Shown here: positions 1-64,000 of the stretch, piece by piece
Layout of the letters: every line of letters begins with the position of its first letter
Numbering within the stretch: position 1 is the first letter of the stretch
Source: Eurosta solidaginis
Taxonomy: Eukaryota; Arthropoda; Insecta; Diptera; Tephritidae
Reading direction: 5' to 3'
DNA length: 64,000 bases
NCBI RefSeq assembly: GCF_040869045.1
Contig: NC_090320.1
Span: forward strand, 150,062,941 to 150,126,940
Notes under the pieces: model-generated
What the model was told of the DNA's origin: nothing
What the model saw: the letters and a program-made list of their open reading frames with translations, nothing else
The model's database searches: none
Position numbers and translations under genes: made by a program

Positions 1-378
1 GCTGCTATAGCCATTCAGCCACCACAGCGGTTTTTTGTTTGTCTTCATTAATCCTACTTCTATTCTGGTTCGTGCCAATTGATATTCACACCACTGCGAC
101 ATCTGTTGCAGAATAGCTGTGAAAATTGGACTTGTTTGTTGGCAATGCTGCCATAGTGTCATATTTTATTGACACTTTTTTTCCCCGTGCTCTGGGATGT
201 ATTAACAATTTTTGTTGTTATATCGGCCTACTGATTTTAAGATCGCGGGTTCGAATCGAGCTCAAGGCCTAGCAATAATTTTTTATCATTATTATTGTTA
301 TGATAAATTTTTTCTTAATTGAAAAAATTTTTAAATTAGAATAGAAGAAAGAAAAAATTTTAGACAACTGCCAAAGCT

Positions 379-427
379 CGTTGTATAGATCCATTTCGGG
401 AACTGCTAAATTCCTTCATCGGCAACG
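379..427 (-). ncRNA. Hammerhead-like ribozyme, family 1, unit 1
   Basis: Minus strand, in order: stem I 5' strand CGTTG; core CCGATGA (consensus CUGANGA, so U4 is C); helix II GGAA/TTCC with an 8-nt loop and an A-C mismatch at its base; GAAA; a two-pair stem III closing a GGATCT loop; cleavage triplet AUA; then CAACG, which pairs perfectly with CGTTG. An outer GCC/GGC helix is also possible. The U4 change may lower or abolish activity. Confidence 0.6.
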
Positions 428-815
428 TTTAGGCGCCGCTGCTATAGCCATTCAGCCACCACAGCGGTTTTTTGTTTGTCTTCATTAATCCTACTTCTAT
501 TCTGGTTCGTGCCAATTGATATTCACACCACTGCGACATCTGTTGCAGAATAGCTGTGAAAATTGGACTTGTTTGTTGGCAATGCTGCCATAGTGTCATA
601 TTTTATTGACACTTTTTTTCCCCGTGCTCTGGGATGTATTAACAATTTTTGTTGTTATATCGGCCTACTGATTTTAAGATCGCGGGTTCGAATCGAGCTC
701 AAGGCCTAACAATAATTTTTTATCATTATTATTGTTATGATAAATTTTTTCTTAATTGAAAAAATTTTTAAATTAGAATAGAAGAAAGAAAAAATTTTAG
801 ACAACTGCCAAAGCT

Positions 816-864
816 CGTTGTATAGATCCATTTCGGGAACTGCTAAGTTCCTTCATCGGCAACG
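816..864 (-). ncRNA. Hammerhead-like ribozyme, family 1, unit 2
   Basis: Same fold as at 379-427, one unit (437 bp) on. A single base difference extends helix II to five pairs (GGAAC/GTTCC). Stem I CGTTG/CAACG is perfect. The core again reads CCGATGA. Confidence 0.6.
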
Positions 865-1126
865 TTTAGGCGCCGCTGCTATAGCCATTCAGCCACCACA
901 GCGGTTTTTTGTTTGTCTTCATTAATCCTACTTCTATTCTGGTTCGTGCCAATTGATATTCACACCACTGCGACATCTGTTGCAGAATAGCTGTGAAAAT
1001 TGGACTTGCAACAGATGTCGCAGTGGTGTGAATATCAATTGGCACGAACCAGAATAGAAGTAGGATTAATGAAGACAAACAAAAAACCGCTGTGGTGGCT
1101 GAATGGCTATAGCAGCGGCGCCTAAA

Positions 1127-1175
1127 CGTTGCCGATGAAGGAATTTAGCAGTTCCCGAAATGGATCTATACAACG
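1127..1175 (+). ncRNA. Hammerhead-like ribozyme, family 1, inverted unit 1
   Basis: Plus-strand copy in the inverted half of the array: stem I at 1127-1131 and 1171-1175, core 1132-1138, GAAA before the short stem III. Predicted cleavage is between 1170 and 1171. Confidence 0.6.
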
Positions 1176-1562
1176 AGCTTTGGCAGTTGTCTAAAATTTT
1201 TTCTTTCTTCTATTCTAATTTAAAAATTTTTTCAATTAAGAAAAAATTTATCATAACAATAATAATGATAAAAAATTATTGTTAGGCCTTGAGCTCGATT
1301 CGAACCCGCGATCTTAAAATCAGTAGGCCGATATAACAACAAAAATTGTTAATACATCCCAGAGCACGGGGAAAAAAAGTGTCAATAAAATATGACACTA
1401 TGGCAGCATTGCCAACAAACAAGTCCAATTTTCACAGCTATTCTGCAACAGATGTCGCAGTGGTGTGAATATCAATTGGCACGAACCAGAATAGAAGTAG
1501 GATTAATGAAGACAACAAAAAACCGCTGTGGTGGCTGAATGGCTATAGCAGCGGCGCCTAAA

Positions 1563-1611
1563 CGTTGCCGATGAAGGAATTTAGCAGTTCCCGAAATGGA
1601 TCTATACAACG
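1563..1611 (+). ncRNA. Hammerhead-like ribozyme, family 1, inverted unit 2
   Basis: Plus-strand copy, 436 bp after the previous one, with stem I CGTTG (1563-1567) pairing CAACG (1607-1611). Same CCGATGA core. Confidence 0.6.
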
Positions 1612-2042
1612 AGCTTTGGCAGTTGTCTAAAATTTTTTCTTTCTTCTATTCTAATTTAAAAATTTTTTCAATTAAGAAAAAATTTATCATAACAATAATA
1701 ATGATAAAAAATTATTGTTAGGCCTTGAGCTCGATTCGAACCCGCGATCTTAAAATCAGTAGGCCGATATAACAACAAAAATTTTTAAATAATAAATTCA
1801 AAATGTCTCAGATGACAGTAAAAAATAGCTTCATTAACACTGCCTAAGTCCAATAGCAAATCAAGAATTGGCACAAATTCTTTGAAAGCTCCTGATATCA
1901 TTGAAGACAAAGATAATCAGGAAGCTGCACAATAGTAGTTCCTATGAATGTGTAAAAGCGCTATATAAATTTTGCAACAATACTACATTTCGCTCTCGTT
2001 TTCATCTTAGGATAGAAAAATGCTTACTTACTTAATTAGCGC

Positions 2043-2450
2043 TTAACCGTCTAAACGGTTATGGCCGTCCAACAAGGCGCGCCAGTCGCTCCTTCGCTCC
2101 GCCAACCGGCGCCAATTGGTCACACCAAGGGAGTTTAAATCGTTTTCCACCTGGTCCTTCCAACGGAGTGGGGGCCGCCCTCTACCTCTGCTTCCATAGG
2201 CGGGTTCCGATAGAAACACTTTCTTGGCCGGAGCATCATCTTTCATTTGCATAACATGGCCTAGCCAGCGCAGCCGCTGCGTTTTAATTCGCTGGACTAT
2301 GTTGATGTCTGCGTATAGCTCGTACAGCTCATCATTAAATCTTCTTCGGTACTCGCCATCGCCAACGCGTAGAGGTCCATAAATCTTTCGAAGAACTTTT
2401 CTCTCGAACACTCCCAAAGCCGCTTCATCTGCTGTTGTCATGGTGCTGAG
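2043..2450 (-). pseudogene. RTE-clade LINE, 3' end of the reverse-transcriptase ORF
   Basis: About 135 codons ending at a TAA (2043-2045) match the C-terminal region typical of RTE-type LINE polyproteins: a VFERKVLRKIYGP block, an RRRFNDELYELY block, RLRWLGHVMQM, GRGRPPLRWKDQVENDL and NWRRLAERRSDWR. The endonuclease and RT domains are missing, as expected for a 5'-truncated insertion; homology fades near 2450, and codons upstream of that look unrelated. The short 3' UTR ends in a taag/aagt microsatellite (2026-2040), the usual style of RTE tail. It lies inside the internal region of the LTR element whose 3' LTR is at 4203. Confident on family, less so on the exact 5' edge. Confidence 0.8.
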
Positions 2451-3211
2451 AGACAAATTGGTGGAAAATAATTGAATATTTACTCGAGTAGGCAAATTTA
2501 ATATGATAATAATTGGTACCCAAGTTCTCAAAGATCGAATAATCGCACTAACCCAAGAGGTAGTGCATGTGACAATCCCGGTAAAAACTAAAATAGTTCT
2601 TCATAAAAATCATGACGATTCTGTCTTGGTGGCCGCCGCAGAAATCGCATGACAAATAAGATAAAAAAGATACTTCTGGAAAATAAGAAAAATAAATTAA
2701 AAGTTATGAAAAATTGTTGCACCCACTGTACCATCCTTTTGCCCATTAATTGGACTACTATCAATACATAACTACTTTGCTCTTCCACCAATCAAAACCC
2801 CTATTTTTTTCTCGCATAAATAATGATAGATTTCTTACTTTATGTGTACTTAGTTAAGTAGAACTCGACAACCAATGAAAATCGTTGTTTAAAAAAAGGG
2901 TAATACAAAAATCATTCATCTCTAGTTAATAGAAATATCACATTAAATAAATAATTATAAACTTACAAGCCCGGGTTTCATTTAAGAAAACCTCACAATT
3001 CAAGAGGTCATAATTTTACATAATAGAAAAAATATTTAGCCACCGGTAGAATAAGAAATACTAATAGGGAAATATCTTTTATTCTAAATAGAATAGAAAT
3101 AGTAATAGAAAATAGTTTTACTTCAAACCCCCTACAGAATAGAAAATAGTAATAGGAAATATTTTTACTTTATGTATGTTTGTTTTTAATGGTGTGTTCA
3201 GTTTATACTTA
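2451..3211. other. AT-rich internal DNA, no gene recognised
   Basis: AT-rich with short runs such as repeated AGAAATAGTAATAG-type words. No coding signal or known motif is visible. In D2 the same stretch is internal sequence of the tRNA-Arg-primed LTR element. Confidence 0.6.
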
Positions 3212-3670
3212 TATTTAAAAATTCATGAGCTTAACACCGGCTTATAATAATTGAATTTCAAATATTATGTTTTCTAAGAGAAACTGAAAAGAAAGAAACA
3301 TTTACTGGCATATTGCGATGGACCCATTTCCAAAACCGCCAACGTAATCATCATCAGGCAATTTTGTAATGTTATCAAAGGTTTCACCGGGAAACCTTAT
3401 AATAATTGAATTTCAATTATTATGAGGCTGAAAAGAAAGAAACATTTACTGGCATATTGCGATGGACCCATTTCCAAAACCGCCAACGTAATCATCATTC
3501 CAGGTGAAACCTTTGATAATATTACAAAATTGCCTGATGATGATTACGTTGGCGGTTTTCGAAATGGGTCCATCGCAATATGCCAGTAAATGTTTCTTTC
3601 TTTTCAGCTTCATAATAATTGAAATTCAATTATTATAAGCCGGTGTTAAGCTCATGAATTCTTAAATATT
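3212..3670. repeat. Foldback (inverted-repeat) element
   Basis: The outer arms are nearly perfect reverse complements: ATTCATGAGCTTAACACCGG at 3221-3240 returns inverted at the right end (~3641-3660). A second partial direct copy of the left arm (about 3392-3500) lies between them, so the locus is arm, partial arm, inverted arm. No transposase is present. The arm keeps a short open frame across the GGTGAAACC...TATGCCAG part, but too short to call a gene. The identical structure in D2 is at 53678-54136. Confidence 0.75.
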
Positions 3671-4202
3671 TTTACTTTAACCTAAAAAAAAAAATATAAG
3701 GAAATAATAATCCATAAAAATAGGCTTAAACCTGTACTCAGACTTATAAACATACACACAAGAATCCAAAAAACCCAAGTCAGCATAACAATGAAAAATT
3801 AAAGCAAATGTAAAAATAAGGAACGCATAAAAGAAAAATAAAAACAACATGGCACACTTCTATGGCAATTGGATGACCGTATGTAGTTAGGCGCCAAACT
3901 ATATACGTTCCTCCCTTAAAAGCATATGGAAGTGTGCACATGAACGAAAGAAAACACAAAATGCATGTTAACAAAAAATATATAAATAACAACATGTTAC
4001 ATTGAAAAAAAGCACAAAATCACACATGTAAGGCAGATGCAAACGGATAATGACTAAGTAAACAAACTCTTCAATCGCAATAAATTACTAAAAAAAAAGG
4101 GGATTAAAATTATATGAATTCAAACAAACCTCAAGTGGTCTCTTCAAGAGTCATATATAATTTTTTTCAAATCATAGACGACTCTTTTTCTAAGGAGGAT
4201 GG
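3671..4202. other. 3' internal end of LTR element, with polypurine tract
   Basis: AT-rich noncoding stretch leading to a purine-rich AAGGAGGATGG directly before the 3' LTR, the expected place for a plus-strand primer. Nothing else recognised. Confidence 0.5.
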
Positions 4203-4709
4203 TGTAGCATTATGCATTACCCCTTTTTTTGCCAATGCATTTCAGAATGTGCATCATGACCTCCTATGCGAATGCATTCTTATGCATATTTAAATACCGA
4301 CCACACACGGTCATACTGCACTCATATTACAATGTTGACCCACATAAATTATGTTCACCCCAACACAGGGGGAGTTCACCGTTATATGTATGTCGACAAT
4401 AACAAGCATATCCATATGCATTTCTTTGTAAACACTTGTTCAATGAGTCACACTGACAAGCACACGTGCCAGTCAGAATGTCCGATCGCCAGTATCTCTT
4501 TGTCAATGTAACGTCATAAGAAATATTTGCTGAGTTGGCACATATGAAATAGAACGTAGTTATTTCTAGTATGTAAGTATGTATATAATATTTGTAATAG
4601 TATTGTAAGACCGTTTACTATAAAAGAGGAAGTATTTCAGTAATAAAGACAATCATATTCTGACGCTCAAACTAAGCCTTTAATTGCAATTAATTATGGT
4701 AATAGATCA
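4203..4709 (+). repeat. 3' LTR of a tRNA-Arg-primed LTR element (D1 copy)
   Basis: 507 bp starting TGTAGCATTATG and ending ATCA, followed by GGAC (4710-4713). It matches the 5' LTR at 46841-47299 along its length and is nearly identical to the D2 copy at 54669-55175. It contains a TATAAAAG promoter-like box near 4617 and AATAAA near 4640, as an LTR should. The matching 5' LTR is not upstream of D1, which shows that D1 is a truncated copy. Confidence 0.8.
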
Positions 4710-5128
4710 GGACGGCTCCAAGCTAAACGATAGAGTTGGAGGAGGAGTATACTCAAGGGACCTTGACCTCCAGCTCTCCTTCAGACTACCCGACCACTTC
4801 AGTGTATTCCAGGCAGAAGTTTCAGCCATCATGGAAGCCGCAGCTAGGATAGGGACATACAGTAACGGCAAAGAAAATTTTATTTTCAGCGACAGCCAGG
4901 TTGCCATAAAATCTCTTGGCTCCTACTCATTCAATTCTGAACTTGCACTAAACTGTCGCCGATCTCTTTAAGAGATGGCCCAACAGAACCGGCTAGACCT
5001 CACATGGGTCCCTGGACATAGGGACATCGAGGGCAACTGAATTGCAGGTGAACTTGCTAGGCTGGGTACAACCAAGCAGATTCTTCCTGATCAAGAACGC
5101 TTAGGTATGCCCTGGCCAACACAACAAC
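4710..5128 (+). pseudogene. LOA-like LINE fragment: RNase H domain
   Basis: The reading frame resumes at DGSKLNDRVGGG, continues FSVFQAEVSAI and FSDSQVAIKSL, then after a TAA (about 4969) LTWVPGHRDIEGN and a TGA. These are the conserved acidic (DGS, AE, DS) and WVPGH blocks of a LINE ribonuclease H. The piece begins exactly after the LTR and its GGAC duplication. Its missing upstream half is the LINE at 45160-46840. It stops at the junction with the I LINE at 5129. Degenerate, two in-frame stops. Confidence 0.75.
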
Positions 5129-6524
5129 AACCTGGGTAAACGTTCCGGTTAGTGTTTTGATTTTAGACAAAATTTCCTTAGGATTGGACTGAGGGTTTAT
5201 AGACTCAGTGAGGGTTTCGAAGCTTTTCCGTTTAGCTTCTTTAAGCTTCCTTTTAAATATGGCGTTTGCATTATAATTTAAAAGGTTTGTGTCTGAGCTT
5301 TACCTTTTATAAACATTCCATAAACCACATTGCTCATCTCTTATGGAAGATAGATATTCTGACCCATATGGGACTATTTTTTATGTAATTTGTAATGAGT
5401 TTGCGGTATAGGGTAATGAGCAGCATTGCGGAGAGCTTTTTGTATTCCTCTTGCTTCTTTATTAACATTATTTGAGATTGGAATATTGGTTAAGAAATCG
5501 ATTATGCCAACTTGAAATTTTTCCCAATTTGCCTTATCTGTAATAAATTTTGGAGCAGGTCGACTGGTATAGGAGAGATTGAGGTCATTTTTGTTATTAG
5601 AGCAAAATGATCCATGTAATTCATGAAGAGTGGTGCACATTAATTTATTGACAATTTCGGCTGTGCACATAGCAACATCTACGTCCGTGAAGGTTCCTCG
5701 TGTGGAGAAATGTGTTGGAGCGTTTTCGTTTAAAACGATTAAGTTCTCTGAGAGAATAAGGTCCTCTAATACTTCTCATTTGTTATTGGAGTCATTCGTT
5801 CATATCGCCTACGATGATGGGATCTACATGGATATGACGGTAAATTTTATACCGAGGTTGATTTCAATAGCTATTGTTGCCAATGGAGATTGTATGTGGA
5901 TATGCTTTTGTGGAAAATCTTTGAGAATGATAGCAGTGATTCCTTGCTTATTTGAGTTGTTCTGTGGCAAATTTGAGAAATAACTGGCATATCGTTTTGA
6001 TATATGTATAGATTTATTGAAAGGCAAGAGTGTTTCTTGCAAAGATATGAAAGAAGGATGGTGTTTGTTGATTAGGAGCTTAAGTTCAAGTTGTTATATA
6101 GCCCTTTGAAATTGCATTGCACAATGTTGAATGATATTGATATATTTGTAGATCAGAGGACTAATTACTGTATATCAATATCGGAATCCTGAGATTCCGT
6201 GTTTTTAGTATAATAATCATTATTTTGGATTAGTTGTTGTGTAAGAGAGGTGATGGGAAAGAGAAAATTTGATAATGACGGCAGAGATGTATTATTTGCC
6301 GTATTTAATAATGAATTTGTGGCTGTATGGAGAGGAGTGCCTAAACGTTTGCTTGGGGTTGCTGAGGACTTTGTAGTTGTGTTATCGGTGGGGTTGTGGC
6401 TGAGTTGTTGGTTTGATTTACCATAGTGATGGATGGCGTTATTTTTTAGCTGGCTAGGTATGTAGCCGTTGGTCTTATGCTGCTTATAGCAGCAGTTTTT
6501 GTACACTCTTTTGTCTTTTTAGTT
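5129..6524 (-). pseudogene. I-clade LINE, ORF1 end and endonuclease region (left palindrome arm)
   Basis: Read on the minus strand from 6524 downward, this carries the C-terminus of an ORF1-type protein (6165-6506, ending at a TGA/TAA zone) and then the N-terminal part of ORF2: an AP-type endonuclease with a QET motif near 6040 and the QGITAIILKDFPQKHIHI block, followed by the segment before the RT (5374-5670). The same sequence, in plus orientation, is at 14219-15065 plus 21492-22035. Frames are broken by stops and frameshifts. The LOA LINE at 6525 inserted here; GTCTTTTTAGTT (6513-6524) recurs at 10267 as its target-site duplication. Confidence 0.8.
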
Positions 6525-9500
6525 AGTTTTCTGGAAGATGGCGATTCGGACGCGACGCTCACAGAGGAGAGCGCAAAAAAACAGTGATTCGGGTCCTCCA
6601 AATAAATCTGCATCACTGCAAAGTAGCATCAGCTGCACTCCTACTGCACCTTTCTTCAGGTGCGGTAGACATGGTACTAGTCCAGGAGCCGTGGATCGCT
6701 GGCAATAGAATCTGTGGCCTGCGGACACCAACGTATAAGCTTTATAGCGCTCAGGAAAGGAGTAAGCCTCGCACATGTATATTGGCTAAGTCTACTCTTA
6801 ATATTTTTCTTCTACCCAATTATAGCGATGGGGATCTGACAGCGGTTAGCGTCGAGGTGCTAGGGAGGAGCTTTAAACTTGCTTCCTTCTACCTAGCGCA
6901 CGATCACCAAGGCTCATAACCACCGGATAATTTCAGGGATTTCGTAAGAGCGGCAAATCCACGAAACGATTTCATCCTACTCGGAGGCGACGCCAATGCT
7001 CATCACGCCCAGTGGGGCAGCAGTGATACAAATGACCGAGGTGAGTCTTTATTAACTATCTGTTAGGCACTAATCTAAGTATATGTAATAGGGGAAATTA
7101 TCCCACTTTCACTACGAGAAACCGCGTGACATAACACTGGTCACAGACTCTTTCAGTGACCTGATCGTTTCATGAAGAGTTCTAAAGGAGCACTCCTTTT
7201 CTGACCATAGATATATAAGTTTTTCTATATCAGAGGCGCACGTAAGTCCTAAGTACATACAAAATATTAGAAGAACGAACTGGGGCTACTATAAGAAGAT
7301 TATAGGTAAAAAGCTATCTGAAGAGGTACGAGCCCCAGAAAGCGAGGAGGAGCCAGACGCGTTTGTAAATAATTTCAGTCAAAAGTGTAGGAATTCTTTA
7401 GATAGGGCTTGCCCGACTAAAAAGGTTTGGAAACTCACAAACCACCATGGTGGTCGTCCGATCTTGATATGCTTAGGAAGTCATGTAGGGCGGCATTTAA
7501 TAAAGCAAAGCATGATGGACATGAATCCTCATGGGCTGCTTATAAAGCGAAAATAAATATATATAAAAAAGCAATCCGAAATGGAAAGCGATCCTCCTGG
7601 AGGGATTTCTGCGGCAGGATTGAATCCACATCCGCGGCCTCCCGGTTAAGAAAGGTGCTATCGAAATCTCCAACTCAGCTAAGTTACGGCCAAAAGCCGG
7701 ATGGGCACTGGACGGACTCCAGCGCTGAAACCATAAACTTGCTAATGGCTACGCACTTCCCAGCAAGTACGGGCGTGTCTTCAAGTATTGTCAGCGGAGG
7801 CCCACCAAATGGTCAGCTGATAAGCGAAATCACAGATGATAAAAGGATAGATTGGGCTTTACAGACCTTCAAGCCCTATAAATCGCCGGGCCAGATGGAA
7901 TTTTTCCGGCTCAGCTCCAGTATATTGCCGAACTTATAAGGCCCTGGATTAAAGGGATGCTTATAGGTTGTCTTAGGCTCAATGACGTACCAGTATCGTG
8001 GAGGGAAGTCAACGTGGTCTTTATCCCCAAGGCAGGGAAACCCTCCCACTCTAAACCAAATGATTATAGGCCTATAAGCTTATCTTCTTTTCTGCTTAAA
8101 GCGCTCGAAAGACTCCTAGAGGACTACATCAGGAGGAGGAGTGAGCCGGCGCTTCTTTCGCAAGCTCAGCATGCCTATACTAAGGGCAGGTCAACTGACA
8201 CGGCCTTGCACTCACTGGTATCCGCTATCTAATGGTCACTAGACCTCAAGGAATACACATTGGTGGCATTTCTAGACATAGCGAGTGTATTCAACAACGT
8301 TCTCCCGGAGGCCATCACCTCGGCGCTGGCCGACGCGCTGGGGGTGGACGCGTGACTGGTGGAGTTTATATACAATCTGCTTACGCGTAGGCAGATTAAA
8401 ACTTAGCTAGGTGGATGCGTGATCCGCGGGCCGGTCGGCAGAGGCACTCCGCAGGGAGGTGTTCTCTCTCCGCTACTTTGGGTGGTTACCGTCAACCAAC
8501 TACTACGCCTCATGGAATCAGAAGGTCACCAAGCGATCGCGTATGCAGATGACATCTGCGTCACCATGCGGGGGAAATTTCCGCAAACTCTTTGCAACCT
8601 AATGGAATGGGCCACAGCCACAGGTTTGGAAGTCAACCCGGATAAAACCGAGCTTGTCCTCTTCACGAGGATGTACAAAGTGCCAAATCTAACACCGCCA
8701 AGAATTGGGGGTACGTTATTAGCGTTTAGCGATCAAGTCAAGTATTTGGGAGTAATTCTGGATAGGTAGCTATTATGGAGTGACCATATAGTGGAGCGAT
8801 GCAAGAAGGCAGCAGCAGCGCTGTTCACCTGCAAGAGGGCAATTGGCACCACCTAGGGATTTTCCTCCAAGGTGACATACTGGATTTATACAGCCATTGT
8901 GCGCCCGATTCTTCTTTATGGTGCCTTGGTCTGGTGGCCTGTACTAGCTAAAACTACCTATCTTAAAACGCTTCAAAAGGTGCAAGGGAGTTCGGAGCTC
9001 TGCATCACCGGGGCTCTCGGCTCCACTCCATCTGAAGCACTCAACAAAATGCTATTCCTTCCACCTCTTGACCTGGCGGCGAAGGAAATAGCGGTCATCG
9101 CCGCTCTACGCATAAGGGAAACAGGTCTGTGGTCAAATGGATCTAGTGCACACGCAACAATCCTGGGCACGAACGCCCATTCCCAATACCGGTGCGCACT
9201 GACTACTGCACGCCAAAGAACGTCTTCGTTAAAAACTATAGTATATATATACCATCGCGACAGGACTGGAATACCAGACAACATACGGTATCGGGTGCCA
9301 TCAACATATTCACGGATGGTTCTAAGCTTGACGGGAAGGTGGGAGCAGGCCTTTTTTCACCGGATCTGGGTCTGGAGGTCTCTTTTCGCCTACCAGATCA
9401 CTGTAGTGTTTACCAAGCGGAAATGCTGGCAATACACAGGGCTGTGAACCATCTAGGGTCTGTGCCTAAGGATGGTAAACGGGTGTTTATTTTCTCATAC

Positions 9501-10266
9501 AGCCAGGCCGCATTAAAAGCCCTGGACTCATTCGTCGACAACGCAAAGTCGGCCACTGAATGCCACAGATCTCTTAACGAGATGGCTCAGCACTTCAGTA
9601 TCAGCCTTATATGGGTACCTGGGCACAGGGATATTGAAGGCAATTGCAGAGCAGACGAGCTGGCCAGAAGAGGCAACACCGACCATATCCTTTCGGGAAA
9701 TGATTAGGTAGGCATACCCATGGCCATTTTCAGGCTTCGTGTGAACACAAGCACTATAAGAATCGCAAATGGACTATGGTCAGCCTTATCATCGTGTGAG
9801 ACATCCAGGCAAACCTTGCCCTCTTATGACAAGGGACGCACAGAAGCGCTTCTGATTTTGAACAAATCAGTTCTATCGTCCCTGATAAGGGTTCTAACAG
9901 GGCATTGCTTAATAGGCACGCATGGTGCTAGAATGGGGGTAACGACCTTCGACTATTGTCGCAGCTGCAGATGTACAGAAGAGGAAGAGAGTGTCCAGCA
10001 CCTTCTCTGTCATTGTCCAGCGCTTAGTAGGCGTAGGTTGGCCATCCTTGGTAAACCTTTTCTACATGACCTCGCTGAGGTCTCTAGCTATGAAGTAAAG
10101 GCTCTAGCAAAATTTATAATTTCCACGAGATGGTTAGACCCGCTTTAGGCAGGGTAGGGGTCCTATTTGAGACCGTATAGGGTATTACAATGGGCCCACT
10201 GGTGGCCTAAGTAGTGAGCTGTTACCATAGTGTCCAGCTCAGCCCTTGCAACCTAACCTAACCTAA
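6525..10266 (+). mobile_element. LOA-like non-LTR retrotransposon, nested in the I palindrome
   Basis: About 3.74 kb flanked by GTCTTTTTAGTT (6513-6524) and GTCTTTTAGTT (10267-10277), a typical LINE target-site duplication with one base lost. The 3' end is three CCTAA units and not poly-A. Domain order is endonuclease, RT, RNase H, then a Cys/His C-terminal motif. ORF1 is absent, so the copy is 5'-truncated. The body up to 9340 is repeated in D2 (56991-59806), where the 3' end is lost. Confidence 0.85.
6584..10148 (+). pseudogene. LOA-like LINE ORF2 (endonuclease, RT, RNase H), broken
   Basis: Blocks in order: endonuclease start INLHHCKVASA and VLVQEPWIAG (6584-6919), GGDANAHHAQWGS (~6980); a linker with PPWWSSDLD (from 7427); RT with NDYRPISLSSFLLKALERL (8070-8110), a GTPQGGVLSPLL block (~8450) and the catalytic YADD at 8542-8553; RNase H with FTDGSKLDGKVGAG (from ~9310), VYQAEMLAIHRA and IWVPGHRDIEGN (~9610); a C-terminal C-x2-C...H-x4-C motif (~9960-10010). 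Several stops (for example at 8230, 8354, 8404, 8767) and frameshifts make it nonfunctional. A frameshift near 7893 is absent from D2. Clade LOA is my best call; another RNase H-bearing clade is possible. Confidence 0.8.
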
Positions 10267-11808
10267 GTCTTTTAGTTGGTGGCTCGAGCAGTCATACCGG
10301 CATAGGCTGAAGTTGATGATGTAGGTACGTGGAAGTTGTGAAATATAGATTGACTTTGCTTGCTTCATCGAGTATTTTTGTTGGGTTATGATTTTAATAA
10401 CCTCTTTTTGTTGGATGTACTTGGTGCATTTATTATATTTGATGGATGCTCCTCAGCGCAGTTTGCGAGTTTAGTACGTATACAGTAGAGATATACGCCG
10501 CCGATTAGGGTCATTTTTCGCACGCCGCCAAGGAATATCAAACATATCGGCGCGGCGGCGTCCGGCATGTTACTATATTTTCTATTCGTTTAAGACTGTT
10601 TAGGCCATTTATTGTTCATGTCGAAAATTGGTCGGATATGGTCGAAAGTGGCATCAACGGATGCGCATCACTGCCAGTTATAAGAAACTAATTGCGAAAT
10701 TTAACTCTTCCTAACTGTTCAAAAGTTATTTAAAAAAACAGGCGCCTTCGATGTCAGCTTAACACGGACTTTGCATCACCCAATTAACCAAGTTATTAAA
10801 ACAAAACACTAAAAGAAAAGTTATATAATAAATTTATATGCTCACTTTGCATATTTTTTTTTTTAAATTAATAATGAACAATGAATACAAACAAAATACC
10901 CAAGGCGAACATGTTTTCAAATTGTCCTCAAGTTGTTAAAAAAAGCAAATTAACAAAAAAAAGGCGCAGAGTTTAAAAAAAATCTATATTGCGATTGGCT
11001 GAAAGAATAATCGAAATCAGTGACGCTAAATCCTTTAGTAGGTTCTAGGGGCATACTCACTCCTTTGAAGTGATTCTTACCTCATACTTAAGTTGCAGAT
11101 ATATGTACGTATAAGGGTTTGAAAAATCACTTTGCGAAACTATACAATAGCATATGAAATGTTAATTTTGATTTTCACACTTAATCCTTCAATACCCAAG
11201 TCTCCCGGTTTGAGATTTCCTAAAGTTGGCGGCCCTATCCAAAACTAGTCCCTTGGAGTGAATCACATTGATTATAGTCTATCAACCAAGTTTAAATATC
11301 ACCTACATGTTACGGTTCCTTTTACAAATGTGAATACGTAGGCACATATATTTACCAGGTGAGGCTTTGTCCTTCGCAAGAACACTCAAAGTGGTGAAGG
11401 AAAAGCTTTCCCAAAACAGTCGAACTAAGGTCCGTGTGTGCTAGTACCCTAACGTAGTGGACAGTCGAACTAATCTGAAAACTAAAGTTACGCGGTCATC
11501 CATAATTTCGTAAGGCCGGAAAACAGAAATTAACATCTTTCAACTTAAAATCGGTCGACTTTCATTCTAAAATACCGTTTTGATTTAACGAAGACTATTG
11601 AAATCAATGTTGTGAACACAAACGTCTGCAAACTTCGGTCTACATTTTAAAAATTATTACCAGGGTCCTTGTAAAATTTTAATTATGTAGATGCGCCGAT
11701 TTTCACCCATTACGCAATGACATCCACTTAGACTGCTTATGATTTCGAGGGCGGCATCTTTGGCCGAATAATCACTCCCTAACGTTTCAAGGAGTTTCTC
11801 TGGTGTAG
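10267..11808 (-). repeat. Left arm (inner part) of giant I-LINE palindrome
   Basis: Reverse complement of 12661-14218. Together with 5129-6524 it forms a left arm of about 2.93 kb; the right arm is 12661-15065 plus 21492-22035, essentially the same length. The outer part is recognisable I LINE; the inner ~1.4 kb has no recognised coding. Arm copies differ by small indels (for example ~27 bp near 10500-10530). Confidence 0.85.
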
Positions 11809-12660
11809 GTTAGGTTAGGTTGAGGTGGCTGCCCGAGGGTACACTTAGGCCAGTGATATTAGACCCGTTGCGATACCACGAATAAACATCATTGCCTTAG
11901 GTTGTACACGTGATGGGATGTTTTAGGATCCCATTTTGGCCAGGGTTCCTTCGATATTCGAACTCCCGGCGCGCCGCCCACGCCGCAACCGCCGGTGTTC
12001 TCACTTTAAAAAGCTTGATTTTTCTATTTAAAAAAATATTTAGGAAAGGGTTTGTTTGTATGTATTTAACAAAATCAACGTGCTGGCCATTTTGCCTCAA
12101 GATCTCGCAGACCGTTCAAAGATTTTCAGGAGTAGCTTCTTGGTGAGGGATTGTTCCTCGTTCGCTTACTCCAGAAAGGCTTCGAACCTAACCCCGGTCT
12201 TTGGAATTGGTACTGCTCCGTCTGCTGAAGAGAAATAGAGATACATAAAATAGTCACACTTTTGTCTGTATATCTCGTGCAAAACGTAGTTTCACATAGG
12301 GTTAACTCCTAATAACCGTCACGAACACAATTCCTTTAAATAATTTATTGCTCCTTGGCGGCCACGCACAAAGGTGACTTACGGTTGCTACTAATGGTCT
12401 TTTAATACTCATGACTCTCGTGGCACAGGGGGCCTCCAGTTGTTTCAGCTATTTTTAAGAGCTATTCCCGATGTGCGAACAGTAGCAATCCCGACCACCA
12501 GTCTCTAACACACCTCCTGACCGTCACACCATATGCCAGCACAGAAGCTATAGGACTGCGACTTCGAACTCATACCTTCGTTGACATCACTTTCCTAGAA
12601 GCTCTAGGTGTAGCTGCGAAGACTTTCCAACGGATGCTTTTATCGCGCTATGCTGCCGAG
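11809..12660 (-). mobile_element. Palindrome spacer with a LINE 3' end
   Basis: 852 bp not shared between the arms. On the minus strand it ends, against the left arm, in CAACCTAACCTAACCTA after a block (GGCCTAAGTGTACCC) resembling the 3' end of the LOA element at 10200-10266, so it is probably a 5'-truncated LINE copy. No RT or endonuclease motif is present. A 67-codon minus frame (11897-12100) is not recognised. How much of the spacer belongs to the LINE is unclear. Confidence 0.5.
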
Positions 12661-14218
12661 CTACACCAGAGAAATGACCTTGAAATATTAGGGAGTGACT
12701 ATTCGGCCAAAGATGCCGCCCTCGAAATCATAAGCAGTCTAAGTGGATGTCATTGCGTAATGGGTGAAAATCGGCGCATCTACATAATTAAAATTTTACA
12801 AGGACCCTGGTAAAAATTTTTAAAATATAGACCAAAATTTGCAGACGTTTGCGTTCACAACATTGATTTCAATAGTCTTCGTTAAATCAAAACGATATTT
12901 TAGAATGAAAGTCGACCGATTTTAAGTTGAAGGATGTTAACTTCTGTTTTCCGGCCTTACGATATAAGAGCTCATTATGGATGACCGCGTAACTTCAGAT
13001 TAGTTCGACTGTCCACTACGTTAGGGAGTAGCACACACGGTCCTTAGTTCGACTGTCTTGGCGAAGCTTTTCCTTCACCATTTTGAGTGTTCTTGCGAAG
13101 GACAAAGCCTCACCTGGTAAATATATGTACCTACGTATTCACATTTGTAAAAGGAGCCGTAACATGTAGGTGATATTTGAACTTAGTTGATAGTCTATAA
13201 TCAATGTGATTCACTCCAAGGGACTAGTTTTGGATAAGGCCGCCAACTTTAGGAAATCTCAAACCCGGAGTTTGGGATTTGAAGGATTAAGTGTGAAAAT
13301 CAAAATTTACATTTCAGATGCTATTGTATAATTTCGCAAATACACAATAGATGTTTGAATGTAGCCCAAGTGATTTTTCAAACCCTTATACGTACATATA
13401 TCTTCAATTTAAGTATGAGATAAGAATCATTTCAAAGGAGTGAGTATGCCCCTAGAACCTACTAAACGATTTTGCGTCACTGATTTCGCTTATTCTTTCA
13501 GCCAAACGCAATATACATTTTTTTTAAACTCGGCACCGTTTTTTTGTTAATTTGCTTTTTTTAACAACTTGAGGACAATTTGAAAACATGTTCGCCTTGG
13601 GTATTTTATTTGAATTCATTGTTCATTATTAATTTTTTGAAAAAAATATGCAAAGTGAGCATGTAGATTTATTATTTAACTTTTATTTTAGTGTTTTGTT
13701 TTAATAACTTGGTGAATTGGGTGATGCAAAGTCCGTGTTAAGCTGACATCGAAAGCGCCGGTTTTTTTAAATAACTTTTGATCAGTTAGGAAGAGTTAAA
13801 TTTCGCAATTAGTTTCTTATAACTGGCAGTGATGCGCATCCGTTGATGCCACTTTCGACCATATCCGACCAATTTTCGACATGAACAATAAATGGCCTAA
13901 ACAGTCTTAAACGAATAGAAAATATAGTAACGCGCCGGACACCGCCGCCACCGCCGCGACGATATGTTTGATATTCCGCGGCGGTGTATATCTCTACTGT
14001 AGACGTACTAAACGCGCAAACTGCGCTGAAGAGCATCCATCAAATATAATAAATGCACCAAGTACATCCAACAAAAAGAGGTTATTAAAATCATAACCCA
14101 ACAAAAGTGCTCGATGAAGCAAGCAAAGTCCATCTATATTTCACAACTTTCAAGTACCTACATCATCAACTTCAGCCTATGCCGGTATGACTGCTCGAGC
14201 CACCAACTAAAAGACTTA
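12661..14218 (+). repeat. Right arm (inner part) of giant I-LINE palindrome
   Basis: Inverted copy of 10267-11808; symmetric ends are CTACACCAGAG here and CTCTGGTGTAG at 11798-11808. It contains a GC-rich CCG-repeat stretch near 13935-13985. It flows without a break into I LINE coding sequence at about 14200. Confidence 0.85.
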
Positions 14219-15065
14219 AGAGTGTACGAAAACTGCTGCTATAAGCAGCATAAGACCATCGGCTACATACCTAGCCAGCGAAAAATTAACGCCATCCATC
14301 ACTATGGTAAATCAAACCAACAACTCAGTTACAACCCCCATCGATATCACAACTACAAAGTCCTCAGCAACCCCAAGCAAACGTTTAGGCACGCCTCTCC
14401 ATACAGCCACAAATTCATTATTAAATACGGCAAATAATACATCTCTGCCATCATTATCAAATTTTCTCTCTCCCATTACTTTTCTTACACAACAACTAAT
14501 CCAAAATAATGATTATTATACTAAAAACACGGAATCTCAGGATTTCGATATTGATATACAGTAATTAGTCCTCTGATCTACAAATATACCAATATCATTC
14601 AACATTTTGCAATGCAATATCAAAGGACTATATAACAACTTGAACTTAAGCTCCTAATCAACGAACACCATCCTTATTTCATACCTTTGCAAGAAACACA
14701 CTTGCCTTTCAATAAATCTATACATATATCAAACCGATATGTCAGTTATTTCTCAAATTTGCCACAGAACAACTCAAACAAGCAAGGAATCGCTGCTATC
14801 ATTCTCAAAGATATTCCACAAAAGCATATCCACATATAATCTCCATTGGCAACAATAGCTATTGAAATCAACCTCTGTGTAAAATTTACTGTCATATCCA
14901 TGTAGGTCCCATCATCGTAGGCGATATGAACGCATGACTCCAATAACAAAAGAGAAGTATTAGAGGACCTTATTCTCTCAGAGAACTTAATCGTTTTGAA
15001 CGACAACGCTCCAACACATTTCTCCACACGAAGAACCTTCACGGACGTAGATGTTGCTATGTGCA
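14219..15065 (+). pseudogene. I-clade LINE, ORF1 end and endonuclease start
   Basis: ORF1 C-terminus in two frames (up to 14564, ending in an acidic DFDIDIQ tail) followed by ORF2, whose start resembles I-type endonucleases (ILQCNIKGL near 14615; LQET-like block near 14690). A CCHC-like Cys/His cluster may precede it (about 14180-14230). The gypsy element interrupts it at TGCA (15062-15065), and the LINE resumes at 21492. Multiple frameshifts; nonfunctional. Confidence 0.75.
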
Positions 15066-15924
15066 AGTTAAGCACTAATAACTGCTGGTCACCCACGTAA
15101 AAGGTTCTGCTCTCTGATGCCCTCCATCTAGTGAATATGACGAGCATACAACCATACACCATTACCAAAACCTGTTAGGCAAGTGAACATAGAACGCTGT
15201 GAGAGTGATCACTGTAGTTAACAGCGATAACGACATCATCTCATAATACTTTACATCCCAGTAGTTGTAAAGCAAGTGCGAACCAATTGCCGTGACAGCG
15301 ATCAGTGGATAACAACAGCAAAGACATTATTCGCATAAACCTAATTGTTGGAGAACAGTGATTGCATACGACTTAAGCTGGAGACATTGGTGCTTTATCG
15401 GTAACCGTATCGGTAACCTTTTAACAGCTGATTCGACCAACCTTATGAGAATCAATGCAATCGATTATTGGTGCCGCTAAAGTCGTAACCGTATCGTAGC
15501 CAACCAATTGGGTTTTGGTTTACCGTCGTAACGATAAACAGCTGATTACGTTAGGGATACGGATACAGCGATACGACATACGGCACCAATGACTCCAGCT
15601 TTAACATAACCAATAGTTCGAAAACAAGCGTGGGCGAACTAATGTGAGAGCGATCAGTGCATTTAACAGCAAACGACTCCAATAATAGTTTGATTGAATA
15701 ATTGTGAGAGCAAACAGAGCAGCCGGCAGCGAAATGTGACAGAGAGCGAGGTTCAGCTCTTTCCAATTAGAATTAACAGCAGTGCTGGTTGTTGCAAATA
15801 GACCAATGGGCAGATCACTCCGGTTGTAAAAAGGAAACAATATTTTAAGAGCTTTTTGTAAAAACACTTTAATTTAATAAAGTTTATAATTCAAGTAATA
15901 ATTGTGTTGAATAAACTTATAATT
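15066..15924 (+). repeat. 5' LTR of gypsy element (contains a MITE)
   Basis: 859 bp, of which 225 bp is a MITE and 3 bp its duplicated target. The remaining 631 bp aligns to the 617-bp 3' LTR, the 14-bp difference being a single deletion in the 3' copy. Confidence 0.9.
15376..15600. mobile_element. MITE with AGCTGGAG inverted termini, TTA duplication
   Basis: 225 bp with ends AGCTGGAGACATTGGTGC and, inverted, AGCTGGAGTCATTGGTGC, flanked by TTA (15373-15375 and 15601-15603). The empty site survives in the 3' LTR as CGACTTAACATA, which proves an insertion. A 3-bp TTA duplication fits the PIF/Harbinger superfamily. It encodes nothing. Confidence 0.85.
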
Positions 15925-15935
15925 GGCGCCCAACG
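15924..15935 (+). promoter_or_regulatory. Primer binding site, tRNA-Lys
   Basis: TGGCGCCCAACG directly at the 5' LTR end, its first T being the last LTR base. It is complementary to the 3' end of tRNA-Lys, as used by gypsy. Confidence 0.8.
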
Positions 15936-16393
15936 CATTAAAATTTCGGATTTCACGAAATACTGAAAAGCTAAAACAAACACGTGAATATTGCTGTTTG
16001 CTGACCAAAAAGGAACCCGTCCACAGAAGAGCTTAAACCACGTTTTTCATTTTGCTTAAAATTGAATGATTTGGGACGAAAACATGAAAATCTAACCATT
16101 GCTGAAAAAATCACTGAGTTCTACCAATTTTTGAAACACCTGCTGTGTGGTATCTTACGGCCTTGGCTGACCTTTGGAAAAATTATCTTTATGAATGTAA
16201 CAAACTAAAGCACATGCTTAGAGAAAGTAAATTACGTAAGTGACTTGCTCAGTGCCTTTTTTCTTAATAAATATATTTAAATACTATGATCATCATTGGA
16301 ATTCAATGTATTTTCGAAACCTTTTTATAAATTTAACTTGATTTGTGATTGAGGTATATTATTATACCGGGTTTTTGCGCGGTCAATACTTTA

Positions 16394-17719
16394 ATGTGCG
16401 ACGAAGATTTAGCGAGCCTTTTAAATAGGTTAGTTCTGAAAGATAAAGATCTACCAAAAATGAATACTGAGGAGTTAACTGCTATAGTAACAGCTGCGCT
16501 ATCAGCCGCCTTAAGCTCACAAAAAGAGGAATTCGACAAAAAGTTGAACGAAATCTCAAAAAGATTTACAAGTACGTCGACAGCTAACGTAGAGAGTTTC
16601 GAAGAGGTTAGGATTTCAGGTACCGTGCGTTGCGAGGAAACTCTTGACCTAGTTATATCTTTGCCTGAATTCGATGGTAGGCAAGAGACTTACGTCTCAT
16701 GGAGGCAAGCCGCACATACGGCCTATAAATTATATGAACCTTATGATGGAAGCGCTAAACATTATCAGGCAGTGGCCATTATAAGGAATAAAATTAGAGG
16801 CGCTGCAGATGCTGTTTTAGCGTCTTTCAACACTGTTCTTAACTTTGAGGCTATAGTGGCAAGATTAGATTTCACGTACGCTGATAAGCGGCCAATATAT
16901 TTAATTGAACAGGAGCTAAGTACCTTGAGGCAAGGAAATCTGACAGTGTTGAATTTCTACGACGAAGTCGAAAGAAAGCTTACGTTGCTTACCAATAAAA
17001 CTATCATGACATATGAAAGTCATATAGCTAACTCAATAAATGATAAATATAGGTTAGATGCATTACGTGTTTTTGTCTCTGGCCTTAGGAAGCCCCTTTG
17101 CGATATACTCTTTTCCACTCGTCCAACAGAGTTGCCTTCCGCTTTGGCACTTGCCCAGGAAGTAGAAGCAAATCATGAACGATACATGTTTGCATCAAAT
17201 TACTCTAAACATCTTGAGGACAAAGACCGGGGTCACCCTTCAGTTAAGAGGATAAATGATACCAAGAACAACCAAACAGAATCACGTAGCGGTCATAAAA
17301 ACCCCTACCTCCAAAACAGACAAGAAAATTGCAATCTTTCGAGTAATAATAGAGATCAGGGCACTGAACCAATGGACATAGATCCATCCACATCTCGTCT
17401 CCGCTGCTCAATGAAGTTCGAGCACCACAATCCCACAGGAAATTTTTTACAACAAAATAAGTCCCAAAATATACAAACCTCTAATAATCGGCAAATCCCT
17501 TTTAATACAGGCAATCACAGTCAACAAGTTAAACGACCTCCTGTATCAGATAGAAGTACTGGCCCAAAAGTCCAGATAATCCACCACATATCAGATACAT
17601 CGGAAGATGTAGAAACAAAAACTTCGTACGATAGTATTGTGGAACGGGAAGTCGAAAATATCGACGAAATTAATTTTTTAGGGAGGGTGCCCAGCTCCCT
17701 TGGGTCAAACGAACAATAG
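16394..17719 (+). CDS. gag: Gypsy gag
   Basis: Open frame of about 440 codons. I place the start at the ATG at 16394; the ATG at 16460 (AAAAATGAAT) is an alternative. It encodes the structural Gag polyprotein of a gypsy-type element: a coiled, charged N-terminus, then the conserved capsid region with LPEFDGRQETYVSWRQA (about residues 95-112) and the LRQGNLTVLNFYDEVE block, then a hydrophilic Asn/Gln-rich C-terminus. No CCHC knuckle is seen, which is usual for the errantivirus group. It ends at TAG 17717-17719 and pol continues in the -1 frame. It is the only intact long frame of this element. Confidence 0.75.
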   Translation: MCDEDLASLLNRLVLKDKDLPKMNTEELTAIVTAALSAALSSQKEEFDKKLNEISKRFTSTSTANVESFEEVRISGTVRCEETLDLVISLPEFDGRQETYVSWRQAAHTAYKLYEPYDGSAKHYQAVAIIRNKIRGAADAVLASFNTVLNFEAIVARLDFTYADKRPIYLIEQELSTLRQGNLTVLNFYDEVERKLTLLTNKTIMTYESHIANSINDKYRLDALRVFVSGLRKPLCDILFSTRPTELPSALALAQEVEANHERYMFASNYSKHLEDKDRGHPSVKRINDTKNNQTESRSGHKNPYLQNRQENCNLSSNNRDQGTEPMDIDPSTSRLRCSMKFEHHNPTGNFLQQNKSQNIQTSNNRQIPFNTGNHSQQVKRPPVSDRSTGPKVQIIHHISDTSEDVETKTSYDSIVEREVENIDEINFLGRVPSSLGSNEQ

Positions 17720-20271
17720 GAGCTGAGGGCAAAGAGATAAAAATGTTAGTGGACACAAGAGCTTAAAAAAGCTATATAAAGCCCCTTACTGAATTAAAAG
17801 GCATTGTGCCTTTAACGAGACCGTTCGTAGTTAAGTCAGTTCACGGCGAGAGCCAAGTAGGGCAAAAATGTAAAACTAACTTGTTTGGCATAACTTCGGA
17901 TTTTATAATATTATCAAACTTGATATACTTTGACGCGATAATTGGGCTTGACCTGCTAACGCAAGTCAACGCAGTCGTGGACCTTCAAAAAGGTGAAATA
18001 GTTCATGATTTTGGAATCGAAAAATTATTTTTTATAAAAATTGATAACATTAATGCTTTGAAAGTTGAACAGGAAAGCGTACCTCTTGCAATAAGGGGGG
18101 ATTTTTCAAATATGATTAAAAAAAAGGTCACAGGCTTTCGCCGATCCCAATGAATCTCTGCCCTATAACACAAATGTAGTTGCTAGGATTCGCACAAAAC
18201 ATGAAGAACCGATTTATTCTAAAATGTATCCTTATCCAATGGGGGTAGTTGACTTTGTTAACAATGAAATAAAAGAGCTTTTACGAAATGGCATTATAAG
18301 ACGATCTAAGTCTCCCTACAATAACCCCATTTGGGTCGTGGACAAGAAGGGCGTTGATGAGTTTGGCAATAAAAAAAGCGTTTGGTGCTAGATTTTCGCA
18401 AACTGAACGAAAATGCCATTGACGACAAATACCCAATACTAAATGTCATTTCGATTTTATCAAATATGGGACTTGCACAATACTTCACAACCCTTGATTT
18501 GAAGTCTGGATTCCACCAGATCGAGCTCGCTGAGCGAGACAGGGAAAAAACAGCCTTTTCCGTTAGCAACGGAAATTATGAATTTTGTAGGCTACCTTTC
18601 GGATTAAAAAACGCTTCGAGTATTTTTCAAAGAGCTATAGACGACATCTTAAGGGAAAAGATAGGAAAAAGCTGCTTTGTTTACGTGGATGACGTTATTA
18701 TTTATTCCGAATCTAAAGAACAACACATTAAAGACATAGACTGGGTCTTGAAGAGTCTATGTGACGCTAACATGAGGGTGTCAGTCGACAAATCCAAATT
18801 TTTTAAAACTGAAACAGAGTATCTCGGATTTATTGTATCAAGGGGTGGCATTAAGACGTGCCCAGATAAAGTTAGCACAATGCTGAACTTCCCAACCCCC
18901 GAAACCTTGTACGGTCTCAGATCCTTTCTAGGATTAGCAAGCTATTATAGATGCTTCGTGAAAGACTTTGCCAGTATTGCCAAACCATTGACTGATATTT
19001 TGAAGGGGGAAAATGGAAGAGTCAGCGCTTACAGATCCAAAAGAGTGAAAATATTTTTAAATTCAAAACAACACCAAGCATTTGAGACACTTGAAACACA
19101 TTTTAGTATCGGAAGACGTAATGCTCGCTTACCCCGATTTTAAAAAACCATTTGATTTAACTACAGATGCGTCCAACCATGGCCTGGGTGCTGTTCTTTC
19201 TCAGGAAGGCAGACCAATAACTATGGTTTCCAGAACCCTAAAAGACAATGAACTTCACTTTGCCACTAATGAAAGGGAGCTTTTGGCCATAGTCTGGGCA
19301 CTAAAAAACCTTCGTAACTATCTTTATGGCAGATACACTAAAACATATGTAACGGACTTTTTGACCCGAATGATCAGCTGGAAATAATAGCTACGGAGCA
19401 TAATCGTGCACACCGTGCAGCACAGGAAAATGTTAAGCAAATATTGAGGGACTACTTTTTCCCAAAGATGGAAAACAAAGCCAAAGAGGTTGTGGTAAAC
19501 TGTAGGATCTGCTCTAAATCGAAGTACAATAGGCAACATCGGAAACATAAAATAGCAGATACACCCATTCCACTATACTCAGGAGAGATCCTGCATATTG
19601 ACATTTTTGCTACCGACTCAAAGTATTTCTTAACTTGTGTAGACAAGTTCTCAAAATTCGCAATCGTTCAGACCATAGCGTCGAGAACAATTTTGGACAT
19701 AAAGCCCCAATTAATACAAATTTTGAACATTTTTCCAAAAGCAAAAACTGTTTATTGTGACAACGAAAAATCGTTGAATTCAAACACTGTCAGACAACTT
19801 CTTTCCAATAATTTTGGTATTAATATCGTCAATGCTCCACCTTTGTATAGCTGCTCCAATGGTCAGGTAGAGAGGTTTCACAGCACTTTAATTGAAATTG
19901 CTAGATGCCTGAAGTTGGAAAGATGTATTGATGACACGGTGGATCTAATCTTGCTATCAACCATTGAATATAACAAAACAATACATTCTGTTACTAAAAT
20001 GAGGCCAATATACATATTTAGATCCACCATTGATGAACCGAATAATGAAATATCTGAACGTATTAGATGTTCGCAACAAAAAGAGCTCACAAGTCACAAC
20101 AAAAACAGAACAGAGCGTGTTTTCAAGGAAGGAGATAAAGTTATGGTAAAAAGAAATACTAGACTAGGTAATAAGTTAGCACTACTTTATGAGGAACATA
20201 CAATTGAAAAAGACCTAGGGAGTACAGTTTTAATTAAAGGGAGGGTGGTCCATAAAGACAATTTGAAATAA
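17720..20271 (+). pseudogene. pol: Gypsy pol (protease, RT, RNase H, integrase), broken
   Basis: Protease: the active site reads DTR where DTG or DSG is expected (~17752-17760), followed two codons later by a TAA. RT follows frameshifts in A-runs near 18120 and 18371; it has the LDLKSGFHQI block and catalytic YVDD at 18682-18693. RNase H begins TTDASNHGLGAVL (~19160) but breaks off near 19360, with about half the domain deleted. Integrase follows: HHCC finger (H-x3-H, CRIC; 19400-19520), then a D, D, E core (LHIDIF; YCDNEKS; GQVERFHST) and a C-terminal tail to 20271. At least three frameshifts or deletions; enzyme activity is not possible. Confidence 0.85.
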
Positions 20272-20862
20272 ATACTAGTCTGGCCGCATTTCTTCTTTGA
20301 AACTCCAATAACAGAAACCTAGACTTATTACAAAAAATAAAATTTTGCTACATCGAATTTTATGGTGACTAGGTAACTGAGCATTTCACGAATATTCATT
20401 TGCACTATGTAAAAATTCTGTACTTTGAAATTTTTGTTAACTATAATGAAATGGAAATTTATGTTAAGTTATAACGATAGTTAGTAGTTTTAAGAAAAAC
20501 CGACTTGGCAACCACGTAATTGCAACTTACTCACAAATACCAGCATATTAGAGCTCTCATGGATTTATCATACCGCTGCTAAACTGCTATTAAATTTCTC
20601 AATGCTCGACTACTCATTATCGTCGTGCTCGCTATCTGAGTCATTAACTTGTAACTCACTTCTGTTACAATCTATGTATGGGTCTGCGGAACTAATGCCA
20701 AAAGTAAAGATGACTCAAAGATATAACTCAACCTATTCTATGTGCAACACTGTAATTGCTCAGAAGTTTATGCAATAATATCGTTGTGATAACCTACCAA
20801 ACCAATCATACAAATTAAATTAATTTTGGCATTATTGTTGAGGATCGCGGACGTCCCTCATT
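20272..20862 (+). other. Region where gypsy env would lie; no env seen
   Basis: About 590 bp without a long frame. A gypsy-group env gene needs roughly 1.4 kb, so it has been deleted or was never present. Nothing else recognised. Confidence 0.6.
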
Positions 20863-20874
20863 TAGAAGGGGAGG
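20863..20874 (+). promoter_or_regulatory. Polypurine tract of gypsy element
   Basis: AGAAGGGGAGG ends one base or less before the 3' LTR; it is the expected plus-strand primer site. Confidence 0.7.
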
Positions 20875-21491
20875 AGTTAAGCACTAATAACTGCTGGTCA
20901 CCCACGTAAAAGGTTCTGCTCTCTGATGCCCTCCATCTAGTGAATATGACGAGCATACAACCATACAGCATTACCAAAACCTGTTAGGCAAGTGAACACC
21001 GAACGCTGTGAGTTAACAGCGATAACGACATCATCTCATACTACTTTACATCCCAGTAGCTGTAAAGCAAGTGCGAACCAATTGCCGTGACAGCGATCAG
21101 TGGATAACAACAGCAAAGGCATTATTCGCATAAACCTAATTGTTGGAGAACAGTGATTGCATACGACTTAACATAACCAATAGTTCGAAAACAAGCGTGG
21201 GCGAACTAATGTGAGAGCGATCAGTGCATTTAACAGCAAACGACTCCAATAATAGTTTGATTGAATAATTGTGAGAGCAAACAGAGCAGCCGGCAGCGAA
21301 ATGTGACAGAGAGCGAGGTTCAGCTCTTTCCAATTAGAATTAACAGCAGTGCTGGTTGTTGCAAATAGACCAATGGGCAGATCACCCCGGTTGTAAAAAG
21401 GAAACAATATTTTAAGAGCTTTTTGTAAAAACGCTTTAATTTAATAAAGTTTATAATTCAAGTAATAATTGGGTTGAATAAACTTATAATT
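20875..21491 (+). repeat. 3' LTR of gypsy element
   Basis: 617 bp, AGTTAAGC...TAATT, followed by the TGCA target duplication. It lacks the MITE present in the 5' LTR and has one 14-bp deletion relative to it. Confidence 0.9.
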
Positions 21492-24400
21492 TGCACAGCC
21501 GAAATTGTCAATAAATTAACGTGTACCACTCTTGATGAATTACATGACAGCGATCATTTTCCTCTAATAACAAAAATGACCTCAATCTCTCCTATACCAG
21601 TCGACCTGCTCCAAAATTTATTACAGATAAGGCAAATTGGGAAAAATTTCAAGTGGGTATAATCGATTTCTTATCCAATATTCCAATCTCAAATAATATT
21701 AATAAAGATGCAAGAGGAATACAAAAGCTCTCCGCAATGCTGATCATTACTCTTTACCGCAAACTCATTACAAATTACATAAAAAATAGTCCCATATTGG
21801 TCAGAATTATCTATCTTCCATAAGAGATGAGCAATGTGGTTTTTGAAATGTTTATAAAAGGTGTCGCTCAGACACAAACCTTTTAAATTATAAGGCAAAC
21901 GCCATATTTAAAAAGAAGCTTAAGGAAGCCAAACGGAAAAGGTTCGAAACCCTCCCTGAGTCTTTGAACCCTCAGTCCAATCTTAAGGAATTTTTTTCTA
22001 AAATCAAAACACTAACCGGAACGTTTACCCAGGTTTCAATAAAGGTTATTCAAACGCCCCCAGGAGCAATTTCTTCTCCGGAATATATAACAAACTATTT
22101 GGCGTCCACTTGGTTTAACTATTCCAACGACTCTAATTTCAATAATGAATTTTAAGGATCAAAAAAATAAGATGGTGATCATTACACCTGCAATCCTTTG
22201 AGTATAATTACCCAAGACTTGCAAAGTCCCATTACTTTCTTCGAATTCGAAACCACATTTTCTACAATGTCCGGGAAAACACCAGGTAGAGACAGGATCT
22301 CATTTCCAATGCTGAAGAATACTCCATCATCCTCTAAAGATCGCATAAATAGTCTATACAACAGTATCTTTTACCAAGGCGTCATCCCACAAGCATGGAG
22401 ACATGCCATTGTGGTGCCTATTCAAAAACCAAATAAACCAAGCACTGACGTCTAGGGTTACAGATCAATCAGCCTTCTCTCTTGCTTAAGCAAGTTTATC
22501 GAAAAAATTATATCCAAAAGAATAATTTGGTTTGCACTGAAAGACGGCTTCCTAAGCCCACATCAAACAGCATTTAAAGAAGGGCAAGTTACCATTGATG
22601 CTTTGCTGCTGTTCGAAGATTATACATCGAATTCCATTTCAACAAAAAATCATGTTTTTACCCTCCGCCTCGATTTTGAAAAAGCATACGATCGGTTTGG
22701 CATACACGTAGTATTAAGACAATTGGCAAGATGGAAAATTGGACCAAAAATATACAGTTTTGTAAAAGCTTTCCTGACCAATAGGACCTTAGCTGTCAGA
22801 TACAACAATAAATACTCAAATTCAAAACGGCTTTATAATGGAATACCTTAGGGTTCCCCCTTTCGGTGGTGTTATTTATAGTGGCTTTCGACGAAATTAA
22901 CAGTATACTTTTAAATTTTAAAATAATATCGCACATAACCTACACGGACGATGTAGTACTGTTTATCAAATCTATGGATCTCAACCTGGTTAGACACGAT
23001 TTTATTCAAATTCTCACAGCAATTTCCAATTGTACAGAAGCTTCAGGGGCATCCTTCGCATATAATAAATGTAAGACTCTACACTTGTGTAACAAGCGTA
23101 ACTCCCCGCAGGTTAGGGGGTTAGAATATACCTGCGGTAGGTATGCCTGTCGTAAGAGGCGACTAAAATACCAGATTCAAGGGGTTGTGTAGCGCAACCT
23201 TTTCAGGTTGCCAGCGCAATATATAGCATCTCCAAACCCAATTGTCAACCTCACTTTCGAGTGGCGAATCCCGTTTCACTAACAGGCGAGTCTCTGGCGA
23301 CCCCAAGCTCCTCATGGATCTTGCGGGTGGGGAGGGAGGGATGGCCTGAAGGCTTAATGTGGCCATATAAATCGTTCCCGAGATGGTCGGGCTAGCACCT
23401 CAATGGAGCTGTGTTACCGGAGCGTACCGGATCTGTATCCGGCAAAGGACCATCACATCGATAACACTCCCCAAAGCCTTCGGGGAGCAACCTTATCGCT
23501 ACAACAACAAATATTGAAAACTTTGACAGCGTAAGGAATAGTTTTCGACAAAAGATTTACATTTAGAGATCACTGTAAATATCTTAAGAGAAGAGCTGAG
23601 CAAACGACTCAATATTATATAATATCTACCATCGAAACATTGTTTGATACATCCGTCTACACTCGTCAATATCACAAAAACCCTCATCATTTCGAAGATG
23701 GATTACGGTTTACCAATATACGGGCAATGTGCAAGGGCAAACATAAAAATTATACTTCCACCATACCATGTGGCAGTAAGAAGGAGCATCCAAGCCTTCC
23801 CTACATCACCAATTGTGTGTATGCTTTCGGAGGCAGGCTTACCTTCAATACAAGAGCGCAACGCTTTCGCAACAATGAAGTTAATACCAAAGATCATTCA
23901 AAGCAATAATCCCCTGATTCGAAAAGTAGCAAAAACGCAAACAATAAAGAAACGACCTTCACGACATCCGTCCACAATAGCGAGATGTATATCAGCATCA
24001 AAAGAACTGGGAATCCACTTAAACATAAAAAATGTGGGTGTCAAAAGCCCTCTACCCTGGCAATCTCTGGAAAGCTTCATCTGGTCGAACTTAGCAAAAT
24101 GTCGGAAAAACGTAACAAGTCCAGAGGTATACCAACAACATTTCAATAAGACCGCAACAAACTTACAAAAAAATGATGGGAAAATACTCTACACAGACGC
24201 ATCCAAAACCAAATCCCAAACAGCGTACGCAGTCTTTTCCCCTTTTGCTCGACATATACGGCAGAAGCAGTTGCAATTTTAGAGGCAGTGGATACATACA
24301 GAACTACAGGTAAATTTGTCATATGTACCGATAGCCTCGCCACAGTCAACTCGCTTACCAACGCGAAAGTAAAAAACAACTTACTCAACGAACTTCGGTG

Positions 24401-24910
24401 TAAATTGCTAGAGTGCAAAGGATCGACTAGAATCATGTGGATCCCCGGTCACGTAGCAATCAAAGGCAACGAAGCGGCGGACCAGAGAGCCAAACTTGCA
24501 ACAAATGAACCACTTTGTACAACCGAATGGATCCCTAAGGACGATATGATTCGCCTGGCATACACACACTCCAAGGAACTAAGCTCTCAACTGTCAGTAA
24601 ACCCGCAACATCATTACAGCAAGTTTGGCACAACCGATAGGAAACTTATTTGCACCCCAGATATCTCCTGGAGCAATCAAAAATGTTAACTCGCTTACGA
24701 ATCGGACACACTATCGTGACACATAGCCACATACTTAAAGGAGAAAACCTACCACCGTGCCCGCAATGCTGCCTGAACCAACTTTCCGAAATCCACCTGC
24801 TTGGCGAATGCCATCACTACACCGAAATCAGAACAAATATATTTGGAAGCAGTCATCGACTAACTCTCGCCGTGTATAGACGTGTATTAACTTGCGCTAA
24901 GTTAAAGTGA
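21492..24910 (+). pseudogene. I-clade LINE ORF2 remainder (RT, RNase H, C-terminal motif)
   Basis: Continues the LINE cut at 15065. The endonuclease tail ends near 21660. RT: GKTPGRDRISFPML (~22270), PQAWRHAIVVPIQKP (~22390), a GYRSISLL block after a TAG, LDFEKAYDR (~22670), and a catalytic YTDD at 22941-22952 in place of the common YADD. RNase H: LYTDASKTKSQTAYAVF (~24190), a frameshift, CTDSLATVNSL (~24325), WIPGHVAIKGNEAAD (~24430). A C-terminal CPQC...H...C cluster is at 24760-24815, and the stop is at 24910. A SINE sits at 23102-23510. At least five stops or frameshifts. Confidence 0.85.
23102..23510 (+). mobile_element. SINE-like element (CAA-tailed) in the I LINE
   Basis: About 410 bp ending in CTACAACAACAA, also present on the minus strand at 28505-28809, 42328-42741 and 60037-60336. 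Near the 5' end it has GCCTGTCGTAAGAGGCGAC enclosed by GGTAT/ATACC, a conserved hairpin-like motif. No protein is encoded. I see no clear target duplication here, but the Penelope copies have a 13-bp one, so LINE-type mobilisation is likely. Confidence 0.75.
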
Positions 24911-25302
24911 ATTTGTTTAGTTATCATACTACAACAGTCACGCGTTTTTCTTTTTTCCTTTTTAACCTTCCTATCGCAAAATCATTCGATTATCTGAACC
25001 AGGCATGCTTAACCAACGAACCGATATCATTTCGTTACGATAATTAACGTTAATAAACGAAACAAAGTCATTTCATTTCGTTTATTAACGTTAAGAACGT
25101 CAAATTAACGAAAAAATTTTGTTTCGTTTTCTGCCATATCAAAACGAAATCAAATCGTTTATGTTCATTTTTAATTTCAAACTATGCTGGAAAAGCTGAT
25201 TGATGGCGGAGTCATTAAAGGTGAAAGCATTAGCCAAACTGATAGCAACTTTTCTCATGAATTTTGACAGTACGAACATTTCTCAGAGTATTTTTGACAT
25301 TA
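24911..25302. other. LINE 3' flank and AACGTTAA-rich DNA
   Basis: After the LINE stop comes a pyrimidine-rich tract, then from about 25010 repeated TTAACGTTAA, CGTTTATTAACG and AACGAAA words. Similar words in opposite order recur at 25850-25935, suggesting the arms of a palindromic DNA element. No coding. Confidence 0.45.
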
Positions 25303-25724
25303 GGGGGACTCATGAAAGCATATAAACTTATAAGGTGTAAAATTATATCAATTTACACACGCGGTTATATGAACGCACCTAGTAATACTCTTGATAAACT
25401 TGATTGTTTATCAGCTGTATTATTGCCAAACAAAATTTTTTTGATTGTTATACAAATTAAAAAATGCCAAGATTAAGTGAAAAATCAAAACTAAAACGCC
25501 TTTACTTGCTGATGTTGGAAATTTCTGATGAAAATGCCTGCTGTAATGTCTGCAAGGTTGCATTCCTTTGAGTTTACCGCGTTTACACAATGAAATGTGC
25601 GCGTAAATTTATACAAATTGTGTAAATGATTTTTCATACAAAATTTGACAGCTCGTTTACGCACTAGATAAATTTATATGTTTACACACTTTATAAGGCA
25701 TTTATACGGTTACATGAGTCCCCC
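25303..25724. mobile_element. MITE with GGGGGACTCATG inverted termini
   Basis: 422 bp. The termini GGGGGACTCATG (25303-25314) and CATGAGTCCCCC (25713-25724) are perfect inverted repeats flanked by TA on both sides; similarity continues inward imperfectly for ~30 bp. TA duplication suggests a Tc1/mariner-type nonautonomous element. No transposase. Confidence 0.7.
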
Positions 25725-25949
25725 TATTACCACCAACGAATTACACAAACAAATTACATGGAGTTTGTGTGTATGTCCGCTCGCTGTTTCCACCTTACGG
25801 CTTCACCATGGCTATAGCATTGCCAGCACAATTCAAACATAGAGTATCATGTTTTTGTTAACGTTTTTAACGTTAACGAAAGCTTTTCGTTTCTGTTAAA
25901 AACGAGATACAATTTATCTTGTTAATTTCTTTATCGATAATATTTCGAA
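25725..25949. other. AACGTTAA-rich DNA and target site of the family 2 array
   Basis: Unique-looking sequence, then GTTAACG palindromes near 25860-25890, ending with GATAATATTTCGAA (25936-25949), which recurs at 27605-27618 beyond the array. Confidence 0.5.
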
Positions 25950-26132
25950 TTGTTTTTGTTTTTATCGGCCTATTGATAAATCATTCAAGGTTCGAATCGA
26001 GCTCAAGGCCAGAACAATAATTTTTTTTCTAATGATAATTATTGTTATTTTTTAATTTTACTAAATTTGAAAAATTGTATTTAGTTTTTTGGAATAGTAA
26101 GTAGAAAATTTTTCAGACAACCTGCCATAGCT

Positions 26133-26182
26133 GCGCAGATAGATCCATTTCGAAGGGTGCTAAGCCTTCATCATAAGTACGC
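26133..26182 (-). ncRNA. Hammerhead-like ribozyme, family 2, unit 1
   Basis: Same layout as 26556-26605, but the core reads CTTATGA (G5 replaced by T), so probably inactive. Stem I GCGTA/TGCGC is intact. Confidence 0.6.
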
Positions 26183-26555
26183 TTTAGGCATGCTGCATTT
26201 AGCTATACAGCGGTGGTTTGTTTGACTGGCAAATTTGCTACTTCTATTCCTTTTTACCAACTATATTTATTCAGTGTTGCGCCATCTGGTGCAAATCACT
26301 GATAATGCTGGATTTTTGTTTATTGTCAATTAATTTGTTTGACATTCCCAAGTGCTCATGGTTTATTAACAATTGTTTTTGTTTTTATCGGCCTATTGAT
26401 AAATCATTCAAGGTTCGAATCGAGCTCAAGGCCAGAACAATAATTTTTTTTCTAATGATAATTATTGTTATTTTTTAATTTTTCTAAATTAGAAAAATTG
26501 TATTTTGTTTTTTGGAATAGTAAGTAGAAAATTTTTCAGACAACCTGCCATAGCT

Positions 26556-26605
26556 GCGCAGATAGATCCATTTCGAAGGGTGCTAAGCCTTCATCATCAG
26601 TACGC
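26556..26605 (-). ncRNA. Hammerhead ribozyme, family 2, unit 2
   Basis: Complete type-I layout: stem I GCGTA pairing TGCGC (one G-U), core CTGATGA (fully consensus), one extra U, helix II GAAGG/CCTTC, GAAA, a two-pair stem III closing a GGATCT loop, cleavage triplet AUC. An outer TGCC/GGCA helix extends stem I across an internal loop. Confidence 0.75.
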
Positions 26606-26985
26606 TTTAGGCATGCTGCGCTAACCATTTAGCTATACAGCGGTGGTTTGTTTGACTGGCAAATTTGCTACTTCTATTCCTTTTTACCAACTATATTTAT
26701 TCAGTGTTGCGCCATCTGGTGCAAATCACTGATAATGCTGGATTTTTGTTTATTGTCAATTACTTTGTTTGATATTCCCAAGTGCTCATGGTTTATTAAC
26801 AATTGTTTTTGTTTTTATCGGCCTATTGATAAATCATTCAAGGTTCGAATCGAGCTCAAGGCCAGAACAATAATTTTTTTTCTAATGATAATTATTGTTA
26901 TTTTTTAATTTTTCTAAATTTGAAAAATTGTATTTTGTTTTTTGGAATAGTAAGTAGAAAATTTTTCAGACAACCTGCCATAGCT

Positions 26986-27035
26986 GCGCAGATAGATCCA
27001 TTTCGAAGGGTGCTAAGCCTTCATCATCAGTACGG
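26986..27035 (-). ncRNA. Hammerhead ribozyme, family 2, unit 3
   Basis: Same as unit 2 with consensus CTGATGA and GAAA. One outer stem I pair is lost (CCGTA in place of GCGTA). Confidence 0.7.
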
Positions 27036-27376
27036 TTTAGGCATGCTGCGCTAACCATTTAGCTATACAGCGGTGGTTTGTTTGACTGGCAAATTTGCTA
27101 CTTCTATTCCTTTTTACCAACTATATTTATTCAGTGTTGCGCCATCTGGTGCAAATCACTGATAATGCTGGATTTTTGTTTATCAATAGGCCGATAAAAA
27201 CAAAAACAATTGTTAATAAACCATGAGCACTTGGGAATGTCAAACAAAGTAATTGACAATAAACAAAAATCCAGCATTATCAGTGATTTGCACCAGATGG
27301 CGCAACACTGAATAAATATAGTTGGTAAAAAGGAATAGAAGTAGCAAATTTGCCAGTCAAACAAACCACCGCTGTA

Positions 27377-27395
27377 TAGCTAAATGGTTAGCGCA
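27377..27395 (+). promoter_or_regulatory. tRNA A-box-like element of family 2 unit
   Basis: TAGCTAAATGGTTAGCGCA closely matches the tRNA A box (TRGCNNAGYNGG). It lies 12 bp upstream of the ribozyme on the same strand, so a polymerase III transcript would include the ribozyme. A full tRNA cloverleaf is not formed. Confidence 0.55.
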
Positions 27396-27406
27396 GCATG
27401 CCTAAA

Positions 27407-27456
27407 GCGTACTGATGATGAAGGCTTAGCACCCTTCGAAATGGATCTATCTGCGC
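27407..27456 (+). ncRNA. Hammerhead ribozyme, family 2, inverted unit
   Basis: Stem I 27407-27411 with 27452-27456; core CTGATGA 27412-27418; helix II 27420-27424 with 27433-27437; GAAA 27438-27441; predicted cleavage between 27451 and 27452 after AUC. One extra U (27419) separates the core from helix II. All conserved core bases are present; this is the best plus-strand example. Confidence 0.75.
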
Positions 27457-27784
27457 AGCTATGGCAGGTTGTCTGAAAAATTTTCTACTTACTATTCCAA
27501 AAAACAAAATACAATTTTTCAAATTTAGAAAAATTAAAAAATAACAATAATTATCATTAGAAAAAAAAATTATTGTTCTGGCCTTGAGCTCGATTCGAAC
27601 CTTGGATAATATTTCGAAGTATTTCAACGGAAACGGTGGACATTTTTTGATAAACGATTAGCTTAACATTTTTTAAAAATTATTATTGGCTTTAAATTTA
27701 TTAAACTATTTTATGAGCTCGAGACCTTATCCAAATAAAAACGCAGTATAAATATTTTATATTTGTATTTTTATTTTATATTCG

Positions 27785-27817
27785 ATATTTCGACTTCAGT
27801 CTGAAGTCATCATCAGG
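27785..27817 (-). ncRNA. Hammerhead-like motif in the Penelope terminal repeat (copy A 3')
   Basis: CTGATGA, one extra U, a perfect 7-bp helix II (GACTTCA/TGAAGTC, GAC loop), GAAA, then TATC. Penelope pseudo-LTRs are known to carry minimal hammerheads. Stem III would be formed mainly by the self-complementary ATAT, perhaps in a dimer; stem I pairing is imperfect. Confidence 0.6.
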
Positions 27818-28094
27818 ACTGTGAAACAAAACAAACAGAAAAAACAAAAATTATAACAATTTCAAAAATCAACCATAAAACAAATATCACTTACACAATT
27901 GAGTATGTTATACAGACTAACAATATGTGGGAAAATTAAGATTGTTGGAGACAAATAACAATACAAAAATATAAACAATATTTCAAAGCACTGTTAATAT
28001 AAACAAAATTTTGCAAAAACCAAAGTACATGGAGTGGCTAAAAGTACGACATACAATTATACGTATATACATATATCATCTGATTTTCCTATTG

Positions 28095-30968
28095 TTATGG
28101 GAGAGATCTTCTTACAGCGCATTGTTGTTGCCTGAAAACTAAGTTCCGATACACATGTGCGCAGTGGTCAATGTCCGCTTTAAAATTCATCCTAGTACTA
28201 TTAGGGGTGTTCGCTATATGAAGCATTTCCAAAGTATATCTTTTATTATAATTTCTCTCCTCCTGTAAAATAGTTACATTATCGAAGTCTGGATAATGCC
28301 CCATATCTTTACAATGGGCTGACAAGGCCGTCATATTTTCTGAATAATTGTTTCTTAACTTAATATTAGATCTGTGAGCGGAAATCCTTGTCTTGAGTTT
28401 TAACTTTGTTGTCCCCACATATACCTTGTCGCATACGTGGGACCCGTCACCATTACACGGAATTCTATAAACAACTTCGGATTTCTCATGCTTTGGTATT
28501 TTATGTTGTTGTTGTTGTTGTAGCGACCATCTCGGGAACGATTTATGTGGCCACATTAAACCTTCAGGCCATCCCCTCCCTCCCGACCCCAAGTTCCATG
28601 AGGAGCTTGGGGTCGCCAAAGCCTCGTCTGTTAGTGGAACAGGATTCGCCGCGGATAGTTGAGGTTGACAATTGGGTTTGGAGAAGCTATATATTGCGCT
28701 GGCAACCTGATGGGTTGCGCTACACACCCCTTGAATCTGGTATTTTAGTCTCCTCTTACGACAGGCATACCTACAGCGGCTATATTCTGACCCCCTTATC
28801 CGCTGGGTCTTTGGTATTTTATCTTTTGTACTGCTGTAGACCTTTCTAAGAGTGTGATTATATGTCGATGCTATTTGGTACTTTTCCCGATTGTAAAGAT
28901 TTGAGTATTTTATTCGGTACGTTACGCCCGCCACATGTACTACTGATTTATATATTTTATCTCCCGTAGTTTATCTAATTTTATCATTGTTCAACCTAAT
29001 CACGGAATTTCTGAGCAATTTGTTGGTTATCTTTATGGGGAATTCATTATTTCTCAGAGTTTCTTTGACAATTTCGATATTCTTCTTGTGAAAAATCTTG
29101 TCACTTATTGAGAGAACTCTTCTTATGAAGCTACTCGCCGTATTAATAATAGTTCTACTTTAGTGTTTTGAGTTAAAGTTTATGAGTCTACCTGATGCGG
29201 TCGGCTTTTTGTACCAGTCAATAAGCAGCTTAATATTCTTCCTTATAACAAGTGTATCCAAGAATGGTATTTTTCCATCCTTTTCTAATTCTATTGTGAA
29301 TTTTATTGATTTGTTGCAGCTATTAAGATTTCTAAGCATATTTTCCACCTCCTCTGTTTTAACAACCGCAAACAAGTCATCCACGTACTTAGCTAGTAAG
29401 CGGGGTTTGTTGGTGGATTCCATTACGAATTTGGATAATAGTTCCTCCATTACTATATCCGCTACGACAGGTGCTGCTGGCGATCCCATGGGCATCCCTG
29501 AATGCTGCTCATATATTTTATCATTGTATTTGCAATATCGGTTCTCTTTAATGCAAAACTTGATAATTGTTATAAATAGTTCCTTTGGTATAAGTGTATG
29601 TTCTTTTATATCATTCCACTTAGAGGAAATTATCTCCAAGGCCAATTCTACTGGAATGCTCGGAAATAAAGAAACCACATCAAATGATACTAAAGTCTCA
29701 TCATCATGAATAAATGTATCTTTTATTTTATTCCTAAACTCAATTGAGTCTTTAACTTTATACTTGGAGGTGTTTGTTATATTCTTAAGTATGTTTATTA
29801 CATATTTCCATAAATTGTATGACGGCGAGTTTATGGACGAGCAAATCGGTCGGAGAGGTACCCCTTCTTTTTGGATTTTTGGCAAACCATATATTCGTGG
29901 AGGGTTTGCACTTTTGCAGACCAGATGATTCTTTTCCCTTAAATCAATTATATTCAGATTGAACATTTTTTGGACTAACTCGTTATTCTTTTCTTGGAAT
30001 TTGCTAGTAGGATCACGCTTCAAAACTCTATAGGTTGAAATATTATTAACTATTGTTTGCATTTTTCTGTGGTATTCAGATTTATCCATCGCTACTGTTA
30101 CATTACCCTTATCGGCAGTAAGTATTAAAATATCTTTATTTCTTTTAAGAAACTTTCTTGTGGAATGTAGGGTATTTTGTATAAATTTATCTCGCGCTGA
30201 AAAGGTATTCTTATTAAGATGATCGTGTATGAGCTTTGTAAAATTGCTTCTTCCTATTTCCGTTTTATCTTCTAAAGTATGTATAATATTCTCCCCGTCT
30301 GCAATACGTTGGAAAAGTGGAAACTCCTTATTTTGGATTGGAAGAGCATACTTAGGGCCTAAGGATAAAAGCCACTGAATGTCATTTGGTATTTCTAAAG
30401 ATGTTTTATTTTGAAACCATTCAGGGATCACCCTAATATTTAACTTTTCTCTTTGTTTCCTTACCAGTTCTTCGTACTTTTTAATTTTTGTATTTTTAAT
30501 ACATTCCGCGAGTTTGTTTACTAACATATCCTCACTTCGAAAAAATTTAGTAGAATGATTCAACTCCAGAGACTGAGTAATTTGGGTTCTTAATATATTT
30601 ACCTCTCTTTCCGTTTCTCTGATGAGTTCATGCTTAATATTTATAAGTAAATTTATAAGTTTTCTTTGCACTTTTTCTACAAATGCGGACACTACGTTGC
30701 AGAATATCATGGGTATTTTGTTGTTACTTGTATTATTGGTGATAAGGTAAATTATGTTCTTGGTTATGTTGCAGATAAAGTTCGAAGTTAAGCCGCTTCG
30801 TCTGCATCTCTCCAAAAATGTTGTTGATGTTGTTAGTCTTGTAACTTGCTTTGTAGTATGTTGGTAGCGCTTTATGTATTTGTTGGTTGTGACGTTATAG
30901 ATTTCGTTGATGTTTTTGTACACTTTGAATGTATTGTTTTTCTGATGGTGTGCTCTCCGTTTGAACAT
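28095..30968 (-). pseudogene. Penelope RT with GIY-YIG endonuclease, copy A
   Basis: The longest frame is 602 codons (30968 to 29160): a basic N-terminus, then RT motifs YGLPKI, PLRPICSSINSP, SFDVVSLFPSIP, GMPMGSPAAPVVAD and catalytic YVDD, and FLDTLV. A TAA at 29160-29162 interrupts it, where other copies read a Glu codon. A second nonsense change (CAA to TAA) is near 28974. The C-terminal part (28934-28095) holds the GIY-YIG-type endonuclease (KVYVGTTKLKLKTRISAHRSNI, then AHCKDMGHYPDF) and is split by a SINE that leaves the frame open. Ancestral length would be about 840 residues. The most complete N-terminal half in the window. Confidence 0.85.
28505..28809 (-). mobile_element. SINE-like element in Penelope copy A
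   Basis: Flanked by TTTGGTATTTTAT (28492-28504 and 28810-28822). Its 3' (CAA)n tail appears as GTTGTTG on the plus strand. About 110 bp is deleted internally next to the tail compared with the copy at 42328. The insertion keeps the Penelope frame open. Confidence 0.8.
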
Positions 30969-31079
30969 TTTTTAAAAACTATTATTGGCCTTTAATCTTT
31001 AAAATTTATTAAACGATTTCATGAGCTCGAGGCCTTATCCAAATAAAAACGCAGTATAAATATTTTATATTTGTATTCG

Positions 31080-31112
31080 ATATTTCGACTTCAGTCTGAA
31101 GTCATCATCAGG
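31080..31112 (-). ncRNA. Hammerhead-like motif, Penelope A/B junction
   Basis: Same 33-nt core and perfect helix II as at 27785. The downstream AT-rich tract is 18 bp shorter than in other copies, which removes part of the candidate stem I. Confidence 0.55.
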
Positions 31113-33128
31113 ACTGTGAAACAAAACAAAAACAAAAATTATAACATTTTCAAAAATCAACCATAAACCAAATATCACTTACACAATTGAGTATGTTATA
31201 CAGACTAACAATATGTACGAAAACTAAGATTGTTGGAGACAAATAATCATACAAAAATATAAACAATATTTCAAAGCACCGTAAATGTAAACAAAATTTT
31301 GCAAAAACAAAAGTACATGGAGTGGCTAAAAGTACGACATACATATATACATATATCATCTGATTTTCCTAATGTTGTGGGAGAGATCTTCCTACCGCGC
31401 ATTGTTGTTGCCTTAAAGTGGTCAGTGTCCGCTTTAAAATTCATCCTAGTACTATTAGGGGTGTTCGCTATATGAAACATTTCCAAAGTAAATCTTTTAT
31501 TATAATTTCTCTCCTCCTGTAAAATAGTTACATTATCGAAGTCTGGATAATGCCCCGTATCTTTACAGTGGGCTGACAAGGCCGTCTTATTTTCTGAATA
31601 ATTGTTTCTTAACTTAATATTAGATCTGTGAGCGGAAATCCTTGTCTTGAGTTTTAATTTTGTTGTTCCCACATATACCTTGTCGCATACGTGGGACCCG
31701 TCACCATTACACGGAATTCTATAAACAACGTCGGATTTCTCATGCTTTGGTATTTTATCTTTTGTACTGCTGTAGACCTTTCTAAGAGTGTGATTATATG
31801 TCGATGCTATTTGGTACTTTTCCCGATTGTAAAGATTTGAGTATTTTATTCGGTTCGTTACGCCCGGCACATGTACTACTGATTTATATATTTTATTTCC
31901 AGAATTTTGTCTAATTTTATCATTGTTCAACCTGATCACGGAATTTCTGGGCAATTTGTTGGTTATCTTTATGGGGAATTCATTATTTCTCAGAGTTTCT
32001 TTGACAATTTCGATATTCTTCTTGTGAAAAATCTTGTCACTTATTGAGAGAACTCTTCTTATGAAGTTACTCGCCGTATTAATTACAGTTCTATTTTCGT
32101 GTTTTGAGTTAAAGTTTATGTGTCTACCTGATGCGGTCGGCTTTTTGTACCAGTCAATAAGTACCTTGTTATTCTTCCTTATAACAAGTGTATCCAAGAA
32201 TGGTATTTTTCCATCCTTTTCTAATTCTATTGTGAATTTTATTGATTTGTTGCAGCTATTAAGATTTTTAAGCATATTTTCCACCTCCTCTGTTTTAACA
32301 ACCGCAAACAAGTCATCCACGTACTTAGTTAGTAAGCGGGGTTTGTTGGTGGATTTCATTACGAATTTGGATAATAGTTCCTCCATTACTAAATCCGCTA
32401 CGACAGGTGCTGCTGGCGATCCCATGGGTATCCCTGAACGCTGTTCATATATTTTATCATTGTATTTGCAATATCGGTTCTCTTTAATGCAAAACTTGAT
32501 AATTGTTATAAATAGTTCCTTTGGTATAAGTGTATGTTCTTTTATATCATTCCACTTAGAGGAAATTATCTCCAAGGCCAATTCTACTGGAATGCTCGGA
32601 AATAAAGAAACCACATCAAATGACACTAAAGTCTCATCATCATGAATAAATGTATCTTTTATTTTATTCCTAAACTCAATTGAGTCTTTAACGTTATACA
32701 TGGAGGTGTTTGTTATATTCTTAAGTATGTTTACTACATATTTGCATAAATTGTATGACGGCGAGTTTATGGACGAGCAAATTGGTCGGAGAGGTACCCC
32801 TTCTTTATGGATTTTTGGCAAACCATATATTCGTGGAGGGTTTGCACTTTTGCAGACCAGATGATTCTTTTCCCTTAAATCAATTATATTCAGATTGAAC
32901 ATTTTTTGGACTAACTCGTTATTCTTTTCTTGGAGTTTGCTAGTAGGATCACGCTTCAAAACTCTATAGGTTGAAATATCATTAACTATTTGTATGATAT
33001 AATAATCGGGGATTGCCCGTATTGCTTTTTTTTAAATGTATGAAAATATTTATTTGAAGCAATTTTTTAATTTTATAATTTATTTAATAATTTGGGAAAA
33101 ATTTAAACAACATGACATCAGGACGGTC

Positions 33129-33176
33129 AAGGCGACAGCTGTTTCGATTATACCTTGTAAATCCCTTCAAAGCCTT
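33129..33176 (-). ncRNA. Degenerate hammerhead-like fold, family 3 unit 1
   Basis: Stem I AAGGC/GCCTT; GAAAC...GTC half-core with AGCT loop; helix II weakly paired. The CUGANGA part reads TTTGAAGG, so activity is doubtful. Confidence 0.45.
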
Positions 33177-33581
33177 TTCTCCCGGGAGTGGGAGTCGAAC
33201 CCGCACTCCTACGATAGTTGAAATGGTTATAAACGCATTCAGCTACGTCATGCCTTAGTTGTTGTAAAGTTTTTCCCAATTGCCTTCTTTTTGCATATTT
33301 TAATCTTTTACACATTGCATACTTCGTATGCAATTATGTGTTAAAGCTATGCTTGGTACGGCGGTTTTCAAAGAAACTTTGGTTTTTGTTGCTGTTTTTG
33401 TTCTATTTGTAGAACTACAACGAATTAACCAATTTTGTCTGTTTGTATGATTTAATAATCGGGGATTGCCCGTATTGCCTTTTTTTAAATGTATGAAAAC
33501 ATTTATTTGAAGCAATTTTTTAATTTTGTAATTTATTCAATAATTTGGGAAAAATTTAAACAACGTGACATCAGGGCGGAC

Positions 33582-33629
33582 AAGGCGACAGCTGTTTCGA
33601 TTATACCTTGTAAATCTCTTCAAAGCCTT
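33582..33629 (-). ncRNA. Degenerate hammerhead-like fold, family 3 unit 2
   Basis: Stem I AAGGC/GCCTT, helix II GATT/AATC, GAAA, two-pair stem III, cleavage triplet GUC. Core reads TTTGAAGA in place of CTGAAGA. Confidence 0.5.
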
Positions 33630-34034
33630 TTCTCCCGGAATAGGGAGTCGAACCCGCACTCCTACGATAGTTGAAATGGTTATAAACGCATTCAGCTACG
33701 TCATGCCTTAGTTGTTGTAAAGTTTTTCCCAATTGCCTTCTTTTTGCATATTTTAATCTTTTACACATTGCATACTTCGTATGCAATTATGTGTTAAAAA
33801 TATGCTTGGTACGGCGGTTTTCAAAGAAACTTTGGTTTTTGTTGCTGTTTTTATTCTATTTATAGAACTACAACGAATTAACCAATTTTGTCTGTTTGTA
33901 TGATTTAATAATCGGGGATTGCCCGTATTGATTTTTTTTAAATGTATGAAAACATTTATTTGAAGCAATTTTCTAATTTTATAATTTATTTAATAATTTG
34001 GGAAAAATTTAAACAACGTGACATCAGGACGGAC

Positions 34035-34082
34035 AAGGCGACAGCTGTTTCGATTATACCTTGTAAATCTCTTCAAAGCCTT
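34035..34082 (-). ncRNA. Degenerate hammerhead-like fold, family 3 unit 3
   Basis: Same as unit 2, 453 bp on. Confidence 0.5.
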
Positions 34083-34282
34083 TTCTCCCGGGAGTAGGAG
34101 TCGAACCCGCACTCCTACGATAGTTGAAATGGTTATAAACGCATTCAGCTAAGTCATGCCTTAGTTGTTGTAAAGTTTTTCCCAATTGCCTTCTTTTTGC
34201 ATATTTTCGTATGCAATTATAAGATCAAAATATGCAAAAAGAGGGCAATTGGGAAAAACTTTACAACAACTAAGGCATGACG

Positions 34283-34337
34283 TAGCTGAATGCGTTTATA
34301 ACCATTTCAACTATCGTAGGAGTGCGGGTTCGACTCC
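34283..34337 (+). promoter_or_regulatory. tRNA-like polymerase III promoter (A and B box), family 3
   Basis: A box TAGCTGAATGCG (34283-34294) and a perfect B box GGTTCGACTCC (34327-34337), 32 bp apart, on the same strand and upstream of the ribozyme-like fold. Equivalent sites occur in the other units, reversed (B boxes at 33191-33201, 33644-33654, 34097-34107, 39800-39810). The acceptor arms do not pair, so it is not a tRNA gene. Confidence 0.65.
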
Positions 34338-34351
34338 CACTCCCGGGGGAA

Positions 34352-34399
34352 AAGGCTTTGAAAAGATTTACAAGGTATAATCGAAACAGCTGTCGCCTT
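34352..34399 (+). ncRNA. Degenerate hammerhead-like fold, family 3 inverted unit
   Basis: Stem I AAGGC (34352-34356) with GCCTT (34395-34399); GAAAC, AGCT loop, GTC. The core again has the extra T and reads TTTGAAAA. Confidence 0.45.
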
Positions 34400-35380
34400 G
34401 TCCGTCCTGATGTCACGTTGGTTAAATTTTTCCCAAATTATTAAATAAATTATTACCTATTGTTTGCATTTTTCTGTGGTATTCAGGTTTATCCATCGCT
34501 ACTGTTACATTACCCTTATCGGCAGTAAGTATTAAAATATCTTTATTTCTTTCAAGAAACTTTCTTGTGGAATGTAGGGTATTTTGTATAAATTTATCTC
34601 GCGCTGACAAGGTATTCTTATTAAGATGATCGTGTATGAGCTTTGTAAAATTGCTTCTTCCTATTTCCTGTTCCTCTTTATCTTCTAAAGTATGTATAAT
34701 ATTCTCCCCGTCTGCAATAAGTTGGAAAAGTGGAAACTCCTTATTTTGGATTGGAAGAGCATACTTAGGGCGTAAGGATAAAAGCCACTGAATGCCATTT
34801 GGTATTTCTAAAGATGTTTTATTTTGAAACCATTCAGGGATCACCCTAATATTTAACTTTTCTCTTTGTTTCCTTACCAGTTCTTCGTACATTTTAATTT
34901 GTGTATTTTTGATACATTCCGCGATTTTGTTTACTAACATATCCTCACTTCGAAAAAATTTAGTAGAATGATTCAACTCCAGAGACTGAGTAATTTGGGT
35001 TCTTATATATTTACCTCTCTTTCCTTTTCTCTGATGAGTTCATGCTTAATATTTATAAGTAAATTTATAAGTTTTCTTTGCACTTTTTCTACAAATGCGG
35101 ACACTACGTTGCAGAATCTCATGGGTGTTTTGTTGTTACTTGTATTATTGGTGATAAGGTAAATTATGTTCTTGGTTATGTTGCAGATAAAGTTCGAAGT
35201 TAAGCCGCTTCGTCTGCATCTCTACAAAAATTTTGTTGATGTTGTTAGTCTTGTAACTTGCTTTGTAGTATGTTGGTAGCGCTTTATGTATTTGTTGGTT
35301 GTGACGTTTTAGATTTCTTTGATGTTTTTGTACACTTTGAATGTATTGTTTTTCTGACGGTGTGCTCTCCGTTTGAACAT

Positions 35381-35616
35381 TTTTTAAAAACTATTATTGG
35401 CCTTTAATCTTTAAAATTTATTAAACTATTTCATGAGCTCGAGGCCTTATCCAAATAAAAACGCAGTATAAATATTTTATATTTTTATTTTTATTTTATA
35501 TTCGATATTTCGACTTCAGTCTGAAGTCATCATCAGGACTGTGAAACAAAACAAAAACAAAAACAAAAATTATAACATTTTCAAAAATCAACCATAAAAC
35601 AAATATCACTTACACA
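35381..35616 (-). repeat. Penelope terminal repeat between copies B and C (left part)
   Basis: Upstream region of copy B and 3' flank of copy C, with a hammerhead-like motif at 35505-35537 (minus strand; perfect helix II, GAAA). It is cut at 35616 by foreign DNA and resumes at about 37777. Confidence 0.7.
35505..35537 (-). ncRNA. Hammerhead-like motif, Penelope B/C junction
   Basis: CTGATGA, U, GACTTCA/TGAAGTC helix, GAAATATC. Downstream AAAATAAAA can pair with upstream TTTTGTTT as an outer part of stem I. Confidence 0.6.
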
Positions 35617-36698
35617 AGACAAGTCCTTATAAGTGTAAGGAATATATTTTTGAACTGATTTAACTTTGCTAGAATTTTGAATATCTATTGGTTCTATAAC
35701 ACACTCAAAACTTGCCACAAATACCATTCTGAGTGGATAGTGGTTGTAGATATATCTATACCTTGTGTACGATCCGTATGTGTAGTATTACTAGGAGGGC
35801 TTGAGCATTTTACAGCACCAATAACATCGGTTGATGTCTATTTTTAATATCACATATATTTAGTCAGAGTCGTAATATGACTGTTCATTGAAATATTTTA
35901 ACCTGAAAATGCAAAAACAAAATTGATTAATGAAAAGAAAATAAAATTAATTATGGAAAATATTACAATTCACTAGCTGCCATACTCACCACCGCGTGTT
36001 TTAAAATCAATGAATTATTTTTCATTCAGGAAATGAAAAAATTGTAGCAAATGTCAAATGTCTACACTTTACTTCTGACAGTCAATGCATGGCTACACCG
36101 ACATTAGGCCTCATGCGCAATCATCTCGCGCACTACACGTCACGTACTACATGCCGCACTACACGTCACGCATTACATGCCGCACGACGTATCGAGCACA
36201 ATACGCCACACATGTCGCGTATTACATATCTCGACCAATCATTCATTTGGTCGAGATTTAAAATACTTAATTCAACATTATCGACAATACACGTCAAAAA
36301 TAATGTTGAATGGTGGAAGTGCAACTCTGTAATACCTTTTCAGCCAGGTTTGGAACCGTTCCGTGTGGTGGCAGGCCACTTGTTGTGAAAACAAAGTTCA
36401 CCACAAATCAAAAGTAAATTTTAGGACTACTTCGGTGACATCTACCGACATAAATCAAATTATAAAATGTACTAAAGGCGCTAAAGCAACAGCCACATTG
36501 CATGGATGCGTGCGAAATTCGTTTTTTTCTTCCTTTCTTTGCGCGCATAAGTATTTACTTATGGCCTTAAATTTTTTATTTCAATTAAATTTTATTTCAA
36601 TAAAAATGTTTTTTTCTTCTGCGAAAATATATTAGAGATACTTTTTTTGTTTACGCCACCCAAACAACATTCCGCCAACCTCAATTTGGGCATGATCA
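35617..36698. other. Left part of 2.16-kb insert in the Penelope 3' flank
   Basis: Unrecognised, mostly AT-rich. It includes a run of short degenerate repeats (CACTACACGTCACG / ACATGCCGCA words, 36125-36215) and a small inverted repeat TCTCGACCAA...TTGGTCGAGA (36228-36257). No long frame that looks like a real protein. Confidence 0.5.
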
Positions 36699-37768
36699 AT
36701 GATACCAATATTCTTTCAGATCATGACCCGTTACCAAACCTTATTGGCCAAGTCAGAGGGAGGCGCAAAACGTTTCGACGTTGCTTGCCAGTTCTGCGGC
36801 AGGGATCATAGCCTTAGGATCTGTGCCGAATATCGAAAAAAATCTCCAGAAGAGAGGTTGCGGGCAGTACTTCTGCATATGTATTGTCCAAACTGTCTGT
36901 CGCCCTTTCACCGCGTGGACAGATGTAACAGCAAGTATCGCTGCAAGAGGTGCCAAGAGAAGCACCACACCACGCTTCATTTAGATGAGCGTCGAGCGGT
37001 ATGCGACGAGACGACCACAAACGGCGAAGACAACACGTCCGACAACGCGTTGTCAATCAACCTCTCGGGACCGGCTAAATCCTGGGCTCAGCAGGTGGAA
37101 GAAGAAGAGATGGAAGAAGAAAGAGAGAGAGCGGAAAAAGAGCATGCGAAAGCGGAAATGAGGCCGTCAACGAGCAGGAGTGGAATGCGCAGTTTCCGAC
37201 CGCTGTTGCAGCACGAACGAAGGGCGGAGGAAGAGAAAAAAGCTCGAAACCAACAAAATAATTGGCGGCACCGTGAGGTCGGACCCCATCGAAACTCAGC
37301 TAAATCGTCCAAACTCGCAAGGCAGCAACGGCGAAAGAAATCGACGCCATACTCTCTCGAAGTCCAAAGTACAATGAAGCTAACGCGCGAGACGCCAGAA
37401 GGCTTCCGGACAGGGCGGCTGCTCCAGGCTACACCATCGCCCATCATGCGGCCTTTCGTGCCCATTGCGCCGACGGCCATCGTACGAATCGAATCGCGTG
37501 GGCATTTACACCTGGTTCGGGCCATTATTGATCCCTGCGCCACCAGCACGATCGTCGATGCGGAGCTGGTACGCGACTTACAATTGGAGCGCCAAGGGCA
37601 TGGACAATGCACCCTCATACTGCGCGGCAAATTCGGAGCGTCGACGCGCATAACAACCCAAGCAGCCGTCGTCGAAAGCTATTTCCGTTTGAGTCCACCG
37701 TCCAATGTGGACCCCAAGATTGCCGCGCCCTTTGAGTTCATGCGGCTGGCGGATCCGCAATTAACTAC
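36699..37768 (+). pseudogene. BEL/Pao-type Gag zinc-knuckle and protease-like fragment
   Basis: A 358-codon intronless frame. Residues ~28-95 form a Cys/His-rich array (CQFCGRDHSLRIC, CPNCLSPFHRVDRC, CKRCQEKHHTTLH) of the kind found at the end of BEL/Pao Gag. A long Glu/Arg-rich linker follows, then a protease-like domain with VRAIIDPCATSTIVDAELV, in which DPC stands where an aspartic protease has D-S/T-G. The frame ends soon after LADP, where such proteins normally continue, at the junction with Penelope DNA (~37768), so it is truncated. No RT or integrase follows. It could also be a domesticated or host gene of this family. Confidence 0.65.
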
Positions 37769-39598
37769 ACACTAACATACTAACAATATGTGCGAAAAAT
37801 AAGATTGTTGGAGACAAATAATCATACAAAAATATAAACAATATTTCAAAGCACCGTAAATGTAAACAAAATTTTGCAAACACAAAAGTATATGGAGTGA
37901 CTAAAAGTACGACATACAATTATACGTATATACATATATCATCTGATTTTCCTATTGTTGTGGGAGAGATCTTCCTACCGCGCATTGTTGTTGCCTTAAA
38001 ACTAAGTTCCGATACACATGTGCGCAGTGGTCAGTGTCCGCTTTAAAATTCATCCTAGTACTATTAGGGGTGTTCGCTATATGAAATATTTCCAAAGTAA
38101 ATCTTTTATTATAATTTCTCTCCTCCTGTAAAATAGTTACATTATCGAAGTCTGGATAATGCCCCGTATCTTTACAATGGGCTGACAAGGCCGCCTTATT
38201 TTCTGAATAATTGTTTCTTAACTTAATATTAGATCTGTGAGCGGAAATCCTTGTCTTGAGTTTTAATTTTGTTGTCCCCACATATACCTTGTCGCATACG
38301 TGGGACCCGTCACCATTACACGGAATTCTATAAACAACGTCGGATTTCTCATGCTTTGGTATTTTATCTTTTGTACTGCTGTAGACCTTTCTAAGAGTGT
38401 GATTATATGTCGATGCTATTTGGTACTTTTCCCGATTGTAAAGATTTGAGTATTTTATTCGGTTCATTACGCCCGGCACATGTACTACTGATTTATATAT
38501 TTTATCTCCCGTAGTTTATCTAATTGTATCATTGTTCAACCTGATAACGGAATTTCTGAGCAATTTGTTGGTTATCTTTATGGGGAATTCATTATTTCTC
38601 AGAGTTTCTTTGACAATTTCGATATTCTTCTTGTGAAAAATCTTGTCACTTATTGAGAGAACTCTTCTTATGAAGTTACTCGCCGTATTAATAATAGTTC
38701 TATTTTCGTGTTTTGAGTTAAAGTTTATGAGTCTACCTGATGCGGTCGGCTTTTTGTACCAGTCAATAAGCAGCTTGTTATTCTTCCTTATAACAAGTGT
38801 ATACAAGAATGGTATTTTTCGATCCTTTTCTAATTCTATTGTGAATTTTATTGATTTGTTGCAGCTATTAAGATTTTTAGGCATATTTTCCACCTCCTCT
38901 GTTTTAACAACCGCAAACAAGTCATCCACGTACTTAGTTAGTAAGCGGGGTTTGTTGGTGGATTCCATTACGAATTTGGATAATAGTTCCTCCATTACTA
39001 TATCCGCTACGACAGGTGCTGCTGGCGATCCCATGGGCATCCCTGAAAGCTGTTCATATATTTTATCATTGTATTTGCAATATCGGTTCTCTTTAATGCA
39101 GAACTTGATAATTGTTATAAATAGTTCCTTTGGTATAAGTGTATGTTCTTTTATATCATTCCACTTAGAGGAAATTATCTCCAAGGCCAATTCTACTGGA
39201 ATGCTCGGAAATAAAGAAACCACATCAAATGACACTAAAGTCTCATCATCATGAATAAATGTATCTTTTATTTTATTCCTAAACTCAATTGAGTCTTTAA
39301 CGTTATACTTGGAGGTGTTTGTTATATTCTTAAGTATGTTTACTACATATTTGCATAAATTGTATGACGGCGAGTTTATGGACGAGCAAATCGGTCGGAG
39401 AGGTACCCCTTCTTTATGGATTTTTGGCAAACCATATATTCGTGGAGGGTTTGCACTTTTGCAGACCAGATGCTTATTTTCCCTTAAATCAATTATATTC
39501 AGATTGAACATTTTTTGGACTAACTCGTTATTCTTTCTTGGAGTTTGCTTGTAGGATCACGCTTCAAAACTCTATAGGTTGAAATATTATTAAATATT

Positions 39599-40633
39599 TG
39601 TATGATTTAATAATCGGGGATTGCCCGTATTGCTTTTTTTTTTAATGTATGAAAACATTTATTTGAAGCAATTTTTTAATTTTATAATTTATTTAATAAT
39701 TTGGGAAAAATTTAAACAACATGACATCAGGACGGACAAGGCGACAGCTGTTTCGATTATACCTTGTAAATCTCTTCAAAGCCTTTTCTCCCGGGAGTGG
39801 GAGTCGAACCCGCACTCCTACGATAGTTGAAATGGTTATAAACGCATTCAGCTACGTCATGCCTTAGTTGTTGTAAAGTTTTTCCCAATTGCCTTCTTTT
39901 TGCATATTTTAATCTTTTACACATTGCATACTTCGTATGCAATTATGTGTTAAAGCTATGCTTGGTACGGCGGTTTTCAAAGAAACTTTGGTTTTTGTTG
40001 CTGTTTTTGTGCTATTTATAGAAGTACAACGAATTAACCAATTTTGTCTGTTTGTATGATTTAATAATCGGGGATTGCCGGTATTGCTTTTTTTTAAATG
40101 TATGAAAACATTTATTTGAAGCAATTTTTTAATTTTATAATTTATTTAATAATTTGGGAAAAATATAACAACATGATGTCAGGACGGACAAGGCAACATC
40201 TGTTTCGATTATACCTTGTAAATCTCTTCAAAGCCTTTTCTCCCGGGAGTGGGAGTCGAACGCGCACTCCTACGATAGTTGAAATGGTTATAAACGCATT
40301 CAGCTACGTCATGCCTTAGTTGTTGTAAAGTTTTTCCCAATTGCCTTCTTTTTGCATATTTTAATCGTTTACACATTGCATACTTCGTATGCAATTATAA
40401 GATTAAAATATGCAAAAAGAAGGAAAGGAAGGGGAAAAACTTTACAACAACTAAGGCATGACGTAGCTGAATGCGTTTATAACCATTTCAACTATCGTAG
40501 GAGTGCGAGTTCGACTCCCACTCCCGGGAGAAAAGGCTTTGAAGAGATTTACAAGGTATAATCGAAACAGCTGTCGCCTTGTCCGTCCTGATGTCACGTT
40601 GTTTAAATTTTTCCCAAATTATTAAATAAATTA
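39599..40633. repeat. Unit family 3 array inside Penelope copy C
   Basis: Two direct units and one inverted partial unit, flanked by TTAAATATT (39590-39598) and TTACCTATT (40634-40642), the same site as in copies B and E. Ribozyme-like folds start at 39738 (minus), about 40190 (minus; cleavage triplet mutated) and about 40526 (plus). One unit fewer than in copy B. Confidence 0.8.
39738..39785 (-). ncRNA. Degenerate hammerhead-like fold, family 3 (copy C)
   Basis: Stem I AAGGC/GCCTT, helix II GATT/AATC, GAAAC and GTC present; core TTTGAAGA. Confidence 0.45.
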
Positions 40634-41634
40634 TTACCTATTGTTTGCATTTTTCTGTGGTATTCAGATTTATCCATCGCTACTGTTACATTACCCTTAT
40701 CGGCAGTAAGTATTAAAATATCTTTATTTCTTTTAAGAAACTTTCTTGTGGAATGTAGGGTATTTTGTATAAATTTATCTCGCGCTGACAAGGTATTCTT
40801 ATTAAGATGATCGTGTATGAGCTTTGTAAAATTGCTTCTTCCTATTTCCTGTTCCTCTTTATCTTCTAAAGTATGTATAATATTCTCCCCGTCTGCAATA
40901 AGTTGGAAAAGTGGAAACTCCTTATTTTGGATTGGAAGAGCATACTTAGGGCCTAACGATAAAAGCCACTGAGTGTCATTTGGTATTTCTAAAGATGTTT
41001 TATTTTGAAACCATTCCTTACCAGTTCTTCGTACTTTCTAATTTGTGTATTTTTGATACATTCCGCGAGTTTGTTTACTAACATATCCTCACTTCGAAAA
41101 AATTGAGTAGAATGATTCAACTCGAGACTGAGTAATTTGGGTTCTTAATATATTTACCTCTCTTTCCTTTTCTCTGATGAGTTCATGCTTAATATTTATA
41201 AGTAAATTTATAAGTTTTCTTTGCACTTTTTCTACAAATGCGGACACTACGTTGCAGAATCTCATGGGTATTTTGTTGTTACTTGTATTATTGGTGATAA
41301 GGTAAATTATGTTCTTGGTTATGTTGCAGATAAAGTTCGAAGTTAAGCCGCTTCGTCTGCATCTGTCCAAAAATGTTGTTGATGTTGTTAGTCTTGTAAC
41401 TTGCTTTGTAGTATGTTGGTAGCGCTTTATGTATTTGTTGGTTGTGACGTTATAGATTTCTTTGATGTTTTTGTACACTTTGAATGTATTGTTTTTCTGA
41501 TGGTGTGCTCTCCGTTTGAACATTTTTTAAAAACTATTATTGGCCTTTAATCATTAAAATTTATTAAACGATTTCATGAGCTCGAGGCCTTATCCAAATA
41601 AAAACGCAGTATAAATATTTTATATTTGTATTCG

Positions 41635-41667
41635 ATATTTCGAATTCAGTCTGAAGTCATCATCAGG
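41635..41667 (-). ncRNA. Hammerhead-like motif, Penelope C/D junction
   Basis: Core CTGATGA and GAAA are intact, but one helix II pair is broken (TGAATTC in place of TGAAGTC). Confidence 0.45.
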
Positions 41668-41905
41668 ACTCTGAAACAAAACAAAAACAAAAACAAAAAT
41701 TATAACATTTTCAAAAATCAACCATAAACCAAATATCACTTACACAATTGAGTATGTTATACAGACTAACAATATGTGCGAAAACTAAGATTGTTGGAGA
41801 CAAATAATCATACAAAAATATAAACAATATTTCAAAGCACCGTAAATGTAAACAAAATTTTGCAAAAAGAAAAGTACATGGAGTGGCTAAAAGTACGACA
41901 TACAA

Positions 41906-44890
41906 TTATACGTATATACATATATCATCTGATTTTCCTATTGTTGTGGGAGATATCTTCCTACCGCGCATTGTTGTTGCCTTAAAGTGGTCAGTGTCCG
42001 CTTTAGAATTCATCCTAGTACTATTAGGGGTGTTCGCTATATGAAACATTTCCAAAGTAAATCTTTTATTATAATTTCTCTCCTCCTGTAAAATAGTTAC
42101 ATTATCGAAGTCTGGATAATGCCCCGTATCTTTACAATGGGCTGACAAGGCCGTCTTATTTTCTGAATAATTGTTTCTTAACTTAATATTAGATCTGTGA
42201 GCGGAAATCCTTGTCTTGAGTTTTAATTTTGTTGTCCCTACATATACCTTGTCGCATACGTGGGACCCGTCACCATTACACGGGTTTCTATAAACAACTT
42301 CGGATTTCTCATGCTTTGGTATTTTATGTTGTTGTTGTTGTTGTAGCGATAAGGTTGCTCCCCGAAGGCTTTGGGTAGTGTTATCGATGTGATGGTCCTT
42401 TGTCGGATACAGATTCGGTACGCTCCGGTACCACAGCACCATTAAGGTGCTAGCCCGACCATCTCGGGAACGATTTATGTGGCAACATTAAACCTTCAGG
42501 CCATCCCCTCCCTCCCGACCCCAAGATCCATGAGGAGCTTGGGGTCGCCAGAGCCTCGTCTGTTAGTGGAACAGGATTCGCCGCGGATAGTTGAGGTTGA
42601 CAATTGGGTTTGGAGAAGCTATATATTGCGCTGGCAACTTGAAGGGTTGCGCTACACACCCCTTGAATCTGGTATTTTAGTCTCCTCTTACGACAGGCAT
42701 ACCTACCGCGGGTATATTCTGACCCCCTTACCCGCTGGGGATTTGGTATTTTATCTTTTGTACTGCTGTAGACATTTCTAAGAGTGTGATTATATGTCGA
42801 TGCTATTTGGTATTTTTCCCGATTGTAAAGATTTGAGTATTTTATTCGGTTCGTTACGCCCGGCACATGTACTACTGATTTATATATTTTATCTCCCGTA
42901 GTTTGTCTAATTTTATCATTGTTCAACCTGATCACGGAATTTCTGAGCAATTTGCTGGTTATCTTTATGGGGAATTCATTATTTCTCAGAGTTTCTTTGA
43001 CAATTTCGATATTCTTCTTGTGAAAAATCTTGTCACTTATTGAGAGAACTCTTCTTATGAAGTTACTCGCCGTATTAATAATAGTTCTATTTTCGTGTTT
43101 TGAGTTAAAGTTTATGAGTCTACCTGATGCGGTCGGCTTTTTGTACCAGTCAATAAGCAGCTTGTTATTCTTCCTTATAACAAGTGTATCCCAGAATGGT
43201 ATTTTTCCATCCTTTTCTAATTCTATTGTGAATTTTATTGATTTGTTGCAGCTATTAAGATTTTTAAGCATATTTTCCACCTCCTCTGTTTTAACAACCG
43301 CAAACAAGTCATCCACATACTTAGTTAGTAAGCGCGGTTTGTTGGTGGATTACATTACGAATTTGGATAATAGTTCCTCCATTACTATATCCGCTACGAC
43401 AGGTGCTGCTGGCGATCCCATGGGCATCCCTGAACGCTGTTCATATATTTTATCATTGTATTTGCAATATCGGTTCTCTTTAATGCAAAACTTGATAATT
43501 GTTATAAATAGTTCCTTTGGTATACGTGTATGTTCTTTTATATCATTCCACTTAGAGGAAATTATCTCCAAGGCCAATTCTACTGGAATGCTCGGAAATA
43601 AAGAAACCACATCAAATGACACTAAAGTCTCATCATCATGAATAAATGTATCTTTTATTTTGTTCCTAAACTCAATTGAGTCTTTAACGTTATACTTGGA
43701 GGTGTTTGTTATATTCTTAAGTATGTTTACTACATATTTGCATAAATTGTATGACGGCGAGTTTATGGACGAGCAAATCGGTCGGAGAGGTACCCCTTCT
43801 TTATGGATTTTTGGCAAATCATATATTCGTGGAGGGTTTGCACTTTTGCAGACCAGATGATTCTTTTCCCTTAAATCAATTATATTCAGATTGAACATTT
43901 TTTGGACTAACTCGTTATTCTTTTCTTGGAGTTTGCTAGTAGGATCACGCTTCAAAACTCTATAGGTTGAAATATTATTAACTATTGTTTGAATTTTTCT
44001 GTGGTATTCAGATTTGTCCATCGCTACTGTTACATTACCCTTATCGGCAGTAAGTATTAAAATATCTTTATTTCTTTTAAGAAACTTTCTTGTGGAATGT
44101 ATGGTATTTTGTATAAATTTATCTCGCGCTGACAAGGTATTCTTATTAAGATAATCGTGTATGAGCTTTGTAAAATTGCTTCTTCCTATTTCCTGTTCCT
44201 CTTTATCTTCTAAAGCATGTATAATATTCTCCCCGTCTGCAATAAGTTGGAAAAGTGGAAACTCCTTATTTTGGATTGGAAGAGCATACTTAGGGCCTAA
44301 GGATAAAAGCCACTGAATGTCATTTGGTATTTCTAAATATGTTTTATTTTAAAACCATTCAGGGATCACCCTAATATTTAACTTTTCTCTTTGTTTCCTT
44401 ACCAGTTCTTCGTACTTTTTAATTTGTGTATTTTTGATACATTCCGCGAGTTTGTTTACTAACATATCCTCACTTCGAAAAAATTGAGTAGAATGATTCA
44501 ACTCCAGAGACTGAGTAATTTGGGTTCTTAATATATTTACCTCTCTTTCCTTTTCTCTCATGAGTTCATGCTTAATATTTATAAGTTTTCTTTGCACTTT
44601 TTCTACAAATGCGGACACTACGTTGCAGAATCTCATGGGTATTTTGTTGTTACTTGTATTATTGGTGATAGGGTAAATTATGTTCTTGGTTATGTTGCAG
44701 ATAAAGTTCGGAGTTAAGCCGCTTCGTCTGCATCCAAAAATTTTGTTGATGTTGTTAGTCTTGTAACTTGCTTTGTAGTATGTTGGTAGCGCTTTATGTA
44801 TTTGTTGGTTGTGACGTTATAGATTTCTTTGATATTTTTGTACACTTTGAATGTATTGTTTTTCTGACGGTGTGCTCTCCGTTTGAACAT
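41906..44890 (-). pseudogene. Penelope RT with GIY-YIG endonuclease, copy D
   Basis: Fragments: 44636-44349 (N-terminal), 44135-43350 (261 codons, RT from ADKGNVTVAMDKSEYHRK through GMPMGSPAAPVVAD), 43316-42450 (from the catalytic VDD onward, ending in SINE sequence) and 42442-41906 (SINE end plus endonuclease). A TAA at 43350 falls between the palm motifs. Near the C-terminus it shares the ~30-bp deletion of copy B. Confidence 0.8.
42328..42741 (-). mobile_element. SINE-like element in Penelope copy D (full length)
   Basis: 414 bp flanked by TTTGGTATTTTAT (42315-42327 and 42742-42754). It ends on its own strand in (CAA)n, its 5' end is near CCCCAGCGGGTAAGG, and it has the GTCGTAAGAGG hairpin motif. 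The best reference copy here; it shares its site with copies A and E. Confidence 0.85.
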
Positions 44891-45159
44891 ATTTTAAAAA
44901 TTATTATTGGCCTTTAATCTTTAAAATTTGTTAAACTATTTTATGACCTCGAGGCTTTATCCAAATAAAAACGCAGTATAAATATTTTATATTTGTATTT
45001 TTATTTTATATTCGATATATCGACTTCAGTCTGAAGTCATCATCAGGACTGTGAAACAAAACAAAAACAAAAACAAAAATTATAACATTTTCAAAAATCA
45101 ACCATAAAACAAATATCACTTACACAATTGAGTATGTTAGACAGACTAACAATATGTTG
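44891..45159 (-). repeat. Penelope terminal repeat upstream of copy D
   Basis: Contains a hammerhead-like motif at 45015-45047, in which GAAA has become GATA, and the 3' flank of a further, lost copy up to AATATGT at ~45157. Confidence 0.7.
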
Positions 45160-46840
45160 AAAATAAAGAGGTCATTCACCTCACTATTTGTAGCGAAAGC
45201 GTTTATGGGTGGGTAAAAAACCGGCGTGTTCTTCAGGAACATTCCTTCTCAGACCACCGGTATATTGAAGTAATGGTAAAGTTCTTCGTTGATCAGCCTA
45301 TTGCGAGACGTAACCCATGTAATACAAACTGGGAACTACATAATGAGCTGTTAGCGGGCGGACTATCAGCACTGCCCTCACAAAGTCCCTCATCAAAGGA
45401 GGAGCTAGAGGGTTTGGTAGAAACCTTCTCATCGGCATTCTCAAATGCCCTAGAACATGCTTGTCCAATGCCAAAACCACGCGGTAAGCGTAAACCTCAC
45501 TGGTGGTCCCATGATCTGGACTTACTTCGTAAATCCTGTAGAGAACAGTTTAACAACGCCAAATTCCTTGATAATGGGGCACAATGGCTAGAATACAAGG
45601 GCAAACTAAGGACCTACAAAAAAGTCCTGAGATAAGCGAAAAGAACTTCGTGGAGAAACTTCTGCACTGGAGTCGAAAGTGTCGCTGACACATCAAGGCT
45701 ACGGTGCATGCTTTCTAAGACGCAAACAGCTATTAGCTTTCTGCGGAGACCAATGGTACCTGTACAAGCACAGGAGGGGAAACCACAAATTTCCGGGGAA
45801 ACATGAGGAGCACTAAACAATGCTTTAACGAGTCTGGATGAAAATAGACCCCTAGTGGGACTGATCGATCAACTACTCAAGGGAAGGAAAGTACTTTCTT
45901 CACTGGGGAAGGTTTATATAACACGCTTTGTCGCAAGGGGCACATCGCAGGATGGTGTTTTCTCCTCTACAATGGAACCTAAAGGCAAACTCGCTACTAA
46001 GAGATACTAGTTGGAGGAGCGGGAAGATTGTGGCATATGCTGATGATCTAGCGATTGCTTACAGAGGCAATTTCCCTCAAACTTTATGTAACTTGATGCA
46101 GGTAGCATTGCGAGAGGTTTCCCTATGGGCCTCCCGATGTGGACTCGGCGTCAATTCCGACAAAGTTGAGCTTTTCCTACATACCAAACCATACAAAATA
46201 TCATCGTTAAACCTACCAGAACTAAATGGTGTACGCCTAAGCCTGGGAGAGAAGGCCTAATTTCTTGGCGTAGTTTTGGACAAAAAGCTGAACTGGAAGG
46301 ATAACGTCATTCAGCGACAAAAGAAAGCTTACACTGCATTATACACGTGTAAAAGAGCCATTAGAAAAAAATGGGAGCTCACCCTCAACATATACAGATG
46401 GATTTATACCGCGATTATCCCACCCATACAACTGTAGCACTGTATGGGATAGTCGTATGGTGGCCAGCCTTGAGTAAGGCGTCAAACCAAAACTTTGTGG
46501 GTAAAGTCCACAGATCCAGCATAATCAGTATAAGCAGCCCTCTAAGAACAACGCCTAGCGAAGCTCTTCAGGTCATTCTTGACATCCTTCCATTAGATCT
46601 AGCTGGTTATCGCACGGCGGCAACTTCAGCCCTGCGCCTAAAGGAGTTGTCGTGTTGGAACAGCAAGACACAGGACACTCTGGTATAATAAACAAATACA
46701 GTTTTCTCCCATCTAGCATGTATCGCTGTGTGACAACAGTTGCGGAAGCAAACTTTAAGATAAACATTCCCAATAGGGATGAGTGGACGGAGTCGGATAG
46801 GTGCTTTGCTATTGACGGCAGCATTTTCATATACATGGAC
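45160..46840 (+). pseudogene. LOA-like LINE, 5' and central part (split by an LTR element)
   Basis: Endonuclease tail (LTICSESVYGWV and SFSDHRYIEVMV near 45200-45270), a linker with KPHWWSHDLDLLRKSCREQFNNA, an RT with a large central deletion near 45840-45900, catalytic YADD at 46036-46047 and FLGVVLDKKLNWKDNV after a TAA, then the start of RNase H. It stops at the acidic D of the first RNase H motif, where GGAC (46837-46840) precedes a 5' LTR. The rest of this RNase H is at 55176 (and 4710). Related to, but clearly diverged from, the LOA element at 6525. Several stops; inactive. Confidence 0.8.
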
Positions 46841-47299
46841 TGCAGCATTATGCATTTTATGCCAGTGCATTTCAGCATGTTTATCATGACCTCCTATGCG
46901 AATGCATTCTTAGGCATATTTAAATACCGACCACATAAATTATGTTCACCCCAACACAGCGGGAGATCAACGTCATATGAATGCCGACAACAACAAGAAT
47001 ATCCATTTGCATTTCTTTGTAAACCCTTGCTCATTGAGTCACACTGACAAGCACACGTGCCGGTCAGAATGTCCGATCGCCAGTGTCTGTTTGTCAATGT
47101 GACGTCATAAGAAATATTTGCTGACTTGGCACATATGAAATAGAATGTAAATAGTTCTAGTATATAAGTATATATATAATATTTGTAATAGTATTGTAAG
47201 ACCGTTAACTATAAAAGAGGAGGTATTTCAGTAATAAAGGCAATCATATTCTGACGCTCAACCTTAGCGTTTAATTTCAATTCATATGGTAATAGTTCA
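46841..47299 (+). repeat. 5' LTR of the tRNA-Arg-primed element
   Basis: 459 bp, TGCAGCATTATG...TTCA, with TATAAAAG near 47210 and AATAAA near 47230. Aligns to the 507-bp 3' LTR apart from a deletion of about 48 bp near 46936 and scattered changes. Confidence 0.8.
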
Positions 47300-47314
47300 T
47301 GGCGATCCTGCCAG
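47300..47314 (+). promoter_or_regulatory. Primer binding site, tRNA-Arg
   Basis: TGGCGATCCTGCCAG follows the LTR immediately. It is complementary to CTGGCAGGATCG-CCA, which I recognise from memory as the 3' end of insect tRNA-Arg(ACG). Confidence 0.65.
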
Positions 47315-48254
47315 TACAGATCAAAATTGGCACAACTACTAAAAAAGGTCTGACTGCCCAGAGAGCCTAACCATTTTTTTTTAAGTATATTATAAACCGG
47401 ATAAAGGACAACACAAACAGAGATTGGAATTTTAACAATGCACCACTTGCCTTTTCCTTCGGATTTTTTCACCAGAGGACCAATTAGTAAAAAGATCAGT
47501 ATTATGCATACAACGGAAAGGATTTGGTAATAGTTCATGGCAAAAACAGAACACTAAATATTGGCATTGATGACCAGCGAGCATAAGAAGAAGTGGCATA
47601 CAATTTGGCATTGAAACTTGGACATGATTGCACTGAAATTTGGACATGATGGCAATGAAATGATTGGCGGAAAGCAGAATGACATAAGTATTTAAGTATA
47701 GAATCAATTGAGCGGCCGTTACGGACGCTAAACCGTTAGCAAAAACGAAATTTTTTGCTTAGGAATTTTTTTTAAAAACTAGGACTAGGTTAATTGAGAA
47801 AAAAAAATTATTAAGTAAATTGAAAAGCTAAATGTTAAAATTTAAAGAAAAATGTTTAAAAAAAAAAAAGGATTAATTAAATATTAAAGAATTAATTAAG
47901 AACTAAGATTAAAAAAATCTAAACATTTCTTTGAAAAATGGCACAAATCCAGGTTAAAAATGGAAAATTTTTTCGAAGCCCAAAGTGGCATAGGAAAAAA
48001 AGAAATAAAATAGCATAGGAATTAAATTTTTTAAATATTTTGTAAAATTAATAATTTGAAAATTCTGTAAGAAAATTTTAAATATCTGAATTAGAAATGT
48101 TAAATTAAACAAAATTGTTCTTTAAGAATAAAATTTTTTTCAAATAATAACAATGTTAACTAAATATGGGAAAAATAATAAAAGTAAAATGGAATGCTTA
48201 GATAAAAATAAGGAAAATTTTATTGAAGTCTAAATTGAGTACACCTTTTGCGGA
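47315..48254. other. AT-rich internal DNA of the LTR element
   Basis: Long A/T-rich stretches (47750-48240) with no convincing coding. A second copy of TGGTAATAGTTCATGGC is at ~47524. Two overlapping minus-strand frames of about 100 codons (47209-47707) have hydrophobic stretches but no recognised similarity. Confidence 0.45.
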
Positions 48255-48384
48255 AACAGGAAAATAATTATAGGATTTCAAAATGTCAAAATCAAGTATG
48301 AACCACCAATAGAATCAGATACGAACAACGTTCCAAACATTCCAGATGTTTGGTTAGCAGTTATAGGTTGCGTATTCATGCTAT
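48255..48384 (+). pseudogene. Short coding remnant with membrane-anchor-like segment (part 1)
   Basis: An open stretch entering from about 48255 ends in the first half of a strongly hydrophobic run, broken by the Ty3 element at the target CTAT (48381-48384). Coding continues in register at 51886-51962 with more hydrophobic residues, then a short basic tail and a stop. One transmembrane helix with a short cytoplasmic tail, placed between pol and the 3' LTR, is what remains of many insect-retrovirus envelope genes, but the family cannot be identified from this length. It may also be an unrelated membrane protein exon. Confidence 0.4.
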
Positions 48385-48936
48385 TGTTACGAATGTTGGC
48401 GGCACTAAGGGGTACTGCCATCTATAGGCCGATGCTAAGCAGTGACGTGAATTCACATCAATAATTCAATCATTATGTCTACACATACGCGTGCACGCGG
48501 CGGAGAAGCAACGCACAAGCACATACAGATATCTTATCTGAAATGCCCCTAACGGTATGCAATTGTGATTGTGGAAGTGTCGCCCACACATACAAGCGCA
48601 TGGGGTATGAGAGAAGCTATAAAACTAATACATCTGTAGTTGTATCTGAGAAATTTATAACTAGCTAGTAAGTTCTGGAATTAGAAAAGCCTAGAAATAT
48701 GCAAGGTCGGACAGTATAAAAGGGCGAAAACAGTGGAGGCGAGTGATCAGTTTCATTTAAGCTATCAGTCAGTTTGGTTATTAAGCAAGCTAGTTGCAAA
48801 GTATAAGTGTTAGTGTGAAGTACTTTAATAAAGGCCATTTTCCATTATTCAATATTGGAGTTATTTATTCAACAGTTTAGTGATTCGAACTTAGCAGAAG
48901 ATTGCAAATAAGAATATTTGCAGTAAAACCGTTACA
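48385..48936 (+). repeat. 5' LTR of the Ty3-type element
   Basis: 552 bp, TGTTACGAATG...CCGTTACA; matches 51321-51881 with about twenty visible changes and a few small indels. TATAAAAGGGCG near 48715 is a promoter-like box; AATAAAGG near 48827. Confidence 0.85.
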
Positions 48937-48938
48937 AT

Positions 48939-48950
48939 TGGTGTCAGAAG
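48939..48950 (+). promoter_or_regulatory. Primer binding site, tRNA-Leu
   Basis: TGGTGTCAGAAG two bases after the LTR, matching the tRNA-Leu type site used by mdg3/blastopia-like elements. Confidence 0.65.
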
Positions 48951-48995
48951 AGGAATTGTTGAATAAATTCCGAAGACTTCGAATACAACTTGGAC

Positions 48996-50984
48996 ATGCC
49001 AAAACTAAGTGAATTGAGGATCCAGCAACTGAAGAAGGAGTTGGAGGACTGTGGATTGAATACAACCGGCTATAAGATAGAACTTCAAGCACGGCTACGA
49101 GAGTTAATGGAGTCGCAAGGAATTGATGTGGACGAGTATGTCTTTTATCCTGATGGGGACGAGACAACAACAAAAATTTAAGAGAAAAACGAAACATCAC
49201 AGACAGTTACGAGCACAGACTTGAACATGATTTTGGCTGCAATATCTGCACAAACATCGACAGTAACATCAATGTCGTCGCAAATGTCAGAAATGTCGTC
49301 AGAAATAACATCGAAGATTCAAGCACAAGAAACGCGCATCTGACTGGAATCGCAGGAGACACGCATAACATCCAAGATGGAAGAACAAGAGGAGCGCTTA
49401 TCATTGTAGGTGGCACAAATGTCTTTGCAGTTAAAAGCACAGGAAGCAAGGGTAACATCAAAGCTGGAAGCGCAGGATGCAAAAATCGCCCAATTTAAGG
49501 CAGAAATCGATGATTTGAAGGGTGGTATGGAGCAGTTACAACTAAATCGCCCAGCTGTTTCAACGAGTAATCCAAAGGTAAAAACACCATCCTTTGACGG
49601 TTCTGTTCCTTTCCAGGTGTTTAAGATTCAGTTTGAGAAGACCGCAGCAGTGAACAACTGGAGTGCTGAAGATAAAGTTGCTGCACTATTCGCGGCATTG
49701 AAAGGATCTGCTGCTGAAATCCTACAGACTATTCCTGAGGGAGAGCGGAACAGCTACGAAACATTGATGAGCGCTCTAGAGAGGCGATACGGAAGCGAAC
49801 ACAGGAAGCAGATACACCAAATAGAGTTGCAAAACCGCTACCAAAAAGCAAATGAGACATTGCAGGAGCTTGCTTCAGATATTGAAAGATTGGCTCATCT
49901 TGCGAATGCGGACGCACCCGTGGAATACACCGAGAGGGTAAAAATCCATAGTTTTATAAATGGAATACGGGACGTCGAAACAAAGCGAGCTAAATACGCA
50001 AACCCAAACCCAACATTCGCAGAAACGGTATCACATGCTCTGATTCAGGAAACAGCGTCGCTTCTGTGTAAGCCAGTTTTCAAAGCACGCCGTGTGGAAG
50101 TAGAAAGGCCAGAGTGGGTGGACGCAATATTGGAGGCGCTGAAAGGATCGCAAAAGCGGAGTGAAATAGTTATCAAATGCTTCAAATGCGGGAAGCCCGG
50201 TCACATTGCACGTCATTGCGATCTTGGTCCTGGTAGTTCCAACTTGAGTGGCCGTAAACGCAAAGCTGGAGGAGATGAGCAAGAGCGTGCCAGATGTAAA
50301 AATCGAGAGCTAGCTCCAGCTATTGAATGTCCTGTGATATCTGTGTCGCAAATTGGAAGGAAATCAAGCAGTCTTACCTACAGAGAGAATGTGGATGGCA
50401 AGGAGCGTGTACTGACTGTAGATACGGGCGCATCTCATTCCTTGATTCGATCTGATTTAGTCAACAGGAGAGTAAAACCATTACCTGGAGCAAGGTTGCG
50501 TACGGTCACAGGCGAGTATAACGAAGTCCAGGGAGAAGTGATATGTGAAGTCCTAATTGGGAAGGTCACGGTTCTACACAAATTCGTTATGGCGGAGATC
50601 ATTGATGAAGTCATATTGGGAGTGGACTCCTTAGTTTACCATGACATCAGGATCGATATGCCAAGAAAGATTATGCGCTATGAGAACCAGGATGTGCCAC
50701 TTAACTTCAGTTTGGAAGAAGGGTTCAGCAGTGATCGAGTGTTGGTGAAAGAGATTCGACAAAAACCGCAAAAGTCAAAGGCAGCAGATCGGGCAAGGGT
50801 TGATGGAATGAATGGGCCAAACAAATCAAAACCGAAGCTACCTGTGAGAGAAACACTGGCATTGAAAATCCCTAACGAACGTACTAAAACGAAGGAAAGA
50901 ATTTCGCAGAAAGAATGCAAGGGTGGTTGTGAAGCGTCGGAACGATGCAAAGCAAATCTGTCCAGCGTAAGCACTACGAAGTAG
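48996..50984 (+). pseudogene. gag: Ty3 Gag-protease polyprotein with three nonsense codons
   Basis: One reading frame from the ATG at 48996, interrupted by TAA (49179-49181), TGA (~49342) and TAG (~49408). The first ~45 residues form a SAP-type helix-extended-helix (LSELRIQQLKKELEDCGL then LQARLREL). A coiled-coil region follows (49200-49530), then the capsid-like domain (PSFDGSVPFQVFKIQFEKT, LFAALKGSAAEILQ), a CCHC knuckle CFKCGKPGHIARHC (50178-50219), and an aspartic protease with an intact DTGA at 50421-50432 and a VILGVDSL flap-end motif. The 524-codon segment 49410-50984 is uninterrupted. The frame ends at the pol deletion. Confidence 0.8.
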
Positions 50985-50988
50985 TTCA

Positions 50989-51309
50989 TTGGCCAAACAA
51001 AAGAGTGTGAAGGAACGAACCAGGGTATTGAGTGACCAGATGAAAGCCAGATACAATAAAGCAATTAATTCGGAAGGTTTTCAGGAAGGAGATTTGGTGC
51101 TGTTATACAACCCACAACGTAAAAAAGGTTTGTCCCCGAAATTGCAGTGTAATTGGGAAGGCCCATACAAAGTTGTAAAACGGATCAACGATGTAGTGTA
51201 CCGCATACAAACCATCGGTAAACCACGAACCAAAATGAAAGTGGTCCATTTGGAAAGGCTGGCAACGTTTAGATCGAGAGATTTGTCTGATCGGGACGAT
51301 CAGACTTAG
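50989..51309 (+). pseudogene. Integrase C-terminal (GPY/F) fragment
   Basis: About 106 codons with NWEGPYKVVKRINDVVYRIQ and KMKVVHLERL, the GPY/F-type chromatin- or DNA-binding end of Ty3 integrases. It directly follows the protease across the deletion joint. The start is arbitrary because the upstream integrase is missing; it ends at TAG 51307-51309. Confidence 0.8.
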
Positions 51310-51320
51310 GTGGAGGGCAG
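51308..51320 (+). promoter_or_regulatory. Polypurine tract of the Ty3-type element
   Basis: AGGTGGAGGGCAG immediately before the 3' LTR. Confidence 0.6.
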
Positions 51321-51881
51321 TGTTACGAATGTTGGCGGCACTAAGGGGTACTGTCATCTCTAGGCCGATGCTAAGCAGTAACGTGAATTCAAATCAATAA
51401 TTCAATCATTATGTCTACACATACGCGTGCACGCGGCGGAGAAGCAACGCACAAGCACATGCAGATATCTTATCTGAAATGCTCTTGAAGGTATGCAATT
51501 GTGATTATGGGAGTGTCGCTCATACATACAAGCGCATGGGGTATGAGAGTAGCTATAAAAATTATACATCTGTAGTTGTAGCTGGGAAATTTATAACTAA
51601 CTAGTAAGTTCTGGAATTAGAAAAGCCTAGAAATATGCAACGAGGAGGTCGGACAGTATAAAAGGGCGAAAACATTGGAGGCGAGTGATCAGTTTCATTT
51701 AAGCTATCAGTCAGTTTGGTTATTAAGCAAGCTAGTTGCAAAGTATAAGTGTTAGTGTGAAGTACTTTAATAAAGGCCATTTTTCCATTATTCAATATTG
51801 GAGTTATTTATTCAACAGTTTAGTGATTCGAACTTAGCAGAAGATTGCGAATAAGAGGATTTGCAGTAAATTCGTTACACT
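51321..51881 (+). repeat. 3' LTR of the Ty3-type element
   Basis: 561 bp, followed by the CTAT duplication; a few bases longer than the 5' LTR, including a 6-bp CGAGGA-type insertion near 51641. Confidence 0.85.
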
Positions 51882-51885
51882 ATTG

Positions 51886-51962
51886 ATCATCACAATAGCT
51901 ATGATGCTCCAAAATTACATGAAGCATAAGTACAGACAACTATACGTCCAAGATCGTATGTA
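51886..51962 (+). pseudogene. Membrane-anchor-like coding remnant (part 2)
   Basis: Continuation of 48255-48384 after the Ty3 insertion: the end of a hydrophobic run, a short Lys/Arg-containing tail, and a stop at about 51962. Confidence 0.4.
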
Positions 51963-52246
51963 AGAAATTTCACTTCTAGCACTCTATTATGAAAAAAAAC
52001 TCTATTATTTAAAAACTTGTCCCTGATGATGATTTCAGATTGAAGTCGAAATATCGACCAAAATTAAAATTTATGAATATAAAACAAACCAAAAGGAAGT
52101 TTTATTCATTACCGCGGCCTTTCAGCTCAACTAATCTAATTAAGTGCAACATTCAAGGCTACTAAATTTATCAAAATAAAAACTTTTTATTTAAATTTAA
52201 ACCTCAACTTGGTTTTAGAGAAGAGCAACAAACATTTGAAAATAAA
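51963..52246. other. Internal DNA with a diverged Penelope-type hammerhead
   Basis: AT-rich. A Penelope-terminal-repeat-like hammerhead motif lies at 52022-52054; the rest is unrecognised. It leads into D2. Confidence 0.5.
52022..52054 (+). ncRNA. Diverged hammerhead-like motif (plus strand)
   Basis: CTGATGA, U, helix II GATTTCA/TGAAGTC (the change gives a U-G wobble, so pairing is kept), GAAATATC, then GAC that can pair with the upstream GTC as stem I. An older relative of the Penelope motif. Confidence 0.6.
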
Positions 52247-52511
52247 TTTTTAAATAATAAATTCAAAATGTCTCAGATGACAGTAAAAAATAGCTTCATT
52301 AACACTGCCTAAGTCCAATAGCAAATCAAGAATTGGCACAAATTCTTTGAAAGCTCCTGATATCATTGAAGACAAAGATAATCAGGAAGCTGCACAATAG
52401 TAGTTCCTATGAATGTGTAAAAGCGCTATAAAAATTTTGCAACAATACTACATTTCGCTCTCGTTTTCATCTTAGGATAGAAAAATGCTTACTTACTTAC
52501 TTAATTAGCGC

Positions 52512-52919
52512 TTAACCGTCTAAACGGTTATGGCCGTCCAACAAGGCGCGCCAGTCGCTCCTCCGCTCCGCCAACCGGCGCCAATTGGTCACACCAAGGG
52601 AGTTTAAATCGTTTTCCACCTGGTCCTTCCAACGGAGTGGGGGCCGCCCTCTACCTCTGCTTCCATAGGCGGGTTCCGATAGAAACACTTTCTTGGCCGG
52701 AGCATCATCTTTCATTTGCATAACATGGCCTAGCCAGCGCAGCCGCTGCGTTTTAATTCGCTGGACTATGTTGATGTCTGCGTATAGCTCGTACAGCTCA
52801 TCATTAAATCTTCTTCGGTACTCGCCATCGCCAACGCGTAGATGTCCATAAATCTTTCGAAGAACTTTTCTCTCGAACACTCCCAAAGCCGCTTCATCTG
52901 CTGTTGTCATGGTGCTGAG
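52512..52919 (-). pseudogene. RTE-clade LINE 3' end (D2 copy)
   Basis: Same C-terminal RTE blocks as at 2043-2450, differing by a Pro-to-His change in KIYGP/KIYGH. The 3' tail has one more 4-bp unit (ACTT) than D1. Confidence 0.8.
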
Positions 52920-53677
52920 AGACAAATTGGTGGAAAATAATTGAATATTTACTCGAGTAGGCAAATTTAATATGATAATAATTGGTACCCAAGTTCTCAA
53001 AGATCGAATAATCGCACTAACCCAAGAGGTAGTGCATGTGACAATCCCGGTAAAAACTAAAATAGTTCTTCATAAAAATCATGACGATTCTGTCTTGGTG
53101 GCCGCCGCAGAAATCGCATGACAAATAAGATAAAAAAGATACTTCTGGAAAATAAGAAAAATAAATTAAAAGTTATGAAAAATTGTTGCACCCACTGTAC
53201 CATCCTTTTGCCCATTAATTGGACTACTATCAATACATAACTACTTTGCTCTTCCACCAATCAAAACCCCTATTTTTTTCTCGCATAGGTGATAGATTTC
53301 TTACTTTATGTGTACTTAGTTAAGTAGAACTCGACAACCAATGAAAATCGTTGTTTAAAAAAAGGGTAATACAAAAATCATTCATCTCTAGTTAATAGAA
53401 ATATCACATTAAATTAATAATTATAAACTTACAAGCACGGGTTTCATTTAAGAAAACCTCACAATTCAAGAGGTCATAATTTTACATAATAGAAAAAATA
53501 TTTAGCCACCGGTAGAATAAGAAATACTAATAGGGAAATATCTTTCATTCTAAATAGAATAGAAATAGTAATAGAAAATAGTTTTACTTCAAACCCCCTA
53601 CAGAATAGAAAATAGTAATAGGAAATATTTTTACTTTATGTATGTTTGTTTTTAATGGTGTGTTCAGTTTATACTTA

Positions 53678-54136
53678 TATTTAAAAATTCATGAGCTTAA
53701 CACCGGCTTATAATAATTGAATTTCAAATATTATGTTTTCTAAGAGAAACTGAAAAGTAAGAAACATTTACTGCCATATTGCGATGGACCCATTTCCAAA
53801 ACCGCCAACGTAATCATCATCAGGCAATTTTGTAATGTTATCAAAGGTTTCACCGGGAAACCTTATAATAATTGAATTTCAATTATTATGAAGCTGAAAA
53901 GAAAGAAACATTTACTGGCATATTGCGATGGACCCATTTCCAAAACCGCCAACGTAATCATCATTCCAGGTGAAACCTTTGATAATATTACAAAATTGCC
54001 TGATGATGATTACGTTGGCGGTTTTCGAAATGGGTCCATCGCAATATGCCAGTAAATGTTTCTTTCTTTTCAGCTTCATAATAATTGAAATTCAATTATT
54101 ATAAGCCGGTGTTAAGCTCATGAATTCTTAAATATT
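53678..54136. repeat. Foldback element (D2 copy)
   Basis: Counterpart of 3212-3670 with the same arm, partial arm, inverted arm layout. Confidence 0.75.
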
Positions 54137-54668
54137 TTTACTTTAACCTAAAAAAAAAAATATATGGAAATAATAATCCATAAAAATAGGCTTAAACCTG
54201 TACTCAGACTTATAAACATACACACAAGAATCCAAAAAACCCAAGTCAGCATAACAATGAAAAATTAAAGCAAATGTAAAAATAAGGAACGCATAAAAGA
54301 AAAATAAAAACAACATGGCACACTTCTATGGCAATTGGATGACCGTATGTAGTTAGGCGCCAAACTATATACGTTCCTCCCTTAAAAGCATATGGAAGTG
54401 TGCACTTGAACGAAAGAAAACACAAAATGCATGTTAACAAAAAATATATAAATAACAACATGTTACATTGAAAAAAAGCACAAAATCACACATGTAAGGC
54501 AGATGCAAACGGATAATGACTAAGTAAACAAACTCTTCAATCGCAATAAATTACTAAAAAAAAAGGGGATTAAAATTATATGAATTCAAACAAACCTCAA
54601 GTGGTCTCTTCAAGAGTCATATATAATTTTTTTCAAATCATAGACGACTCTTTTTCTAAGGAGGTTGG

Positions 54669-55175
54669 TGTAGCATTATGCATTACCCCTTTTTTTGCCA
54701 ATGCATTTCAGAATGTGCATCATGACCTCCTATGCGAATGCATTCTTATGCATATTTAAATACCGACCACACACGGTCATACTGCACTCATATTACAATG
54801 TTGACCCACATAAAAAATGTTCACCCCAACACAGGGGGAGTTCACCGTCATATGAATGTCGACAATAACAAGCATATCCATATGCATTTCTTTGTAAACA
54901 CTTGTTCAATGAGTCACACTGACAAGCACACGTGCCAGTCAGAATGTCCGATCGCCAGTATCTCTTTGTCAATGTAACGTCATAAGAAATATTTGCTGAG
55001 TTGGCACATATGAAATAGAATGTAGTTATTTCTAGTATGTAAGTATGTATATAATATTTGTAATAGTATTGTAAGACCGTTTACTATAAAAGAGGAAGTA
55101 TTTCAGTAATAAAGACAATCATATTCTGACGCTCAAACTAAGCCTTTAATTGCAATTAATTATGGTAATAGATCA
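54669..55175 (+). repeat. 3' LTR of the tRNA-Arg-primed element
   Basis: 507 bp, TGTAGCATTATG...ATCA, preceded by AAGGAGGTTGG (polypurine tract) and followed by GGAC. Pairs with 46841-47299. Confidence 0.85.
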
Positions 55176-55594
55176 GGACGGCTCCAAGCTAAACGATAGA
55201 GTTGGAGGAGGAGTATACTCAAGGGACCTTGACCTCCAGCTCTCCTTCAGACTACCCGGCCACTTCAGTGTATTCCAGGCAGAAGTTTCAGCCATCATGG
55301 AAGCCGCAGCTAGGATAGGGACATACAGTAACGGCAAAGAAAACTTTATTTTCAGCGACAGCCAGGTTGCCATAAAATCTCTTGGCTCCTACTCATTCAA
55401 TTCTGAACTTGCACTAAACTGTCGCCGATCTCTTTAAGAGATGGCCCAACAGAACCGGCTAGACCTCACATGGGTCCCTGGACATAGGGACATCGAGGGC
55501 AACTGAATTGCAGGTGAACTTGCTAGGCTGGGTACAACCAAGCAGATTCTTCCTGATCAAGAACGCTTAGGTATGCCATGGCCAACACAACAAC
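55176..55594 (+). pseudogene. LOA-like LINE RNase H (3' half of the LINE at 45160)
   Basis: Resumes the RNase H domain interrupted at 46840. The GGAC duplication provides the shared codon bases. Same stops as the D1 copy (4710-5128). Confidence 0.8.
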
Positions 55595-56978
55595 AACCTG
55601 GGTAAACGTTCCGGTTAGTGTTTTGATTTTAGACAAAATTTCCTTAGGATTGGACTGAGGGTTTATAGACTCAGTGAGGGTTTCGAAGCTTTTCCGTTTA
55701 GCTTCTTTAAGCTTCCTTTTAAATATGGCGTTTGCATTATAATTTAAAAAGTTTGTGTCTGAGCGATACCTTTTATAAACATTCCATAAACCACATTGCT
55801 CATCTCTTATGGAAGATAGATATTCTGACCCATATGGGACTATTTTTTATGTAATTTGTAATGAGTTTGCGGTATAGGGTAATGAGCAGCATTGCGGAGA
55901 GCTTTTTGTATTCCTCTTGCTTCTTTATTAACATTATTTGAGATTGGAATATTGGTTAAGAAATCGATTATGCCAACTTGAAATTTTTCCCAATTTGCCT
56001 TATCTGTAATAAATTTTGGAGCAGGTCGACTGGTATAGGAGAGATTGAGGTCATTTTTGCTATTAGAGCAAAATGATCCATGTAATTCATGAAGAGTGGT
56101 GCACATTAATTTATTGACAATTTCGGCTGTGCACATAGCAACATCTACGTCCGTGAAGGTTCCTCGTGTGGAGAAATGTGTTGGAGCGTTTTCGTTTAAA
56201 ACGATTAAGTTCTCTGAGAGAATAAGGTCCTCTAATACTTCTCATTTGTTATTGGAGTCATTCGTTCATATCGCCTACGATGATGGGATCTACATGGATA
56301 TGACGGTAAATTTTATACCGAGGTTGATTTCAATAGCTATTGTTGCCAATGGAGATTGTATGTGGATATGCTTTTGTGGAAAATCTTTGAGAATGATAGC
56401 AGTGATTCCTTGCTTATTTGAGTTGTTCTGTGGCAAATTTGAGAAATAACTGGCATATCGTTTTGATATATGTATAGATTTATTGAAAAGCAAGAGTGTT
56501 TCTTGCAAAGATATGAAAGAAGGATGGTGTTTGTTCATTAGGAGCTTAAGTTCAAGTTGTTATATAGCCCTTTGATATTGCATTGCACAATGTTGAATGA
56601 TATTGATATATTTGTAGATCAGAGGACTAATTACTGTATATCAATATCGGAATCCTGAGATTCCGTGTTTTTAGTATAATAATCATTATTTTGGATTAGT
56701 TGTTGTGTAAGAGAGGTGATGGGAAAGAGAAAATTTGATAATGACGGCAGAGATGTATTATTTGCCGTATTTAATAATGAATTTGTGGCTGTGTGGAGAG
56801 GAGTGCCTAAACGTTTGCTTGGGGTTGCTGAGGACTTTGTAGTTGTGTTATCGATGGGGTTGTGGCTGAGTTGTTGGTTTGATTTACCATAGTGATGGAT
56901 GGCGTTATTTTTTAGCTGGCTAGGTATGTAGCCGTTGGTCTTATGCTGCTTATAGCAGCAGTTTTTGTACACTCTTTT
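55595..56978 (-). pseudogene. I-clade LINE fragment (D2 copy)
   Basis: Counterpart of 5129-6512: ORF1 end at 56631-56972 and endonuclease segments at 56290-56538 and 55840-56136. The inner palindrome arm that belongs next to it is missing here. Confidence 0.8.
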
Positions 56979-56990
56979 GTCTTTTTAGTT

Positions 56991-59806
56991 AGTTTTCTGG
57001 AGGATGGCGATTCGGACGCGACGCTCACAGAGGAGAGCGCAAAAAAACAGTGATTCGGGTCCTCCAAATAAATCTGCATCACTGCAAAGTAGCATCAGCT
57101 GCACTCTACTGCACCTGTCTTCAGGTGCGGTAGACATCGTACTAGTCCAGGAGCCGTGGATCGCTGGCAATAGAATCTGTGGCCTGCGGACACCAACGTA
57201 TAAGCTTTATAGCGCTCAGGAAAGGAGTAAGCCTCGCACATGTATATTGGCTAAGTCTACTCTTAATATTTTTCTTCTACCCAATTATAGCGATGGGGAT
57301 CTGACAGCGGTTAGCGTCGAGGTGCTAGGGAGGAGCTTTAAACTTGCTTCCTTCTACCTAGCGCACGATCACCAAGGCTCATAACCACCGGATAATTTCA
57401 GGGATTTCGTAAGAGCGGCAAATCCACGAAACGATTTCATCCTACTCGGAGGCGACGCCAATGCTCATCACGCCCAGTGGGGCAGTAGTGATACAAATGA
57501 CCGAGGTGAGTCTTTATTAACTATCTGTTAGGCACTAATCTAAGTATATGTAATAGGGGAAATTATCCCACTTTCATTACGAGAAACCGCGTGACATAAC
57601 ACTGGTCACAGACTCTTTCAGTGACCTGATCGTTTCATGGAGAGTTCTAAAGGAGCACTCCTTTTCTGACCATAGATATATAAGTTTTTCTATATCAGAG
57701 GCGCACGTAAGTCCTAAGTACATACAAAATATTAGAAGAACGAACTGGGGCTACTATAAGAAGATTATAGGTAAAAAGCTATCTGAAGAGGTACGAGCCC
57801 CAGAAAGCGAGGAGGAGCCAGACGTGTTTGTAAATAATTTCAGTCAAAAGTGTAGGAATTCTTTAGATAGGGCTTGCCCGACTAAAAAGGTTTGGAAACT
57901 CACAAACCACCATGGTGGTCGTCCGATCTTGATATGCTTAGGAAGTCATGTAGGGCGGCATTTAATAAAGCAAAGCATGATGGACATGAATCCTCATGGG
58001 CTGCTTATAAAGCGAAAATAAATATATATAAAAAAGCAATCCCAAATGGAAAGCGATCCTCCTGGAGGGATTTCTGCGGCAGGATTGAATCCACATCCGC
58101 GGCCTCCCGGTTAAGGAAGGTGCTATCGAAATCTCCAACTCAGCTAAGTTACGGCCAAAAGCCGGATGGGCACTGGACGGACTCCAGCGCTGAAACCATA
58201 AACTTGCTAATGGCTACGCACTTCCCAGCAAGTACGGGCGTGTCTTCAAGTATTGTCAGCGGAGGGCCACCTAATGATCAGCTGATAAGCGAAATCACAG
58301 ATGATAAAAGGATAGATTGGGCTTTACAGACCTTCAAGCCCTATAAATCGCCGGGGCCGTATGGAATTTTTCCGGCTCAGCTCCAGTATATTGCCGAACT
58401 TATAAGGCCCTGGATTAAAGGGATGCTTATAGGTTGTCTTAGGCTCAATGACGTACCAGTATCGTGGAGGGAAGTCAACGTGGTCTTTATCCCCAAGGCA
58501 GGGAAACCCTCCCACTCTAAACCAAATGATTATAGGCCTATAAGCTTATCTTCTTTTCTGCTTAAAGCGCTCGAAAGACTCCTAGAGGACTACATCAGGA
58601 GGAGGAGTGAGCCGGCGCTTCTTTCGCAAGCTCAGCATGCCTATACTAAGGGCAGGTCAACTGACACGGCCTTGCACTCACTGGTATCCGCTATCGAATG
58701 GTCAATAGACCTCAAGGAATACACATTGGTGGCATTTCTAGATATAGCGAGTGTATTCAACAACGTTCTCCCGGAGGCCATCACCTCGGCGCTGGCCGAC
58801 GCGCTGGGGGTGGACGCGTGACTGGTGGAGTTTATATACAATCTGCTTACGCGTAGGCAGATTAAAACTTAGCTAGGTGGATGCGTGATCCGGGGGCCGG
58901 TCGGCAGAGGCACTCCGCAGGGAGGTGTTCTCTCTCCGCTACTTTGGGTGGTTACCGTCAACCAACTACTACGCCTCATGGAATCAGAAGGTCACCAAGC
59001 GATCGCGTATGCAGATGACATCTGCGTCACCATGCGGGGGAAATTTCCGCAAACTCTTTGCAACCTAATGGAATGGGCCACAGCCACAGGTTTGGAAGTC
59101 AACCCGGATAAAACCGAGCTTGTCCTCTTCACGAGGATGTACAAAGTGCCAAATCTAACACCGCCAAGAATTGGGGGTACGTTTTTAGCGTTTAGCGATC
59201 AAGTCAAGTATTTGGGAGTAATTCTGGATAGGTAGCTTTTATGGAGTGACCATATAGTGGAGCGATGCAAGAAGGCAGCAGCAGCGCTGTTCACCTGCAA
59301 GAGGGCAATTGGCACCACCTAGGGATTCTCCTCCAAGGTGACATACTGGATTTATACAGCCATTGTGCGCCCGATTCTTCTTTATGGTGCCTTGGTCTGG
59401 TGGCCTGTACTAGCTAAAACTACCTATCTTAAAACGCTTCAAAAGGTGCAACGGAGTTCGGAGCTCTGCATCACCGGGGCTCTCGGCTCCACTCCATCTG
59501 AAGCACTCAACAAAATGCTATTCCTTCCACCTCTTGACCTGGTGGCGAAGGAAATAGCGGTCATCGCCGCTCTACGCATAAGGGAAACAGGTCTGTGGTC
59601 AAATGGATCTAGTGCACACGCAACAATCCTGGGCACGAACGCCCATTCCCAATACCGGTGCGCACTGACTACTGCACGCCAAAGAACGTCTTCGTTAAAA
59701 ACTATAGTATATATATACCATCGCGACAGGACTGGAATACCAGACAACATACGGTATCGGGTGCCATCAACATATTCACGGATGGTTCTAAGCTTGACGG
59801 GAAGGT
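56991..59806 (+). pseudogene. LOA-like LINE ORF2, 3'-truncated (D2 copy)
   Basis: Counterpart of 6525-9340. It keeps a 309-codon open frame (57892-58821) through the linker and first RT motifs that is broken in D1; YADD is at 59008-59019. It ends abruptly in RNase H at 59806, so the duplication and not LINE biology set this end. Confidence 0.85.
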
Positions 59807-60036
59807 AGGATCACGCTTCAAAACTCTATAGGTTGAAATATTATTAACTATTGTTTGCATTTTTCTGTGGTATTCAGATTTATCCATCGCTACTGTTACA
59901 TTACCCTTATCGGCAGTAAGTATTAAAATATCTTTATTTCTTTTAAGAAACTTTCTTGTGGAATGTAGGGTATTTTGTATAAATTTACACGGAATTCTAT
60001 AAACAACGTCGGATTTCTCATGCTTTGGTATTTTAT

Positions 60037-60336
60037 GTTGTTGTTGTTGTTGTAGCGATAAGATTGCTCCCCGAAGGCTTTGGGGAGTGTTATCGATGTG
60101 ATGCTCCTTTGCCGGATACAGATCCGGTACGCTCCGGTACTACAGCACCATTAAGTTGCTAGCCCGACCATCTCGGGAAGGATTTATGTGGCCACATTAA
60201 ACCTTCAGGCCATCCCCTCCCTCCCCACCCCCAAGTTCCATGAGGAGCTTGGGGTCGCCAGAACCTCGTCTGTTAGTGAAACAGGATTCGCCGCGGATAG
60301 CTGAGGTTGACAATTGGGTTTGGATAAGCTATATAT
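60037..60336 (-). mobile_element. SINE-like element in Penelope copy E (truncated)
   Basis: Same site (TTTGGTATTTTAT at 60024-60036) as copies A and D. Its 5' third is deleted at 60336, where Penelope RT sequence begins. Confidence 0.75.
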
Positions 60337-62397
60337 GGAATTTCTGAGCAATTTGTTGGTTATCTTTATGGGGAATTCATTATTTCTCGGAGTTTCTTTG
60401 ACAATTTCGATATTCTTCTTGTGAAAAATCTTGGTACTTATTGAGAGAACTCTTCTTATGAAGTTACTCGCCGTATTAATAATAGTTCTATTTTCGTGTT
60501 TTGAGTTAAAGTTTATGAGTCTACCTGATGCGGTCGGCTTTTTGTACCAGTCAATAAACAGCTTGTTATTCTTCCTAATAACAAGTGTATCCAAGAATGG
60601 TATTTTTCCATTTCTAATTCTATTGTGAATTTTATTGATTTGTTGCAGCTATTAAGATTTTTAAGCATATTTTCCACCTCCTCTGTTTTAACAACCGCAA
60701 ACAAGTCATCCACGTACTTAGTTAGTAAGCGAGGTTTGTTGGTGGATTCCATTACGAATTTGGATAATAGTTCCTCCATTACTATATCCGCTACGACAGG
60801 TGCTGCTGGGGATCCCATGGGCATCCCTGAACGCTGTTCACACATTTAAACATTGTATTTGTAATATCGGTTCTCTTTAATGCAAAACTTGATAATTATT
60901 ATAAATAGTTCCTTTGGTATACGTGTATGTCCTTTTATATCATTCCACTTAGAGGAAATTATCTCCAAGGCCAATTCTACTGGAATGCTCGGAAATAAAG
61001 AAACCACATCAAATGACACTAAAGTCTCATCATCATGAATAAATTTATCTTTTATTTTGTTCCTAAACTCAATTTAGTCTTTAACGTTATACTTGGAGGT
61101 CTTTGTTATATTCTTAAGTATGTTTACTACATATTTGCATAAATTGTATGACGGCGAGTTTATGGACGAGCAAATCGGTCGGAGAGGTACCCCTTCTTTA
61201 TGGATTCTTGGCAAACCATACTTCGTATGCAATTATAAGATTAAAATATGCAAAAAGAAGGCAATTGGGAAAAACTTTACAACAACTAAGGCATGACGTA
61301 GCTGAATGCGTTTATAACCATTTCAACTATCGTAGGAGTGCGGGTTCGACTCCCACTCCCGGGAGAAAAGGCTTTGAAGAGATTTACAAGGTATAATCGA
61401 AACAGCTGTCGCCTTGTCCGTCCTGCTGTCACGTTGTTTAAATTTTTCCCAAATTATTAAATAAAGTATTACCTATTATTTGCATTTTTCTGTGGTACTC
61501 AGATTTATCCATCGCTACTGTTACATTACCCTTATCGGCAGTAAGTATTAAAATATCTTTATTTCTTTTAAGAAACTTTCTTGTGGAATGTAGGGTATTT
61601 TGTATAAATTTATCTCGCGCTGACAAGGTATTCTTATTAAGATGATGGTGTATGAGCTCTGTAAAATTGCTTCTTCCTATTTCCTGTTCCTCTTTATCTT
61701 CTAAAGTATGTATAATATTGTCCCGGTCTGCAATAAGTTGGAAAAGTGGAAACTCCTTATTTTGGATTGGAAGAGCATACTTAGGGCCTAAGGATAAAAG
61801 CCACTGAATGTCATTTGGTATTTCTAAAGATGTTTTATTTTGAAACCATTCAGGGATCACCCTAATATTTAACTTTTCTCTTTGTTTCCTTACCAGTTCT
61901 TCGTACTTTTTAATTTGTGTATTTTTGATACATTCCGCGAGTTTGTTTACTAACATATCCTCACTTCGAAAAAATTGAGTAGAATGATTCAACTCCAGAG
62001 ACTGAGTAATTTGGGTTCTTAATATATTTACCTCTCTTTCCTTTTCTCTGATGAGTTCATGCTTAATATTTATAAGTCAATTTATAAGTTTTCTTTGCAC
62101 TTTTTCTACAAATGCGGACACTACGTTGCAGAATCTCATGGGTATTTTGTTGTTACTTGTATTATTGGTGATAAGGTAAATTATGTTCTTGGTTATGTTG
62201 CAGATAAAGTTCGAAGTTAAGCCGCTTCATCTGCATCTCTCCAAAAATGTTGTTGATGTTGTTAGTCTTGTAACTTGCTTTGTAGTATGTTGGTAGCGCT
62301 TTATGTATTTGTTGGTTGTGACGTTATAGATTTCTTTGATGTTTTTGTACACTTTGAATGTATTGTTTTTCTGACGGTGTGCTCTCCGTGTGAACAT
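60337..62397 (-). pseudogene. Penelope RT, copy E, broken
   Basis: N-terminal frame 61992-61438 (184 codons, with NKLAECIKNTQIKKYEELVRKQREKL and ILTADKGNVTVAMDKSEYHRKM), then RT pieces 60845-60513 with GMPMGSPAAPVVAD and YVDD. The endonuclease is lost apart from scraps around 59988-60036. A stop replaces a codon near 60848. Nonfunctional. Confidence 0.75.
61220..61468 (+). repeat. Unit family 3 remnant in Penelope copy E
   Basis: A single inverted-orientation partial unit with B box GGTTCGACTCC (61343-61353) and a ribozyme-like fold from about 61367, followed by TTACCTATT (61469-61477). The left part and its target copy are deleted. Confidence 0.75.
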
Positions 62398-62822
62398 TTT
62401 TAAAAACTATTATTGGCCTTTAATCTTTAAAATTTATTAAACTATTTCATGAGCTCGAGGCCTTATCCAAATAAAAACGCAGTATAAATATTTTATATTT
62501 GAATTTTTATTTTATATTCGATATTTCGGCTTCAGTCTGAAGTCATCATCAGGACTGAGAAACAAAACAAAAACAAAAACAAAAATTATAAATTTTTTAA
62601 AAATCAACCATAAAACAAATATCACTTACACAATTGAGTATGTTATACAGACTAACAATATGTGCGAAAACTAAGATTGTTGGAGACAAATAATCATACA
62701 AAAATATAAACAATATTTCAAAGCACCGTAAATGTAAACAAAATTTTGCAAAACAAAAGTACATGGAGTGGCTAAAAGTACGACATACAATTATACGTAT
62801 ATACATATATCATCTGATTTTC
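62398..62822 (-). repeat. Penelope terminal repeat between copies E and F
   Basis: Upstream region of E and 3' flank of F, with a hammerhead-like motif at 62521-62553 in which one helix II pair is lost (TGAAGCC). Confidence 0.7.
62521..62553 (-). ncRNA. Hammerhead-like motif, Penelope E/F junction
   Basis: CTGATGA and GAAATAT intact; helix II has one A-C mismatch. Confidence 0.5.
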
Positions 62823-64000
62823 CTATTGTTGTGGGAGAGATCTTCCTACCGCGCATTGCTGTTGCCTTAAAACTAAGTTCCGATACACATGTGCGCAGTG
62901 GTCAGTGTCCGCTTTAAAATTCATCCTAGTACTATTAGGGGTGTTCGCTATATGAAACATTTCCAAAGTAAATCTTTTATTATAATTTCTCTCCTCCTGT
63001 AAAATAGTTACATTATCGAAGTCTGGATGCCCCGTATCTTTACAATGGGCTGACAAGGCCGTCTTATTTTCTGAATAATTGTTTCTTAACTTAATATTAG
63101 ATCTGTGAGCGGAAATCCTTGTCTTGAGTTTTAATTTTGTTGTCCCCACATATACCTTGTCGCATACGTGGGACCCGTCACCATTACACGGAATTCTAAA
63201 AACAACGTCGGATTTCTCATGCTTTGGTATTTTATCTTTTGTACTGCTGTAGACCTTTCTAAGAGTGTGATTATATGTCGATGATATTTGGTACTTTTCC
63301 CGATTGTAAAGATTTGAGTATTTTATTCGGTTCGTTACGCCCGGCACATGTACTACTGATTTATATATTTTATCTCCCGTAGTTTGTCTAATTTTATCAT
63401 TGTTCAACCTGATCACGGAATTTCTGAGCAATTTGTTGGTTATTTTTATGGGGAATTCATTATTTCTCAGAGTTTCTTTGACAATTTCGATATTCTTCTT
63501 GTGAAAAATCTTGTCACTTATTGAGAGAACTCTTCTTATGAAGTTACTCGCCGTATTAATAATAGTTCTATCTTCGTGTTTTGAGTTAAAGTTTATGAGT
63601 CTACCTGATGCGGTCGGCTTTTTTTACCAGTCAATAAGCAGCTTGTTATTCTTCCTTATAACAAGTGTATCCAAGAATGGTATTTTTCGATCCTTTTCTA
63701 ATTCTATTGTGAATTTTATTGATTTGTTGCAGCTATTAAGATTTTTAAGCATATTTTCCACCTCCTCTGTTTTAACAACCGCAAACAAGTCATCCACGTA
63801 CTTAGTTAGTAAGCGGGGTTTGTTGGTGGATTCCATTACGAATTTGGATAATAGTTCCTCCATTACTATATCCGCTACGACAGGTGCTGCTGGCGATCCC
63901 ATGGGCATCCCTGAACGCTGTTCATATATATTATCATTGTATTTGCAATATAGGTTCTCTTTAATGCAAAACTTGATAATTGTTATAAATAGTTCCTTTG
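62823..64000 (-). pseudogene. Penelope RT with GIY-YIG endonuclease, copy F (cut by window edge)
   Basis: Endonuclease frame 63431-62823 with KVYVGTTKLKLKTRISAH and a 3-bp deletion (GHPDF in place of GHYPDF), then RT from 63908 with MPMGSPAAPVVAD and YVDD, continuing past the window end. No SINE at its site (63225-63240). A frameshift near 63625 separates the two frames. Confidence 0.8.

Follow-up and report, generated by a model that had tools for sequence, protein, structure and literature searches.

The window analysed here, a stretch of 64,000 nucleotides from the tephritid fly Eurosta solidaginis (contig NC_090320.1), contains arrays of two repeat families, a and b, with unit lengths of 430 and 437 bp, within-array matches of 98-99% and G+C contents of 0.33 and 0.36, which are low, as in retrozymes. 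The original prediction had described a tandem repeat of about 430 bp, and TRF did recover a 430-bp period across 25948-27183, but the family a array at 25950-27604 proved to be a head-to-head pair within a 14-bp target-site duplication and not a single tandem; the duplicated 14-mer, GATAATATTTCGAA, occurs in the window only at 25936 and 27605. No ORF of at least 110 aa overlaps 25950-27604, and the array, having no reverse transcriptase (RT) or GIY-YIG ORF of its own, was therefore classed as a passenger and not as a Penelope-like element. The arms of the two arrays and the flanks of the first are as follows.

25936-25949, no strand: left target-site duplication GATAATATTTCGAA, a 14-mer
25950-27183, minus strand: family a arm of about 2.9 units, with a long-type 3' end about 19 nt past the hairpin described below
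27179-27604, plus strand: family a arm of one unit, with a short-type 3' end within the hairpin loop
27605-27618, no strand: right target-site duplication GATAATATTTCGAA, a 14-mer
1-1008, minus strand: family b arm, cut by the window edge
1007-1788, plus strand: family b arm, with a long-type 3' end

Within the family a repeat we confirmed hammerhead motifs at 27407-27456 (plus) and 26556-26605 (minus). Both read as the near-canonical hammerheads that had been proposed, the extra U included, and two further minus-strand copies carry changes.

27407-27456, plus strand: intact type I hammerhead, predicted to cleave 3' of C27451
27407-27411 and 27452-27456, plus strand: stem I of this copy, GCGTA and TGCGC, read from the sequence
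27412-27418 and 27438-27441, plus strand: core of this copy, CTGATGA and GAAA
27419, plus strand: extra T of this copy, between core and helix II
27420-27424 and 27433-27437, plus strand: helix II of this copy, GAAGG and CCTTC
26556-26605, minus strand: intact type I hammerhead, predicted to cleave 3' of 26561 on the minus strand
26986-27035, minus strand: damaged hammerhead with one lost stem I pair (G to C)
about 26133-26182, minus strand: hammerhead with core CTTATGA, predicted inactive, with 7 nt deleted at the A box

A strict descriptor (CTGANGA, helix II of at least 4 bp, GAAA, UH and stem I of at least 5 bp) matched exactly two sites in the 64 kb, the intact pair, and none in 200 order-1 Markov shuffles. 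A loose pattern gave 20 matches against 1.03 expected; these include overlapping readings and other repeat families, and were not used as evidence for the fold. A covariance-model match, the check put forward with the original prediction, did not emerge: no Rfam hammerhead family matched in the whole window at the gathering score, where family b was scanned at that score only, or at E ≤ 10 in 20000-34000, 27370-27490 and 3480-3610. Rfam hits to MIR2646 and mir-649 were rejected as artefacts that sit on the palindrome formed by the two arms, and the remaining hits at E ≤ 10 in these three stretches score below gathering.

The sister family b, found at 1-1788, has diverged from family a (about 75% identity over about 270 nt) and keeps the same fold. 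In stem I and helix II together, nine of ten inner pairs form in both families, and eight of the ten are changed on both sides with pairing kept, a count that compares one sequence per family on a hand-set, structure-based alignment; helix II was counted on this alignment because MAFFT shifts the helix II of family b by one column. The tenth pair, at the base of helix II, is G-C in family a and A-C in family b. Identity between the families falls to 2/20 in the inner paired columns and stands at 34/39 in the unpaired ones (permutation p 0.00045). Across five distinct rows, stem I had 97.5% of its cells paired and a covariation score of 0.625, both above all 500 shuffles, while slid controls reached at most 45% paired and a score of at most 0.150; two of the five stem I measures, both-side changes (138/500) and further pair types (337/500), were no better than shuffles. 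Minimum free energy folding of the isolated hammerhead gave no three-helix form for family b or for family d, a foldback-like repeat listed below. The compensatory changes between families a and b support the proposed hammerhead fold and imply past selection on it, and we judged that this covariation, itself read from sequence, outweighs the silence of Rfam.

Both families thus compared carry a type I hammerhead with conserved core and helices, as retrozymes do, and each has an oddity in its core: in family a an unpaired U directly after the core, at helix II, and in family b the substitution U4C, with C at position 4 in all 26 b-type matches from the window and the 40 genomic loci described below. 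A strict-type descriptor run over the same material returned 45 hits, 25 of family b (CCGATGA) and 20 of family a, and the extra U of family a and the U4C and A-C mismatch of family b are features of the families. Loop II (UUAGCA) and an internal loop (UAAA/AGCUWU) are conserved between the families, as would suit possible loop-loop contacts. The stem III sequence, which is AUGGAUCUAU in families a and b and AUGGGUCCAU in family d, is complementary to itself and can pair between two molecules. Folding of the circular monomers predicts more structure than in 60 Markov shuffles of each (z -2.55 and -2.84).

The A-box-like element that had been placed 12 bp upstream of the hammerhead was borne out as an exact match to the A-box consensus and is kept in many copies.

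27377-27387, plus strand: A-box match TAGCTAAATGG, ending 12 nt before the outer GCC of stem I
26625-26635 and 27055-27065, minus strand: A-box matches

Exact matches occur in families a and b; eight of the nine in the window lie within units (2.41 expected, for copies that are not independent), and the 40 loci and the window together hold 52 A-box-like matches. A B-box-like stretch, GGTTCGAATC, lies near the 3' hairpin on the strand opposite to the A box in both families, and runs of T4-T6 stand 100-140 nt downstream of the A box on the ribozyme strand, inside the unit. In a tRNA-derived SINE the A and B boxes share one sense and a terminator follows the unit; here the B-like box is antisense and the T-runs are internal. 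Transcription by Pol III from the A box is doubtful because these runs would probably stop the polymerase inside the unit, and a model of Pol III multimers was set aside on account of them.

Families a and b share with the Penelope elements of the window a stretch 3' of the ribozyme, on the ribozyme strand: the frame GGCCTYGAGCTC-N25-33-AGGCCRATA, which encloses a GGCCU/AGGCC hairpin. It has 11 hits in the window (four in family b, three in family a and four in Penelope) against 0.00 expected, for a pattern that was written after the shared stretch had been seen and with copies within one family that are not independent. Two more Penelope pLTR copies carry changed versions of the hairpin.

26816-26863, 26386-26433 and 25963-26010, minus strand: 3' hairpin of family a, GGCCTTGAGCTC...AGGCCGATA
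1285-1333 and 1721-1769, plus strand: 3' hairpin of family b
221-269 and 658-706, minus strand: 3' hairpin of family b
30983-31034, minus strand; also 35395-35446, 41538-41589 and 62411-62462: hairpin frame in Penelope pLTRs
27665-27898, minus strand: 3' end of the nearest Penelope copy, a pLTR with a hammerhead-like motif at 27777-27816
29160-30971, minus strand: Penelope RT ORF, 603 aa from stop to stop, RVT_1 at E 5.7e-9
31271-33031, minus strand: second Penelope copy, with RT and a C-terminal region containing KVYVGTTK

The ORF at 29160-30971 shares 73% identity with a Eurosta solidaginis protein and that at 31271-33031 is 72% identical to protein P0001 over 538 aa. A Pfam search of the Penelope ORFs matched the RT and gave no endonuclease match; the C-terminal region of the second ORF is a putative GIY-YIG endonuclease, a reading that draws on its motif and on its alignment to P0001. 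Five of six Penelope pLTR copies run on into the start of an ORF and one, at 27665-27898, stops; its homology breaks off 23 nt beyond the stem of its hairpin, one of the changed versions, where long retrozyme ends lie at 16-32 nt, a comparison that uses this one copy in the window.

The Penelope pLTRs also contain the motif CTGATGATGACTTCAGACTGAAGTCGAAATATCGAATA, with variants in some copies, an extra U as in the retrozymes and, by eye, no stem I beside the core.

27777-27816, 31068-31111, 35497-35536, 41623-41666 and 62513-62552, minus strand: pLTR motif CTGATGATGACTTCAGACTGAAGTCGAAATATCGAATA
52023-52065, plus strand: pLTR motif CTGATGATGACTTCAGACTGAAGTCGAAATATCGAATA

Searches of viral contigs found no relatives of the Penelope protein, and neither an exact copy of the hammerhead nor the 22-nt stretch of the hairpin, GGTTCGAATCGAGCTCAAGGCC, occurs in IMG/VR; two pattern hits there (L001 and L002) were rejected as chance, having neither stem I pairing nor tandem repeats. 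The 22-nt stretch has one match in an Eremiobacterota MAG (L003:1108-1129), a locus in which ARAGORN found no tRNA.

Further repeats and ORFs share the window.

32989-34446, 39600-40633 and 61217-61465: family e, 453-bp units
3200-3680 and 53690-54120: family d, foldback-like, carrying CTGATGATGATTACG...GAAATGGGTCCATC

Besides a B box in sense orientation, GGTTCGACTC, family e has a near match to the A box, TAGCTGAATGC, and a hammerhead-like stretch, TTGAAGA...GAAACAGCTGTC, read as C3U; its inverted pair sits inside a Penelope ORF and shows an imperfect duplication of about 13 bp when set against an intact Penelope copy. Family d has a 5-bp stem I (AUUGC/GCAAU) in two of three copies, an extra U and a weak helix II. 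The regions at about 1.9-10 kb and 52.4-60 kb are near-identical at an offset of about 50.47 kb, hold the same ORFs and are probably a segmental duplication. Retroelement-like ORFs lie at 6.5-10 kb, 16.3-20.3 kb, 22.4-24.7 kb and 49.4-51.3 kb; RVT_1 matched a single ORF in the first of these regions and another in the third, and the others were recognized by eye.

Across the fly's own 1.908-Gb genome, the 3' half motif CGAAATGGATCTATHNNNNNAGC returned 13,584 matches (6978 forward and 6606 reverse), and the same pattern read backwards returned none. A 141-nt DNA search of this genome gave no match, by a method that skips very common words. Among the 100 matches listed, same-family neighbours on opposite strands within about 1.2 kb were minus-then-plus in 15 of 15 cases, by eye, and the one plus-then-minus neighbour joins two families. 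We mapped arms with BLAST, using both units, in 40 loci and added the window; the loci are those listed matches that lie no further than 17.42 Mb along contig C1, minus 6481685, 12263994 and 13531756, and form a non-random sample. Thirty further loci (L004-L033), which mostly overlap the 40, were excluded from the end counts, as was the family b minus arm of the window, which is truncated at the window edge. Among 36 neighbours on opposite strands, 34 lie head-to-head and two point inward, the latter (L052 and L067) involving fragments of 48 and 32 bp. Priming of cDNA at each 3' end of a staggered cut would produce the head-to-head orientation. At G000:C1:773292-775777, one pair of family b and one of family a are nearly adjacent, back to back, perhaps as a hot spot or as one insertion inside another.

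The 3' ends of the arms fall mainly at two sites about 35 nt apart, a long one 16-32 nt past the hairpin stem and a short one in the hairpin loop: among 79 visible ends, 34 are long, 32 short and 13 elsewhere. The two end windows were set after the ends had been seen, and the pairing of ends therefore weighs more than their clustering. Thirty-three head-to-head pairs have both ends visible; 25 of them are classable and every one combines a long with a short end (0 long+long, 0 short+short), and the other eight comprise four long+other, three short+other and one other+other. Target duplications of 12-16 bp (mode 13) flank 20 of the 33 pairs, and the remaining 13 have no duplication of 9 bp or more; as a control, 1052 mismatched flank pairs yielded only three duplications of at least 12 bp and 27 of at least 9 bp. 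Retrozymes typically have duplications that exceed 4 bp, and the inverted head-to-head arm and the 30-40-nt tail on one arm are marks of Penelope-type insertion.

Arm lengths in the 25 classable pairs range from 22 to 1614 bp, with means of 383 bp for long and 416 bp for short arms. Nine of 25 long and nine of 25 short arms exceed one unit (18/50), which indicates a template of more than one unit or a circle and supports the original proposal of a multimeric transcript, in so far as it called for a template longer than a unit. Junctions between the arms (n=33) overlap by 1-16 bp in 16 pairs, abut in one and are separated by 1-314 bp in 16; they fall at many unit positions, and the 5' positions of the two arms differ by at least 19 in 32 of 33 pairs, the exception (L039), with nearly equal positions, having the 314-bp gap.

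The placement of the repeats matches the insertion scars of Penelope, so Penelope likely copies and pastes them. We therefore consider it probable, with good though incomplete confidence, that the arrays consist of non-autonomous retrozymes with a predicted self-cutting RNA, likely inserted by a Penelope-like RT/endonuclease that primes on both cut strands; priming on two strands appears the most likely way of insertion. A multimeric transcript would be cut by the predicted hammerhead, whose self-complementary stem III AUGGAUCUAU probably lets it act as a dimer, and the resulting units of about 430 nt would then be closed into circles. The Penelope enzyme would bind the GGCCU/AGGCC hairpin and make a staggered cut of about 13 bp, and each cut strand would prime cDNA synthesis on the circle or multimer, with one start within the hairpin loop and a second about 35 nt further 3', after which the two cDNAs would join head-to-head. 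The ribozyme may serve RNA processing and not insertion, because hammerhead mutants of the anole element still insert. Against this explanation stand family e, which also forms an inverted pair with ends about 80-90 nt apart and without the GGCC hairpin, the 13 of 79 arm ends that lie outside both sites and the 13 of 33 pairs lacking a duplication of at least 9 bp. The core oddities, the outcomes with Rfam and minimum free energy folding, the two stem I measures that equal shuffles and the missing Pfam endonuclease match likewise count against it. To a more general version we give an even chance: retrozymes and Penelope may share one integration machine that follows a two-site, two-strand rule on circular ribozyme RNA, one strand always priming within a hairpin loop and the other about 35 nt past it, every insertion being head-to-head with one tail.

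Other origins account for parts of this pattern. The tandem units of 430 and 437 bp and the 98-99% matches in the window arrays are what a classical satellite spread by unequal crossing over would show, its hammerhead being vestigial; unequal exchange, however, predicts neither dispersed short arrays nor target duplications, head-to-head arms and two end sites, and we regard a satellite as extremely improbable. Inverted arms and a duplication also recall a foldback or MITE-like DNA transposon, with the arms as terminal inverted repeats beside a 13-bp duplication, and family d in the window does look foldback; yet the arms vary from 22 to 1614 bp across the 25 classable pairs, some hold several units, the junctions occupy many unit positions and there is always one short and one long end, so that a DNA transposon seems very improbable to us. 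A tRNA-related SINE moved by a LINE, with the hammerhead as passenger, could explain the exact A-box matches in both families and the B-box-like GGTTCGAATC near the 3' hairpin, but this stretch is antisense to the A box in both, the usual LINE insertion (one orientation, 5' truncation) gives no two outward 3' ends, and both ends lie at a hairpin shared with Penelope; we hold this to be improbable.

Insertion by Penelope is common to the two remaining alternatives. In one, the inverted arm arises from self-priming or template switching of a single cDNA, which is how the available text of a study of rotifer Penelope elements reads head-to-head palindromes, with an antisense template (PMC3846280). 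Simple fold-back predicts equal junction start positions, whereas these differ by at least 19 in 32 of 33 pairs; moreover, both outer ends are preferred sites joined to the target duplication, and the anole protein extends both strands (PMC11167929). We consider this origin of the inverted arm unlikely. The other supposes a hammerhead that is no longer catalytic, so that uncut multimers serve as template, and is compatible with the insertion part of our preferred explanation. The U insertion in family a and the U4C change in family b would suit it, as would the anole enzyme, whose insertion was left unblocked by hammerhead mutants (PMC11167929); the compensatory changes between the families, which imply past selection on the fold, speak against it, and loss of catalysis is in our estimate a minority possibility of some weight. 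Two-strand insertion by Penelope of retrozymes that are predicted to cut themselves is the reading that we favour.

Schistosome Sm-alpha and Sj-alpha satellites are SINE-like repeats with a hammerhead. Judged by their sequences, families a and b are animal-type retrozymes, a known kind of element, of which the fly families and their core variants are new. The original prediction knew of no such description for a family like this one, but the kind is known: animal non-LTR retrozymes of 150-450 bp, insects among their hosts, have been described by Cervera and de la Pena in 2020 (PMC7229834, in its available part). According to the same portion of that paper, these share with the fly families the type I hammerhead, short repeats in tandem, a low G+C, copy numbers that reach the thousands in some hosts, and Penelope elements that co-exist in the host (PMC7229834). 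The fly families differ from the retrozymes there described in their head-to-head two-arm insertions, one-long/one-short rule and Penelope-shared hairpin, and in their unpaired U and U4C cores. The observation made in the original prediction is thus confirmed and its interpretation upheld in part; it did not contain the inverted-pair architecture, the target duplication, the hairpin shared with Penelope or the sister family.

In the accessible sections of two papers, Penelope is named as a strong or likely candidate for the mover of retrozymes, from shared traits and co-occurrence (PMC7229834; PMC7761336). We found no retrozyme insertion scars of the present kind in the literature searched, whose coverage leaves out most subscription papers. 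Rotifer Penelope insertions have an inverted pLTR, a 31-bp tail on one arm and a 9-bp duplication, with the inversion explained by self-priming in the part of the source available (PMC3846280). The purified Penelope (Poseidon) protein of the anole cuts and extends both strands; its RT starts inside the RNA, in a stem-loop, and the 30-40-nt tail is the stretch between two start sites, which in vitro are the same on both strands, and hammerhead mutants still insert (PMC11167929). The fly retrozymes thus resemble Penelope and Poseidon in their inverted arm, tail of about 31-40 nt and short target duplication (PMC3846280, available part; PMC11167929), and the anole element in having a hammerhead and a proposed RT start inside the RNA near a stem-loop (PMC11167929). 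Unlike these elements, they lack a long ORF and have units of about 430 bp, a 5-bp stem I and conserved loops, and in every classable insertion one arm uses one start site and the other arm the second. In axolotl, ribozymes whose stem III is weak show better cleavage as dimers, and retrozymes of newt and axolotl resemble those of the fly in their very short stem III, which has a palindromic loop in the Amex1 type, as far as the available text reports (PMC7229834); the fly families, for which dimer action is predicted, differ from what that text describes in a longer self-complementary segment, AUGGAUCUAU, in other core variants and in their host.

The insertion scars and the shared hairpin tie retrozymes to Penelope by a link that can be tested with one purified protein and one RNA, and the one-long/one-short arm rule constrains how Penelope enzymes use two start sites. 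If the ribozyme is functional, this dipteran, with its thousands of motif copies, may be a natural source of ribozyme-made RNA circles. Should a single integration machine indeed serve both kinds of element, it would have spread self-cutting RNA to thousands of sites in this fly.
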